Of a stretch of 64,000 nucleotides of DNA, positions 1 to 64,000 are shown one piece after another. Within the stretch, counting starts at the first letter, position 1; the number at the start of each line of letters is the position of its first letter. The notes under the pieces were generated by a model that saw only the letters and a list, made by a program, of their open reading frames with translations, did not search any database and was not told the DNA's origin. The DNA comes from Nitrosospira multiformis (lineage in GTDB: Bacteria; Pseudomonadota; Gammaproteobacteria; Burkholderiales; Nitrosomonadaceae). The stretch lies in the NCBI RefSeq assembly GCF_003050865.1, contig NZ_QAOK01000001.1:1-64000 (forward strand), read 5' to 3'. Made by a program: the position numbers and the translations under genes.

Positions 1-182
1 TCGCGCTTGGCGCGTGCGCACAGCAATGCTGGATCCCTTTGCCGGGCGGCATATCGCCAATAGCCTGACGGGGCAATCTGCAAGACCTTGCAAAGTGGCT
101 CGACCCCGTAGACGTCGCGGTGCTTGTCGACAAACTGTCTGATTACTTCAATCGGCGGTCGAGCTCCGCCTGGGCGAAAAAA
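1..182 (-). CDS. IS3-family transposase OrfB, N-terminal part (partial)
   Basis: In the -1 frame relative to orfA the - strand reads on through [20 protein letters not shown] and [17 protein letters not shown]. This is the familiar start of IS3-group OrfB, before the rve integrase domain with its DDE residues, which lies off the left edge. The join to orfA is a T6C run (A6 at 177-182 on the + strand), the usual slippery site for -1 frameshifting that makes the OrfAB transposase. The protein would cut and rejoin the element ends. Because it runs off the window, integrity of the catalytic domain cannot be judged. Confidence 0.82.
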
Positions 183-463
183 GCGCTCGCCAGCTTCAGA
201 ATCTCATTAGCACGACGTAGCTCCCGGTTCTCACGCTCAAGTTCATTGACCCGTTCCCGCTCGGCACTGTTGACCCCGTCACGCACACCGTTGTCGACTT
301 CATGCTTGCGCACCCACTCGTTCAAGGTCTGCGGCACACAGCCAATCTTGGGCGCAATCGATTCGATAGTGGCCCACAGCGATGGATACTCGCCGCGGTG
401 CTCCAGCACCATCCGCACAGCGCGCTCACGTACCTCGGGGGAAAACTTGTTCTGTTTCTTCAT
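143..463 (-). CDS. IS3-family transposase OrfA
   Basis: A 106-residue protein with an N-terminal helix-turn-helix (about residues 8-50; [18 protein letters not shown], then a [15 protein letters not shown] recognition helix). A leucine-zipper coiled coil follows (about 65-95; [20 protein letters not shown]). This is the standard IS3 OrfA layout: DNA binding to the element ends plus oligomerisation. It overlaps orfB, and the T-run near its 3' end fits programmed -1 frameshifting. The start is the ATG at 463, with GGAG just upstream. The length is normal for the family and the copy looks intact in this part. Confidence 0.92.
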
Positions 464-513
464 AGCTCCATTCTCTCAGATGTTGGAGCCTCTACAAAAC
501 CCGGGGCGGTTCA

Positions 514-1804
514 CGGTACCTGTGGCACGGTTTGCATAGCAGGTTATACCATGGGTGGAGGTTGGGGCCCGTGGACTCGCAAGTATGGTATGTGCTGCGA
601 ACGTGTGGTAGGTGCAACCGTAGTGCTTGGCGATGGCAGTATACGCAAATTGCGTATGAGCAAAAGCTCCGAGGAGGAGCGAGAACTGTCAGAGGAGGAA
701 AGGGAACTGCTGTGGGCGATTAAAGGCGGTGGTGGTTTCAGCTATGGCATTATTACTGAGTTTGTGATCGAAACCTTTGAGCTGCCTTGGGAGATGATCA
801 AGTTTGAGATCAATTGGAACAAATCCCGATATGTGCCTGAAGACAAGATATTTGCCATACGCGACTCAGCGCCCACCCCAACACTTACCGTGTTGAAGGC
901 TTGGGAAGACGTAATTGCTTCTACCGATTCAGAAGCCAATCAGCTGGTAGGGACTAATTTGAAAATTACTGCCAGGCATGCTCCCGAAAATGCGCCCTTT
1001 GATCCTCATGCCGTGAGCCATAGCTGCACCATGTATGGCTACTGGGAGGGAGATGAAGACAGCTTGCTGAAGTTTATACATAAACGTTTCAAATCCACCG
1101 GATATGCCCTTCGTCCCATTAAAGATACCGATAAGGCCGGGAGAAAATACAACAGTAAGACTGAGGGCAACGGTGACAGGTACGTACCCTATGGCGATCA
1201 ATTGATGAGTTCCTGGGATCGCTATTCGTTTCACAACGTAGATCGCCTGATGCAGGGATTGGAAGGGTTGCCATTTCCTCCTGATGAGGATCAACCAGCT
1301 CCCCATAAAATCATCTCTCGCCTCGTCAATGCGCAGGGTCTTGGTGAGGAGGGGCATTACAAACTCCTGAAGAGTCTCACCTCTCCGCTCGTACTACCCG
1401 GCAACGAAGGTTTGGGACTGGTTACCTATATTACTCTGGGTGCCATCACTGGCAATTATTATGAGCATGTGATTACCCCGGAGCAGAAAACAAAAAGTGC
1501 CTTTCCCTATAAGGACAAGCTATTCACCATACAGTACCAAACCTGGTGGAACGAAACTGATGGACAAAAGAAGGAAGCGCAGAACAACGAAGTGTTCACC
1601 CGCGTAAATCGTGCGCTTGACTGGATGGATGTTTGTCGCAATTATGATATTCCCAATACCTCAGGTGCCTTTATCAGTTTCAAAGACAGCTCCGTGCCTA
1701 CCAAAACCTATTTTGATAAAAGTTACGAAGAACTGGTAAGAATAAAACAAACTCACGCGAGAGATCCTTTTAATCACTTTTGCTCACGCAAAACGATTAT
1801 ATGA
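514..1804 (+). pseudogene. FAD-linked oxidase (berberine-bridge-like), 5' end removed by the IS
   Basis: Starting exactly at the IS boundary, one frame reads about 429 residues to a stop at 1804. It opens with [18 protein letters not shown], which matches the end of the FAD-binding domain of BBE-type oxidases (G-C-x-x-V-G-x-x-G-x-x-x-GGG-x-G, where the Cys can carry covalent flavin). The C-terminus (YFDKSYEELVRIKQTHARDP, FNHF) matches the BBE domain. The first roughly 100 residues of the FAD-binding domain are missing, so a working enzyme is unlikely, although the remaining frame has no stop. It is visibly richer in A/T than the genes to its right, which suggests transfer. The substrate is unknown. 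Confidence 0.8.
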
Positions 1805-2224
1805 TTGGATTAATTGGGAACCGGTGTCAGCGTCGGCTTCCCCTATCAAGGAGGCAGGCTAGAAGTAGAATTTTCCCCCAACATCCCACCCGGCTCATCC
1901 CTAAGTTCAGACCACTATTCGCTCCGATCCGCGACGCTGCCGTGCGCTAGCCATTTTAAATGTAGGGTAAGACTTGCAGCGCGCCCCTTGCCATCGACGG
2001 CCGTAAAAGCGGCAGGTTTTTTGAAACGAAACGCCTCTGGACACAGAACTCTCGATTCCCTCCCATCCAAGCACAGACAAACCACAGCCAAGCTCCGAAA
2101 AATCGAGCGGATCAACCGCCATGTACTATAGTTACTGTGTGTAAGGCGTATTGGGCATCGAGCGGGAGTCATATTGCCCGCTTGCTTTCCTAAACTCCGT
2201 CAACCCTTTGTCAGGAGCAAAAAA
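1805..2224. other. Intergenic region, no gene recognised
   Basis: About 420 bases between the oxidase remnant and the tyrosinase. Open frames on both strands are short and resemble no protein I know. The region probably holds the tyrosinase promoter, but I see no convincing -35/-10 pair. An SD-like CAGGAGC lies just before the tyrosinase ATG. Confidence 0.5.
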
Positions 2225-3166
2225 ATGGACCATTCGCATGAGACCGGCGAGCACCTTCACCCCGAAACCTTCGATGAAGTTCTGGCTGAAGGCTTTCCGC
2301 TGGACAAGCTGGAGTTGCTTAAGGAAGTCCACAAGAAACTCGTAAAACCCCTGCTTGGCGGGGCAGCCGCCTTCGCACCCAAACCGCCGGGCGCACCGGT
2401 CACCCGCCAGAATCAGGCGGACCTTTCGCCGGAAAACCGGGAGGCATTTCGCAATGCGGTTGTTCGCCTGGTGGAGGAAGGCAAATACCTGGAACTGGTC
2501 CGGTTTCACATGGACATGTCGCATGATATGCATGGCATGATGGGCGAGACTGGCCTTTATCGTTTTCTGGGCTGGCACCGTCGTTATCTCGTCGAGTTCG
2601 AGCGGGAATTGCAGCGTGTTGACACTGTTCTCCGCCCTGGCTCCAATGAAAAACTCGCGGTTCCCTATTGGCGCTGGGAAGACCCCTTCCCCGCCTGGCT
2701 GAACGGCTTTCTGCCTGCAAACGATCCGGATAGGGGAACGCCGCCACCGTCACGCAAAAATGCTTCGCCACCCCAAAAGGCCAACGCGACTGATGTGAAT
2801 ATCATCGTTAACCAGTTCTCCATCCAGGATACCGGTCTGGACAATGAGAATGATTACACGAAATTCACCTATGGAATCGAGGGCTGGGGCCGGAGGCCGG
2901 ACGGAACAAGCCTTCCCGCTCATAATCACGGTCATGCCTGGGTGGGCGGCATCATGAATAATACGATGTCGTCCCCCACGGATCCGGTTTTCTGGCTTCA
3001 TCATGCTGAAGTGGACCGCTTGTGGCATATCTGGCAACAGGCCAATTCATCAGCGGATCCCAACCTGAGTGGGTCTGATCGCATCATGGATCCGTGGGGG
3101 GAATCGTACGATGACCTGGTGGATACGAAAGACCTGGGTTACGTCTACGACTCGACGTCGTTGTAA
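2225..3166 (+). CDS. Tyrosinase-family copper oxidase
   Basis: A 313-residue type-3 copper protein; the family oxidises phenols and catechols to quinones with O2. The CuA site shows histidines in HMDMSHDMH (about 95-103) and in FLGWHRRYLVEFE (His about 118). The CuB site shows HNHGHAWVGG (about 235-237) and DPVFWLHHAEVDRLWHIW (about 259-260). All parts of the usual six-histidine set appear to be present. The start is the ATG at 2225, preceded by CAGGAGC; an upstream in-frame start at 2174 lacks this. No signal peptide is visible, so cytoplasmic location or export with a partner are both possible. It heads a block of exported redox proteins. The natural substrate is not known. Confidence 0.9.
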   Translation: MDHSHETGEHLHPETFDEVLAEGFPLDKLELLKEVHKKLVKPLLGGAAAFAPKPPGAPVTRQNQADLSPENREAFRNAVVRLVEEGKYLELVRFHMDMSHDMHGMMGETGLYRFLGWHRRYLVEFERELQRVDTVLRPGSNEKLAVPYWRWEDPFPAWLNGFLPANDPDRGTPPPSRKNASPPQKANATDVNIIVNQFSIQDTGLDNENDYTKFTYGIEGWGRRPDGTSLPAHNHGHAWVGGIMNNTMSSPTDPVFWLHHAEVDRLWHIWQQANSSADPNLSGSDRIMDPWGESYDDLVDTKDLGYVYDSTSL

Positions 3167-3258
3167 AAAGAAACCACCCTTCCATTATTACTGGAAGATG
3201 CTTTTTCCGGGCACCGGCAAAAACCAATAATATATGATTTCTCCCAGGAGGCTGCCAC

Positions 3259-5904
3259 ATGAAGTCCAAAAGAGTTGCCATCACTCTCATCGCAATGGGA
3301 TTGACTACATTGCTTATCGGCTGTGCCTACAAGCGCCCGCCCTGGATTGCAGCCGAATGTATTGAAGGTCCGTTTGCGAAGGCAGGAGCAGTGAAGGACG
3401 AGGCACAATGCGCGAATCGATCAGCAGAGAGCTTCCCCGGCGCGGACGAAGATTACTTCAAGGACATGGACTATGGGATCAGCCAAGACCCGCAGAAGGT
3501 TGTCGCCACGCTGGAACCGTTTGTTCCCGGTATTTCCCGCGTTCCGCAAGAAGCTGTAAAAGCCATCGTCAGGGGCCGGAATAACTGGATAGTCTGGACA
3601 GGCGGCGATGACAAGTTCTGGGACCACATCAATATCAACAGCCAGGGCAGCTTCGATCTCCTGAAGGTCCTTTCAAACCATCCGCATCTCATGGAAAAAC
3701 CGGGATATAGCCGGGATAACCGGTGGTACTGGTTCGGTCTTGTCAACGAACCGTGCTTCAGGAAGAACGTGGATACCCAGGGCAGGCCGCTAGGACGCGT
3801 GGACCGCTTCGGCCTGTATCTCGACGTGCGCGATCCGAATTGTGCGGCGGACCCGTTCGAGAATGAAGAGAAATACCCCGGCGTAAAGATCGGCGCGCGC
3901 GGCAAGACAGTGCCGATCGGATCCTACTACGGATATGCGAGTGGGATTGTAGGACTGCGATTGTTCCCCAATCCCGATTTCGATGAAGCCGCAAAAAAGC
4001 GCTGGAACCCGGAAAGATACTATACCGATCCGTCCTACTACAACGATGCCAACCTGGTGAAGCCCTATCGGGTCGGGATGTCGTGCGGGTTCTGTCATGT
4101 AGGCCCGAACCCTTCCAATCCGCCCAAGGATCCGGAAAACCCGCAATGGGCCAATCTTAATTCCAATCCCGGCGCACAATATTTCTGGTTCGACCGGATA
4201 TTCGCCTACGAAGCTGACAAGAACAGCTTCGCCTATCAGTTCCTCAGTACCAATCGCCCAGGCGCCCTGGATACCTCGCTCATTTCAACGGACTACATAA
4301 ACAATCCGCGCAGCATGAATGGGGTATATAACCTGGGCGCGCGGATGAAAAATGCGTTGCGCTCCGGCAAGGAGCAACTGACGGGTGATGAGCTGAACAA
4401 TAAGCAGTTTAATGATTATCGGGAGATATCTCCCGAAAGTCCGCTGAGAAGGTTCTTCGAAAAATCGGGCACGGTGTTCACCCCACGGGTGCTCAAGGAT
4501 GGAGCGGATTCTGTGGGCGCACTCGGCGCCTTTAACCGCGTTTTCGTAAATATCGGACTTTTCAGCGAGGAATGGCTTCAGCATATCAATCCACTCATCG
4601 GCGGCAAGCCGTTCACGCCGTTCCCGATCGCCACCGCCAACAAGAATTCCAGCTATTGGCGGGCAACGGAAAACCAGACTCTGGATACATCGCTGTTTTT
4701 CCTCGCAGCCAGCCGGCCGGATTATCTGGCGGAAGCGCCGGGAGGCAAGCGTCATCTGACCACTGACGCAGCCACCCTGAAACGCGGCAAGGAAGTATTT
4801 GCGGAGAACTGCGCCGGCTGCCACTCGAGCAAGCTGCCGGAGAAAGCGGTGAAATTTTTCCCCAATAACGGTTGCGTCGGGCCTGATTATCTGAGTTGCT
4901 GGAACCAGTACTGGAACTGGACAAAGACCGACGAATTCAGGCAGGAGATGAAAGAAATCGTTCTGAAGGAGGATTTCCTTGCTGACAATTATCTTTCTAC
5001 CGAGTTGCGTGTTCCTGTCACCCTCCTTGAAACGAATATTTGCGCTTCCCTTGCAACCAACGCGCTCAAGGGCGATACCTGGGATAATTTTTCCTCCACC
5101 TCATACAAGGAACTGCCTTCCGTCGGGAGTGCGCTGATTCACCACCCCGTGACACGGGAGCCACGCACCTATTCCATGCCTGGGGGGGGACGCGGGTATA
5201 TCCGACCACCTTCGCTTGCAAGCCTTTGGTCGTCCGCACCCTTTCTGTTGAATAACACCCTGGGCAAATTCTATCCTTCGGGTACTGTTGAGGACAGGAT
5301 GAAATCCTTTTATGGAGGGATAGAGCAATTGCTCTGGCCGGAAAAACGCTACTGCGACCAGGAAGACCTGTACGGGGGTGGTTACTATGCAGAAAAGAAT
5401 TATGGGGCTCAGGAACGAACAAGCTGCGAAAGCCGCACTTATGTCACCCGCTCGGGCAAGGAAGTGCCAGGCATCATCGACCGAACCTGGACTAGAAGCT
5501 GGCTGCTGATACCCGAGGGTTACCTGCCCTGGTATGTCAGGTTGCCGATCCATGATGGCGTATTGAACCTGGGACCCATACCGGAGGGCACGCCCGTCAG
5601 CCTTCTGTCCAATCTGGACCTCGAAAAAAGAGGCGGCGAAGTCAAGACGCTGCTGAAGACACTCAAAGGTCATCTGGGGGATTTGATCGCCGCCAAGATA
5701 ACACCCGACCGGATCACGGATGCGGAATTACGCAAGGTCTATTCTGACCTGGTCGATCCCTTCATCGACGTGAGCAAATGCCCGGACTTCGTGGTCAACC
5801 GAGGTCACTATTTTGGAACCGATTACCTGCCGGGAGACGAGGGGCGGCCGGGACTCGGAGATAGCGATAAACGCGCATTGATCGAATTCCTCAAAACGAT
5901 GTGA
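3259..5904 (+). CDS. Large di-haem cytochrome c lipoprotein (RoxA/MauG-like superfamily)
   Basis: 881 residues. An N-terminal signal ends in the lipobox LLIGC (Cys about 22), so it should be a membrane-anchored lipoprotein outside the cytoplasm. Two haem c motifs are seen, CGFCH (276-280) and CAGCH (518-522). The C-terminal third has RPPSLASLWSSAPFLLNN, resembling the L-x-x-x-W-x-x-x-P-[FY]-L-x-N segment of di-haem MauG/RoxA-type oxidases. The start at 3259 has AGGAGG about 8 bases upstream. It is a paralogue of the protein at 10989-13526, sharing the first haem segment (GLRLFPNP, CHVGPNPSNPPKDPENPQW) and the second. It may take electrons from, or oxidise products of, the neighbouring oxidases; that role is inference. 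Confidence 0.8.
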   Translation: MKSKRVAITLIAMGLTTLLIGCAYKRPPWIAAECIEGPFAKAGAVKDEAQCANRSAESFPGADEDYFKDMDYGISQDPQKVVATLEPFVPGISRVPQEAVKAIVRGRNNWIVWTGGDDKFWDHININSQGSFDLLKVLSNHPHLMEKPGYSRDNRWYWFGLVNEPCFRKNVDTQGRPLGRVDRFGLYLDVRDPNCAADPFENEEKYPGVKIGARGKTVPIGSYYGYASGIVGLRLFPNPDFDEAAKKRWNPERYYTDPSYYNDANLVKPYRVGMSCGFCHVGPNPSNPPKDPENPQWANLNSNPGAQYFWFDRIFAYEADKNSFAYQFLSTNRPGALDTSLISTDYINNPRSMNGVYNLGARMKNALRSGKEQLTGDELNNKQFNDYREISPESPLRRFFEKSGTVFTPRVLKDGADSVGALGAFNRVFVNIGLFSEEWLQHINPLIGGKPFTPFPIATANKNSSYWRATENQTLDTSLFFLAASRPDYLAEAPGGKRHLTTDAATLKRGKEVFAENCAGCHSSKLPEKAVKFFPNNGCVGPDYLSCWNQYWNWTKTDEFRQEMKEIVLKEDFLADNYLSTELRVPVTLLETNICASLATNALKGDTWDNFSSTSYKELPSVGSALIHHPVTREPRTYSMPGGGRGYIRPPSLASLWSSAPFLLNNTLGKFYPSGTVEDRMKSFYGGIEQLLWPEKRYCDQEDLYGGGYYAEKNYGAQERTSCESRTYVTRSGKEVPGIIDRTWTRSWLLIPEGYLPWYVRLPIHDGVLNLGPIPEGTPVSLLSNLDLEKRGGEVKTLLKTLKGHLGDLIAAKITPDRITDAELRKVYSDLVDPFIDVSKCPDFVVNRGHYFGTDYLPGDEGRPGLGDSDKRALIEFLKTM

Positions 5905-5920
5905 CGCACTGCACCAGAAT

Positions 5921-5945
5921 CACCGCTCCCCTCGGGGGAGCGGTG
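5921..5945 (+). terminator. Hairpin after the di-haem cytochrome gene
   Basis: A perfect 11-bp inverted repeat (CACCGCTCCCC / GGGGAGCGGTG) with a 3-base loop lies 17 bases after the stop codon. Only a weak T-rich stretch (TTCTTATT) follows, so termination is plausible but not certain. Confidence 0.6.
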
Positions 5946-6063
5946 CGAATTCTTATTGCAAAGTGGAGGACAAACCGAAGGGAAGTTGCAGCCAAACCGG
6001 TGGAAACTTTTCCTTTATAATGATTTTTGCGACTCTCCACAGAAAAATACTATTGGTTTCGCC

Positions 6064-8049
6064 TTGATCTCCCGACGCAGTTTTGTCAAGCTCAGCGCCC
6101 TGCTGGTATCCGGCGCAAGCACCCTTCTTGCCAGTTGCTCTACCCTTCTCTGGAAGGGTTCCTCGCAGCCCTTTGCTCCCCTGGATTGTCCGCCAGCCGC
6201 GGAAAACAAATTTGATTACATCATCATCGGTTCCGGCGCAGGAGGCGGCCCACTCGCCTGCAACCTTGCCCTAAAAGGTTTCCGCGTGCTGTTGCTGGAG
6301 GCGGGGGGAGACGACGACCCCTGTGAATATTACGTTCCCGCCTTTCATGCGCGTGCCTCGGAGCACGAGGCCCTGCGCTGGGACTTCTTTGTACGCCACT
6401 ACGCCGATGACGAGCAGCAGAAACGGGATGACAAGTTCGTTCCGGAACAGAACGGTGTGCTTTACCCGCGCTCTGGCACCCTTGGGGGATGTACTGCGCA
6501 CAATGCGATGCTGCTGATCTATCCCCACAATAGCGATTGGGACTATATCGCCGAAAAGACCGGCGATGAATCCTGGCGCAGCGAAAACATGCACAAGTAT
6601 TTCAAGCGGATGGAGCGCTGCGAATATGCCAGCCGGGCTGAAGAACCGGATAGTCGGCATGGATTCGGAGGCTGGCTTCCGACAAATCTGGCAGAGCGGG
6701 AAATGCTGCTGAGAGACAAAGTCCTGAGAAGGCTTTCAAAAGCTGCGCTCGAGGAATCGCTGAGCGGCATTATCAACCCGATCAAACGAACGTTGCTCAA
6801 GATAAAAACCCATGGCGATCCCAACGATTGGCGTTTCATTCGCAGAAGGCCGGAAGGCTTGTGCAAGATACCGATCACTACCCGGCAGGGGCGTCGGGCT
6901 GGAACCCGGGAATACATATTGCGCGTTCGCGAGCAATGCCCGAATTTACTCGAAGTCAGGACTCATGCGCTGGCAAAGCGCATCCTGCTCGATGAACAGA
7001 ACAAGGCCTATGGGGTGGAGTACATTTCCGGCGCCCACCAGTACCGTGCGGATCCGCGGCATGGGACAGCAACCCCAGGGATCGTGGAAACCGTGCTTGC
7101 AGAACGGGAGGTGATTGTTTCCGCAGGCGCATTCAATACACCCCAATTGCTCAAGCTCTCCGGCATCGGCTCTCGGGAAGAACTGGTGAGCCATGGCATC
7201 GAGGTAAAAGTAGACTTGCCAGGGGTTGGAGAAAACCTTCAGGATCGTTATGAACTGGGAGTGGTTACCCGGCTCAGGGAAAACATCCCCCTGATCAAGG
7301 GAATGAAACTTCGCTGTCCCGCCCCCGGCGAAGCACCCGATCCCCAATTCAGCCAGTGGCTTCAGGGCGTCGGGCCCTACACCACCAATGGTGCGACGAT
7401 CGCGCTCATGAAGCGATCGTTTCCCGAACGCCCCAATCCCGATTTATTCATTTTCGGCCTGATCGGGGATTTCCGGGGATATTATCCCGGTTATGCCGAT
7501 AATATCGCCAGAACGGAAAATGCCTTTACCTGGGCTATCCTGAAGGGTCATACCGCTAATACAGCCGGCCGGGTCACGCTCCGCTCCGCCGATCCCCGCG
7601 ATGTACCGGATATAAACTTTCATTATTTTTCGGAAGGCACGAACGCTGGAGAAGACATGGAATCGCTTGTCGCCGGAGTGGAAGCAGTGCGCAATATCGT
7701 CAGGCTTTCCTCCGACGTGATCGAGGAGGAGGTTGTGCCTGGTCCGGAAGTCAAGAGTCGTGAAGATATACGGCGTTTCATAAAAAACCAGGCGTGGGGA
7801 CACCATGCCTCGTGCAGTTGTAAAATGGGCGCTGCCACTGATCCCATGGCTGTCGTCGACAGCCGGTTTCGCGTTTATGGCACCCGGAATCTGCGCATTG
7901 TGGATGCTTCCGTTTTTCCCAAAATACCCGGTTTCTTCATCGCTTCATCCGTCTACATGATCAGCGAAAAAGCATGCGACGTGATCAGCGAGGATGCGGA
8001 AAGCATGTCGGCCGAAAGCGTAAGCCGACACTTACATTCCCGTTCATAG
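6064..8049 (+). CDS. GMC-family FAD oxidoreductase, Tat-exported lipoprotein
   Basis: About 661 residues. The FAD motif GSGAGGGPLACNLALKG and LLLEAGG are near the N-terminus, followed by the GMC signatures PRSGTLGGCTAHNAML and AGAFNTPQLLKLSGIG. The C-terminal HHASCSCKMG carries the likely catalytic His. The N-terminus has SRRSFVK, a near-perfect twin-arginine motif, then a hydrophobic stretch ending LLASC, a lipobox. The protein would fold with FAD inside and be exported by Tat as a lipoprotein. GMC enzymes oxidise alcohols or sugars; acceptors could be the adjacent cytochromes (inference). The second catalytic position, usually Asn or His after IPG, reads IPGFFIASSVYM. The start is uncertain: TTG at 6064 is chosen because it precedes the Tat motif closely, though the frame is open from 5956. 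Confidence 0.88.
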   Translation: MISRRSFVKLSALLVSGASTLLASCSTLLWKGSSQPFAPLDCPPAAENKFDYIIIGSGAGGGPLACNLALKGFRVLLLEAGGDDDPCEYYVPAFHARASEHEALRWDFFVRHYADDEQQKRDDKFVPEQNGVLYPRSGTLGGCTAHNAMLLIYPHNSDWDYIAEKTGDESWRSENMHKYFKRMERCEYASRAEEPDSRHGFGGWLPTNLAEREMLLRDKVLRRLSKAALEESLSGIINPIKRTLLKIKTHGDPNDWRFIRRRPEGLCKIPITTRQGRRAGTREYILRVREQCPNLLEVRTHALAKRILLDEQNKAYGVEYISGAHQYRADPRHGTATPGIVETVLAEREVIVSAGAFNTPQLLKLSGIGSREELVSHGIEVKVDLPGVGENLQDRYELGVVTRLRENIPLIKGMKLRCPAPGEAPDPQFSQWLQGVGPYTTNGATIALMKRSFPERPNPDLFIFGLIGDFRGYYPGYADNIARTENAFTWAILKGHTANTAGRVTLRSADPRDVPDINFHYFSEGTNAGEDMESLVAGVEAVRNIVRLSSDVIEEEVVPGPEVKSREDIRRFIKNQAWGHHASCSCKMGAATDPMAVVDSRFRVYGTRNLRIVDASVFPKIPGFFIASSVYMISEKACDVISEDAESMSAESVSRHLHSRS

Positions 8050-8080
8050 CTCCCCGCACTCTGCCAGCAAGGAGAACGGT

Positions 8081-10069
8081 TCACTGATTGATTCCCGCTC
8101 CTTCCTGTTGCGGCGCCTCGGAAGGTTCTACAGCGGTAGCGGGGGGCAGGCACGGACGCAGGTTCTCATAACCTGCGGCAATCATTTCCGTCACGTCAGG
8201 GGTACGTCCCGTCTCCGAACGCAGCCACTCCGCAACCTTGGCCCGGAGTAAAGCAATGGATGGATGAGGCGTTGTCTGCATCCAGGGGCTGCCCTTCCGC
8301 GATGCGAGCGGCGGCGGCATGGGCACTTTGGCACGGAAGGCAGGTGCAATCTCCCACATCGAGAGGCGCACGAAGATACGTGGCGCACATTGCGCCAGGC
8401 TCCTGCTGACCTGGTTCCTATCTCCCGCAAGAAAGTTTGGCGGAAAACGCTCGGCTGTAAGGTGGCAAGATCCGCACGCTTTTTTGAAAACGGTTCCCGG
8501 CTCAGGTACAGGCAGCCCTGTTTCGATGTCAGCCTGTACAGGTATTGGCAGAAGAGGTGGTTCCCTCTCTTTGCCCACCACATCCAGGTCAAGTGCCGAG
8601 CGGAGGAGCGCCCGGGTTAGAGGTGCCTCCGGCCATGCGAACCGTGATATTCTCCGGCGCAAGGGGGCGAAATCTTCGGTGATGGTAACGAAAGCTTTGG
8701 CGCCATCCCGATGTTGCTTCACCTCGATGTTTTCAATCAGGTTCCCATTCGCAGTCCGTGCCTTCAATCCATCGCTGGTCGCCATCCCGCCTTTAAACAG
8801 GAAATGCAGCGGCTGTTCATTGCCGAGAGCAAAAGCCTCGATAAAATTTTTGCGTCCATGCAGGATGAACTCTCCCTGGCAATCGTATTGTCCCCCGGAA
8901 AGCACGCAAGGCGCAGCATAAACACGGCACCTGGCTCCGGCACCACCGGCAAGCCGTGCATCGAGATCATGCAGGTCCTTCTCGGGGATGAGAGCAGCCA
9001 GTCCCGTCACGAAGCGACGCGCCAGCAGCGGATCGCCCGCTGTCCATACCTCAAGAGGTGGACGCGGCGCAAGAGGATCAAACTCCGCGGCAACATGCGA
9101 CTTTGCAACCCCTTCCCCATCTTCTTCCGCATCTTCCGCTAGCGCAAGCGGATTCCGATCTGGAAGGTCGGGATTCGGAATGGCAAGACCGCCGGGCCAG
9201 CGTGCAGCAAATTGGCGTGAGAATGCCTGTTCCAGAGTGTTCACGTCTGAAAACCTGCCTCCCGACAGGCGGTACTGGATTGCAGCTGTTATTGCCAGCG
9301 GGCGGCAGGTCGAGTCGCATGCTTCGAGCCACACACGGTGTATTACACCGATGAGATTGGCCCGGTCAGTTGCATCGTCAATAAGATTGGGGAGATCAAC
9401 GCCGCGATGCACGGGAATTCCATAAAAGCTATCCCTTACTTGGGACAGCTTCTCCGCTACCCGTCGATTCGCATTGGTTTCATCCCATAACTGCCGCGAA
9501 AAAATCGGCGCGTGATTCTGGTGGCAAGCCATGCAAATATTCCTGTTTGCATAAACCAGCCGCGGTGTGCCGCCTTCCCTATAATCCCTCACTGCCTGAA
9601 ATTCAAAGCGTGCGGCGGCCTCGTTGTAGCTGATGACTTCAATCACATTCGTCTTTTCCTGGTAAGCAAGATAGAGGCGGTCTTTTGCGAACAATGGACC
9701 TTTGCCCTCCCCTGTCACCGCGACAATTGCACGGGGATAGGCGAAAAAATCGGGTGCGGCGGCAGTGCGCTGCAGAGATCGGCCAAGCGGAACCAGCACC
9801 GAGGTTATGCACGCTCCTTCCCAACACCCAAGCTGTCTCTCGATCTTCTGAACCAGGGCTGCAAACGGGAACGGAATACTATCGGCTGCAATGAAGTCGA
9901 ACAGCGACCGGCCGGATGGGGGAAGTACCGGGCCGGACACAGCCGGATCAACGGCCCAACTCGGACCCTGGCACTCCGTTACGCAGTTGCCGCTGGCGCC
10001 AGCAGACGGGGCGTAGATCAGGGAGATACAGGCTCCGATAATCGTCCCGAGCAATACAGTACGGCACAT
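8081..10069 (-). CDS. Exported di-haem cytochrome c
   Basis: About 662 residues with an N-terminal signal peptide (MCRTVLLGTIIGACISLIYA, cleavage near AGASG). Two haem c sites are seen, CMACH (179-183) and CGSCH (532-536). The region between shows no family I can name. The C-terminal part around the second haem resembles the end of mono-haem cytochrome domains. The start is the ATG at 10069, only 2 bases after the stop of the preceding gene (TGA at 10072-10074), so translation is probably coupled. It is the last gene of a three-gene operon and meets the GMC gene tail to tail. A periplasmic electron-transfer role is likely; its partners are inference. Confidence 0.78.
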   Translation of the reverse strand: MCRTVLLGTIIGACISLIYAPSAGASGNCVTECQGPSWAVDPAVSGPVLPPSGRSLFDFIAADSIPFPFAALVQKIERQLGCWEGACITSVLVPLGRSLQRTAAAPDFFAYPRAIVAVTGEGKGPLFAKDRLYLAYQEKTNVIEVISYNEAAARFEFQAVRDYREGGTPRLVYANRNICMACHQNHAPIFSRQLWDETNANRRVAEKLSQVRDSFYGIPVHRGVDLPNLIDDATDRANLIGVIHRVWLEACDSTCRPLAITAAIQYRLSGGRFSDVNTLEQAFSRQFAARWPGGLAIPNPDLPDRNPLALAEDAEEDGEGVAKSHVAAEFDPLAPRPPLEVWTAGDPLLARRFVTGLAALIPEKDLHDLDARLAGGAGARCRVYAAPCVLSGGQYDCQGEFILHGRKNFIEAFALGNEQPLHFLFKGGMATSDGLKARTANGNLIENIEVKQHRDGAKAFVTITEDFAPLRRRISRFAWPEAPLTRALLRSALDLDVVGKEREPPLLPIPVQADIETGLPVPEPGTVFKKACGSCHLTAERFPPNFLAGDRNQVSRSLAQCAPRIFVRLSMWEIAPAFRAKVPMPPPLASRKGSPWMQTTPHPSIALLRAKVAEWLRSETGRTPDVTEMIAAGYENLRPCLPPATAVEPSEAPQQEGAGINQ

Positions 10070-10071
10070 GG

Positions 10072-10986
10072 TCAGTTTTCCGACCTGAAACCAATTGGAC
10101 GGACCTGCTCCCCTGGCCAGCAATCCTGTCGTGTTGACTCCCCTCCAGAAAACCCCAGACTATGGCGCTGATCGAGATTCCTGTCGTAGAGGGTAAAATT
10201 CAGAAAAAAGATTTTGCCGAGATAGACGCGCCCGAGATAGAACCCTGGCCGGATCATGCGGATTTCGTCGCGCACCTGGAGGCCATGGCGGCCAACCAGT
10301 TGATCAAGCAATTCCGGATACCCTGGAATATCGTCGCTGAAGGAGTAATCGACGATGATCGACTCCCGGCGCGAATCAAGCAGGCTCTGCCCGCAGTAGA
10401 GGCGTGCGGGGAACATCAGCCACTGTTCCCGGCCCTCTATAGTGATAGTGGGAATGGCTGCCGGATGGGAGCCAAGCAAGTGGTCGAGGGGCGTCAGGTC
10501 ATCAACGCGAGTGAACGCCAAGCGGACGTCGCCCTGAAACACCTTCCTGCCCCACAAGTACCTGCAAAGAAGCTTGAACCTGTTTGTGCTGGCATTCGCA
10601 AACCCCGGCAATTCACTGATGATTCTGGTTTCGGTGGTGATTTGATCATCAGGAATACCATTCGGGGAAAACGGCTGCGCATCGAACAATCCATCAGGGA
10701 TCACACCGGCAGTCAGGCGCGCATAGATCTGATCTATCTGCTCCTGATCGTATGCAGCCAGCATTTCAGGCGTGAGTTCGGCCAGATGGGCAGAAGTGAG
10801 GGGAAACTCATGCTCAACCCGCGCAAAATCGGGCTTGCTCGCATAATAGCCGCCATAGCTGGCAAACCTGATGGCGGAAGGTGACGAGCCATGCAAGCTA
10901 CCGCAGGCGCCAAGTGTAACGCCTGCACAGACAATGACCGTTTTCGCCGCCCTTATCCCTATCCTTATCCCTGTCCCTGCTTTCAT
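10072..10986 (-). CDS. Putative lipoprotein of unknown function in the cytochrome operon
   Basis: 304 residues. The N-terminal signal has a lipobox-like LGACG (Cys about 28), so export and lipid anchoring are likely. I recognise no domain. The body contains two Cys (RLYCGQS and a C-terminal CWPGEQ) besides the lipobox and FKLLCRY, and no CxxCH. The start codon lies 2 bases after the stop of the upstream cytochrome gene, and the next gene starts 2 bases after its own stop. This implies a shared function, perhaps as an anchor or assembly partner of the cytochromes (inference). The 5' end is built on a short GGGATA-type repeat. Confidence 0.7.
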   Translation of the reverse strand: MKAGTGIRIGIRAAKTVIVCAGVTLGACGSLHGSSPSAIRFASYGGYYASKPDFARVEHEFPLTSAHLAELTPEMLAAYDQEQIDQIYARLTAGVIPDGLFDAQPFSPNGIPDDQITTETRIISELPGFANASTNRFKLLCRYLWGRKVFQGDVRLAFTRVDDLTPLDHLLGSHPAAIPTITIEGREQWLMFPARLYCGQSLLDSRRESIIVDYSFSDDIPGYPELLDQLVGRHGLQVRDEIRMIRPGFYLGRVYLGKIFFLNFTLYDRNLDQRHSLGFSGGESTRQDCWPGEQVRPIGFRSEN

Positions 10987-10988
10987 TG

Positions 10989-13526
10989 CTAAAGTGTAGC
11001 GAGAAAGGCGATAAGTGCATCCTTGTCGCCATCGGACAGATCCTCTCCAAAAGGATGCCCCTCGTTCTCGATCTCTGCTGTACAGAAACCGTAGCTTGTC
11101 ATGAGGCGAGGAAAGTTGCGGAGAACTTCAGCCATGTGTCCTGGTTCCTTCGCCAGCACTCCGGCGGCAGAGCGCAGATCTCCGACAATTTTCCTGCCCT
11201 CACCGCGGCCAAACTGCCTGACGAGCTTCTCCTCCGCCATGGCGGGTTTGCGTCTGGCAAGAAGCATGTCGTTCACGAAGGCCTTGTGCTGGAAGCTTGT
11301 AACCCTGCCGACGCTGAAACCCGCCGGCAGGACCAGGTTAAAGCCGAGCAATTCACCCTCACGCTTACCATCCCAAACCCTGGCACCGAGCGTGACTTGT
11401 ATGTCGTTATCGATGCGGGGAATCTTTGGTGTGCGCCTGCCGGGATTGAGCAAATCCCGCATCGAGGCCACATACAGCTTGAAACGCCCCTCGACACTCG
11501 GATCATATGACCAGCAGCCCTGTGCTTTATCTACCGGGATTGCCTGCCCGTCTGCATCCACATACGGCGACCGGTAGAAATTGTTCATCCGGTTTGCCGG
11601 CTTCCCGCAAAGCTCCGGACCAACGGAATTGTTGTGCAAAAACGGGGCATGGGCCCATACTGACAACAGCGAAATATTACGATAGTAGCCTCGGCCACCA
11701 TCATGCGGTTCGCGAATGTTCGGATCTGGAGACCGCGCGCGAAGTGTTTCGGAGCCGTATTCTTCCCAGATGTGTCCCATCATATGATTCGAATGCAGGG
11801 AACGGCAACGATGCGTGCCTGCTTCAGAGACGAAGACAGATTCATCCGAGCCCAGCCAGTCCGCGCGCATCCCGGTCGCATCGACTGCCCGAAAGTCCCG
11901 GCTGTGGAACGCTCCACCCACGAGCTCCGGAATAGACGAATGACAGCGTGCGCACTTATCCGCAAAGACTTCACGGCCACGTCTCACTGCATTTTCCCCA
12001 AACTTTTTGTTCAGGTCAGCTTCGAGATCCGCCATGGTATAAACGGCATTCGGGCTTGAATCACGTAGCGCAAGCTCGCGAGCGCCAACGAGATCCGTGG
12101 CTTCGCCTTCCCTCGACAAAAGAAAGTCGTGTATGTTCTCCAGCCGATCTTCAATGGCGCGAAAACTGGCGCAATCCCGGCGGCACTGGCCAATGTCGAA
12201 GGGTGTCTGGCCAAAATTGCGTTGATGCGGATCGAGTTGGCGAAGGTCAGTCAGATGGTTCATCCAGCATTGCTCTGAACAGCTTCCGATATTGATATAG
12301 ACACGCTGAATAGCCTCAAGCGTGCCGGTCGAGTCTTCACCGCCCTTCAGAAGGTGATGAACTGTCGCAACAGACTTCTCCCGTAGCCAGCACTTGCCAT
12401 TGCGGCCGGGTTCGCACCAGCAGCGGGGGTCGGCAACCTTGCACGACGCAACCTTGCGCCACCGCATGACCTGTTCATTATCGAACGTCGGCCGTACTTG
12501 GGTATGAGTAATGGCGTTCGTGCTCCCGGGATTGTGCACCTGATCAGTAGCGATCCCTGACGTATCAGACGTGCCTGGCCGCGCCTGCCCGAACAACCGC
12601 GCCTCAAGCGTCGCTCCCGCCATTCCGGAGGTGAGTATTTCCGAAATTCGCAAATACTGGTTCCCGATGGTGCCGCGGATGTTTTCCCACTTTGGATCAG
12701 CCGGATTTTTGGGAGGCTTCAATGGGTCGAAAGCGACATGGCAGGACGCGCAGGTGATGCCGATCAGAAACGGTGGCTCGATCGAGCCATCGGCAAGGCG
12801 GCTGAATTCGCTGCTGCCCATTCCCGGTTGTTTTGGGAGCGGCACGCGATATCCATCCCAACCTGCGAGACTCCCGTTCAATGCGATCCATCGAGATCTG
12901 TCAAAACGGGGATTGGGAAATTTTCTGAAACCGATAGCACCGGTTGAGGTGCCAAAAGCGAGATCACATGCAGACTGACGCTGGTCCTTGCTCCCGTGAT
13001 GCGGATCTGTCCTTATGGGAAGCGTGTCCGCATGATCGCAGGCCGGATCGCGATAACCAGCATGCCCTACGTGCTTGAGCAGTTCCTCATCCCCGGGGCA
13101 CCATTCGAACCCGTAGGTTTCTTCCCGCGTCCTCGCGGGGCAACCCGCGGTACCCGGCACGCAGCAGTCAGGATCGTTGATGAGACCCCACGCTGCAAAG
13201 CGATCTTCATGCTCATGCGCGTTGAGGACGCGATACCAGTCGACCTGTACATTGAGGCGCTGGGGAAACACATAGGTATAAAAGCGGCTGTTGCCGGCAG
13301 TCGCCTTGTACCAGATCTCGCGACCGGCTCGCTCCGAAGCAGTAAGCCCGGATGCCGCGGCATAAAATCCGGAGGTATCGGCCCTCGGCCACACTTTCAT
13401 CGCAGACGCGCCGGATGGCTGTGCAGAAGTGAGGCGCAATCGGCCATCGTTTGGCATCGCATGGCCCGGCAATATCGCACCGACCAGCAACAGAATGATC
13501 CGCGCCAGAACATGTGTTTTCTTCAT
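10989..13526 (-). CDS. Large di-haem cytochrome c, paralogue of the 3259-5904 protein
   Basis: 845 residues with a plain Sec signal peptide (MKKTHVLARIILLLVGAILP, cleavage near GHAMP) and no lipobox. Haem motifs are CASCH (259-263) and CARCH (525-529). Shared blocks with the lipoprotein on the other side are GAIGFRKFPNPRFD, CASCHVAFDPLKPPKNP, RGREVFADKCARCHSS and the NISLLSVWAHAPFLHNNSVG segment typical of RoxA/MauG-like di-haem enzymes. Several extra Cys pairs near residues 115-150 (DCCVPGTAGC) may form disulfides. It is the first gene of a coupled operon. Oxidase, peroxidase or electron-carrier activity are all possible; I cannot choose between them from sequence alone. Confidence 0.8.
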   Translation of the reverse strand: MKKTHVLARIILLLVGAILPGHAMPNDGRLRLTSAQPSGASAMKVWPRADTSGFYAAASGLTASERAGREIWYKATAGNSRFYTYVFPQRLNVQVDWYRVLNAHEHEDRFAAWGLINDPDCCVPGTAGCPARTREETYGFEWCPGDEELLKHVGHAGYRDPACDHADTLPIRTDPHHGSKDQRQSACDLAFGTSTGAIGFRKFPNPRFDRSRWIALNGSLAGWDGYRVPLPKQPGMGSSEFSRLADGSIEPPFLIGITCASCHVAFDPLKPPKNPADPKWENIRGTIGNQYLRISEILTSGMAGATLEARLFGQARPGTSDTSGIATDQVHNPGSTNAITHTQVRPTFDNEQVMRWRKVASCKVADPRCWCEPGRNGKCWLREKSVATVHHLLKGGEDSTGTLEAIQRVYINIGSCSEQCWMNHLTDLRQLDPHQRNFGQTPFDIGQCRRDCASFRAIEDRLENIHDFLLSREGEATDLVGARELALRDSSPNAVYTMADLEADLNKKFGENAVRRGREVFADKCARCHSSIPELVGGAFHSRDFRAVDATGMRADWLGSDESVFVSEAGTHRCRSLHSNHMMGHIWEEYGSETLRARSPDPNIREPHDGGRGYYRNISLLSVWAHAPFLHNNSVGPELCGKPANRMNNFYRSPYVDADGQAIPVDKAQGCWSYDPSVEGRFKLYVASMRDLLNPGRRTPKIPRIDNDIQVTLGARVWDGKREGELLGFNLVLPAGFSVGRVTSFQHKAFVNDMLLARRKPAMAEEKLVRQFGRGEGRKIVGDLRSAAGVLAKEPGHMAEVLRNFPRLMTSYGFCTAEIENEGHPFGEDLSDGDKDALIAFLATL

Positions 13527-13580
13527 ACCCTCCTTACTACAGCGGCTGAAGGATGGATTTCAGATATTGCCTTGAAAAAA

Positions 13581-13662
13581 TCTGGATACCCACTTTCGCG
13601 GGTATGACGGCGCCTTGATGGGCCGGTCGCCAGAATTCCTCACTTCAGCGTTCGCGGATGAG
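13581..13662. repeat. REP-like intergenic repeat, copy 1
   Basis: This stretch (TCTGGATACCCACTTTCGCG onward, with ATGACGGCG and GGAATTCCTCACT-like blocks) matches 28962-29042 closely over about 80 bases. Its first part forms a small palindrome (ACCCACTTTCGCGGGT). It lies between two genes and is probably a dispersed element, perhaps also an mRNA end. Confidence 0.7.
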
Positions 13663-13794
13663 GAAACCACAGTGGAGGCAGGCCTCTACGACCTCAGTCT
13701 AGTATATAAACGTCCCGCTTTCTGCGAGTCAACTCTTTGCGGGCGGCTGGTATAATCAACGTGAATATCTGGAGAACCGGGTTAGAAAGATTCG

Positions 13795-14313
13795 ATGCGA
13801 AAAATCCTTCCATCACTACTGTTATTCATGGTTTCGGTGGGCAATGCGGCAGAAACCCCTATACGGCCCGGCTTATGGGAAATAACGACGACGTCGATGC
13901 TATTGACCCTGGTGCCACAGATTCCCCCTGAGCAAATGCGGCAGCTGACGAATCTGGCGAAGCAATATGGACTGGATCTACCCCGGATCGAGAATGGAGC
14001 GGCCACCTCCAGAATCTGCATCACTCAGGAAATGGCGGACCAGGAGATTCCTTCCTATCTGCACGTTCACGAAGCGGGATGCAGCATCAAGAATGCCCTC
14101 CGCACCGAGAATGACTACAAGATGGATCTCGTCTGCACCAATCCTCAATTGCAGGGCAAGGGGCGGGCTGAGGGTTCGTTTACGACATCGGAGAGTTTTT
14201 CGGGATGGACCGTGTTCAACGGCAGGGTGCAAAACACTCCCGTCAATGAGCACGCCGATACCAGGGGACGCTGGATCAGCGCGAGTTGCGGCAAGGCAAA
14301 ATCACCGCATTGA
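13795..14313 (+). CDS. DUF3617 family secreted protein
   Basis: 172 residues. The N-terminal signal peptide (MRKILPSLLLFMVSVGNAAE) is followed by IRPGLWEITTTS, the start of the DUF3617 domain (K/R-P-G-L-W-E). Four Cys remain in the mature part (RICIT, AGCSI, LVCTN, SASCG), consistent with disulfides in the periplasm. The family's function is unknown. It stands alone between the cytochrome operon and mpl, which is on the opposite strand. Confidence 0.78.
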   Translation: MRKILPSLLLFMVSVGNAAETPIRPGLWEITTTSMLLTLVPQIPPEQMRQLTNLAKQYGLDLPRIENGAATSRICITQEMADQEIPSYLHVHEAGCSIKNALRTENDYKMDLVCTNPQLQGKGRAEGSFTTSESFSGWTVFNGRVQNTPVNEHADTRGRWISASCGKAKSPH

Positions 14314-14372
14314 TTGTCAACCCGGCTCCTGTCCCGCCATATTTGTCTGCCTGACTGGCGACGGCTTAACCC

Positions 14373-15743
14373 TTACCCGCTGGCAACTTCGTCTGCTGCG
14401 ACTGCGGCCATCCTTTTGAGCAGTTTTTCGTGAATACCGCCGAAACCGGCGTTGCTCATGACGAGTATATGGTCGCCTGGTTGGGCGTATGCTGTAATCG
14501 CAGCAATCAATTGGTCCAGCTCTTCAAAGGCAACCGCTTTTTCGCCCAGCGGAAGCAGCGCTTGCGACAAGTCCCAGCCCAGGTTGGCAGCGTAGCAGAA
14601 CACCACGTCCGCCCTTGTCAGGCTAGCTGCCAGACTCTCTTTCCATACGCCCATTTTCATGGTATTCGAGCGTGGCTCAAGCACGGCAATGATGCGCGCC
14701 TCCTTCACCCTGCTGCGCAGCCCATCAATCGTTGTACGAATCGCTGTCGGGTGATGGGCAAAATCGTCATAGACCGTGATGTCCCTTGCTACACCCCTTA
14801 CTTCCATGCGGCGCTTGACATTCCTGAATTCCGCCAGCGCGGCAATGGCTGTCTTTACCGGTACACCGGCGTGACGAGCGGCGGCCAGTGCGGCGAGCGC
14901 ATTCATCCGGTTGTGCTTTCCCAGCAATTCCCACAGCAGTGTTCCCTGGGATTCGCCAAAAAAGGATACGGCAACCGCATCGTCCGTGAGGACGTTTGCC
15001 TCCCACCCGTGGGCGACGCCTATCCTTTCGACGGGCGTCCAGCATCCCTTCCCCAGAACCCGCTCCAGATTCTCTTCCTGGCCATTGCTGACGATAAGAC
15101 CCTTGCCGGGGACGATGCGCACGAGGTGATGGAACTGCTGCTCGATCTCCTCCAGGTTCCTGAAAATATCTGCATGATCGTATTCCAGGTTATTGAGAAT
15201 GACTGTTGTGGGGTGAAAATGGACAAACTTGGAACGCTTGTCAAAAAAAGCCGTGTCATATTCGTCGGCTTCAATGACGAAAAAACCTGAACTACCCAAT
15301 CTCGCCGAGATTCCGAAATTCTGCGGTATGCCCCCAATGAGGAATCCCGGTTCCATTCCCGCATATTCGAGAATCCACCCCAGCATGGAACTGGTTGTGG
15401 TTTTGCCATGCGTCCCTGCCACCGCAAGCACCCATTTGCCCCGCAGGACATTTTCCGAAAGCCATTGAGGACCGGAAATATAGGGCAGGTTGCGGTCAAG
15501 AATCTCTTCCATGAGGGGATTGCCGCGGCTCACTACGTTCCCTATCACGAACAGGTCAGGATTCAGCCTGATTTGCTCCGGAGAAAACCCTTCGATCAAC
15601 TCGATACCCCGCGATTTCAATTGCGTGCTCATTGGAGGATAGACTCCAGCATCGCAACCGGTAACCCTGTGACCTGCTTCCTGTGCAATTGCCGCAATGC
15701 CTCCCATGAATGTGCCGCAGATGCCAAGAATATGAATATGCAA
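14373..15743 (-). CDS. mpl: UDP-N-acetylmuramate:L-alanyl-gamma-D-glutamyl-meso-diaminopimelate ligase
   Basis: 456 residues, the usual Mpl length. It opens with MHIHILGICGTFMGGIAAIA, the Mur-ligase nucleotide motif in its Mpl form, and carries the ATP P-loop GTHGKTTTSSML (about 112-123). The central domain shows EADEYDTAFFDKRSKF and LNNLEYDHADIF. The C-terminal domain begins around RRMEVRG with DDFAHHPTAI. Mpl reattaches recycled murein tripeptide to UDP-MurNAc in the cytoplasm. It is transcribed away from lptD. No missing catalytic residue is apparent. Confidence 0.95.
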   Translation of the reverse strand: MHIHILGICGTFMGGIAAIAQEAGHRVTGCDAGVYPPMSTQLKSRGIELIEGFSPEQIRLNPDLFVIGNVVSRGNPLMEEILDRNLPYISGPQWLSENVLRGKWVLAVAGTHGKTTTSSMLGWILEYAGMEPGFLIGGIPQNFGISARLGSSGFFVIEADEYDTAFFDKRSKFVHFHPTTVILNNLEYDHADIFRNLEEIEQQFHHLVRIVPGKGLIVSNGQEENLERVLGKGCWTPVERIGVAHGWEANVLTDDAVAVSFFGESQGTLLWELLGKHNRMNALAALAAARHAGVPVKTAIAALAEFRNVKRRMEVRGVARDITVYDDFAHHPTAIRTTIDGLRSRVKEARIIAVLEPRSNTMKMGVWKESLAASLTRADVVFCYAANLGWDLSQALLPLGEKAVAFEELDQLIAAITAYAQPGDHILVMSNAGFGGIHEKLLKRMAAVAADEVASG

Positions 15744-16121
15744 AGCTTGCTCCTGATATATATAAAATGAATTACGCGTCCGCCTGCTGGCGGCTAAAAT
15801 ATGTCCGCCCGATACGCCCGCCCGGAATTGGCCCGTTTCATCCTGTCAGCGTGCTTCGATTGGACGTTCGACCTCATCCCTGCTGGCTTGTCACTCTTTT
15901 TTGTTACACTTACGGCTTTTGTTTGCTTGCAGCCACTACTGGTGCCGGTTGAGCGGCGGACTGCATGCAGGAGCAGCTTCCATTTGCACGCGCGGCGCCC
16001 CACTATTCCGCGCTCATGCTTCCATACAGCGGCTTCCATACGGTGACGCGAGACTTATGAGCTTGAAAATAGGCATTCATCCATTTCCGGATGATATCGT
16101 TTTCAGGTTGAAGAACTTCAC
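15744..16121. other. Divergent intergenic region mpl / lptD
   Basis: About 380 bases between two divergent genes, so promoters for both should be here. Short open frames on both strands resemble nothing known. No hairpin or binding site stands out enough to name. Confidence 0.5.
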
Positions 16122-18908
16122 ATGAAATTGCGTTTTATCCGTTCCGTCTGCTGGTCTTTTTTGCTGTTTTGCCTTGCCTGGAATGTGCGCGCCGAGCCGC
16201 CTCTTTCTTCCAGACCAAAGCAGGAACGCGCAGCCCCTCCTGGTGAGGGTGACGATAAACCGGTGGTTATCGATACGGAACGCATCCGGGGTCATCATGA
16301 ATACGAGTCTGGCGCCAGAAACGAGAGTGAATTGCGCAGTCGCTCGACCATTTCAACTGATCAGATAAAAAAACCCAATCAAAAAGCGAGCCCCACCGCT
16401 AAAGATGCGCCGTCCGGGCCTCAGCAGAACTATACACTATCCCCCGCAATAAAAACCGGCTCCCGGACAAGCACCTCAGCCCAGGAATCGGAGAAGACGG
16501 AAAGCATGGTTTTACCGAGCGGTATGGAACGCCTTCCCGGACCCGTCGCAGAAGAAGGAGGGCCCAGGCTGCGCACTACGACGCAGGCTGCACCGCGCAG
16601 TTTATCTGCGGAAAAGCGCGGGGAGAAGTCCGTGAGGGCAGCGGCGGCGGCAGAAGCAGACGAGGGCAGACCGGGGTTTGCAGAAGGCGAGCCCATTGGA
16701 GGGCACAGGGAAGAAGCGGGCGAAGCAAGGCTGCGTCTTGCCGGCGAGGCTGAGCCCGAGGGGGTTGAGCAAAAACTGGCGGAAGTTGAGGCGGAAACGG
16801 ACAAACAGCCCCCCGTGTTCGTCGTTGCAGACCGCTTGCAAGGTCACGTGGAGCAGGAAATCGAAGCGATAGGCAAGGCGGAACTGTCTACCGGAGATCA
16901 GTTTATTTCTGCTGAGCGGATGAAATACAACCAGAGTACCAACGATGCCGAAGCCCAGGGCAACGTTCGCGTGGAAAAGGAAGGTGACATACTGGAAGGA
17001 TCCAATCTCAAGTTCAATCTGCTGAGCAAAACCGGCCAGTTAAGCGAGCCCAACTATCGTTTGAAGGATGCGAGCAGCCGCGGTTATGCGGGCATGCTCC
17101 TGTTTGAAGGCGAGAATCAGTACCGCCTGCAGAAGGCCAACTACACCACCTGCCCGGCGGGAGATGACAGCTGGGTTCTCCAGGTGGCTGATCTGAAGCT
17201 CGACAATGACAAGAAAGTGGGCACCGCCAAAAATGTGAAGCTTACCTTCAAGGATGTGCCGATAATGTATACCCCCTGGATGAATTTCTCATACAGTGGC
17301 GAGCGCAAATCAGGATTACTGGCGCCCACTTACAGCACCAGCGGCAGGACGGGTCTTGAACTGGCCTTGCCCTTCTACTGGAACATCGCGCCCAACTATG
17401 ATGCCACGTTTTCCGCACGCATGATGTCGAAGCGTGGCTTGGCGATCAACAACGAATTTCGCTTTCTGGGCAGAAACTCGAGCAGCAACCTGCTCGCCGA
17501 CATCGTGCCTCGTGACCTGGATACGGAAACGACGCGATGGCGCACTTCGTTCTGGCACAATCATTATCTGGGAGCCGGCTTTTCCGCTCGTCTGGATTAC
17601 AACAGGGTGTCGGATGATGCCTATTTCCGCCACTTTGGCAACAACCTGAATCTCACATCCCGCACCAACCTGCTGCAGCAGGGACTGCTGTCTTACAACC
17701 GCGGGCTGGGAGATGACGGCACATTTAACGTAACCTCGCTTGTCCAGAGCTTCCAGACGATTCAGGATCCCCTGGCCGCAATTGTCGTGCCTTACAAGCG
17801 CCTGCCGCAGGTGGGGTTGAACGCGAATAAGCCCGACGTCCTGGGAACGGGAGTCGATGTCAATCTTTTGGGGAGCTGGACGAACTTCTCCCACCCCACC
17901 CTGGTCAGCGGCCGCAGGATCGTGCTCTTTCCAAGCATGAGCTACCCTCTTCGCAATTCATTCGGTTTCATCACGCCCAAGGTGGGGATGCACTACACCC
18001 GTTACAGCCTCGGGGAGGATGCCGGCTCGCCGGATGAAACCCCCACCCGCACCTTGCCGATATTCAGCCTCGACAGCGGCATTGCCTTCGATCGCAAAAC
18101 GTCCCTGGGCGGAGAAAGCTTTACACAGACGCTCGAGCCGCGCATATTCTATGTTTACGTCCCGTTCCGCGCGCAAGATCAGTTGCCGAATTTCGATTCC
18201 GCCAAGACTGACTTCAGCTTTGCGCAGATGCTGTCGGAAAACCGTTTCAGCGGGAGCGATCGTATCAATGATGCCAACCAGGTGACTTTTGCGCTGACGA
18301 CCCGCCTGCTGGAGTCCAGTACCGGGAGGGAGCGTTTGCGTGTGGCTGTTGGGCATCAATTAAGCTTTATTGATCGCCGGATCATGCTGGAGACTCCGCA
18401 AACCGTCGATCGTCGACCCGATTTTATTGCCGCTGTGTCGGGTTTTCTCACACCGACCATCAGTACCGACACCAGCCTCCAATTTGACCAGGCGCGCCTC
18501 CTGGCCGATGTGGTCCGCTCGGGTGTGAGCTATCGTCCCGAACCCGGTCGCGTGTTGAATTTCGGTTACCGTTTTACCCGCGACGTGCTGCATCAGGTGG
18601 ATGCTTCCAGCCAGTGGAGATGGTCCGAAAGATGGCAAACGGTGGCCCGCCTGAATTACTCGCTACTAGACCACAGAATTCTGGAAGGGCTGGCAGGAGT
18701 TGAGTATAATGCGTGCTGCTGGTCGTTGCGATTTGTGCTTCAGCATTTGACCCTTGCTACGCAGAAATCGACCACAGCGGCTTTTTTGCAACTTGAGTTG
18801 AACGGCCTGATGCAAATCGGATCGAACCCGTTGACCGTATTGCAACGCAGCATTCCCGGGTATATCAGGACGGGTAGCCAGGGAAGCAGCTTGATAGAAG
18901 GGCCATAG
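16122..18908 (+). CDS. lptD: LPS-assembly protein LptD
   Basis: 928 residues; the outer-membrane beta-barrel that inserts lipopolysaccharide together with LptE (lptE is at 30159-30671). After a signal peptide (residues 1-24) comes an Ala/Glu/Arg-rich stretch of about 200 residues not usual in the family. Then follow the LptA/OstA-like domain (about 233-330; VFVVADRLQGH, ISAERMKYNQST, AQGNVRVEKEGD) and the barrel (YTPWMNFSYSGERKSGLLAP onward). The CC pair in YNACCWSL near the end is the usual disulfide site. Fragments resembling the start of the OstA domain recur near residues 48-75 and 188-212. First gene of the lptD-surA-pdxA-rsmA run. Confidence 0.96.
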   Translation: MKLRFIRSVCWSFLLFCLAWNVRAEPPLSSRPKQERAAPPGEGDDKPVVIDTERIRGHHEYESGARNESELRSRSTISTDQIKKPNQKASPTAKDAPSGPQQNYTLSPAIKTGSRTSTSAQESEKTESMVLPSGMERLPGPVAEEGGPRLRTTTQAAPRSLSAEKRGEKSVRAAAAAEADEGRPGFAEGEPIGGHREEAGEARLRLAGEAEPEGVEQKLAEVEAETDKQPPVFVVADRLQGHVEQEIEAIGKAELSTGDQFISAERMKYNQSTNDAEAQGNVRVEKEGDILEGSNLKFNLLSKTGQLSEPNYRLKDASSRGYAGMLLFEGENQYRLQKANYTTCPAGDDSWVLQVADLKLDNDKKVGTAKNVKLTFKDVPIMYTPWMNFSYSGERKSGLLAPTYSTSGRTGLELALPFYWNIAPNYDATFSARMMSKRGLAINNEFRFLGRNSSSNLLADIVPRDLDTETTRWRTSFWHNHYLGAGFSARLDYNRVSDDAYFRHFGNNLNLTSRTNLLQQGLLSYNRGLGDDGTFNVTSLVQSFQTIQDPLAAIVVPYKRLPQVGLNANKPDVLGTGVDVNLLGSWTNFSHPTLVSGRRIVLFPSMSYPLRNSFGFITPKVGMHYTRYSLGEDAGSPDETPTRTLPIFSLDSGIAFDRKTSLGGESFTQTLEPRIFYVYVPFRAQDQLPNFDSAKTDFSFAQMLSENRFSGSDRINDANQVTFALTTRLLESSTGRERLRVAVGHQLSFIDRRIMLETPQTVDRRPDFIAAVSGFLTPTISTDTSLQFDQARLLADVVRSGVSYRPEPGRVLNFGYRFTRDVLHQVDASSQWRWSERWQTVARLNYSLLDHRILEGLAGVEYNACCWSLRFVLQHLTLATQKSTTAAFLQLELNGLMQIGSNPLTVLQRSIPGYIRTGSQGSSLIEGP

Positions 18909-18977
18909 ACCTCACATCTATCACTGTTCGCACGTCACGATCACACCATCTCTCCCCTATTCCAGAAGCTTATTCAC

Positions 18978-20300
18978 ATGGGCACGAAATTGTCATCGCG
19001 TTCTCCCATTTCCTTTCCCCTTTTAACCCTGTTTGCCGGAATGGCCATTGCCCCGCAACCGACGCATTCCGGGGTGGAAACTATCGATCATATCGTTGCG
19101 GTTGTGAATGAGAACGTGGTTACCCGCCATGAACTGGACGAAATGCTCAGCGCCATGCTGAAACAATTGCAAAAGCAAGGCGTACAGCCCCCCCCGCCTG
19201 CTGTACTGGAAAAGCAGCTTCTGGAGCGAATAATTCTGAACCGCGTGCAACTGCAACTTGCGAACGAAACCGGACTGACCGTAAGCGACGCGGAACTCGA
19301 CCAGACTTTGCGCCGTATCGCGCAGGAAAACAAGATGTCCCTGCATGAGTTCGACAGGGCGCTGGCGGAAGACGGGGTCAGTTTCAGCAAATTCCGTGAC
19401 GAGATTCGCGAGGAAATCATCCTGGTCAGGCTGAAAGAGCGTGAGGTAAGCAATCGCGTGAGCGTGACTGAAGGGGAAGTCGATCATTTTCTGGAAACGC
19501 AGGAAGATTCGCCCAGTCAGAGCGATGAGTATCGCATTGCCCATATTCTGGTGCAGGTGTCCGAAGGAGCCGACCCTTTGAAACGCGATGCGGCACGGCA
19601 GCGGGCAGAAAGTGTCCTGGCAAAATTGAAGGCAGGAGTCGAGTTTGCCCAGGTAGCCGCCGAGTTCTCGGATGCGCCGGATGCGATGGAAGGTGGCCTG
19701 CTTAACTGGCGCCCCGCCGCCCAACTCACAAAAAAGTTTGCCGAAATACTGGCTCCAATGAAACCGGGAGAAATTACCGGAATAATTCCAAGCCCGAATG
19801 GATTTCATATCCTCAAGCTGGTCGACCGCCGCAACCAGGAAATAGTAACCACCGTGATAGACCAGACGCATGCGCGTCACATTCTTATAAAAATCAGCGA
19901 GCTCACTTCGGAGGCCGACGCCCACAGGCGTGTAACGGAATTGAAAGAACGCCTGGATCATGGCGGCAAGTTCGAGGAACTGGCGAAGCTTCATTCGGAA
20001 GATGCCAGCGCCCCCACCGGGGGGGATCTCGGCTGGGTCTCGCCGGGCGATACGGTTCCGGAATTTGAACAGGCCATGAGCGCTCTTAAACCGGGAGAAA
20101 TCAGCGGACCTGTCCAATCTCCTTTTGGCTGGCACCTCATTGAGGTCATCGAGCGCCGCACCCAGGATGTAAGTCAGGAGCGCAAGCGCCAGTCCGCACG
20201 CCAGGCGATCCGCGCCCGCAAAGCGGAGACGGCATTCCAGGAATGGTTGCAGCGCCTGCGGGACCGGGCATATGTCGAGTACCGGCTGGAAGAAGGCTAG
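18978..20300 (+). CDS. surA: Periplasmic chaperone and peptidyl-prolyl isomerase SurA
   Basis: 440 residues. A signal region is followed by the SurA N-terminal chaperone domain (about 35-165; VNENVVTRHELDEML) and two parvulin domains (about 173-274 and 285-390). The parvulin motifs are YRIAHILVQVSEGAD with EGGLLNWRPA, and HARHILIKISELT with GGDLGWVSPGD. SurA escorts outer-membrane proteins such as LptD through the periplasm, which fits its position 70 bases downstream of lptD. Length and domain order are normal. Confidence 0.96.
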   Translation: MGTKLSSRSPISFPLLTLFAGMAIAPQPTHSGVETIDHIVAVVNENVVTRHELDEMLSAMLKQLQKQGVQPPPPAVLEKQLLERIILNRVQLQLANETGLTVSDAELDQTLRRIAQENKMSLHEFDRALAEDGVSFSKFRDEIREEIILVRLKEREVSNRVSVTEGEVDHFLETQEDSPSQSDEYRIAHILVQVSEGADPLKRDAARQRAESVLAKLKAGVEFAQVAAEFSDAPDAMEGGLLNWRPAAQLTKKFAEILAPMKPGEITGIIPSPNGFHILKLVDRRNQEIVTTVIDQTHARHILIKISELTSEADAHRRVTELKERLDHGGKFEELAKLHSEDASAPTGGDLGWVSPGDTVPEFEQAMSALKPGEISGPVQSPFGWHLIEVIERRTQDVSQERKRQSARQAIRARKAETAFQEWLQRLRDRAYVEYRLEEG

Positions 20301-20344
20301 CTGGAAGTCTTGAAAAAGCGCCGTGGACCGAGGCAGCCAAACCA

Positions 20345-21325
20345 TTGAATAATCCCAAGCTCGCTCTCACCGCGGGGGAACCCGCCGGAATTGGTCCCGA
20401 CCTGTGTGTGCAGATCGCCCAACTGGGCTTACCTTTCACGCTCGTTGTCATTGCCGATAGGGAATTGCTGCAGGAGCGCGCACGCTTGCAGCGGCTTCCG
20501 TTGACAATAACGGACTACTCTTCCCGTAGCGAATTAAAGCCGGAAAAAGGGAATCTGCACGTGCTGCACATTCCCGTGGCCGAGATTGCCACTCCCGGTA
20601 AACTCGATGCGGCTAATGCGCCTTATGTGCTGAAGACGCTCGAGCGGGCTGTTGCCGGATGCGTCCATGGCGAGTTTGATGCAATGGTAACGGCGCCGGT
20701 GCATAAAGGCATCATCAACGATGCCGGCATTTCTTTTACTGGCCACACTGAATATCTCGCGCAACTGACAAACGGCCGTCCCGCCATGATGCTCACCGGC
20801 GGCGGGATGCGGGTAGCGCTTGCCACCACCCACCTGCCCCTGAGAGACGTTGCGAGTGCCATTACGAGCGATTCTGTGGAGCAAAAGCTGCGCATCATCG
20901 AGCATGATCTGGTCAATCGCTTCGGTATTCCAAAGCCACGCATTGCCGTAGCGGGCTTGAATCCTCATGCAGGGGAATCAGGTCATCTGGGCAGGGAAGA
21001 AATCGATATCATCATCCCTTTGCTCGACAAGCTGAGCGCCGAGGGGATGAGTCTGATCGGCCCACTGCCTGCCGATACACTTTTCAATCCATCGAAGCTG
21101 AAGGATTACGACTGCATATTCGTCATGTATCACGACCAGGGGCTGCCGGTGCTCAAGCATGCGAGCTTTGGAACCGCCGTCAACGTCACCCTGGGCTTGC
21201 CTATCATCCGCACCTCCGTGGATCATGGCACTGCACTTGAATTGGCGGGAACAGGGAAAGCTGATCCGGGCAGCCTGGTAGCGGCTATCGAAATGGCGGC
21301 ATCGCTGGTTGCGCATCAGCCATAG
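20345..21325 (+). CDS. pdxA: 4-hydroxythreonine-4-phosphate dehydrogenase
   Basis: About 326 residues. It opens with NNPKLALTAGEPAGIGPDL, the classic PdxA start, and contains TAPVHKGIINDAG, FTGHTEYLA, AGLNPHAGESGHLG and VMYHDQGLPVLKH, which supply metal-binding histidines. PdxA makes the aminoketone precursor of pyridoxal phosphate in the cytoplasm. The frame is open from 20243 inside surA, but only the TTG at 20345, with a GAGG upstream, gives the family length. A TTG start is therefore proposed. It follows surA by 44 bases. Confidence 0.94.
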   Translation: MNNPKLALTAGEPAGIGPDLCVQIAQLGLPFTLVVIADRELLQERARLQRLPLTITDYSSRSELKPEKGNLHVLHIPVAEIATPGKLDAANAPYVLKTLERAVAGCVHGEFDAMVTAPVHKGIINDAGISFTGHTEYLAQLTNGRPAMMLTGGGMRVALATTHLPLRDVASAITSDSVEQKLRIIEHDLVNRFGIPKPRIAVAGLNPHAGESGHLGREEIDIIIPLLDKLSAEGMSLIGPLPADTLFNPSKLKDYDCIFVMYHDQGLPVLKHASFGTAVNVTLGLPIIRTSVDHGTALELAGTGKADPGSLVAAIEMAASLVAHQP

Positions 21326-21344
21326 CTCTCAACCCTGCATCTTC

Positions 21345-21376
21345 GTTCGCCTGAGCTTGTCAAAGGGTAAACGAAC
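21345..21376. repeat. Intergenic palindromic REP-like element
   Basis: GTTCGCCTGAGCTTGTCAAA followed by GGGTAAACGAAC is an imperfect palindrome. It closely resembles a GTTCG-CCTGAGCTTGTC-CGAAC element that I recall as common between genes of betaproteobacteria. It lies between pdxA and rsmA. Confidence 0.6.
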
Positions 21377-21394
21377 CTGCAAACTCTCATAAAC

Positions 21395-22174
21395 ATGCAG
21401 CACACCCCCCGCAAGCGCTTCGGCCAGAATTTCCTGGTTGATTCCCAAACCGTAGCCGACATTATTCGCGCCCTCCATCCCCGTCGGGAGGATGTAATGG
21501 TAGAGATCGGTCCAGGACTGGGAGCATTGACACGGCCCCTGCTCCAGTCACTTGAACATCTGCACGTGGTGGAGATCGACCGGGATATCGTGAAGCGGCT
21601 AGGTGATGAATTTTCCGCGAAAAAGCTGACAATACATGAAGGAGATGCGCTCAAATTCGACTTCTCCAGCCTCGGTGAAAGTCTGCGGGTAGCGGGCAAC
21701 CTGCCCTACAACATTTCCACTCCGCTCCTTTTCCACCTGAGTCAATTTGCAGACAGCATCCGCGATATGCATTTCATGCTGCAGAAGGAAGTGGTCGCCC
21801 GCATCGTAGCCAAACCCTCCACCTCGGATTACGGACGGCTTTCAGTCATGCTGCAATACCGCTTCGAAATGGAACAGCTTTTCATCGTCTCGGCCGAATG
21901 CTTCCGCCCGCCGCCAAAAGTTGAATCGGCGGTGATTCGCATGATTCCACTCAAGAAACCGCTGGTCGAGGCGAGCCAGGAAAAATTATTTGCCGAAGTT
22001 GTTTCCGCCGCCTTCTTGCACCGCCGCAAAACCCTGCGCAACACACTACGCAATTATCTCAAGCCTGGCGATTACCTGAAGCTGGAGATTGACCCTAACC
22101 TCCGAGCAGAAAATTTATCAATCGCGCAGTATGTAGCGATTACAAACCATTTCAATGAAGTCAGACTCGATTGA
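21395..22174 (+). CDS. rsmA: 16S rRNA (adenine1518-N6/adenine1519-N6)-dimethyltransferase
   Basis: 259 residues. RKRFGQNFLVD and VEIGPGLGALTRPLL (SAM motif I, about 35-49), then HVVEIDRD and VAGNLPYNISTPLL (NLPY catalytic motif, about 106-112). The C-terminal region has FRPPPKVESAVIRM and FLHRRKTLRNTL. It dimethylates two adjacent adenines in the 3' hairpin of 16S rRNA. Last gene of the lptD-surA-pdxA-rsmA group. The start ATG at 21395 gives the normal length. Confidence 0.96.
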   Translation: MQHTPRKRFGQNFLVDSQTVADIIRALHPRREDVMVEIGPGLGALTRPLLQSLEHLHVVEIDRDIVKRLGDEFSAKKLTIHEGDALKFDFSSLGESLRVAGNLPYNISTPLLFHLSQFADSIRDMHFMLQKEVVARIVAKPSTSDYGRLSVMLQYRFEMEQLFIVSAECFRPPPKVESAVIRMIPLKKPLVEASQEKLFAEVVSAAFLHRRKTLRNTLRNYLKPGDYLKLEIDPNLRAENLSIAQYVAITNHFNEVRLD

Positions 22175-22387
22175 AGTGGATTGAAAGTAGCAGAAGTGTT
22201 GCGCGAAGTTCTGAACTGAGATCGGAGCAAAAAATCAATCGGGCCTGGCCCCTACCGATCTCCGGCTTCTCGTTAATAAACAGGCAAAATATCCTGTTTA
22301 TGAAGTAAATCCTTAACATGAGATGAGTATAATCTGCGAGCCATTTCTGGGCATGCAAAAAGGCGAAAAAGCAGACTCCTCGGTTTT

Positions 22388-23014
22388 ATGAACTTGAAAC
22401 AATCGATATTGCCGACCGTGGCATTGTTACTGGGTTTCGGATTAATACAGTCAACCTGGGCCGAGGTCATCTACTCGTTTACGGATGACCATGGCGTGGT
22501 GCATTTTACCAATGTGCCGACGGATGAACGGTATGTTCCATTCATCGGGAGCAGCGCCAACCCCGGGAAATCACGGACAGCTTCAAATAACGGGCATCTG
22601 ATCGCATCGCTCAAGACGCAATATGCGCCGGTAATCAAGGAAGTCGCCCGCGCCCACGCCCTCGAAGACGCGCTGCTCCATGCCGTGGTCACTGTCGAAT
22701 CTGCCTACAACCCCAAGGCGGTTTCAAAAAAGGGCGCAGCGGGCCTGATGCAACTCATGCCGGAAACTGCCCAGAGATACGGTGTCACAGATCGTTTCGA
22801 TCCCGTGCAGAATCTCCATGGCGGTGCGAGATATCTCACGGAGCTGCTGAGAATGTTCAACGGCAACTTGAGTTTGACTTTGGCCGCTTACAATGCCGGG
22901 GAAAACAACGTCGTCAAGTATGGCAACCGGATTCCGCCATTTCAGGAGACGAGGGCTTATGTGCCGAAGGTTCTCGATCTCTATCGCAGATATCATTCAG
23001 GGGAGAGGCTCTAG
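22388..23014 (+). CDS. Lytic transglycosylase, SLT domain with DUF4124 N-terminus
   Basis: 208 residues. A signal peptide (MNLKQSILPTVALLLGFGLI, cleavage near TWA) precedes a short DUF4124-like stretch (VIYSFTDDHGVVHFTNVP, about 27-45). The SLT catalytic domain (about 90-200) has AVVTVESAYNPKAVS with the catalytic Glu, GAAGLMQLMPETAQRYGV, and LAAYNAGENNVVKYG. It cleaves murein glycan strands in the periplasm. A decayed copy of its last 48 codons lies at 24624-24767, beyond the Rh50 gene. Confidence 0.93.
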   Translation: MNLKQSILPTVALLLGFGLIQSTWAEVIYSFTDDHGVVHFTNVPTDERYVPFIGSSANPGKSRTASNNGHLIASLKTQYAPVIKEVARAHALEDALLHAVVTVESAYNPKAVSKKGAAGLMQLMPETAQRYGVTDRFDPVQNLHGGARYLTELLRMFNGNLSLTLAAYNAGENNVVKYGNRIPPFQETRAYVPKVLDLYRRYHSGERL

Positions 23015-23249
23015 GAAGGGGAGTTTTCGTCTCGTCCTTCTTGAATTTCGCTACACAACCCTGCCCTTCTTCCCCTCCCCATACGGCGAACGTCCAGCCT
23101 GCTCCTGCTGAGACTTTGAAGTCCCGGCATCGTATTTCTTTTTTTTATTGAAGTTCGTTTTATTGAAATGTCCCCATTGTGCTTAAGGCTATTGAGGTTC
23201 ACACTGTGCCTGGGCAAGTCAGATAACCGTAAACACTATGGGGGGAAAA

Positions 23250-24473
23250 ATGAAAAAAAGTCTCTGCATGACGCTGTGTGGCACAGCCGGTTTTTTTCTG
23301 CTGTATTTAAGTGCCTGGGCGAGCGAGGGGGGCACCGCGCCCGAGCTTAACGAGGCGCGACAGGTAGCTCAATACAATTACGTAATTCATATCCTCGCCA
23401 TGTTGCTGGTGGGTTTCGGCTTCCTCATGGTATTTGTCAAAAGATATGGATTCGGGGCCACGACCGGAACATATCTGGTGGTGGCTGTCGGTCTTCCGCT
23501 TTATATGCTGCTTCGCGCAAATGGAGTATTTGCCCACGAAATTGCTCCGAACACGGTGCAGGCATTGCTTTTTGCTGAATTCGCCGTGGCGTCCGGCTTG
23601 ATCGCCATGGGCGCAGTCCTCGGTCGTCTCCGCGTTTTCCAATACGCACTGCTGGCGCTGTTCCTGATTCCCGCTTATCTCTTGAACGAATGGCTGGTGC
23701 TGGATAACGGAATGGGTATGACTGAAGGATTCCAGGATACTGCGGGGTCGATCATCATACACGCCTTCGGTGCATATTTTGGCCTGGGGTTATCCCTTGC
23801 GCTGACGACGGCACGACAACGAAGCCAGCCGATTGAGTCGGATCCGACTTCTGATCGATTCGCAATGCTTGGTTCAATGGTCCTGTGGCTTTTCTGGCCT
23901 AGTTTCGCCACCGCCATCGTTCCCTTCGAGCAAATGCCGCAGACGGTAGTCAATACGGTACTCGCACTGTGTGGGGCCACGATCACCACGTACTTCTTGA
24001 GCACATATTTCCATAAAGGCAAAACCTCGATGGTCGATATGGCGAATGCGGCGCTGGCCGGCGGAGTGGCGATTGGTTCGACTTGCAATATCGTGTCGCC
24101 GACGGGTGCTTTTGGGATCGGCCTGCTCGCCGGAGCCGTCAGCGTCATCGGGTTTGTGTTCATTCAACCTGCGCTTGAGAAACGCTTCAAGATCGTTGAC
24201 ACCTGTGGAGTCCATAATCTGCATGGAATGCCGGGATTGCTGGGTGCATTCGTTGCTATCCTGGTCGTGCCCGGCATAGCAGTTGCCCAATTTATCGGCA
24301 TCGCCTTCAGTGTCGTGCTCGCTCTGATAACGGGACTCGCCGCTGGCGCGCTCATCAGGGCTACCGGCACAACCCGTCTAGCTTACGAGGATAGTGAGGA
24401 ATTCACACACACTGAAGGACCGGAAGCTACGGAAATCGATGCCATAGCATTTGAAGCCGAGACTTCAACTTAA
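23250..24473 (+). CDS. rh50: Rh50-type ammonia channel (Amt/Rh family)
   Basis: About 407 residues. It has a signal-like first segment (MKKSLCMTLCGTAGFFLLYL) and around eleven further hydrophobic helices. Rh-type rather than Amt-type features are DTAGSIIIHAFGAYFGL (pore His about 171), LGSMVLWLFWPSF, and CGVHNLHGMPG with the second pore His (about 325). These positions agree with the twin histidines reported for Nitrosomonas europaea Rh50. It conducts NH3 (possibly CO2) across the inner membrane, apt for an ammonia oxidiser. The second ATG (23250) is chosen because GGGGGGAAA just upstream is a good ribosome site; 23238 also opens the frame. No glnK lies beside it. Confidence 0.92.
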   Translation: MKKSLCMTLCGTAGFFLLYLSAWASEGGTAPELNEARQVAQYNYVIHILAMLLVGFGFLMVFVKRYGFGATTGTYLVVAVGLPLYMLLRANGVFAHEIAPNTVQALLFAEFAVASGLIAMGAVLGRLRVFQYALLALFLIPAYLLNEWLVLDNGMGMTEGFQDTAGSIIIHAFGAYFGLGLSLALTTARQRSQPIESDPTSDRFAMLGSMVLWLFWPSFATAIVPFEQMPQTVVNTVLALCGATITTYFLSTYFHKGKTSMVDMANAALAGGVAIGSTCNIVSPTGAFGIGLLAGAVSVIGFVFIQPALEKRFKIVDTCGVHNLHGMPGLLGAFVAILVVPGIAVAQFIGIAFSVVLALITGLAAGALIRATGTTRLAYEDSEEFTHTEGPEATEIDAIAFEAETST

Positions 24474-24623
24474 AAGGGCGGTGGCCCTGACGCAGGGAAT
24501 ACCCGGAACGGTATGGTCAGGATATAACCTGCACAAGGGCCACCTCTATCCTGGTGTTGCTTCAGTATTGCAAGCACCGGATCAATCGAGTCTGACTCTG
24601 CTGATCTATCGATCTATCCGAGA

Positions 24624-24767
24624 ATGCTCAATGGCAACTTGAGTTTGACTTTGGCCACCTATAATGCTGGCGAAAACGATGTCATCAAATACGGAAATGG
24701 GGTCCTGCTGCTTCAGGAAACCAGGAATTACCTGCCGAAGGTGCTGGATCTCCATCGCAAATATTAG
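24624..24767 (+). pseudogene. Remnant of a lytic transglycosylase 3' end
   Basis: 48 codons read MLNGNLSLTLATYNAGENDV, then VIKYGNG, QETRNYLPKVLDLHRKY and a stop. This parallels the last part of the transglycosylase at 22388-23014 (NGNLSLTLAAYNAGENNV ... QETRAYVPKVLDLYRRY), with differences throughout. The catalytic Glu region is missing and no ribosome site is visible. It is a decayed paralogue or duplication scar on the far side of the Rh50 gene. Confidence 0.85.
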
Positions 24768-24860
24768 ACAAACAGGAAACTGTAGTAAAGGAGAATCAGG
24801 AGCGGAACTAGGCAAATTGTTCCCTTAACTCCTCCGCCTTTATCTATATAAAGCCTTTTG

Positions 24861-25616
24861 TTATCCAGGCAAGGGTAAATCGATAGAGTCAAGAGGATTA
24901 AGAATATTTGCTTCGAGAAAGAAATAATCCAGGAATTCCTTTACAGATTGTAATGCCCAGAATGCAAATGAACCGGAGGCCCAAGCACGAGGAAAGACGG
25001 GGGCGTTAGCAAGAAAGGGCGACAATTCAAATCTATTGGTTAACTGTCTCGCCAACTTGGCATGCTCTTTTTGCTCACAGGACCATTCTGGCCGAAAGTG
25101 TAATACCGCATTGCGAAGCTTAATAAGAGCACTAATGTTCTGAACAATTGGATCGCCATGTGGCAGTTGTTTTCCTGTCCTTATGGCAAGTACCAGTTCA
25201 AATTTCAAAAGAACCCTCTCCTTTTCTGCTAGCTCCGCAATCAACGCCGTCGCCGAGCGATTCAAACCTATGCCAGCTGCGAAAGCACTAGAACTTTCAA
25301 AGTACAATTCATTCGCATAACCTTCTAGTGAGGCAACTGCGAGTGTTACTACGCCGAGAGCATTGTGCAGCACTTCGTCCCAAAAAAGACCAACAGGCTC
25401 AGATGCATATTCCTTCTCGATTTCTCGGATTCGATCTGCAAATCGCTTTGCTGCAAGGAGGTGATGACGTGCCAAGTTCGTATAGGTCTTAGTACTCGCG
25501 GAACTGCAATTATTTATCTGAATAACAGGGTCAACGGCTAGATTTATGGTGGTCATGGATGAATTTTTAGCCTTTGATATGCGTAGAGTTTCAATTGAAG
25601 AGTCGATTAACATCAT
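24861..25616 (-). CDS. HEPN-like protein of unknown function
   Basis: About 251 residues. No named family was recognised with certainty. The middle is helical (EVLHNALGVVTLAVASLEGY, ANELYFE), and residues 168-173 read RNAVLH. This fits the R-x4-6-H motif of HEPN domains, many of which are RNases or toxins. LEGYANELYF and ALIKLRNAVLHFRPEW recall hypothetical HEPN-like proteins. The start at 25616 has GAGG about 6 bases upstream and lies 19 bases after lpdA, so it may be cotranscribed. Its base composition is more A/T-rich than its neighbours, a hint of transfer. No antitoxin-like partner is visible beside it. Confidence 0.6.
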   Translation of the reverse strand: MMLIDSSIETLRISKAKNSSMTTINLAVDPVIQINNCSSASTKTYTNLARHHLLAAKRFADRIREIEKEYASEPVGLFWDEVLHNALGVVTLAVASLEGYANELYFESSSAFAAGIGLNRSATALIAELAEKERVLLKFELVLAIRTGKQLPHGDPIVQNISALIKLRNAVLHFRPEWSCEQKEHAKLARQLTNRFELSPFLANAPVFPRAWASGSFAFWALQSVKEFLDYFFLEANILNPLDSIDLPLPG

Positions 25617-25635
25617 AAGTCGCCTCGACCTAATC

Positions 25636-27537
25636 TCACCTCTTCGGCATATAAAGATCAGTAATCGTCCCCTCCGCGATCTCAGCGGCAAAGAATACGG
25701 TTTCGGACAAAGTCGGGTGCGGATGAATGGTAAGGCCGATGTCTTCCATATCCGCGCCCATTTCCAATCCCAGTACGGTTTCGGATATCAGTTCGCCGGC
25801 ATTGATGCCTGCGATGCCTGCACCAAGAATGCGTCGTGTCTTCTTGTCCAGCAGTAGCTTGGTCACGCCTTCGTCGCGGGCCATTGCCAATGCGCGGCCA
25901 CTGGCGGCCCACGGAAATACCGCTTTTTCGAATTCGATACCTTGCTTCCTGGCTTCGGTTTCGGTGAGGCCCATCCAGGCGATCTCAGGGTCGGTGTACG
26001 CCACGGAGGGAATGGCGCGTGCATCGAAAGCTGCCGACTTCATCTTCTCCCCCCCGGCGATGATTTCCGCCGCCAGCTTGCCTTCGTGCGATGCCTTGTG
26101 CGCCAGCATGGGCTCGCCGGCGATATCGCCGATGGCGAAGATATGCGGGGCGTTGGTGCGCAACTGCTTGTCCACCGGGATGAAGCCACGTTCGTTCACT
26201 GTGATGCCTGCATTTTCTGCGCCAATTTCGCGGCCATTTGGCTGGCGTCCTACCGCCATCAGAATCCTGTCGTATACTTGCGGTTCGGGTGCCTCAGTGC
26301 CCTCAGTGTTGCCTTCCGATGCGCCTTCGAACGTGACCTTCAACCCTTCTTGCAGCGCTTCGATTCTGGTGACTTTGGTTTTGAGGTAGATGGCTTCATA
26401 GCGTTTCTGTATGCGTTTGTGCAGCGGCCGGATAAGGTCGGCGTCCGCCCCGGGAATCAGTTGATCCATCAATTCGACGACACTGATCCTGCTGCCGAGT
26501 GCGTCATAGACCGTCGCCATTTCGAGGCCGATAATGCCGCCGCCGATGATCAGCATGCGCTTGGGGATGTCCTCCAGCTTGAGCGCGCCGGTGGAATCGA
26601 TGATGCGCGGGTCATCGTAGGGGAAGCCTGGAATGCGAGCGGCAGTAGAACCCGCGGCAATGATGCAGTGCTCGAACGACACCGTTTTTTTTCCGTCCGA
26701 TGTTTCCACCTCGATCATATTGGGCGAAGTGAATTTGCCTGTTCCGCGCACCACCTTCACCTTGCGCTGCTTCGCCAGCCCCGCCAGTCCCTTGGTGAGT
26801 TTGCCGATAATGGATTCCTTCCACCCCCGCAGCTTGTCTATTTCTATGCCGGGCTTAGCGAAAGCGATACCCTGCTGTGCCGTTTCCTCGGCATCGGTGA
26901 TGACTTTCGCCACATGCAGCAACGCCTTGGATGGAATGCACCCCACATTGAGACAGACGCCGCCAAGCGTGGGATGGCGCTCGATCAAGACTACATTCTT
27001 GCCGAGGTCGGCCGCACGGAACGCGGCGGTATAACCACCTGGTCCTGCACCCAGCACCACTACATCGGCATGAATATCACCTTGTGGAACCGAAGGCGCA
27101 GTGGGTGGGGCTACGGATTCGGGGGCAGGGGCAGGGGCAGGGGCAGCGGCTGAGGCCGGTGCTTCCTCTTCTTCCTCTTTTTCCGATGGAAGAGCAACGT
27201 CGGAAGCAGGCTTCTCAGCCGGCTCTTCCTGCTTGCTCACAGCAGCAGGATTGCTGGCAAATTCGGCGGTTTCAGCAGGAGCAACCGCTTCTGCTGCTGT
27301 GGGCTCCAGCATGAGTATGACCGAGCCTTCCGAAACCTTGTCGCCGACCTTGACCTTGAGTTCTTTTACCACCCCGGCTTGCGGCGAAGGAACTTCGATG
27401 GATGCCTTATCGGTTTCCAATGTAATAAGCGAAGTTTCCTTTTCCACCGGATCACCGGGTTTCACCAGCACTTCAATCACTGCCACATCCTTGAAGTCGC
27501 CAATATCCGGTACTTTTATTTCGGTAAGCTGAGCCAT
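25636..27537 (-). CDS. lpdA: Dihydrolipoyl dehydrogenase with N-terminal lipoyl domain
   Basis: 633 residues. The N-terminal biotinyl/lipoyl domain (about 1-80) carries the lipoylation motif [13 protein letters not shown] long Ala/Pro/Glu linker (about 85-155) follows. The flavoprotein part starts at [20 protein letters not shown], with the redox disulfide [15 protein letters not shown], a second dinucleotide motif [14 protein letters not shown], and the C-terminal HPHPTLSE active-site His-Glu. It reoxidises dihydrolipoamide in 2-oxo-acid dehydrogenase complexes. The start at 27537 ([13 protein letters not shown]) is set by the lipoyl domain; the frame is open to 27609. E1 and E2 genes are not adjacent. 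Confidence 0.95.
27119..27147. repeat. (GGGGCA)n microsatellite inside lpdA linker
   Basis: About four tandem GGGGCA units on the + strand encode the repeated Ala-Pro of the lipoyl linker on the - strand. A length change of whole units would keep the frame and only alter linker length. Confidence 0.75.
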
Positions 27538-27586
27538 GAAAACCTTGTTATTTAAGCAAATAAAATTGAACCTTATTCCTGGAAAC

Positions 27587-28852
27587 CTACTGCCGGATAT
27601 GCCCGTCACCCAGGACGATGAATTTCTGGCTGGTCAATCCTTCCAGTCCCACCGGGCCGCGAGCATGGAGCTTATCGGTGGAGATACCGATTTCCGCGCC
27701 GAGGCCATACTCGAACCCGTCCGCGAAGCGGGTGGAGGCATTCACCATGACGGAACTGGAATCCACTTCGCGCAGGAAACGGCGCGCGTTGCTGTAATTC
27801 TCGGTAATGATGGAATCAGTGTGCTGGGAGCCGTAAGTCGTGATGTGTTCGACGGCCTGATCGAGACTGCTTACCACGCGCACGCTCAGGACAGGCGCAA
27901 GATATTCCGTATACCAGTCTTCCTCCTTTGCTTCCTTCATTTCCGGAATGATTGTCTGCGAGGCCGAATCGCCGCGCAGTTCCACGCCCTTGTCCAGATA
28001 GATTCTGCACAGCGGCGGCAGCACTTCCCCGGCAATATTCTCATGCACCAGCAATGTTTCGAGCGTGTTGCAGGTGCCGTAGCGCTGGGTCTTGGCGTTG
28101 TCAGCAACGCGAATGGCCTTTTCCAGGTCGGCACCTTCGTCGATATAAATATGACATACGCCGTCCAGGTGCTTGATGACGGGAATGCGCGCTTCATTCG
28201 AAATGCGCTCGATCAACCCCTTGCCGCCGCGGGGCACGATGACATCGACAAATTCTTTCATGGTGACGAGTTCACCCACGGCAGCCCGGTCGGTCGTTTC
28301 GATAACCTGGATCGCCGTTTCAGGCAAACCGGCCGTCTTAAGCCCCTCCCTGACACACGCCGCGATTGCCTGATTGCTGTGAATGGCTTCCGACCCGCCG
28401 CGCAGTATCGCTGCGTTACCCGCCTTGAGGCACAACCCTGCGGCATCTGCCGTGACGTTGGGACGCGCTTCATAAATGATGCCGATCACCCCCAGAGGCA
28501 CGCGCATTTTTCCGACCTGTATGCCGGAGGGACGGTAATTCAAATCGCTTATTTCACCCACCGGATCAGCTAACGCTGCAATTTGCAGCAAACCTTCGGC
28601 CATGCTCGCTATGCTTTTGGGCGTGAGCGTCAACCGGTCTATCATTGCCGATTCCAATCCCCGTTCTTTCGCATTTTCCACGTCCCTGGCATTCGCTGCC
28701 AGCAGCTGCTGCTCTTCCCGTTTTATAGCCATCGCCATCTGTGTGAGCGCCCGGTTCCTGGCTGCGGTTTCCGCTTTGGCAATCAGGCGCGAGGCGGCTC
28801 GGGCTTCGCGCCCGAGGGAATGCATATAGGTCTTGATGTCGATGATGTCCAT
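27587..28852 (-). CDS. proA: Gamma-glutamyl phosphate reductase
   Basis: About 421 residues. [19 protein letters not shown] and [21 protein letters not shown] are the aldehyde-dehydrogenase-like NADPH region. The catalytic Cys lies in [12 protein letters not shown] (about 255-270). [20 protein letters not shown] is the C-terminal ProA signature. The enzyme makes glutamate semialdehyde in proline synthesis. The start at 28852 ([10 protein letters not shown]) gives the usual length; an upstream in-frame start at 28927 does not. proB is not in this window. Confidence 0.95.
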
Positions 28853-28961
28853 GTCAATGGTTCCATTCAGACAGTAAATTAAAATTGCAGGAGTAACTGG
28901 TAGTTCCGGAACTGGATTCCGGGTCAAGCCCCACTATTGTCCGGAATAAAATTAGTTAAAG

Positions 28962-29042
28962 TCTGGACACCCGCTTTCGCGGATATGACGGCGTCTTGAC
29001 GGATCCCGCACCGGAATTCCTCACTCCGGCGTTCGCCGATGG
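28962..29042. repeat. REP-like intergenic repeat, copy 2
   Basis: GTCTGGACACCCGCTTTCGC onward matches 13581-13662 over about 80 bases, including TATGACGGCG, GGAATTCCTCACT and CGGCGTTCG blocks. The first part is palindromic (CCCGCTTTCGCGG-like). It lies between holA and proA, both on the - strand. Confidence 0.7.
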
Positions 29043-29103
29043 CGAATCCAATAGCGGTAGGTCGGCTATCCTCCGTTTGTGTCAACGTTTTGCCATGCTT
29101 TAA

Positions 29104-30120
29104 CTACTGCCGCCGTCCGATCTTCGCAAAACGCAAACCCAGTTGCAGCAACTCATCCCAGGGATCGCCGCTTGCAACGCCTTTGCCGACTCTGTCTATT
29201 TTAGCGGCATGCGACAAGGCCGATGTCAACTGTTCAAGGTTCAGGCGGTGAGCGGCGTTCTCCATTATTTTCTGTCGGTCCTGCCATACCCGAGCCTGGC
29301 TGATCAATTGCCGTAGCGGTTTCCCTGCATCGAGTCCCGTGCGAATCGCGACAAGAAGGCGGATCTGCCCCGCCAGCGTATTGACGATCAGCGGCAATGC
29401 CATGCCTTCACCCTGCAAAACCTCCAGGATGCGCGCATAGCGCGCAGTATCCCCGGCAACCATCGCATCGGATAATTTGAATGCATCATAGCGGGCGACA
29501 TCGAGCACGGCATCCTTCACCTGCTCGAACGACAGCATTCCGGGCGGATAAAGCAACGCAAGTTTCTTGAGTTCCTGATAGGCTGCGAGCAGGTTGCCCT
29601 CCACCTTGTCGGCAAGAAATTGCAGCGTGTCGACATCGGCATTCTGCCCTTGCATGGCCAGCCGTTGGCCTATCCATGCAGGCAACCGACCGCGTTCTAC
29701 CGGATAAACCGTAATGACTGCTCCTGCGGCATCAAGCGCCTTGAACCATCGGGTTGCCGCACCTTGCTGGTCGACCCTGGGCAGGGTAACGAGTGTGACG
29801 GTATCTGGCGGCAGGGCGCGGCAGTATTTCTCCAAAACGGCGCTGCCCTGATTGCCCGGCTTGCCCGAGGGGATGCGCAGATCGATTATACGTCTTTCGC
29901 CGAACAGCGACAGGCTGTTGCTGCACCGTTCCAGCTCTACCCAGTTGAAGTGGCTATCGACGTTGAAAATCTCCCGTTCGATATATCCGCCCTGACGCGC
30001 TTTTGCACGAATCAGGTCGGCAGCTTCGATTGCCAGAAGTAATTCGTCGCCAGATACCACATAGAGCGGCGCAAGCTGTTTCTCGAGATGCCGCGCAAGC
30101 TGTTCGGGCGCAATACGCAT
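29104..30120 (-). CDS. holA: DNA polymerase III delta subunit
   Basis: 338 residues. The opening MRIAPEQLARHLEKQLAPLY, followed by VVSGDELLLAIEAAD, is the HolA N-terminus. The AAA+-like core has LFGERRIIDLRIPSGKPG, and the helical C-terminus has DAFKLSDAMVAGD and LPLIVNTLAGQIRLLVAIR. Delta opens the sliding clamp in the clamp loader. It lies directly downstream of lptE on the same strand, a common betaproteobacterial order (leuS-lptE-holA). Confidence 0.95.
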   Translation of the reverse strand: MRIAPEQLARHLEKQLAPLYVVSGDELLLAIEAADLIRAKARQGGYIEREIFNVDSHFNWVELERCSNSLSLFGERRIIDLRIPSGKPGNQGSAVLEKYCRALPPDTVTLVTLPRVDQQGAATRWFKALDAAGAVITVYPVERGRLPAWIGQRLAMQGQNADVDTLQFLADKVEGNLLAAYQELKKLALLYPPGMLSFEQVKDAVLDVARYDAFKLSDAMVAGDTARYARILEVLQGEGMALPLIVNTLAGQIRLLVAIRTGLDAGKPLRQLISQARVWQDRQKIMENAAHRLNLEQLTSALSHAAKIDRVGKGVASGDPWDELLQLGLRFAKIGRRQ

Positions 30121-30158
30121 GCCTTCGCCTTCAAGTTACCGCGACACAGGAGCGACAG

Positions 30159-30671
30159 TCAGGGATTCACCTGTGGAGACTTATTCAGTTCCGCCACCTT
30201 GACTGCTCCAAGGCGTCGCACGATCTGATCTGCTGAATCACTCTGCATTTCCCGCACGAGCATTGCCTCTTCCCCCTCCTTGGCGACCACCTGCTGATTG
30301 GTAAAAGGCATGATCCGGCGCAGGGCCAGTTCATTGGTGGGAATGATTTCCTCCCCTTTGGCATCGACCAGCCGGAAGGAAACCCGGTACCGCAGTTCAA
30401 ACTCCAAAACGCGTCCCCCGCCTGACACGGACATGATCTGCCTGTCATTGGTGACGCTGAGAATCTCCAGTATGGCCTGGGCCTTTTTCCGGTTGTCGAC
30501 GAGGCGAGTGTTTGTGCTCGCTCTAACGAGGCGTCTGAGGTCGGTACCGATGGGATGTCCTTGCGGAAAGGAAATATAAAGCGTATCAAACGGAAGCGCT
30601 GCAGTGCCGCGCAACTGGAAGCCGCATGCCGCGAGCAAAAGACAGCATGCAAGCAACAGGATTTTTTTCAT
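30159..30671 (-). CDS. lptE: LPS-assembly lipoprotein LptE
   Basis: 170 residues. The lipoprotein signal MKKILLLACCLLLAACGFQL has lipobox LAAC, and GFQLRGTAALPFDTLYI is the typical LptE start of the mature protein. It plugs the LptD barrel in the outer membrane. The start at 30671 has CGAGG 7 bases upstream; the frame is open to 30716, overlapping the end of leuS. It sits between leuS and holA. Confidence 0.93.
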   Translation of the reverse strand: MKKILLLACCLLLAACGFQLRGTAALPFDTLYISFPQGHPIGTDLRRLVRASTNTRLVDNRKKAQAILEILSVTNDRQIMSVSGGGRVLEFELRYRVSFRLVDAKGEEIIPTNELALRRIMPFTNQQVVAKEGEEAMLVREMQSDSADQIVRRLGAVKVAELNKSPQVNP

Positions 30672-30712
30672 CGGCAATCCTCGAGTTCCGGTTTCTGGAT
30701 CTTTCTGTGTCT

Positions 30713-33343
<2,631 letters not shown>

Positions 33344-33494
33344 TTATACCGCGAACTCGGGCATTCCCGTGGATGAGGGGGCGCCTCCGGCGAGCCCGGA
33401 AGGAAAGCGAGGGGCTGTGTATTTTGAAGCCTCGGTGAGCGGCTAAAGAGGCTATCAGAAGCGATTCAGTTTCAGAATGTTTCAGGAAACGGAT

Positions 33495-34904
33495 TTACCT
33501 GATCCTGATAGTCACCCTGAAGTCGCCTCGTATCAGGCTTAGAATAAGGCTTCCCTGGCTGCTGGCCTTGAGAGCAGCAAGCAACTCCTGAACCGAACGG
33601 ACCTGCCGGCGATTGACGCCAATGATGAGATCACCCGGCCGAATGCCCCGCAGCCAGGCAGGACTATTGACTTCCACGTCTGTTACCATCACGCCCTCAA
33701 TTCCCCGGCGGACCCCAGGTTTCAGGTTCGCCACGGTTGCGCCGGAGATCTCGGGCACGACCTCCGCACCTGCACTGGAAACCTCCGCCAGCTTGGCGAT
33801 CTTTACTTTGGCAGTCAGCCGCTTCCCATTCCTGATCAACCCGAGATCCAGCGTCTCCCCGATTGGCATCAGTCCAACCTTGTTGCGCAAATCAATCGAG
33901 TTCCGCACAGGTTTTCCGTTGACAGTCGTTATCACATCGCGCGGTTTCATCCCGGCTTTTTCGGCGGGTGATCCCGACTCGACCGCACTGATGATGGCGC
34001 CTTCCGTGGAAGGCAACCCCAGTGAGGCCGCCAGGTCATGCGTAATATCTTCGCTGCTCGCGCCCAGCCTGCCGCGGCGTACCTCGCCGAAGCGCAGGAT
34101 CTGATCGAGGACTGCCTTCACCATCACACTGGGGACCGCGAAGCCGATGCCGACGTTGCCGCCCGCAGGACCGATGATGGCGGTGTTGATACCGATCAGC
34201 TCCCCCTTGAGATTGACGAGAGCGCCACCGGAGTTGCCCGGATTGATGGAGGCGTCGGTCTGGATGAAGTCTTCATATCCTTCTATATCCAGTCCGCTTC
34301 TTCCCAATGCGCTGACGATGCCCGAAGTTACCGTTTGCCCCAGGCCGAACGGATTCCCGATCGCGATGACAAAATCCCCCACGTTGAGCAACTCGGAATC
34401 ACCGAGGCGCAACGCCTTCAGGTTCTTGGCATCGATCTTCAGCAGGGCAATATCGGTACCCGGGTCCGTTCCCACCAGCTTCGCCTGGAATTGACGCCTG
34501 TCCTTGAGTGTCACCACCACCTGCTGCGCATCCTTGATCACGTGGTAGTTGGTCACGACATAGCCGTTGCCCGCATCCATGATCACGCCCGAGCCCACAC
34601 TGCGCTCCGGGCGAGCCTCCTGCTCGGGAAGATTGAAAAAGCGGCGGAAGAAAGGATCCCGAAACAAGGGATTCTCTTCGATGGCCGAGCGCGTCACCAC
34701 GGAAATATTGACGACCGCCGGGGTCACATCCTGAAGCACCGGTGCCAGGGTCGGCACACCATTTTTGGTGTCACTGAAAGGTAAAGCGGAGTAGGCTGGC
34801 AGCACAATGACCAGCAAGCCGATAAAAACCAGCCAGAGTGAAACTGATAGCGGTGAAACTGACAGCGAAGCTGGTTGCAAAACTGATCCGGGTGATTTTC
34901 TCAT
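33495..34904 (-). CDS. DegQ/DegP-type periplasmic serine protease (Do family)
   Basis: 469 residues. The N-terminal membrane or signal segment (about 20-42) precedes a trypsin-like domain with His in [10 protein letters not shown], Asp in [10 protein letters not shown] and Ser in [11 protein letters not shown]. Two PDZ domains follow (about 275-365 and 385-465; [43 protein letters not shown]). It should degrade or refold damaged envelope proteins. The family member (DegP, DegQ or MucD) cannot be fixed from sequence alone; no sigma-E operon is adjacent. Confidence 0.92.
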
Positions 34905-34966
34905 TTGAGGAGTGCTTTACTTGGTTTGTCCACCAGTTGCAGGGTTGGCCGAATTTAATAGATTTT

Positions 34967-35869
34967 TCACCCTTTGTTCAGGTTCAGGAGCTCTTCCATA
35001 CCCGGTTCGAAGGGCTCGGGGTCGAATGCCCTGTCCCCATCGGCAACCGGCCCGTTCCCGGTTTTGAGTCCATGAAAATCGTAAAGCGAGGAATCGAGCA
35101 GATGCGAGGGCTGGATGTTCTGCAAAGAGCTGAACATGTTTTCCAGCCTGCCGGGAAACTTTTTATCCCATTGCTGCAGCATTTCCTTTACTGCCTGGCG
35201 CTGCATATTCTTCTGTGACCCGCACAGGTTGCAGGGAATGATCGGAAAATTTTCCATCTCCGCATAGGCAGCCAGGTCCTTCTCCTTGCAGTAGGCAAGC
35301 GGCCGGATGACGATATGCTTGCCATCATCGCTTACCAGCTTGGGTGGCATGGTTTTCAGCTTGCCGCCATGAAACAGGTTGAGAAACAGGGTTTCAAGAA
35401 TATCCTCACGATGGTGACCCAGCGCGATTTTCGTTGCGCCCAGCTCGCCTGCCACGCGATACAGAACCCCGCGGCGCAAGCGTGAACAAAGGCTGCAAGT
35501 GGTTTTCCCCTCCGGTATCAGGCGCTTCACCACACTATATGTATCCTGCTCGACAATGCGGAAGGGCATGCCGACGGAAGTGAGATAGTTCGGCAATACG
35601 TGTTCCGGAAAGCCCGGCTGCTTCTGGTCCAGATTTACCGCAATCAGCTCGAATTGTACGGCTGCGTGCGCCTGAAGGCTGCGAAGGATATCGAGCAGGA
35701 CATAGCTGTCTTTTCCGCCTGAGAGACACACCATTACCCGATCTCCAGGTTCGATCATATTGAAATCAGCTATCGCCGTACCCACAAGCCGTCTCAACCG
35801 CTTGTGCAGTTTGTTGACGTTATGTTGCTCCTTCCTGGACAGCATTCCCATTCCTGTCTCTATTCCCAT
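34967..35869 (-). CDS. ttcA: tRNA 2-thiocytidine(32) synthetase
   Basis: 300 residues. The PP-loop [16 protein letters not shown] (about 48-63) activates C32, and two CxxC motifs ([12 protein letters not shown] and IPCNLCGSQ) hold the Fe-S cluster typical of Ttc[20 protein letters not shown] is also diagnostic. The enzyme thiolates cytidine 32 of certain tRNAs. The 5' end is a GGGAAT/GGAATG repeat that encodes several Met codons, so the start could be residue 1, 7 or 9. The first is chosen for its GGAG spacing. Confidence 0.95.
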
Positions 35870-36182
35870 TCCCGCTCCAACCTCTTCTCAGGATACTCAT
35901 CGAGTAACGGTGCCTCTTCCTTATGTTCGCGGCTCAGTCTCGATTTCTGAAAAACTGCACTCGTAATTTTCCCAGATTGGATGCGGTTTGGACAGTGCTG
36001 CTACAGTCCCAAACATGCATCAATCGGCTTTCCCGCCTCCTTGGTCCCACTGTTCCTGTTTCCCCACCCTCAGTAACGCTATATATGCAAAAAACAGATA
36101 AGCAAATCAAATGATATTAGTTTGAATTATAAAAACTCACTGATAACGTGTCGCTTCCACAAACTCTGCAACTGTTTAGACC
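35870..36182. other. Intergenic region before the sulfate operon
   Basis: About 310 bases between ttcA and yezD, which are divergent. The stretch near 36083-36152 is clearly A/T-rich (GATATTAGTTTGAATTATAA) and is the likeliest promoter and activator-binding area for the sulfate operon, for instance for a CysB-type regulator. I could not identify a specific operator. Confidence 0.45.
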
Positions 36183-36404
36183 ATGTCGGCCAGCACCGAA
36201 ATTATTGATCTGGAAGAAAAGCATTATGGGCCCGGACAATCGGGCAAGCGGATACCTGTGGACGTTAAACAACGGATTCTGTATGCCATTGCAAGCATCG
36301 AGTATGGCTCGGTGGAGGTGGTAATTCATGACGGCAAGATTACCCAGATAGAGTGCCGGGAAAAAATCCGGGTGAGGCGTATCGAGGCTGGCCAGAGAAA
36401 GTGA
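36183..36404 (+). CDS. YezD-family small protein (DUF2292)
   Basis: 73 residues. The core RILYAIASIEYGSVEVVIHD, GKITQIECREKIRVR matches the YezD/DUF2292 pattern (I-x-x-A-I-x-x-I-x-Y-G-S-V-x-x-x-x-x-D-G-K-[IV]-x-Q-I-E). These proteins are often encoded beside sulfate or other sulfur-uptake genes; their function is unknown. It is the first gene of the likely operon here, with the porin next. The ribosome site is weak. Confidence 0.85.
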   Translation: MSASTEIIDLEEKHYGPGQSGKRIPVDVKQRILYAIASIEYGSVEVVIHDGKITQIECREKIRVRRIEAGQRK

Positions 36405-36526
36405 AGGGAATAATGCAAAACCGGAAAGCCGCAGGCACGAAAGCCGACCAAATGACTGGAGGCCCAATAAAACAGATTATATCGCTACCTGACCGGGCAA
36501 CCGGAAGGGCGATACAGGAGAGAGGA

Positions 36527-38155
36527 ATGAAGTTTTATCTGGGAACAGCCATTGCGTTTGCTCTCACGGTACTGCCTTGGAGCGGGGTTCAGGCAGATGC
36601 AAACGCGATTGACACCGAAAAATTCAAAATGACCGAACAGGAAAACAGGCTTGCTCAGAACGGCGCTGCCCCTGTTGAAGGAAAAGGGAAGGCCGATCCC
36701 CCGGGAGCAAGCAGCAAATCAGATGGAAACACATCGGCTGGAAAAACAGTGGCAGCGGCAACAAAGGAGGAAAAAAAATCGACGGGCTATTTCAGGCCTT
36801 CCAGCAGCTACTCGACCCAACCCGAATCCGATCCGCCGCGCTATGTGCGCACCCTGAGCAAAACCGGCATTGAAGCTTTCAAGGACATCTACTGGCTGGA
36901 GGTGGGCATTGATCATCGTACCCGCTACGAATTCCGCAGCAACGATATACGGCGCACCGAACTCAGGCTGGACCAGCCCTTTCTGCTGCGCTCCCGCGCC
37001 TACTTCGGTATCCGCGAAATATTCGATCCGCTGCGCGGCGCCGTGGAATTCCAGGATTCCCGCCGCTACAACGGCCATTTTCCACCTGATGACCGTGATT
37101 TCAATGAGCATGACCTCATCCAGGCTTACGCCGAATTGTATTTCAAGGGCGCACTGGGTCAGGACGACCTGAAACAGCAGCGGCCGCTCAGGTTGCGCGC
37201 GGGCCGCATGGCCTATGAGGCTCTGGACCGGCGTCTGATCGGCCGCAATGAATGGCGCAATACGACCAATACCTTCGAAGGTTTTCGCATCAACCTGGGG
37301 CAGGAAGTCAACGATTGGGAGGGGGACTTATGGGCCTACCAGCCTGTCCAGCGGCTGCTGACGGAATTTGACGAGCGTATCGAGAACCAATGGTTCTATG
37401 GCGGTATCGGTCACTGGCGCAAATGGTCAGACTTTATCACGCTCCAGCCTTATTACATGGGATTGACGCAGGACGGCAGCAAGACGGGCGAAATCGACCG
37501 TCATATTCATTCTCCCGGCCTGCGGGGATACGGCAAGATAGGCGATACCGGCCTGGATTTCGATTTCAACCTGATCTACCAGTTTGGCCGGAATGGGACG
37601 CAGGAACATCAGGCCCATGCATACATTACCGAGCTGGGCTATACGCTCAAACACGCGTGGAAACCGCGTATCAGCGCCTTTTACGGTTATGCCAGCGGCG
37701 ATCGCAATCCCAATGACAACGTAAATAACCGCTTTGAGCGGTTCTTCGGTTTCGCGCGGCCCTGGTCGGCGGATGATTACATCGTTTTCGAGAATATCAA
37801 ATCTCCGAAAGTAAAGCTCGAGTTCCAGCCGGTCAAGGATCTGCGTATCGATGGGGGCTACAGCTGGTACTGGCTGGCTAGCGATACCGATCGCCTCAAT
37901 AACCTCTTCAGAGGCAGCGGAACTAATGGAGGCGGTTTTTCCAACCGCGATGCTACGGGAAGCAGCGGTGATTTTATCGGACACAATTTCGATATCCGGG
38001 CACGCTACAAGCTGGCAAAGCACATCGACACGACCATCGGTTACTCGCATTTCACGAGCGGGAAGTTTGTGCGCAGTCGGCAAATAGCGGCGCTGGGCAG
38101 AAGCCCGGGAAGTTCGGACTTTTTTTACGTTGAAGTTGTATTGAGCGCATTTTAA
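36527..38155 (+). CDS. Outer-membrane porin with alginate-export-type domain
   Basis: About 542 residues. The signal peptide MKFYLGTAIAFALTVLPWSG ends near VQADA. A polar stretch rich in Lys/Ser/Gly (about 40-95) is followed by a beta-barrel starting near WLEVGIDHRTRYEFR. RTELRLDQPFLLRSRAYFGI and GRMAYEALDRRLIGRNEWRN match the Alginate_exp domain family. The protein ends in ...FYVEVVLSAF, an outer-membrane C-terminus with terminal Phe. The start at 36527 has AGGAGAGAGGA directly upstream. Placed between yezD and sbp, it may admit sulfate or sulfonates through the outer membrane (inference from context). Confidence 0.85.
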   Translation: MKFYLGTAIAFALTVLPWSGVQADANAIDTEKFKMTEQENRLAQNGAAPVEGKGKADPPGASSKSDGNTSAGKTVAAATKEEKKSTGYFRPSSSYSTQPESDPPRYVRTLSKTGIEAFKDIYWLEVGIDHRTRYEFRSNDIRRTELRLDQPFLLRSRAYFGIREIFDPLRGAVEFQDSRRYNGHFPPDDRDFNEHDLIQAYAELYFKGALGQDDLKQQRPLRLRAGRMAYEALDRRLIGRNEWRNTTNTFEGFRINLGQEVNDWEGDLWAYQPVQRLLTEFDERIENQWFYGGIGHWRKWSDFITLQPYYMGLTQDGSKTGEIDRHIHSPGLRGYGKIGDTGLDFDFNLIYQFGRNGTQEHQAHAYITELGYTLKHAWKPRISAFYGYASGDRNPNDNVNNRFERFFGFARPWSADDYIVFENIKSPKVKLEFQPVKDLRIDGGYSWYWLASDTDRLNNLFRGSGTNGGGFSNRDATGSSGDFIGHNFDIRARYKLAKHIDTTIGYSHFTSGKFVRSRQIAALGRSPGSSDFFYVEVVLSAF

Positions 38156-38216
38156 TTATTTGACACTTATTGATTTCACTTATTGGCTTCACTTTGCCTG
38201 AAGGAAGAGTACGAAA

Positions 38217-39209
38217 ATGAAAACATGGATAACGACTAGCCTTGCCACAATCCTCCTGGTGGGAGGTAATGCATGGGGAGATAAAACATTATTGAATGTG
38301 TCCTATGACCCGACCCGCGAGCTGTATCAGCAGTTCAATTCGGCATTTGCGAAGCATTGGGAGGGCAAGACGGGAGAAAAAGTAGCCGTAAAACAGTCCC
38401 ATGGCGGCTCGGGGAAGCAGGCGCGCTCTGTCATCGACGGGCTTGATGCTGATGTCGTGACGCTTGCCCTGGCGAAGGACATCGATGAAATCGCGGAAAA
38501 AGCCAGACTGCTGCCGACAGAGTGGCAAAAGCACTTGCCGCACAACAGCACGCCTTACACCTCGACCATCATACTGCTGGTACGCAAGGGCAATCCCAGG
38601 AACATCAAGGACTGGGACGACCTGGTCAAGCCCGGCGTTGCCGTAATCACCCCCAATCCGAAAACCTCCGGGGGCGCCCGCTGGAATTACCTCGCCGCGT
38701 GGGAATATGGGAAGCGAACGTACGGCGACGACGCCAGGGCGAAGGAGTTCGTAGCGAAGCTCTACCGAAATGTACCTGTGCTGGACTCGGGCGCGCGCGG
38801 CTCAACCACGACGTTTGTGGAGCGCGGTATCGGTGATGTCTTCATTTCCTGGGAAAACGAAGCATTCCTCGCCATCAGAGAGCTCGGACCCGACAAATTT
38901 GAAATTGTCGCACCATCCATCAGCATTCTTGCCGAGCCGTCGGTCGCGGTGGTAGACAAGGTCGTCGACAAGAAGGGTACGCGTCCCGTCGCGGAAGCCT
39001 ATCTCCAATATCTCTATTCCGACACAGGCCAGGAGATTGCCGCGAAGAATTTCTATCGCCCCACCAATGCCGCAATTGCGGCGAAATATGCAAGCCAGTT
39101 TCCCGACATCAAGCTGTTCAAGATCGACGATGCGTTTGGTAGCTGGAAGAACGCGCACAAGCTTCATTTTGCCGATGGCGGCACTTTTGATCAGATTTAT
39201 CAGAAATAA
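38217..39209 (+). CDS. sbp: Sulfate-binding periplasmic protein
   Basis: 330 residues with signal peptide (1-21). Mature [38 protein letters not shown] and [16 protein letters not shown] are the sulfate-binding loops of the Sbp/CysP family. It delivers sulfate to the CysTWA transporter encoded downstream, after the EAL-like gene. Full length; ribosome site GAAGAG about 8 bases before the ATG. Confidence 0.95.
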
Positions 39210-39304
39210 CAACACAGACTGTACTGCCTGCACTGAAAACCGGAAAAAACATCCTGCTGACGTCCAGGAATTGACGTCCAGGAAATTTTGAAAGGAGATG
39301 GAAA

Positions 39305-40198
39305 GTGAGCATTTCTTCATCACAGAAAAAGGATGAATTGGCGCGCATCCAGGAAGCAACCGATTATGCGGTGACGCGAGCGGAGAATGGTTTCATCATG
39401 GGACATTTTTTCAACTGCTCGCTGTCAAGCGTATTTCAGCCGGTATTCGATGCAAAAACACGCAGTGTGGCAGGACATGCAGCTTATATCCGTTCTGTCA
39501 TGAATGAGGAAAATCCATTATCACCCTGGAAAGTCCTCTCTCTCGGGGAAGGAGACGCCCCATTGGTACGTTTTGACCGGCTGTGCCGCGCAGTGCACGT
39601 GCTTAATTACTTCAGCGGGCGCTCTCATGAGGGTAATCTTTCAGCCACCGTACAGCCACGCCTGCTGGAGAGCGTTAAAGACGACCATGGCCAAGCGTTC
39701 AAAAGAATCCTCGATATCATCGGCGTGGAGACTTCCCGGGTGATAATCGAGATTCCAGCTGAGGTGAATCGCAACTGGAAGCTGCTCAAACACGTGATCA
39801 GCAATTACCGTTCGCACGGCTATCGCATAGCGATCAATCACAACGATGCCGGCGACGATTGGGTAGCGGAACTTGCCAGTCTGTATCCGCTGTATCCGGA
39901 CGTAGTGCGGTTGGAAGCCTCGGTTCTTCAAAGGTTGGGAGACGCAGGGCCGCTGGTGGATGTCATTCATCGCTTTGACGCGCAGGTTTTGTTCCGTGAG
40001 ATCGAAACAGCGCGGCAATTGACAGGGGCTGTGCGTGCAGGTGCTGATCTTCTCCAAGGGCGCTTTCTCGGCATGCCAGCGCAGGCGATTGAGTTTGACT
40101 TGCTCATCCCTGCTACAACGACAGGGTACCGGAGCGCGGAGGCTTCTTCCCGGCGCATCAGGACGCTGCAGCACTATATCGACGCGGCGGGGATCTGA
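39305..40198 (+). CDS. Degenerate EAL-domain protein in the sulfate operon
   Basis: 297 residues. FQPVFDAKTRSVAGHAAYIR (about 44-63) is the EAL-domain start, but the E-A-L triad reads H-A-A. The usual DDFGTG metal-binding loop reads NHNDAGDDW, and the end has DLLQGRFLGMP in place of YAQGYLFGRP. Most residues needed for c-di-GMP hydrolysis are therefore gone, while the fold seems kept. It may bind c-di-GMP or act by protein contact. The start is GTG with AAGGAG 7 bases upstream. It lies between sbp and cysT, and its stop is 2 bases before the cysT ATG, so it is certainly in the operon. A regulatory role in sulfate uptake is inference. Confidence 0.82.
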   Translation: MSISSSQKKDELARIQEATDYAVTRAENGFIMGHFFNCSLSSVFQPVFDAKTRSVAGHAAYIRSVMNEENPLSPWKVLSLGEGDAPLVRFDRLCRAVHVLNYFSGRSHEGNLSATVQPRLLESVKDDHGQAFKRILDIIGVETSRVIIEIPAEVNRNWKLLKHVISNYRSHGYRIAINHNDAGDDWVAELASLYPLYPDVVRLEASVLQRLGDAGPLVDVIHRFDAQVLFREIETARQLTGAVRAGADLLQGRFLGMPAQAIEFDLLIPATTTGYRSAEASSRRIRTLQHYIDAAGI

Positions 40199-40200
40199 AA

Positions 40201-41037
40201 ATGAGCACGTTCAGGCAACACAGCGTTCTGCCCGGATTCAATCTGGCACTTGGATTTACGTTGCTTTATCTGAGCCTGATTGTTCTGATTCCAATCTCGG
40301 CGGCATTTGTTCGCACTGCAGAGCTCACCTTGCCCGAATTCTGGGATGTGGTGACGACACCAAGGGTACTGGCTTCTTACCGATTAACATTTGGCGCCTC
40401 ATTCGCAGCGGCACTGCTCAATGCGATATTCGGGCTCCTGGTTGCGTGGGTGCTAGTGCGCTATCACTTTCCAGGAAAGAAGCTGATCGATGCGCTGGTA
40501 GATCTTCCATTTGCCCTGCCCACCGCGGTAGCCGGTATTGCCCTGACAGCGCTCTATGCGGGGAACGGATGGCTCGGCCAGTATCTGGAGCCTCTTGGCC
40601 TCAAGGTCGCCTTTACACCGGCAGGGGTCTTCGTGGCGCTGACGTTTATCGGATTGCCATTTGTAGTGCGAACGGTGCAGCCTGTGCTGGAAGACCTTGA
40701 ACCTGAACTGGAAGAAGCAGCGACTACGCTCGGCGCGAATCGCTTGCAGACATTCCTGCGAGTCATTTTTCCCGCAATTTTTCCGGCATTGATAACCGGC
40801 TTTGCGCTTGCCTTTGCCCGTGCGATCGGGGAATACGGGTCCGTTATTTTTATTGCGGGCAACATGCCGATGATTTCCGAAATCACGCCGCTCCTGATCA
40901 TTACCAAGCTCGAGCAGTACGACTATGCAGGTGCTACAGCGCTCGCCGTGGTCATGCTCGTGATTTCTTTCGTGTTGCTCCTGATCATCAACCTGCTGCA
41001 ATGGTGGAGCCGCAGCCGGAGTTCATCGTCAGTATGA
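40201..41037 (+). CDS. cysT: Sulfate ABC transporter permease CysT
   Basis: 278 residues with six hydrophobic helices. The permease signature lies in [21 protein letters not shown] (EAA loop, about 175-195). [19 protein letters not shown] opens the protein and [18 protein letters not shown] is typical of CysT/CysU. It forms the membrane channel with CysW. Translation is probably coupled to the EAL-like gene 2 bases upstream. Confidence 0.95.
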
Positions 41038-41053
41038 GCATGAGGATATCCTG

Positions 41054-41935
41054 ATGACTGCTATTGCTCCTCCGTTGTCCGTCCCTTCAGGCCACGTGCG
41101 GCCTGTCGAGGAATCCGCGTGGGTGCGGCGGTCCCTGACCGGGCTTGCGCTGGCCTTTCTTACACTCTTTCTCTTCGTACCACTGATATCGGTTTTCTAC
41201 GAAGCGCTCAGGAAAGGCTGGGATGTTTACATTGCCGCAATCACCGAGCCGGATGCGGTGTCCGCCATTCAGCTTACCCTGACCGCAGCCGCCATTGCAG
41301 TTCCGCTTAATCTGGTATTCGGCGTAGCGGCAGCATGGGCGGTTGCCAAGTTTGAGTTCCGCGGCAAAAACCTACTGGTCACGCTCATCGATTTGCCTTT
41401 TTCAGTTTCACCTGTCGTGTCCGGACTCATCTATGTGCTTATTTTCGGCTTGCAGGGTTGGCTGGGGCCGTGGCTGGAGGAACACGACATCAAGATTATC
41501 TTTGCGGTGCCCGGCATCGTACTGGCGACCCTATTCGTTACGGTTCCTTTTATCGCCCGCGAACTGATTCCCCTGATGCAGTCCCAGGGGGCCGAAGAGG
41601 AAGAAGCGGCCGTAGTACTCGGGGCGAACGGCTGGCAGATATTCTTCCGTGTAACGCTTCCCAATATTAAATGGGGCCTGCTTTATGGCGTCATCCTTTG
41701 TAATGCGCGCGCAATGGGAGAGTTTGGTGCAGTATCGGTTGTATCCGGGCATATCCGGGGAAGCACCAATACCCTGCCGCTGCATGTCGAGATTCTTTAT
41801 AACGAATATAACTTCACGGCCGCCTTTGCCGTGGCGTCGCTGCTCGCACTGCTCGCCCTGGTCACATTGGCATTGAAGACTATCGTTGAATCAAAAACCC
41901 GGGAAAAACCGGAAACCGCAGGAATACAGGAATGA
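41054..41935 (+). CDS. cysW: Sulfate ABC transporter permease CysW
   Basis: 293 residues, six hydrophobic helices. [20 protein letters not shown] is the EAA loop, and [20 protein letters not shown] with [15 protein letters not shown] matches CysW. Partner of CysT. Its stop overlaps the cysA start (ATGA), as expected for a coupled operon. Confidence 0.95.
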
Positions 41936-43014
41936 GCATAGAAATCCGTAATCTTTCCAAACAATTCGGGACGTTTTCCGCGCTGCGCGACGTCAGCCTG
42001 GAAGTAAAGTCCGGTGAACTGCTCGCGCTGCTCGGCCCTTCAGGATCAGGGAAAACGACCCTGCTGCGTGTCATTGCGGGACTGGAAACAACGGATACCG
42101 GCCAGGTCCTGTTCCAGGGCGAAGACGGAACGGATCAGCACGTCCGTGAGCGACAGGTTGGCTTTGTATTCCAGCACTACGCTCTGTTCCGGAACATGAC
42201 CATTTTCGAAAACGTAGCCTTCGGTCTGCGTGTACGTCCGAAAAGATTCCGACCTTCCACAGCAGAGATTCAGCAACGCGTACATGAGTTGCTGAAACTG
42301 GTGCAACTGGACTGGCTGGCAGACCGCTACCCGCATCAACTCTCGGGAGGGCAACGCCAGAGAATCGCCCTGGCACGAGCATTGGCTGTGGAACCCAAGG
42401 TTCTGCTGCTGGATGAACCATTCGGCGCGCTGGACGCCAAGGTGCGCAAGGAATTACGTTCATGGCTTAGAAGACTTCACGATGAGATGCACATTACGAG
42501 TGTGTTCGTCACCCATGATCAGGAAGAGGCATTGGAGGTCGCGGATCGGGTCGTAGTCATGAACGAAGGTCGCATCGAGCAGATCGGTACGCCGGATGAG
42601 GTATACGAGCACCCGGCAAGCCCGTTCGTGTACAAGTTCCTGGGCAAGGCGAATCTTTTCCATGGACGGCTCCATCGCGGGCGCGCCTGGATAGGGGGAA
42701 TCGAAATCGATGCGCCGGAGCATACCGAGGCCGAAGAGCTCTCAGCGGTGGCCTATGTGCGGCCGCATGACATCCATGTGGATAAGGTGGACAATACCTT
42801 GAATGGGGAGGGAGCAATTGCCGCGCATGTGTCCCACATTCTCTCGGTGGGCCCGATAGTTCGCCTTCAGCTGATGCGGGATGACGGCAAAGATAAGGAA
42901 TTGATCGAAGTCGAAATCAGCAGGGAGCGCTTTCGCGAACTGCAGTTGACGCGAGGCGATCAGGTTTTCATCAAACCTTCCCGTTTCGATCTCTTTCCAG
43001 TGCAGATACACTGA
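41932..43014 (+). CDS. cysA: Sulfate ABC transporter ATP-binding protein
   Basis: 360 residues. Walker [19 protein letters not shown] (about 34-51), Q-loop VFQHYALF, signature [16 protein letters not shown] (about 134-149), Walker [14 protein letters not shown] and H-loop [16 protein letters not shown]. The C-terminal TOBE-type regulatory part (about 240-355) is present. It powers sulfate/thiosulfate import. Last gene of the operon; it ends facing the cupredoxin gene. Confidence 0.96.
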
Positions 43015-43143
43015 CAGGTTTGACTTATCAGGTTACGGATTTGACCGGTATTATGTCATTTCCTGGAACAAGAGGGGAACAGGAGTTCGTGCAGAAGCCA
43101 TATAAAGGGCAAGCACATGAGGGCAAGCCGCAATCCAGGCCGG

Positions 43144-43577
43144 CTACTCAACAACCTCCAGAACACCCTCCATCCCGTGCTCCCTGTGGCTCTTGAAAAA
43201 GAGCAGCTTCTTTGGACAATAGAAAGCATATTTACCTGGCGCGGTCGGGGTAAAAGTGAATGTTTGGGACTCGCGGCTGAGATCCTCATCGATCGAGATA
43301 TTCGCTTTGGGAGCCTTGAGCACCAAGCCGTGAGGGATGACGCCCTGTTCTACTCGAACCACAAGCATGACAGGCGCGTTGACTTTGACGATGATATGTC
43401 GGGGTCGGAAAAAATAGTCGCCCGCCCGGATATTCACATGTTGCACGCCATCACTGCTTATCGTTGCCCGGTAGGGTTCATTCTCTGACTGCGCGGCGAC
43501 ACGCCCCGCTGTGAAGCTGATCACCAGCACCAGTAACAGAGATAAAAATCGGTGGAATAAAAACACTGTAGTTTCAT
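43144..43577 (-). CDS. Cupredoxin-like periplasmic protein, with an apparent frameshift in the signal peptide
   Basis: The mature part of about 110 residues is a cupredoxin: IPHGLVLKAPK supplies one His, YAFYC the Cys, and SHREHGMEG the second His and Met of a type-1 copper site. An export signal (FLFHRFLSLLLVLVISFTAG, then AAQ) is clear. The best start, ATG at 43577 with GAGG 8 bases upstream, is out of frame. One added T in the T5 run (43559-43563) would give MKLQCFLFHRF and join the frames. In-frame alternatives are a GTG at 43566 without ribosome site, or an ATG at 43644. It could be a real mutation, slippage, or a sequence error. Role: copper binding or electron transfer. Confidence 0.7.
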
Positions 43578-43674
43578 GATGATATCCTCGCCTGATGATC
43601 TCCTTGTCATGGAATGCTGAAATTCGACGGGGAAACTTGCACATGCAAGAATACGCTGGTTCCGACACAACAAC

Positions 43675-43710
43675 AAAAAAGCCCCGACTCACAAGAGTCG
43701 GGGCTTTTTT
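43675..43710 (-). terminator. Rho-independent terminator of the rRNA operon (bidirectional)
   Basis: A perfect 10-bp stem (GCCCCGACTC / GAGTCGGGGC) with loop ACAA is flanked by A6 and T6. It lies just past 5S rRNA and should end rRNA transcription. The symmetry lets it work from either side. Confidence 0.93.
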
Positions 43711-43718
43711 CTATAAGG

Positions 43719-43834
43719 TGCCTGGCAGTGACCTACTTTCGCATGTGAAAACACACTATCATCGGCGCGACTTCGTTTCACGACCCTGTTCGGGATGGGA
43801 AGGGGTGGGTCCAAAGTGCTATGACCGCCAAGCG
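43719..43834 (-). rRNA. rrf: 5S ribosomal RNA
   Basis: The - strand reads TGGCGGTCATAGCACTTTGG through CCCATCCCGAACAGGGTCGT to AAAGTAGGTCACTGCCAGGC, a complete 5S of about 116 bases. Ends are approximate to a few bases. Confidence 0.95.
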
Positions 43835-43950
43835 TAACTTTTAATGGTATCCGACAAAAGCAGTAGACAGCTCTGGCTTTTATCGAAAACCGCAATCTTG
43901 AAGAAGTAAATGGGACGATTGTATCTTATAAACACCTTGTTATTGCTTAA

Positions 43951-46856
<2,906 letters not shown>

Positions 46857-47063
46857 AAGGGCTTTAGAAACCGAATCGGATATCGTTGAAAAACCGACTC
46901 CTCTTCATCTTCCAAACCGGTGGTTACAGGTGTTTGCTTCGCATCACATCCGACTAAAAATGCGATACGTCGATACAATCTAACCCATTATTCCGTTCCT
47001 TGAAAAACGCAATCCACTTAAGGATAACGTATCCATGGATACGGAATATTTACTTCTTCCAGA

Positions 47064-47076
47064 TTGTTAAAGAACG
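47064..47076 (-). promoter_or_regulatory. boxA antitermination element before 23S
   Basis: The - strand reads GTTCTTTAACAATCTGG, matching the rRNA boxA (TGTTCTTTAACAA) bound by NusB/NusE, at the usual place upstream of 23S. Confidence 0.75.
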
Positions 47077-47161
47077 TCGGGAACCGAATACAAGAATTCA
47101 GGGTTGAATAAAACAACCTCGAAAACCTGAATGCTCCCGAAATACAGCCGCTGGTTAAAAA

Positions 47162-47191
47162 CCAGAAGTAAACCTTTCCGTTTACTTCTGG
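47162..47191. repeat. 12-bp hairpin in the tRNA-Ala / 23S spacer
   Basis: CCAGAAGTAAAC and GTTTACTTCTGG form a perfect 12-bp stem with a 6-base loop. It could be a processing signal in the rRNA precursor; there is no T-run, so it is not a terminator. Confidence 0.75.
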
Positions 47192-47218
47192 CTTCTAATA
47201 GGTAATTGCTTTTCTGAT

Positions 47219-47294
47219 TGGTGGAGGTGAACGGGATCGAACCGATGACCCCCTGCTTGCAAAGCAGGTGCTCTCCCATCTGAGCTACACCCCC
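47219..47294 (-). tRNA. tRNA-Ala (anticodon TGC)
   Basis: The - strand begins GGGGGTGTAGCTCAG, has anticodon TGC in CTTTGCAAG, a TTCGATCCC T-arm, and ends in encoded CCA. 76 bases; standard place in the 16S-23S spacer. Confidence 0.97.
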
Positions 47295-47301
47295 TTTTAG
47301 T

Positions 47302-47378
<77 letters not shown>

Positions 47379-47499
47379 TGAACAGAGCCTGGAAACAAAG
47401 ATATGGGCCTTTTGTGGTTCTCAAGCCTATTTCCTTAGCCCCCTAGCCTTGCTTTTCTAAACAACCGATAGGTTGTGGGCACTCAAACAGGAATTTCTC

Positions 47500-49038
<1,539 letters not shown>

Positions 49039-49144
49039 AATACTGGTAAAACTCTCGCTTGACGTTATTCGATTCTGTTTCTCCCGAGTGATCGGGATGA
49101 TCAGAATCTTGGTACGTTGTGCGAGCACTTCTATTCTTGGAACT

Positions 49145-49173
49145 GACTGTTTCGCCTGAAAGGCGAAACAGTC
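49145..49173. repeat. Perfect hairpin in the 16S leader
   Basis: GACTGTTTCGCCT and AGGCGAAACAGTC form a 13-bp stem with a 3-base loop, within the leader between boxA and 16S. It is probably part of the pre-rRNA leader fold. Confidence 0.8.
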
Positions 49174-49212
49174 GTATGTCCCGTTCAAGTGCCCACACCT
49201 ATCGGCTGTAAA

Positions 49213-49259
49213 TTTTTAAAGAGCGATGCTGGCTAACAAACTTTGTTACTAATGTTAGC
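49213..49259 (-). promoter_or_regulatory. boxB-like hairpin and boxA of the rRNA leader
   Basis: In transcription order a GCTAAC...GTTAGC hairpin (49232-49259) precedes CGCTCTTTAAAAA (49213-49226), which matches boxA (TGCTCTTTAACAA). This is the usual boxB-boxA order for rRNA antitermination. Confidence 0.75.
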
Positions 49260-49272
49260 TAGCGAAGGCGGC

Positions 49273-49300
49273 ATTATACAGACGCCAGATACCCGGTCAA
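49273..49300 (-). promoter_or_regulatory. rRNA operon promoter, proximal copy
   Basis: The - strand reads TTGACC, 16 bases, TATAAT, then a GC-rich discriminator (GCCGCC). An A/T-rich stretch just upstream (49301-49325) fits an UP element. This is the strongest sigma-70 promoter seen in the window. It lies about 235 bases upstream of 16S. Confidence 0.85.
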
Positions 49301-49318
49301 GGGTTTTTGATACATTTT

Positions 49319-49460
49319 TTATTTTTCTTCGGAGATTCTTACTCTGGCAAACTTCCGCTTGCCTACCTGCACTATCACCATCTGACCACAAGGCAGCTTA
49401 AAAGTTTTGTCGCTTACTTTCTCGCCATTCGATTTTACACCACCCTGCTCGATCACGCGA
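49319..49460 (-). pseudogene. Duplicated 3' end of tyrS (S4 domain fragment)
   Basis: The - strand reads [46 protein letters not shown] and a stop. This parallels the tyrS C-terminus ([32 protein letters not shown]...). It has no start and is only the S4-domain end, left by the tandem duplication. It keeps the frame, but that needs no selection at this length. Confidence 0.9.
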
Positions 49461-49654
49461 AAGGCGGCATTATACAGACGCAAGATACCCGGTCAAGGGT
49501 TTTTGATAATTTTTATTTTTCTTCGCAGATTGTTACTCTGGCAAACTTCCGCTTGCCCACCTGCACTACCACCATTTGACCACAGGACAACCTGAAAGTT
49601 TTGTCGCTCACCTTTTCGCCATTCAACTTTACACCCCCTTGCTCGATCATGCGC
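49461..49654. repeat. Tandem duplication, unit 2
   Basis: Second unit. It covers the genuine tyrS 3' end (from 49513) and the distal rRNA promoter. It is homologous to 49265-49460 over its whole length. Confidence 0.92.
49469..49496 (-). promoter_or_regulatory. rRNA operon promoter, duplicated distal copy
   Basis: The same TTGACC-16-TATAAT arrangement as at 49273-49300, 196 bases further from 16S, with one base changed in the spacer. It lies within the second unit of the tandem duplication, right after the tyrS stop. It should still be active, giving the operon two strong promoters. Confidence 0.8.
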
Positions 49655-50724
49655 AAGGCTTCAGTGGTGCTGGCGGTGAGTCCGGTCTGTTTGAGCAACT
49701 GCGCTATCGGCAACCCCTCTTTTCCAGCCTGCAGTATGTTTTCCGGCAGATCATCCGGGATACCTCCCCGCCTGAAGCGTGATTCGAAATCAGCGAGAGC
49801 GACCTCGGCATCCTGTCTGCTATGAAAGCGGGTAACCATCTCCTGCGCAAACAGGACCTTGATGTCGCGAGGATTGCGTCCCTTTTCTACATCCTGCTGC
49901 CACTGACGAACAACGCGCAGCGGCTCGAATGACAACAACTCAATATACCGCCACATCAATTCGTCCGAAATAGACATCAATTTGCCGAACATGTTCCCTG
50001 GACTCTCGGTGATTCCGATGTAGTTGCCGGCAGACTTGGACATTTTATTGACGCCGTCCAGTCCTTCGAGAAGCGGCATTGTGATGACACATTGCGACGC
50101 TTGCCCGAAATGTTTCTGCAACTCCCGTCCCATCAGCAAATTGAATTTCTGGTCAGTGCCTCCCAGTTCGATATCTGCATGGAGCGCGACCGAGTCATAG
50201 CCTTGAATCAACGGGTATAAAAATTCATGAATGGCAATGGGCTTGTTGCTTTGGTAACGCTTGCCAAAATCGTCCCGCTCCAGCATACGTGCGACCGTAT
50301 GAGTTGCAGCCAGTTTGATCAGATCGACGGCATTCAGCTTATCCATCCATGCAGAATTGAACACCACCTCAGTCTGCTCACGTTTAAGGATGCGGAACAC
50401 CTGATCCTGGTAGGATTTCGCATTCTCGGCTACCTGCTCGCGGGAAAGTGGAGGACGCGTCGTATTCTTGCCACTGGGATCGCCGATCATGCCTGTGAAG
50501 TCGCCAATCAGGAATAGGGCGTGATGCCCTAAATCCTGTAAATGGCGCATTTTATTCAGCAGAACGGTATGACCCAGATGCAAGTCCGGTGCTGTAGGAT
50601 CGAATCCAGCCTTGATTCTGAGTGGACGATTCAGGGCAAGCTTCTGCTCCAGTTCGTCTTCCAGCAAAAGCTCGCTGCAACCACGCTTGATAATTTCGAC
50701 TTGTTCTGAAATTGGTCTCGTCAC
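49513..50724 (-). CDS. tyrS: Tyrosyl-tRNA synthetase
   Basis: 403 residues, TyrZ-like length. [18 protein letters not shown] holds the HIGH motif (about 42-52), [14 protein letters not shown] the KMSKS motif, and the C-terminal S4 RNA-binding domain (about 335-403) has [14 protein letters not shown]. It charges tRNA-Tyr. Its stop codon lies inside the A/T-rich upstream element of the distal rRNA promoter. Confidence 0.96.
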
Positions 50725-50741
50725 ATCAGCAGGTCGCGGTA

Positions 50742-51359
50742 TTATTTATCGTTGTCAGCGGCAAAGCCCCAGTTGATCAGCTTGTCGAGCACGGCATTGA
50801 CATAATCCGCGCGCCGGTTCTGGTAATCAAGGTAGTAGGCGTGTTCCCAGACGTCGATCGTTAAAAGTGGCTTCATTCCTTTTGTGAGCGGCAGATCTGC
50901 GTTACCCGTCTTTATCACCTGCAGCTTGTCGCCATCGTTTACCAGCCATGCCCATCCGCTTCCGAACTGGGTTGTGGCTGCCGTCGCCAGTTCCTTTTTG
51001 CACACCTCCACGCTGCCGAAAGCAGTCTCGATTTTTTGCTTCAGCGAGGCGGGTGGCTCGCCACCGCCCTTGGGGGACAAACTGTTCCAGTAAAAGGTAT
51101 GGTTCCACACCTGGGCGGCGTTATTGAAAATCCCTACCTTGTCTGCCTTGCCCGCTGTGGAAGTGATGATCTCCTCCAGAGACAGATCCGCCAGATCTGT
51201 ACCTGCAACCAGTTTGTTGAGATTGTCGACATATGTCTTGTGATGTTTTCCGTAGTGAAAGCCAAGCGTATTTGCCGAAATGACGGGGTCCAGTGCGTTA
51301 TCTGCATAGGGTAAAGGTGGCAGAACATACGGGGCGCTACCGGTATTTTGATTGCTCAT
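50742..51359 (-). CDS. sodB: Superoxide dismutase, iron type
   Basis: 205 residues. Metal ligands are seen in [15 protein letters not shown] (His), [14 protein letters not shown] (His) and [20 protein letters not shown] (Asp, His). FGSGWAWLV and the NHTFYWNS block favour the Fe-type. It removes superoxide in the cytoplasm. The start at 51359 has GGGAG 7 bases upstream; the frame is also open from 51374. It follows tyrS on the opposite side of a short gap and may be cotranscribed. Confidence 0.95.
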
Positions 51360-51897
51360 TGTTTTCACTCCCATGTGGTGACATAAAAATTTGATCGGTG
51401 CCGCGCTTTCCTCTGAAAATTTGACAAGAGATCAGCGCATCCTGATACCTGACATACTGGTCATCTCCGCAAATAGAGCCGATGATACGGATAAAAACGG
51501 AGGCAGAGTTTTCAGCTCATTTCGCAATGCACTTGCAAGGAAAATTATATTTATGGGGGCAAGTATATCCGAAAACAGGAATACCTACCCAGGCACTGCC
51601 TGTGCAGCAAGTCATGCAAGTCAGGTATGAAAGCAAATTGCTCGATCGCAACAATGACTCCATGAATGGTGTTACTCCCCAAAGCTGCCTCCGCTTCACC
51701 CGGAGCAGCGCGAAGCCCTCGATACTTTCAGTAAAATCATGGAACCTGTCATTACATATCCCAGGTACCAGGCTGCAGGATGCGCTCCTTCGTCATGCTC
51801 AGGGCAGAATTTTTAACAAGAACCGAAATATCGACTATGCTTGATTACGTGTGCACGCATCGATAACCGGTAGCAATAGAACTAGCAGGCCCAAGTC
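51360..51897. other. Intergenic region sodB / fadL with a coding-like remnant
   Basis: About 540 bases between divergent genes. At 51658-51816 (+) one frame reads PKLPPLHPEQREALDTFSKI and MEPVITYPRYQ to a stop. It looks protein-like but has no start codon or ribosome site, so it may be the tail of a lost gene. A longer frame at 51482-51844 (+) overlaps it in another phase and looks less like protein. No family was recognised. Confidence 0.4.
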
Positions 51898-53160
51898 ATG
51901 CAACCCTCCAGATTACTATTGATGCCTTTGCTGTTGACAGGAACCCTGTTCGTCGCCGATGGCGCTGTCGCGGCAGGATTCGCTCTGCAAAACCAGAACG
52001 GGGCCGGAAACGGCTACGCCTATGCCGGTGCCGCGGCTGTCGCGCAAGACGCATCCACGATTTATTTCAATCCGGCCGGCATGACCTACCTTGCTCCCGG
52101 ACATCATGTTTCCGGAGCGGGCAACCTGCTCATCCGGTCCTTGAGATTCAAGAATACGGGCAGCAGTCCTTTCCTCAGCTATCCCTTGGGCGACAATGGC
52201 GGCCAGGCCGGTGGCCTCTCGCCAATTCCCGCTTTTTACTGGAGCATGTCGCTGGGTTCTGCCTTCCGCCTCGGATTGGGAGTATCCCCCACCTTTGGCA
52301 ACTCCACGGAATGGAACAAGACTTTTATCGGCCGTTACCAGGGAAGATTCTCTGAAATATTGGCGATTAACTTCAATCCGAGCTTTGCCTGGCAGTTGAA
52401 CGAGGATGTTTCGATTGGCGCGGGCTTGAATATCGTGAAGTTTGACGCGGATCTGCGCAGCATGGTGCCCGCAACATCCCTGCTGCCCCTCCCGGTAGAC
52501 GTTGAAACAAAGATGAAAGGGGATGATGTAGGCTTTGGCTATAACCTTGGCGTCATGTTCCGGTTTTCACCGTCCACGCGCATGGGGCTGACTTACAGAT
52601 CGACGGTGGATTTGAAAGTGGACGGCCGACTGAGCGCGCCTGGCACTGTCATTCCTGCTTCGGTTGCTCTCGAGCTTCCAAACACTGCGTCGCTGGCAAT
52701 CTCACACATGATGAGTGATCGATTGCGATTGCTTGCAGACCTGACCTGGACGGGCTGGGGCCATGTGCCGGCAATTGTCGCCACGAATCGTGCTTCCGGC
52801 GCCATTCTCGCAAATGAACGGCTGGGATTCGAAGACAGTTTCCGCGTGGGTCTTGGCGCGCAATATCAGTATACGGACCGCCTTCGACTCCACGCCGGGT
52901 TCGCCTACGACCAATCCCCCGTGCGTAACGCCAGGGATCGATCCGTACGCCTGCCGGACTCCGATCGTTTCTGGTTAGCGGTGGGTCTCAACCAGAAACT
53001 TGGCGAACGAACGTCGCTCGACGTGGGGTATTCACATGTGTTCTTCAAGGGAGCGGAGATCGAGCGCCCCACCTTCCCGAACCCGTCGCTTCAGGTAGTA
53101 CGCGGCTCATTCAACACGAACGCACACATCATTTCCCTTCAACTCAATCACCACTTCTGA
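51898..53160 (+). CDS. FadL/OmpP1/TodX-type outer-membrane transport protein
   Basis: 420 residues. Signal peptide (1-26, ending AVAAG), then GFALQNQNGAGNGYAYAGAA, AVAQDASTIYFNPAGMTYL, the diagnostic NPAGM start of FadL-family barrels. The end ...ISLQLNHHF closes with an aromatic residue, as in outer-membrane proteins. Family members let hydrophobic molecules such as fatty acids or aromatics pass through a lateral opening. No fad or aromatic-degradation genes are adjacent, so the substrate is open. Confidence 0.92.
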   Translation: MQPSRLLLMPLLLTGTLFVADGAVAAGFALQNQNGAGNGYAYAGAAAVAQDASTIYFNPAGMTYLAPGHHVSGAGNLLIRSLRFKNTGSSPFLSYPLGDNGGQAGGLSPIPAFYWSMSLGSAFRLGLGVSPTFGNSTEWNKTFIGRYQGRFSEILAINFNPSFAWQLNEDVSIGAGLNIVKFDADLRSMVPATSLLPLPVDVETKMKGDDVGFGYNLGVMFRFSPSTRMGLTYRSTVDLKVDGRLSAPGTVIPASVALELPNTASLAISHMMSDRLRLLADLTWTGWGHVPAIVATNRASGAILANERLGFEDSFRVGLGAQYQYTDRLRLHAGFAYDQSPVRNARDRSVRLPDSDRFWLAVGLNQKLGERTSLDVGYSHVFFKGAEIERPTFPNPSLQVVRGSFNTNAHIISLQLNHHF

Positions 53161-53213
53161 TTTCGTCAGGACGACCGCACTGCACTATCCGTTAGCGGTT
53201 CCCAGAGCAGGGA

Positions 53214-53639
53214 CTACGCTCCGCAGAGCTCCACCAGCTGCCTGTTGGGGTAGCGCTCCATTTGATACCTTAGCCAAAGCCTGCTGCCGATATGCCGCGC
53301 CAGCATATCCGCATTGAACTGTAAATCGGCATTTTCCATTTCGCTCGTGGTCTGGTGAAAAAGTTGAAGCCATCGTTCGAATAATTCCGGCTTTAGTCCA
53401 GGCAGGGCTACGTGCTTAGGCATGGGCGCGCCACGAAACCTGCTTGTTCCCCGCAGTTTCATCGACCAGAAATTGATCATCTGCACAAAATGCGCATCCC
53501 AGTCAGTAACATGAGCCTCGAAGATCGGGCCGAGCAGCGGATCTTTTCTGGCCGTTGCATAAAACGTATGAACCAGATAGGAAATCTCTTCTTCTGTACA
53601 CAACCCCGGATCGGGGGCAAAAAATTGTGGTTCAGACAT
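53214..53639 (-). CDS. Group III truncated haemoglobin
   Basis: 141 residues. ISYLVHTFYATARKDPLLGP, DWDAHFVQMINFWSMKL and FRGAPMPKHVALPGLKPE match the group III (trHbP, Ctb-like) 2/2 globin. The proximal His is in PKHVAL. The role may be oxygen or NO handling, relevant in a nitrifier that meets NO (inference). The start is ATG at 53639. It lies downstream of rpoS by 420 bases, on the same strand. Confidence 0.92.
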   Translation of the reverse strand: MSEPQFFAPDPGLCTEEEISYLVHTFYATARKDPLLGPIFEAHVTDWDAHFVQMINFWSMKLRGTSRFRGAPMPKHVALPGLKPELFERWLQLFHQTTSEMENADLQFNADMLARHIGSRLWLRYQMERYPNRQLVELCGA

Positions 53640-54060
53640 GGCGGTGATTGTGATATATCTTGGAAAGTGAAAATTTCATCGCAAAAGGCGAGGTCGGGAG
53701 TTAGCCCTGATTTATATTCGAAAGCGGGATTTACACTTAGTCTTACTTACTACTTACTTTACTTGGAAATGGTTTAGGAACGAAGCCGAACCCTAGCCAA
53801 GCCTCAAGTATACCCTTTACTTTAGACAAGCATGAATGTCATAAGTTCGGTAATCAAAGTTTAAACCAAAGAGTTTAAACAGTCCAAACCGAATGAGAGG
53901 GGTGAAATGACTTTTGAAATGAAAGTTTGTCACCGCAGCGATCAAACCAGAGTCGAGCGCCCGGGGTTGAAGACTCCAGAAGGTTGAAAAACTTAAGGAA
54001 TCGTTGGATAAATCCCCCAGTGGCGCAACGCGCGCTACGGAAGATCTGATCAACGGTTCC
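53640..54060. other. Intergenic region between the truncated haemoglobin gene and rpoS
   Basis: About 420 bases without a gene. It has a stretch of CTTACT/TTAC repeats (about 53733-53765) and two GTTTAAAC-like A/T-rich blocks (about 53860-53885). It should hold the globin gene's promoter. No tRNA or known RNA is apparent. Confidence 0.5.
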
Positions 54061-55014
54061 TCAAAATACGCCGTCCTTCGATACGCCCTCGCACCTCAGT
54101 ATCATACGCAAGGTTTGCAGCGCTTCCAGTTGAATCTGGCGCACGCGTTCGCGTGTAAGATCGAGACTTGCGGCCAGTTGCTCCAGGGTCTGGGTTTCAT
54201 AACCGTTGAGCCCGTAGCGCTGCTCGATGATATAGCGTTGCTTATCATTTAACCGGTTTAACCAATCCTGTACCCGACCTTTTATCTCGGACTGCTCCCA
54301 CATAAGGTCGGGGCCAGGGCTCTGATCATCCGCAATTGCGTCACCGATTGACAGCAATGGATCAACATCGAGCGGCGCATCCAATGACATCATGCTCTGG
54401 TTCAAAGACAACATTCTTTGCACTTCCTTGACCCTCCGCCCCAGCAGGTGGGCGACATCCTCCGCTTTGGGTTCTTTTCCTGTATGTGCTTCAAGGTGGC
54501 GGGCAGCCTGCAATATAATGTTCAAATCCTTGATGACATGGACCGGAAGACGAATGGTTCGCGACTGATTCATGATACAACGCTCGACATTCTGCCGTAT
54601 CCACCAGGTCGCATAGGTCGAAAAGCGGAATCCTCGTTCGGGATCGAATTTATCAAGCGCGTGCATCATTCCCATGTTGCCTTCTTCTATGAGATCGAGC
54701 AGGGCGACGCCATGGTTAGTGTAATGTTTTGCTATATTCACCACCAGTCGCAAATTACACTCAATCATTTTCTGCCGTGCGGCAAAATCGTTCTGTCTGA
54801 CGCGACGCGTCAATTCCGCTTCTTCCTTCGCGGTCAGCAGAGCGTTATGGCCAATCTCGTTGAAATAGATTTGAGTAACATCGGTCAATAGAAAGTCGCT
54901 GGATGTGTCTGTTACTGCGCTGGAAGGCGTGTCGGCAACCTCATCATCCTGCTCCAGTGAATCCTCCTTCTCGAAGAGTTCTTCCTCGTCAGTGTATTCT
55001 TGCTGGTTCATCAT
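54061..55014 (-). CDS. rpoS: RNA polymerase sigma factor RpoS (sigma-38)
   Basis: 317 residues. An acidic N-terminus ([20 protein letters not shown]) precedes region 1.2 ([20 protein letters not shown]), region 2 ([37 protein letters not shown]), region 3 and region 4 ([20 protein letters not shown]). RpoS directs general stress and stationary-phase genes. The position after nlpD on the same strand is the usual one, and a promoter inside nlpD is common. Confidence 0.97.
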
Positions 55015-55029
55015 GAGCTCATCCTCGAT

Positions 55030-56112
55030 TCACCCGGAAATACCCGGTAAATATTTCAGAGGATCGACCGGCTTGCCATTCTTCCGAATTTCGAAATGGA
55101 GCTTGACAAGACCAGCGTCCGTGCTTCCCATCTCAGCAATTTTCTGTCCTTTGATGACCGCCTCCCCTTCCTTCACGAGGAGTTTGCTGTTATGTGCGTA
55201 AGCGCTGAGATAGGTTTCGTTATGCTTGATAATGATCAGTTTGCCGTACCCGCGCAGACCCTCACCGCTATAAACAACTTTCCCTCCTGCGGACGCGGTT
55301 ACCGCTTGTCCTCTCATTCCAACGATATCGATGCCTTTGGTGCTTTCCGAGAAGAGGTCGGATACCCTGCCTTTGGAAGGCCATACCCATTCGCCATGAG
55401 CATTATTTCTGACAGCTTCCGACGGAGAGATGGAAATCGTACTGATTTCGGGAGGCATAGTTTTTTCGATAGCCGGCGCGGCCTTTACCACCGTTACCGG
55501 CAGAGCTGTATCCGCCCGGCTTTTCACTTGTGCAAGGGCCTGTTCCGAGTAAGGCAGCTTGAGTGCTTTTGGTTCTGTTTTCAGTTTCCCAACCGGGACC
55601 GGTTGTCTTGCTTCCGGCATCGACATACTGTCTTGTCTGATTTGTGCCGGCGATGCTGGCGCTACTACGGACGAAGATGGGGCGGACTCCTGAATGGCGA
55701 ACAGGGTTGGCTGCACCGCTACCGGCCCCTCGGGGGATAAAAAGATTTCCTGGCCAATCCGGATTGCACCTGGATCAGGGAGGTTGTTCCACGCTGCCAG
55801 ATCCCTGGGATTAATATTGTTGCTGGTCGCAATGCTATAGAGCGTATCCCCTTTGCGAACGATATGCACGCCAGGTCGTTGAGGCTGAGAGTATGTTGAA
55901 ACGGCATTTTTTTGCCGGTCCGGCACGGCCTTGTTACTCATGGGCCCCTGACGAGGCGTGGATGAACAACCGGCAATCAGTAAGCATAATGCGAGGGACA
56001 AACAACAGTAGGGGATAACATGCCGCTGCGCGAAAAATGTGCGAGGAAGATCTTCGTCAAGGCCGGAAAGGTTACTGCTCAGACTCATATACCTGATTCG
56101 TGTAGCACTCAT
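55030..56112 (-). CDS. nlpD: Murein hydrolase activator NlpD
   Basis: 360 residues. The lipobox LLIAGC (Cys about 49) follows a hydrophobic stretch. A LysM domain (about 80-125; HIVRKGDTLYSIATSNNINP) and a C-terminal M23/LytM domain (about 240-355; KGIDIVGMRGQAVTASAGGK, RGYGKLIIIKHNETYLSAYAH) follow. As in E. coli NlpD, the metal-binding HxxxD/HxH residues of active peptidases are lost (GIDI, LHFEIR), so it should activate an amidase rather than cut murein. The start is the ATG at 56112, GAG 7 bases upstream; 56088 is an alternative. Confidence 0.94.
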   Translation of the reverse strand: MSATRIRYMSLSSNLSGLDEDLPRTFFAQRHVIPYCCLSLALCLLIAGCSSTPRQGPMSNKAVPDRQKNAVSTYSQPQRPGVHIVRKGDTLYSIATSNNINPRDLAAWNNLPDPGAIRIGQEIFLSPEGPVAVQPTLFAIQESAPSSSVVAPASPAQIRQDSMSMPEARQPVPVGKLKTEPKALKLPYSEQALAQVKSRADTALPVTVVKAAPAIEKTMPPEISTISISPSEAVRNNAHGEWVWPSKGRVSDLFSESTKGIDIVGMRGQAVTASAGGKVVYSGEGLRGYGKLIIIKHNETYLSAYAHNSKLLVKEGEAVIKGQKIAEMGSTDAGLVKLHFEIRKNGKPVDPLKYLPGISG

Positions 56113-56151
56113 TGTTGTCTCGTTTTCCTCGCTCGATATCGTTGCGGTTTC

Positions 56152-56787
56152 CTAACGCTGCCAGATTCCCGGTATCATTTGGACAAACTTGACTTCGTCC
56201 AGTATTGTCTCAGTATAACCTTGCAAGTTGCGTTCGATAACGCACAAAACTTGCTCACTGGTTCCCCTGGGAAATACCATTCTGCCACGAATGGCTAATT
56301 GTTCAAGTAGTGCCGGAGGTATGTGTGGTGTTGCAGCCGTGAGAATGATTCCGTCAAACGGCGCCGCCTGGGAAAGGCCAAGCAGACCGTCAGCATGCCT
56401 CAGGCGCACATTGTTGATGCGCAACTCTCCTAACCGTCCGCGAGTGCGCGTCAGCAGAGGCCCGATTCGCTCGACCGAATAGACCTCCCGCGAGAACTGC
56501 GCCAGTATCGCAGTCTGATAGCCGGAACCCGTACCAATCTCAAGCACCTTGCCAGGATTGGAACCTGCGCGCAGCAACTGGCTCATTCTCGCCACAGTGA
56601 ACGGATTCGAAATCGTCTGCTCGAAATTGATCGGCAACGCGACGTCGTCGTAAGCACGGTTTGACAGTACTTCCTCCACAAAGATGTGACGAGGAACGGC
56701 AATCATGGCCGCAAGCACTGCTTCATCCGTAACACCCTGCATGCGCAGCCGCTCAACCATGCGCGCCCGCGTGCGCTGTGAAGTCAT
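56152..56787 (-). CDS. pcm: Protein-L-isoaspartate O-methyltransferase
   Basis: About 211 residues. MTSQRTRARMVERLRMQGV opens the protein, and VPRHIFVEEVLSNRAYDDVA, GNPFTVA-like and VLEIGTGSGYQTAILAQF (SAM motif I) follow. It methylates isoaspartyl residues for repair of aged proteins. The frame is open to 56847, overlapping surE; 56787 is chosen as the usual family start. Member of surE-pcm-nlpD-rpoS. Confidence 0.94.
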   Translation of the reverse strand: MTSQRTRARMVERLRMQGVTDEAVLAAMIAVPRHIFVEEVLSNRAYDDVALPINFEQTISNPFTVARMSQLLRAGSNPGKVLEIGTGSGYQTAILAQFSREVYSVERIGPLLTRTRGRLGELRINNVRLRHADGLLGLSQAAPFDGIILTAATPHIPPALLEQLAIRGRMVFPRGTSEQVLCVIERNLQGYTETILDEVKFVQMIPGIWQR

Positions 56788-56827
56788 GCCGATTCCGGAA
56801 TGGTGAACGTTCAATCCCGATCTGCCT

Positions 56828-57595
56828 TCAACTCCGCATGCTGGCAAGAGCGTGACTGTTCAGCCATTCCTTTACCGCGTCCAGCTGCCCATACCGCGTG
56901 AGATCGATCTGCAAGGGGGTCACCGATACGCGGTTGCGCTGAATCGCGAGAAAATCTGTCCCCTCTCCGGCATCCTGCGCGGGCCCTGCCGCACCCACCC
57001 AATATACTGTCTCGCCGCGTGGGGTTTTATATTTTACTACGGGTTCCGCTTTATGCCGGCGCCCCAGCCGCGTAACCTCCAGGCCCTGCAACTCATCGTA
57101 TGGGATATCAGGTACGTTAACGTTCAACAGCACCGGTCCATGAAGTTTATCTGTTTCAAAGCGACGCACTATTTCAGTTGCGACACGCCCGGCAGTAGGA
57201 AAATTTCCGGCCGAAAAACCGGCGAGTGAAATGGCAAGGGAAGGTACACCAAGTAAAAAGCCTTCAGTAGCCGCCGCTACCGTCCCGGAATAAATGGTGT
57301 CATCCCCCATATTGGCCCCATCGTTGATTCCGGATACGACCATGTCGGGCAGGGTGTCGAGCATGCCTGTAACCGCCAGATGCACGCAGTCCGTCGGCGT
57401 GCCATTGACGTAATAGAACCCGTTGTGAGATTTGCGAAGACTGAGAGGCCGGTCCAGCGTAAGCGAATTACTGGCGCCGCTTCGGTCGCGCTCCGGGGCA
57501 ACGACTACGACGTCCGCAATGGCGGAAAGCGCTTCCGCAAGACAAGAGAGACCTGGCGCAAAATACCCATCGTCGTTACTGAGCAGTATGCGCAT
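56828..57595 (-). CDS. surE: 5'/3'-nucleotidase SurE
   Basis: 255 residues. [20 protein letters not shown] carries the metal-binding NDD motif (7-9), then [18 protein letters not shown] and [20 protein letters not shown]. SurE dephosphorylates nucleotides and exopolyphosphate in stationary phase. First gene of the surE-pcm-nlpD-rpoS group, 64 bases downstream of tRNA-Pro on the same strand. Confidence 0.96.
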
Positions 57596-57687
57596 TTGAA
57601 CATGCCCAAGGTGATCGTTTCAGCTTATAGGGAAGATAGATGCGCTCAACCCCACTGCGCATGACAGTACTTGTTGATAAGCTTGAC

Positions 57688-57764
<77 letters not shown>

Positions 57765-57893
57765 ACGTGGCGAATTATAACAATAAACTCGAAAGGTTAG
57801 AAACCTGCGAATAGTCCTCAACGGACATCAGTCGAATGTCAGCCAGCGCTTTACCAACATCTTACAGTCCATGAAATTGAAAAAAGAGAGAGC

Positions 57894-58259
57894 TCAGGAG
57901 CGGAGCAACCCCAGCACATCCTGGATCTCGCTCCGTAGCGACGCCAGATCGATAGATGAGGAAAGTGAGGCAACCGGCATGGGATTGACGAAACCTTGGC
58001 CCAGGCGGGCGCGGGCACCATGGATGGTAAAGCCCTGCTCATATAGCAACTCCCGAATGCGGCGAATCAGCAGCACTTCGTGGTGTTGATAGTAGCGCCG
58101 ATTGCCCCGGCGCTTGACTGGTTTCAGTTGCGTAAACTCCTGCTCCCAATAACGCAATACATGCGGCTTTACACCGCATAGTTCGCTTACTTCGCCAATC
58201 GTGAAATAGCGTTTGGCTGGAATAGGGGTAAGCGGGGTATCAGGCGTTATCTTTGCCAT
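57894..58259 (-). CDS. MerR-family transcriptional regulator
   Basis: About 121 residues. [20 protein letters not shown] and [20 protein letters not shown] are the MerR winged helix-turn-helix, followed by a short coiled coil and no metal-binding C-terminus. This is the small MerR protein regularly encoded after ihfA; its target is unknown. The start ATG at 58259 overlaps the end of ihfA by 20 bases. Confidence 0.9.
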
Positions 58260-58545
58260 GCTGATTCTTTTCAACCATCGCCTTCAGTTTCTGGCTTGCG
58301 TGGAAAGTAACTACCCTGCGGGCAGTAATAGGAATTTCTTCACCTGTTTTGGGATTTCGGCCGGGACGCTGGGGCTTGTCGCGTAACTGGAAATTGCCGA
58401 ACCCCGATAGCTTGACCCCGTCGCCATTTTGCAGCGCAATGCGAACTTCTTCGTAAAAAGACTCCACCATGTCCTTGGCTTCGCGTTTGTTGAAACCGAC
58501 TTTTTCAAAGAGCAAATCCGCCAGCTCGGCCTTGGTTAAAGTCAT
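58240..58545 (-). CDS. ihfA: Integration host factor alpha subunit
   Basis: 101 residues. [20 protein letters not shown], then [30 protein letters not shown] and [13 protein letters not shown], the HU/IHF beta-arm and body. It bends DNA at specific sites with IHF-beta. The start at 58545 follows GAGAGGGAG; the frame is open to 58578. It follows pheT, its usual place. Confidence 0.96.
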
Positions 58546-58595
58546 AGTCTCCCTCTCACTTTTATTACTCTCAAACATCGTGTTCTATCTTCCGG

Positions 58596-60980
58596 TCAAC
58601 TGCGCAGTCTTGCCCCAAACCTGTTTTCAAGAATACCTATCAGCCTTGCGACTGCCTGATCAGCTTGTGCGTCAGTTAAAGTTTTTTCAGTATCTTGTAA
58701 TAACATACGGAATGCAAGACTTTTTTTGTCGCTTTCCACCCCTTTTCCCTGGTATACATCAAAGAGCGCAATTTCAGAAATGATGGATAATTTCTCGCTC
58801 CGCATGCTGTCCAGTATCGCCTGCACGCTGACATCCTTCGGCACGAGCACAGCGATGTCGCGCCGGATCGGGGGATATTTGGAAATTTCGGAAGCTTTTG
58901 GCAGCGTGCGCGCCAGCAGAATATCCATGTTCAATTCGAATAGAACGACGGATCGCGCCAGACCCAGTTTCTGCTGCCAGCGGGGGTGAAGCTCCCCCAG
59001 AAAACCGCCAATACGACCATTTATGGAAATCTCCGCAGACTTGCCCGGATGCAGGGCTGGATGACGCACGGCAGTGGCGCCAAGCTCTCCGGGCCACAAC
59101 AGCGCCTCAACATCGGCTTTTGCATCATAGAAATCCACCGGACGGGCAGGCAAGCCCCACTGCTCCTCCCCGACGTCCCCATAGCAGAGTCCTGCCAGCT
59201 TTTCCTGTTGCGAGTAGGTCTGCCCATCTTTCTGGAAACAACCGCCGATTTCAAACAGGCGAATCCTGGATTGTTTACGGTTGAGGTTGAACTGGAGATT
59301 AGAGATGAGCCCCCCCAGAAGGCTGCTGCGCATCACCGCCAATTGATTGGACAAAGGATTCTTCAACGCGACAGGCGTCCTGTTACCCGCCAACTCCGTT
59401 TCCCATGAAGTTTCGACGAAAGCATAATTGATGACTTCCTGGTAATCCCGAGCCACCAGAATTTGTCGCAGGCTTGATCGTGTTCGCCGGGTTTCGGGGG
59501 CAGGAAGTATGTCGAGTTTCGCTCGCGGCATGGTCGCAGCTATACGGTTGTATCCGTACATACGCGCCAACTCCTCGATCAGGTCTTCTTCTATGGCAAG
59601 ATCGAATCGGTAAGTTGGAGGCGTCACGTAAAATACCGCGTCTGTATTCAGAAAACCGAACTGCAGTCGGTGCAACAATTCTGCCACGTGGCCTTCATCC
59701 AGCTCTACACCCAACACTCGTCCGACTCGCTGCAAATCAAGGCGAATGGGATTACGCGTTGGCAAACTCCCGCGGAGTTCAGTAATTGGTCCGGCCCGGC
59801 CCCCACAGATATCCAGAACCAGGCTGGCTGCGCGCTCCATTGCTGCACGTGTGGCGCCAAAATCAACGCCCCGTTCGAACCGATAGGCCGAATCCGAGCT
59901 GAACCCGAGCGAGAAGGATTTGCCAGCGATAACCTCGGGGCTGAAAAAAGCGCTCTCCAGAAACAAGTCGATGGTCCCAGATGTGACTCCACTTTCATTC
60001 CCACCCATGATACCGGCCAGCGCCAGCGGCTTGGCCTCATCTGCAATAACCAGCATATCGGGTTGCAGCACAAGATTCTCGCCATTCAGCAATTCGATAC
60101 TTTCCCCCGGTCTGGCGAACCTGATATGGATGGAACCGGCGAGGCCACCCTGGATCCTTGCAAGATCAAAAGCGTGCAGGGGCTGACCCGTCTCCAGCAT
60201 GACATAATTGGTTACATCCACCACCGCGTTGATAGCGCGCAACCCGCTGCGTTCCAGGCGCTGCACCATCCATTGCGGCGTAGCGACATCAAGAGAAATG
60301 CCGCGTACCACCCGACCACAATAGAGTGGACAGGCAGCAGCCGCGTCCACATGTATTGCCAGGGTTTCAGCAATCTGTGCTGGCACAGGCTTAATTTCGA
60401 CGGTTTGGAGATTTTGGGAAGTAATTGCCCCCACTTCTCTTGCTATGCCGGATAACCCCAGGCAGTCGCCGCGGTTCGGCGTGAGCTTGAGAGCGAGAAG
60501 GTTGTCTTCGAGGTCGTAATACGCGCGAAAATCTGTTCCAACTGGCGCATCGGGCGAAAGCAGCAACAGACCGGACGAAGCATCCTCCAATCCCAGTTCT
60601 TTGGCTGAACACAACATTCCCGTGGATTCGACTCCGCGTATCCTGGTCTGCTTTATGGACATACCCGGCAATTGCGCTCCTGGAAGAGCGCATGGCACTT
60701 TTATACCGGCACGAACATTAGTGGCGCCGCAGACAATCTGCAGGGGCACATTATTTCCTGCATTATCTGCTTCGGTTCTCACCTCGCAAACCTGCAGATG
60801 ATCCGCACCGGGATGTTTCTGGACGGACAACACTTCCGCTACCACCACCTTGTCAAAGGCTGGCGCAACCGGCTGGACGCTCTCGACTTCCAGTCCTGCC
60901 ATCGTCAGTGCATGGGCAAGATCACGCGTCGATAAAGGAGGGTTTACAAAAGTACGCAGCCAGTTTTCTGAAAATTTCAT
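58596..60980 (-). CDS. pheT: Phenylalanyl-tRNA synthetase beta subunit
   Basis: 794 residues. N-terminal MKFSENWLRTFVNPPLSTRD, a tRNA-binding (EMAP-like) domain (about 40-155), the B5 domain with RLDLQRVGRVLGVELDEGHV, and the C-terminal anticodon-binding FDX domain (KYPPIRRDIAVLVPKDVSVQ). With PheS it forms the alpha2-beta2 enzyme. A 193-base gap separates it from pheS. Confidence 0.97.
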   Translation of the reverse strand: MKFSENWLRTFVNPPLSTRDLAHALTMAGLEVESVQPVAPAFDKVVVAEVLSVQKHPGADHLQVCEVRTEADNAGNNVPLQIVCGATNVRAGIKVPCALPGAQLPGMSIKQTRIRGVESTGMLCSAKELGLEDASSGLLLLSPDAPVGTDFRAYYDLEDNLLALKLTPNRGDCLGLSGIAREVGAITSQNLQTVEIKPVPAQIAETLAIHVDAAAACPLYCGRVVRGISLDVATPQWMVQRLERSGLRAINAVVDVTNYVMLETGQPLHAFDLARIQGGLAGSIHIRFARPGESIELLNGENLVLQPDMLVIADEAKPLALAGIMGGNESGVTSGTIDLFLESAFFSPEVIAGKSFSLGFSSDSAYRFERGVDFGATRAAMERAASLVLDICGGRAGPITELRGSLPTRNPIRLDLQRVGRVLGVELDEGHVAELLHRLQFGFLNTDAVFYVTPPTYRFDLAIEEDLIEELARMYGYNRIAATMPRAKLDILPAPETRRTRSSLRQILVARDYQEVINYAFVETSWETELAGNRTPVALKNPLSNQLAVMRSSLLGGLISNLQFNLNRKQSRIRLFEIGGCFQKDGQTYSQQEKLAGLCYGDVGEEQWGLPARPVDFYDAKADVEALLWPGELGATAVRHPALHPGKSAEISINGRIGGFLGELHPRWQQKLGLARSVVLFELNMDILLARTLPKASEISKYPPIRRDIAVLVPKDVSVQAILDSMRSEKLSIISEIALFDVYQGKGVESDKKSLAFRMLLQDTEKTLTDAQADQAVARLIGILENRFGARLRS

Positions 60981-61173
60981 AAATTTTACCGTTCAGCGGA
61001 GAAATGTACGTCGTCCCGGTCTTGTCTCCGGCTAAATACTCTGACACCCTGACCCTGCGACCAAAGATCGCTCCGCAGTCACTCTTAAGTGATCTGAATC
61101 CTGCCCCATGTCACCATGCATTATTTTCGTGTGGATTTTTATATTTTTTCTTTTTATATTCCTGATCTGAGGT

Positions 61174-62208
<1,035 letters not shown>

Positions 62209-62249
62209 TCAAATAACAGTTTGATCAAATTGAACTCTGCATATGAAAA

Positions 62250-62348
62250 GAGGAGGCCAGGCGTTTTTGCCTTTAGCCTCCTCCCAGTCTTTTAATCCCG
62301 GAAACGCGAACGAAGCCCCGAGTTCACGCCGGGCTTGCAAAAACGCCT
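62250..62348 (-). promoter_or_regulatory. Candidate attenuator with competing pairing, upstream of pheST
   Basis: On the - strand, GAGGAGGC and GCCTCCTC (62250-62283) form an outer 8-bp stem followed by TTTTC, like a weak intrinsic terminator. Its loop contains GCAAAAACGCCT (complement of 62259-62270). This is perfectly complementary to AGGCGTTTTTGC (complement of 62337-62348), directly after the rplT stop. The two folds compete, which is the layout of an attenuator. An AAGCCC/GGGCTT hairpin lies between them. No obvious Phe-rich leader peptide was seen. Confidence 0.55.
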
Positions 62349-62708
62349 CTAAACGGCCAAACTGGCCCTTGCCTGTTCCGCTATTTTTGCAAAGGCCGGC
62401 TTGTCGAATACCGCCAGATCCGCCAGGACCTTGCGATCAACCTCGATCTCGGCCTTTTTCAGGCCGTTCATGAACACACTGTACGACAAACCGCACTCCC
62501 TAGCAGCGGCGTTGATGCGGGCGATCCAAAGGGCTCGAAACTCGCGTTTCTTCTGGCGGCGATCGCGATAGGCGTATTGCCCCGCTTTCATCACCGCTTC
62601 CTTCGCTACGCGATAGACGTTCTTGCGGCGACCCCGATAACCTTTCGCCAGGTCCAGTATTTTCTTGTGGCGAGCGTGAGCTGTTACACCACGTTTCACT
62701 CTTGGCAT
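62349..62708 (-). CDS. rplT: 50S ribosomal protein L20
   Basis: 119 residues. [40 protein letters not shown] and [20 protein letters not shown] are the L20 signature. It is an early 50S assembly protein and, in E. coli, represses rpmI-rplT translation. It follows rpmI by 12 bases. Confidence 0.98.
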
Positions 62709-62720
62709 ATCAGTCTCCTC

Positions 62721-62918
62721 CTACGCGTACGGCATCATGGCGCGTACAGACGCCACATCACTGAAGTGCACGTTCACGGAACCCCGCAACTGGCGCTTGC
62801 TTTTCGTCGTTTTCTTGGTAAGAATATGACGCTTGAATGCCTGCGAACGCTTCACGGTACCGCCCGCTCTCACCACAAAACGTTTTGCCGCACCACTCTT
62901 TGTTTTCATCTTTGGCAT
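62721..62918 (-). CDS. rpmI: 50S ribosomal protein L35
   Basis: 65 residues. [20 protein letters not shown] and [18 protein letters not shown] match L35. It lies between infC and rplT as in most proteobacteria. An upstream 222-base gap may hold the regulatory leader; I see no clear pseudoknot by eye. Confidence 0.97.
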
Positions 62919-63140
62919 TACTTTGCTCCTGCTTTAACATGACACAAGGTGTTTCCCGAATGGAACGCTTTAAACCCTGGAGTCACTTGTTTTCAATGAA
63001 ATGAAACTTTGTCAGACCGACAGGAGATTACCATACCTGCCTCTCCATCCTGGATGCTATATCCCGGCCTCGCATCTCCCGATTTCCATCCAACGGGTAC
63101 AGGTACCCTCTGAATCTGAAATCGGTGAAAAACGAGTGCG

Positions 63141-63746
63141 CTAGCCCCGCTCAGGCTGGCTTTCCGTGGCAGTCTTCGGTTTTATTTCCTCTGAGTTGGA
63201 GGTTTTTACTTCTTTGGAGTTCTTTACTTCTTTCTTTCGGGGAGATAACACCATCACCATCTGGCGTCCCTCCATTTTGGGAAATTGCTCCACTACCGCA
63301 TGCGATTCCAGATCGCCTTTTATCCGCTCCAGCAACCGCACTCCAAATTCCTGATGCGCCATTTCCCGACCGCGGAAGCGGAGGGTAATTTTGGCTTTAT
63401 CGCCTTCATCCAGGAAGGTGATCAGATTGCGCAGCTTGATGTTGTAATCACCCTCGTCGGTATTGGGACGAAACTTGACTTCCTTTATCTGGATCTGTTT
63501 CTGTTTGAGCTTGGCTTCGTGCTTTTTCTTGCTTTCCTGATACCGAAATTTCCCATAATCCATCAGGCGGCATACGGGAGGTTTGGCGGTAGGTGCGATT
63601 TCAACCAAATCCACCTCCGCTTCTTCCGCCAGATTGTTGGCGACTGCCAGAGGGACAATACCTATCTGCTCTCCATCTACACCAATCAAGCGCACCTCGG
63701 GTGCAGTAATCTCGTAATTGATGTGTGCTGCTTTTTCCTGAACTAT
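63141..63746 (-). CDS. infC: Translation initiation factor IF-3
   Basis: About 201 residues. [36 protein letters not shown], then [20 protein letters not shown] and [20 protein letters not shown] are IF-3. It blocks early 50S joining and checks initiator tRNA. No ATG, GTG or TTG lies at the family start. GGGAG is followed after 5 bases by ATA (63746), which I take as the start; GTG at 63695 would lose the conserved first 17 residues. Non-AUG starts autoregulate infC in E. coli (AUU). The C-terminus has about 25 extra charged residues ([20 protein letters not shown]). Confidence 0.93.
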
Positions 63747-63772
63747 AGTAACTCCCAGAATCTATTAATAAA

Positions 63773-64000
63773 TCAAGCCGCCCCTACCCGGGTGCGGATC
63801 TCTTCCTCAAGCCGGTCCACCAACGCCGGCAATGTCATCTGACCAAGGTCAGAGCCAGTGCGGGTACGTACAGCCACCCTCTGCGCTGCCACTTCCTTAT
63901 CACCCACGATGATTTGATAGGGCAGTTTTTGCAGACTATGCTCCCGTATTTTATAAGTTATTTTTTCATTTCTCAAGTCCGTATATGCTCGAATTCCGGC
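63773..64000 (-). CDS. thrS: Threonyl-tRNA synthetase, C-terminal end (partial)
   Basis: About 75 residues at the window edge, reading [55 protein letters not shown]. This is the anticodon-binding domain of ThrRS with its LRNEKIxYKIRE and VGDKE motifs. The frame is open to 64000; the catalytic core lies outside. It heads the thrS-infC-rpmI-rplT group; the stop is 26 bases before the proposed infC start. Confidence 0.95.

What the first reader, a model, noticed from the sequence alone, without database searches (positions are those of the whole stretch)
2225..13526. A compact block of exported redox enzymes: tyrosinase, GMC flavoenzyme, three di-haem cytochromes and an unknown lipoprotein
Seen: six adjacent genes, of which five carry export signals (two Sec, two lipoprotein, one Tat lipoprotein) and three carry two CxxCH motifs each; a type-3 copper oxidase leads the block. 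A truncated FAD oxidase sits beside it. Known: tyrosinases, GMC and BBE enzymes oxidise phenols, alcohols and sugars; MauG/RoxA-like di-haem proteins oxidise proteins or polymers. Inference: together they may form an extracytoplasmic oxidation chain for organic or phenolic matter, which is odd for an autotrophic ammonia oxidiser. I know of no described system with this set.
Basis: partly seen in the sequence, partly recalled or inferred. Interest (0 to 1): 0.8.

Follow-up and report, generated by a model that had tools for sequence, protein, structure and literature searches.

The report
Exported half of a lipid-oxidation locus
A cluster of secreted redox enzymes in an ammonia-oxidising bacterium turns out to be one half of a larger gene locus, carrying a lipoxygenase and a cyclooxygenase-like enzyme, that probably oxidises fatty acids; related strains carry a different set of probable fatty-acid-oxidising genes at the very same chromosomal spot.

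Summary
The six genes are as described: tyrosinase (no export signal), di-haem lipoprotein CYT1, Tat-lipoprotein GMC, then on the other strand CYT3-LIP-CYT2. They are two modules, not one chain; outside the window's genus I saw each only without the other. In six relatives the block continues into P170-P434-DyP-P401, a lipoxygenase, a full-length cyclooxygenase-like protein, a subtilase and a hydrolase. The window's contig starts inside an IS3 that splits the 'truncated' FAD oxidase; its 5' half and the lipoxygenase side lie at the end of contig C16. In a genome of another class CYT1-GMC-P170-P434-DyP-P401 is one operon. In 11 of 11 lipoxygenase-free genus genomes read at this site, it holds a fatty-acid-type di-haem dioxygenase homologue plus a P450. 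Best reading: exported arm of a two-compartment lipid (oxylipin-type) oxidation locus, replaceable at one site. Phenol oxidation is not the core: the tyrosinase is optional. Substrate and activity are untested. Lipoxygenase in an ammonia oxidiser is already mentioned in print (PMC11941309).

The parts
143..463 (-). IS3-family transposase OrfA; the IS element starts off the contig and its right end is at 513
   Evidence: PF01527 5.7e-11, NF033516 39.8 bits, below its cut-off 160; terminal repeats TGAAyCGCCCCGG at both ends (window ~501-513 and C16 tail), CGGT flank on both sides
514..1804 (+). 3' part of a BBE-type FAD oxidase gene interrupted by the IS3; the 5' part is at the end of contig C16 (L082:15485-16036)
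   Evidence: PF01565/PF08031; C16 tail; no hit in 7 loci of relatives
2225..3166 (+). TYR: type-3 copper tyrosinase, no export signal seen; optional member
   Evidence: PF00264 1.1e-35; present here in 5 of 7 genus genomes that have CYT1
3259..5904 (+). CYT1: di-haem c-type lipoprotein, RoxA/FadCcp-like, signature His replaced by Leu
   Evidence: two CxxCH, lipobox, APFLLNNT; NF040606 35.2 bits, below cut-off 150
5956..8049 (+). GMC: Tat-exported lipoprotein GMC flavoenzyme; real start is probably nearer 6060
   Evidence: PF00732/PF05199, RRSFVK..LASC; next to CYT1 in 7 of 7 genus genomes with CYT1 and in 5 of 6 outside (6th at a contig end)
8081..10123 (-). CYT2: exported protein with two CxxCH and no known family; start perhaps ~10069
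   Evidence: no PDB fold match at E<=0.001 from a model of mean pLDDT 59
10072..10986 (-). LIP: lipoprotein of a family homologous to the P170 protein of the lipoxygenase side
   Evidence: no Pfam/NCBIfam hit; hhalign with P170 alignment prob 99.0, E 2.4e-18
10989..13526 (-). CYT3: Sec-exported di-haem protein, RoxA/FadCcp-like, signature His kept
   Evidence: two CxxCH, APFLHNNSVG; NF040606 40.1 bits, below cut-off 150
13795..14313 (+). DUF3617 gene: boundary of the locus; with mpl (14373-15743) it marks the shared chromosomal site
   Evidence: PF12276 1e-15; same flank in island-bearing and island-less relatives

Best explanation
The block is the exported arm of a two-compartment lipid-oxidation (oxylipin-type) locus. 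SHOWN: gene content, synteny, conserved adjacency. INFERRED: in the cell or at the membrane face, the lipoxygenase and the COX-like protein put O2 on unsaturated fatty acids, and the DyP / P401 / P434 / P170 cassette transforms the hydroperoxides. In the periplasm, the GMC lipoprotein oxidises an alcohol group of the products and hands electrons to its fixed partner CYT1, a di-haem lipoprotein that has lost the signature His of its catalytic relatives. CYT3-LIP-CYT2 is a second, dispensable exported module with a more typical di-haem peroxidase/dioxygenase-like CYT3. The tyrosinase, and the broken FAD oxidase of this strain, lie between two halves of what is elsewhere one CYT1-GMC-P170-P434-DyP-P401 operon and look like insertions. 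The fatty acids are probably taken from outside, because nitrifiers are not known to make polyunsaturated ones (recalled).
For: (1) Lipoxygenase in 8 of 29 genomes, all 8 in the genus: the 7 genus genomes (of 23) with CYT1, plus fragmentary G002, where GMC is seen beside CYT3-LIP-CYT2. CYT1 orthologues were not found in the other 15 (GMC itself was not searched there). (2) One contiguous locus mpl-DUF3617-[CYT3-LIP-CYT2]-GMC-CYT1-(TYR)-P170-P434-DyP-P401-LOX-COX-S8-hydrolase-rnb in six relatives. (3) The one-strand operon CYT1-GMC-P170-P434-DyP-P401 in G902. (4) CYT3-LIP-CYT2 beside P401-P434-DyP in G050, and in G316 with one TPR gene between. (5) LOX matches 15-lipoxygenase structures over its length (3e-71); the COX-like protein matches prostaglandin synthases full length (2e-68), membrane-binding region included, with the Tyr385/His388/Tyr348 positions kept (residues named in PMC13049297). 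(6) Near CYT1-GMC or CYT3-LIP-CYT2 elsewhere: patatin (L046, L101, L108), animal-haem peroxidase (L098), FadCcp-like pairs (L046, L047, L049, L064). (7) LOX overlapping a FadCcp gene in G611. (8) At the same site 11 of 11 lipoxygenase-free genus genomes read carry a FadCcp-P450 pair; two FadCcps scored 601.0 and 591.6 bits, cut-off 150. FadCcps oxygenate fatty acids in P. aeruginosa (PMC4496055, PMC5155153, passages).
Against: No expression, product or activity data. CYT1 and CYT3 fail the FadCcp model cut-off (35 and 40 of 150 bits). The COX-like protein has Asp where COX has its distal His (6 of 6 orthologues; His207 numbering recalled). The lipoxygenase half shows no export signal by eye while this block is exported; no transporter between them was identified. 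The window and C16 are joined only through the split FAD gene, IS ends and synteny, not by one contig. Of the six CYT1 loci outside the genus, two show no recognised lipid or DyP gene (G357, G414; both on short contigs), and in a third (G630) the patatin-like call is by eye, with no Pfam hit. Two CYT3-LIP-CYT2 loci have no lipid-oxidation gene that I recognised in the stretch read (L063, L065). The signature-His argument about CYT1 is weak: a bona fide FadCcp (L102) also gave no match to my pattern. Co-occurrence in the genus is not corrected for ancestry.
Confidence: 0.62

Rival explanations
1. Peroxide and radical defence: the haem proteins (DyP, P401 if it binds haem, COX-like peroxidase, di-haem cytochromes) remove H2O2, lipid peroxides or nitrogen radicals made by ammonia oxidation, with GMC/CYT1 feeding electrons.
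For: Several peroxidase-type families sit together; di-haem cytochrome c peroxidases are classic peroxide reductases (recalled).
Against: A lipoxygenase and a COX-like protein with the dioxygenase Tyr/His kept are makers, not removers, of peroxides; patatins nearby in other genomes; 15 of 23 genus genomes do without the lipoxygenase locus.
Confidence: 0.17
2. One reading: an extracytoplasmic chain that oxidises phenolic or other soil organic matter, led by the tyrosinase.
For: Tyrosinase and BBE oxidase in the window strain; five exported proteins.
Against: Tyrosinase has no export signal and is absent here in 2 of 7; BBE was seen only in the window genome and is broken by an IS3; tyrosinase was not seen beside either module outside the genus.
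Confidence: 0.1
3. RoxA-like oxidative cleavage of polyisoprenoids or other hydrocarbon polymers by the di-haem proteins.
For: Weak RoxA-like matches of CYT3 (PF21419 19.5 bits; RoxB 14.7 bits).
Against: Below the curated cut-offs (26.7 for PF21419; 900-1000 bits for RoxA/B); recognised neighbours are fatty-acid-type enzymes.
Confidence: 0.06
4. Tailoring genes of a small-molecule natural product.
For: Many oxidases in one patchy island; the alternative cassette has a P450.
Against: I recognised no backbone synthase (PKS, NRPS, terpene) in the locus stretches listed (by eye and partial family searches).
Confidence: 0.05

Closest known systems
P. aeruginosa PA2077/PA2078 oleate diol synthase (FadCcp), periplasmic (PMC4496055, PMC5155153, passages)
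   Same: Exported proteins with two CxxCH; PYLHNGSV-like signature in CYT3 and in the FadCcp-like neighbours of module B; true FadCcp at the same site in related genomes
   Different: CYT1/CYT3 are larger and below the family cut-off; CYT1 lacks the signature His; here joined to GMC, LIP, CYT2, LOX, COX-like and DyP genes
Cyanobacterial COX-related 10S-dioxygenase plus catalase-related lyase (Nostoc punctiforme; PMC13049297 passages)
   Same: Bacterial COX-like protein of about 530-540 aa with membrane-binding region and kept Tyr385/Tyr348/His388
   Different: Here with a lipoxygenase beside it, an Asp at the distal-His position, and an exported GMC/di-haem arm; P401's likeness to catalases is by eye only (profile vs PDB: no match)
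Bacterial lipoxygenases, e.g. LoxA of P. aeruginosa; a review also names Nitrosomonas europaea (PMC11941309, passage)
   Same: Lipoxygenase in a bacterium, and in an ammonia oxidiser
   Different: The passage says nothing of a locus, a COX-like partner or an exported arm
Membrane GMC dehydrogenases with c-type cytochrome partner (fructose or sorbitol dehydrogenase type; recalled)
   Same: Exported GMC flavoenzyme with an adjacent c-type cytochrome
   Different: Partner is a di-haem RoxA/FadCcp-like lipoprotein, not a tri-haem subunit (recalled)
Rubber oxygenases RoxA/RoxB
   Same: Weak similarity around the C-terminal haem domain of CYT3
   Different: Scores far below curated cut-offs; different neighbours

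Membership tests
FadCcp / NF040606 di-haem cytochrome c peroxidase (CYT1, CYT3) | score above curated cut-off (150 bits) | tested here: not met
   CYT1 35.2, CYT3 40.1 bits
FadCcp / NF040606 di-haem cytochrome c peroxidase (CYT1, CYT3) | two CxxCH motifs | tested here: met
FadCcp / NF040606 di-haem cytochrome c peroxidase (CYT3) | PYLHNGSV-type signature with His | tested here: met
   APFLHNNSVG; signature from PMC4496055
FadCcp / NF040606 di-haem cytochrome c peroxidase (CYT1) | PYLHNGSV-type signature with His | tested here: not met
   APFLLNNT in the 10 genus rows (7 genomes; three loci fetched twice) and L097, APYLLNNT in L129, APYLLNNS in L098; His in L099; no pattern match in L100, L101, nor in the true FadCcp L102
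RoxA/RoxB rubber oxygenase (CYT3) | curated cut-off | tested here: not met
   14.3 of 1000 and 14.7 of 900 bits
Type-3 copper tyrosinase (TYR) | Pfam tyrosinase domain above cut-off | tested here: met
   124.4 vs 22.6 bits
Type-3 copper tyrosinase (TYR) | phenol oxidase activity | not testable with these tools
   -
GMC oxidoreductase | both Pfam domains above cut-off | tested here: met
   88.6 and 114.1 bits
Choline dehydrogenase (GMC) | equivalog cut-off | tested here: not met
   237.8 vs 732.1 bits
Lipoxygenase (neighbour on C16) | Pfam domain; His ligands and C-terminal Ile | tested here: met
   PF00305 1.8e-58 for the window genome's copy; His by eye; C-terminal Ile in 6 of 8 rows, the window genome among them, Val in G002 and G611
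Cyclooxygenase-type dioxygenase (neighbour on C16) | Tyr385, Tyr348 and proximal His388 equivalents | tested here: met
   read by eye from the alignment
Cyclooxygenase-type dioxygenase (neighbour on C16) | distal His207 equivalent | tested here: not met
   Asp in 6 of 6 orthologues
DyP-type peroxidase (neighbour on C16) | curated cut-off | tested here: not met
   TIGR01413 62.6 vs 100.5 bits; PF21105 22 vs 27.5 bits for the orthologue L053
Catalase / catalase-related lyase (P401) | profile match to catalases | tested here: not met
   no Pfam hit to E 10, no PDB match at E<=0.01

The most novel reading that the evidence does not exclude
Ammonia oxidisers of this genus keep one chromosomal site for interchangeable lipid-oxygenation cassettes: FadCcp plus P450 in one group, and in another a bacterial 'arachidonate-cascade-like' island (lipoxygenase, COX-like dioxygenase, DyP cassette, exported GMC and di-haem arm). 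Its job may be to oxidise unsaturated fatty acids exuded by plants or released by other cells, which are known nitrification inhibitors (linoleic and linolenic acid; recalled), either to detoxify them or to send out oxylipin signals.
Probability: 0.25. Interest if true: 0.88.

Novelty: new variant of a known kind. Interest (0 to 1): 0.7.

Why it matters
A lipoxygenase in an ammonia oxidiser is already mentioned in print (Nitrosomonas europaea, in review PMC11941309, passage). What I did not find, in an open-licence library only, is a description of this locus: Nitrosospira with lipoxygenase or prostaglandin terms or DyP, lipoxygenase and GMC together (search 78); these were judged from listings, and one search gave 20 of 70 papers. 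If right, lithoautotrophic nitrifiers handle exogenous lipids with several families of oxygenases, and LIP/P170, CYT2, P434 and P401 become candidate new parts of bacterial oxylipin chemistry. It makes a practical question testable: do strains with the lipoxygenase island resist fatty-acid nitrification inhibitors better than sister strains with the P450 cassette?

Tried and rejected
Plasmid tblastn of CYT2: no match. PDB sequence searches with CYT1, CYT2, CYT3 alone: nothing useful. P401 profile and P170 profile against PDB: none. LIP structure model: pLDDT 36, discarded. CYT2 model pLDDT 59; Foldseek found nothing at E<=0.001, so no fold is claimed. Rubber-oxygenase filing rejected on cut-offs. 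Phenol-oxidation unit rejected because the tyrosinase and BBE are optional. The idea that all six genes form one operon rejected (convergent strands, independent loss). 'P401 is a catalase' kept only as an impression. The nitrification-inhibitor idea: the one paper looked into for it (PMC13056722, term search) has no mention of linoleic acid or fatty acids, so that link is recalled.

L065/L105, L043/L061, L044/L066 and L045/L062 are the same loci; other overlaps between unnamed and named genomes were not checked. Site reading covered 11 of the 15 lipoxygenase-free genus genomes (G001, G014, G017, G018 not read). Co-occurrence within the genus is not corrected for ancestry. Whether the window genome has the P450 elsewhere was not tested. 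GMC was not searched genome-wide, nor TYR beyond the loci and the own genome (two further weaker tyrosinase-like places, on C2 and C8).

Full report
WHAT IS THERE. The six ORFs are real and placed as stated. TYR (2225-3166), CYT1 (3259-5904) and GMC (5956-8049) run on +; CYT3 (13526-10989), LIP (10986-10072) and CYT2 (10123-8081) run on -, so the two halves converge with 31 bases between stops. Domain searches give tyrosinase, GMC, and short cytochrome c matches for CYT1 and CYT3; CYT2 and LIP have no family above cut-off. CYT1, CYT2 and CYT3 have two CxxCH each; none of 2000 shuffles of each protein gave two. Lipoboxes are seen in CYT1 and LIP, a twin-arginine motif with lipobox in GMC, a lipobox-like match also in CYT2, none in TYR.

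THE 'TRUNCATED' OXIDASE. The window is the start of contig C1. It begins in an IS3-family element whose right end is at 513, and the FAD gene continues from there. The tail of contig C16 carries the 5' half of a FAD oxidase gene and the other IS end, with the same CGGT on each side. The gene is therefore interrupted, and C16 most likely joins C1. No hit to it was found in seven loci of relatives.

THE LOCUS IS BIGGER. In six relatives with longer contigs (G003, G007, G008, G012, G019, G020) the block continues beyond TYR/CYT1 into P170, P434, DyP, P401, then lipoxygenase, COX-like protein, subtilase and a hydrolase, ending at rnb-tonB-aroE (the last names by eye). In the window's genome the same genes lie on C16. 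LOX: PF00305 1.8e-58 for the window genome's copy; best structure a 15-lipoxygenase, 5MED, 3e-71. COX-like: prostaglandin synthases 2e-68 over residues 12-519, including the membrane-binding region, with the Tyr385, Tyr348 and His388 positions kept and the distal His changed to Asp. DyP: TIGR01413 62.6 bits, below its cut-off of 100.5. Subtilase PF00082 1.5e-43; the hydrolase matches alpha/beta-hydrolase models below cut-off. P434, P401 and P170 have no family. The lipoxygenase is in 8 of 29 genomes examined, all in the genus (8 of 23): the seven with CYT1 and fragmentary G002, which shows GMC. In a sample of 369 genomes of the class, 4 have PF00305 at 1e-10, the window genome among them.

TWO MODULES. 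CYT1-GMC: adjacent in 7 of 7 genus genomes with CYT1; outside the genus CYT1 was found in G357, G414, G415, G630, G669 (8 of 369 genomes at 1e-30; the other three are the window genome and G440 and G459, whose hits are CYT3-type) and in G902 (met through P434). GMC is next to it in 5 of 6, the sixth (G357) at a contig end. None of the five class genomes has a CYT3 orthologue (G902 not searched). CYT3-LIP-CYT2: same order in the window, G002, G008, G019, G020 and outside in G046, G050, G051, G058, G316, and MAGs labelled Thauera, Zoogloeaceae and Thiotrichales; G050 has three genes inserted, and in G316 the stretch read ends within CYT3. Two distant loci (G039, G440) have CYT3-CYT2 without LIP; L050 has CYT3 alone and L060 CYT2 alone. 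I saw the two modules together only in the window's genus.

LINKS BETWEEN THE HALVES. In G902 (same phylum, not the same class) CYT1-GMC-P170-P434-DyP-P401 is a single tight operon (gaps -94, -8, 9, -1, 3 with the starts taken). In G050 CYT3-LIP-CYT2 is followed by P401-P434-DyP; in G316 likewise with one TPR-protein gene between. Full-length P434 outside the genus was met in five genomes (G050, G316 among 389; G753, G902, G1034 among 398); DyP and P401 are beside it in 5 of 5; P170 in three, and in the two without P170 the module with LIP is there. LIP and P170 are homologous (hhalign 99.0 %, E 2.4e-18). The other P434 hits at 1e-20 (12 genomes) are partial matches in longer open frames; I read five of them (L133-L137), all with DyP homology beside or fused.

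HISTORY AT THE SITE. Between GMC and DUF3617: N341-N609 plus CYT3-LIP-CYT2 in Nv4 and Nv6, the module alone in the window genome and Nl7, N609-N341 alone in G003, a scar in G007 (about window 8335-13234 missing) and nothing in G012 (about window 8121-13710 missing). dN/dS window versus Nl7: TYR 0.088, CYT1 0.086, GMC 0.078, LOX 0.121, COX-like 0.119, P401 0.032, P434 0.090; CYT3 0.239, CYT2 0.266, LIP 0.361, in keeping with a dispensable second module.

ALTERNATIVE CASSETTE. I read the same site in 11 of the 15 lipoxygenase-free genus genomes. All 11 carry a FadCcp-type gene and a P450-type gene on the island side of DUF3617; in ten the pair lies between DUF3617 and rnb, in one (G016) rnb was not within the 16 kb read. 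Two of the FadCcps were scored: 601.0 and 591.6 bits against a cut-off of 150; two P450s: PF00067 about 5e-17. The pair was found in none of 16 loci from the eight island-bearing genomes nor in the window; a FadCcp elsewhere in the window genome (C32, 477 bits) matches at 36 % only. FadCcps PA2077/PA2078 of P. aeruginosa oxygenate oleic acid in the periplasm and the products leave the cell (PMC4496055, PMC5155153, passages read).

HOW IT MAY WORK. Shown: gene content, adjacency, conservation, replaceability. Inferred: LOX and the COX-like protein make fatty-acid hydroperoxides; the DyP cassette converts them; in the periplasm GMC oxidises an alcohol function and reduces CYT1. CYT1 is the fixed partner of GMC and has Leu for the signature His in most orthologues, which would fit electron transfer better than oxygenation; this is weak, since one true FadCcp gave no pattern match either. 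CYT3 keeps the His. TYR sits between two halves of what is one operon elsewhere and is optional. Patatin-type phospholipases near the modules in G058, G415 and G050 fit release of fatty acids; G630 has a similar-looking gene without a Pfam hit. A FadL-type porin at 51898-53157 of the window (PF03349 4.9e-89) could bring in fatty acids; the link is a guess.

WHAT SPEAKS AGAINST. No activity or expression data; CYT1 and CYT3 are not members of FadCcp by score; the DyP is below its family cut-off; the COX-like protein lacks the distal His; the contig junction is inferred; some loci of either module have no lipid gene that I recognised in the stretch read. A peroxide-defence role is the main rival.

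NOVELTY. Every catalytic family is known, and bacterial oxylipin makers are known. A review names lipoxygenase in Nitrosomonas europaea (PMC11941309, passage). A review of 2015 calls bacterial cyclooxygenases putative (PMC4420034, passage); a cyanobacterial COX-related 10S-dioxygenase has since been described (PMC13049297, passages). The combined locus, the exported GMC/di-haem arm, the LIP/P170 family and the swap of cassettes at one site did not show up in the listings of searches.

Noticed in passing
window 51898-53157 (+): FadL/TodX-type outer-membrane transporter (PF03349 4.9e-89), 38 kb from the block.
   Followed up: partly
L149-L159 (11 genus genomes): FadCcp plus cytochrome P450 pair, with an ankyrin-repeat protein next to it in several (one scored), at the site where the window strain has the lipoxygenase island.
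   Followed up: partly
L102:6965-10548 (G611): A FadCcp gene (NF040606 483 bits) overlapping a lipoxygenase gene: a two-gene fatty-acid oxygenase unit in another genome of the same class.
   Followed up: no
L044:849-3655, L054:15154-17906, L153:11197-13994: N341-N609 pair (609 aa, one CxxCH, no Pfam family) that comes and goes at the same site.
   Followed up: no
L133:7856-12079, L134:7287-11153, L135:7667-10984: Long open frames (1106 to 1408 aa) in which the C-terminal half of P434 is fused to a DyP-like region.
   Followed up: no
L137:7058-11554 (G779): A tyrosinase-like gene shortly before P434-like and DyP-like genes in a distant genome, so tyrosinase near this cassette may not be unique to the window's genus.
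   Followed up: no
L131:4687-13387 (G1034): Animal-haem-peroxidase protein (PF03098 1.7e-68) beside P434, a DyP-P401 fusion, a second P401 and P170.
   Followed up: no
L107:8957-10672 (own genome, contig C32): A bona fide FadCcp (477 bits) elsewhere in the window's genome.
   Followed up: partly
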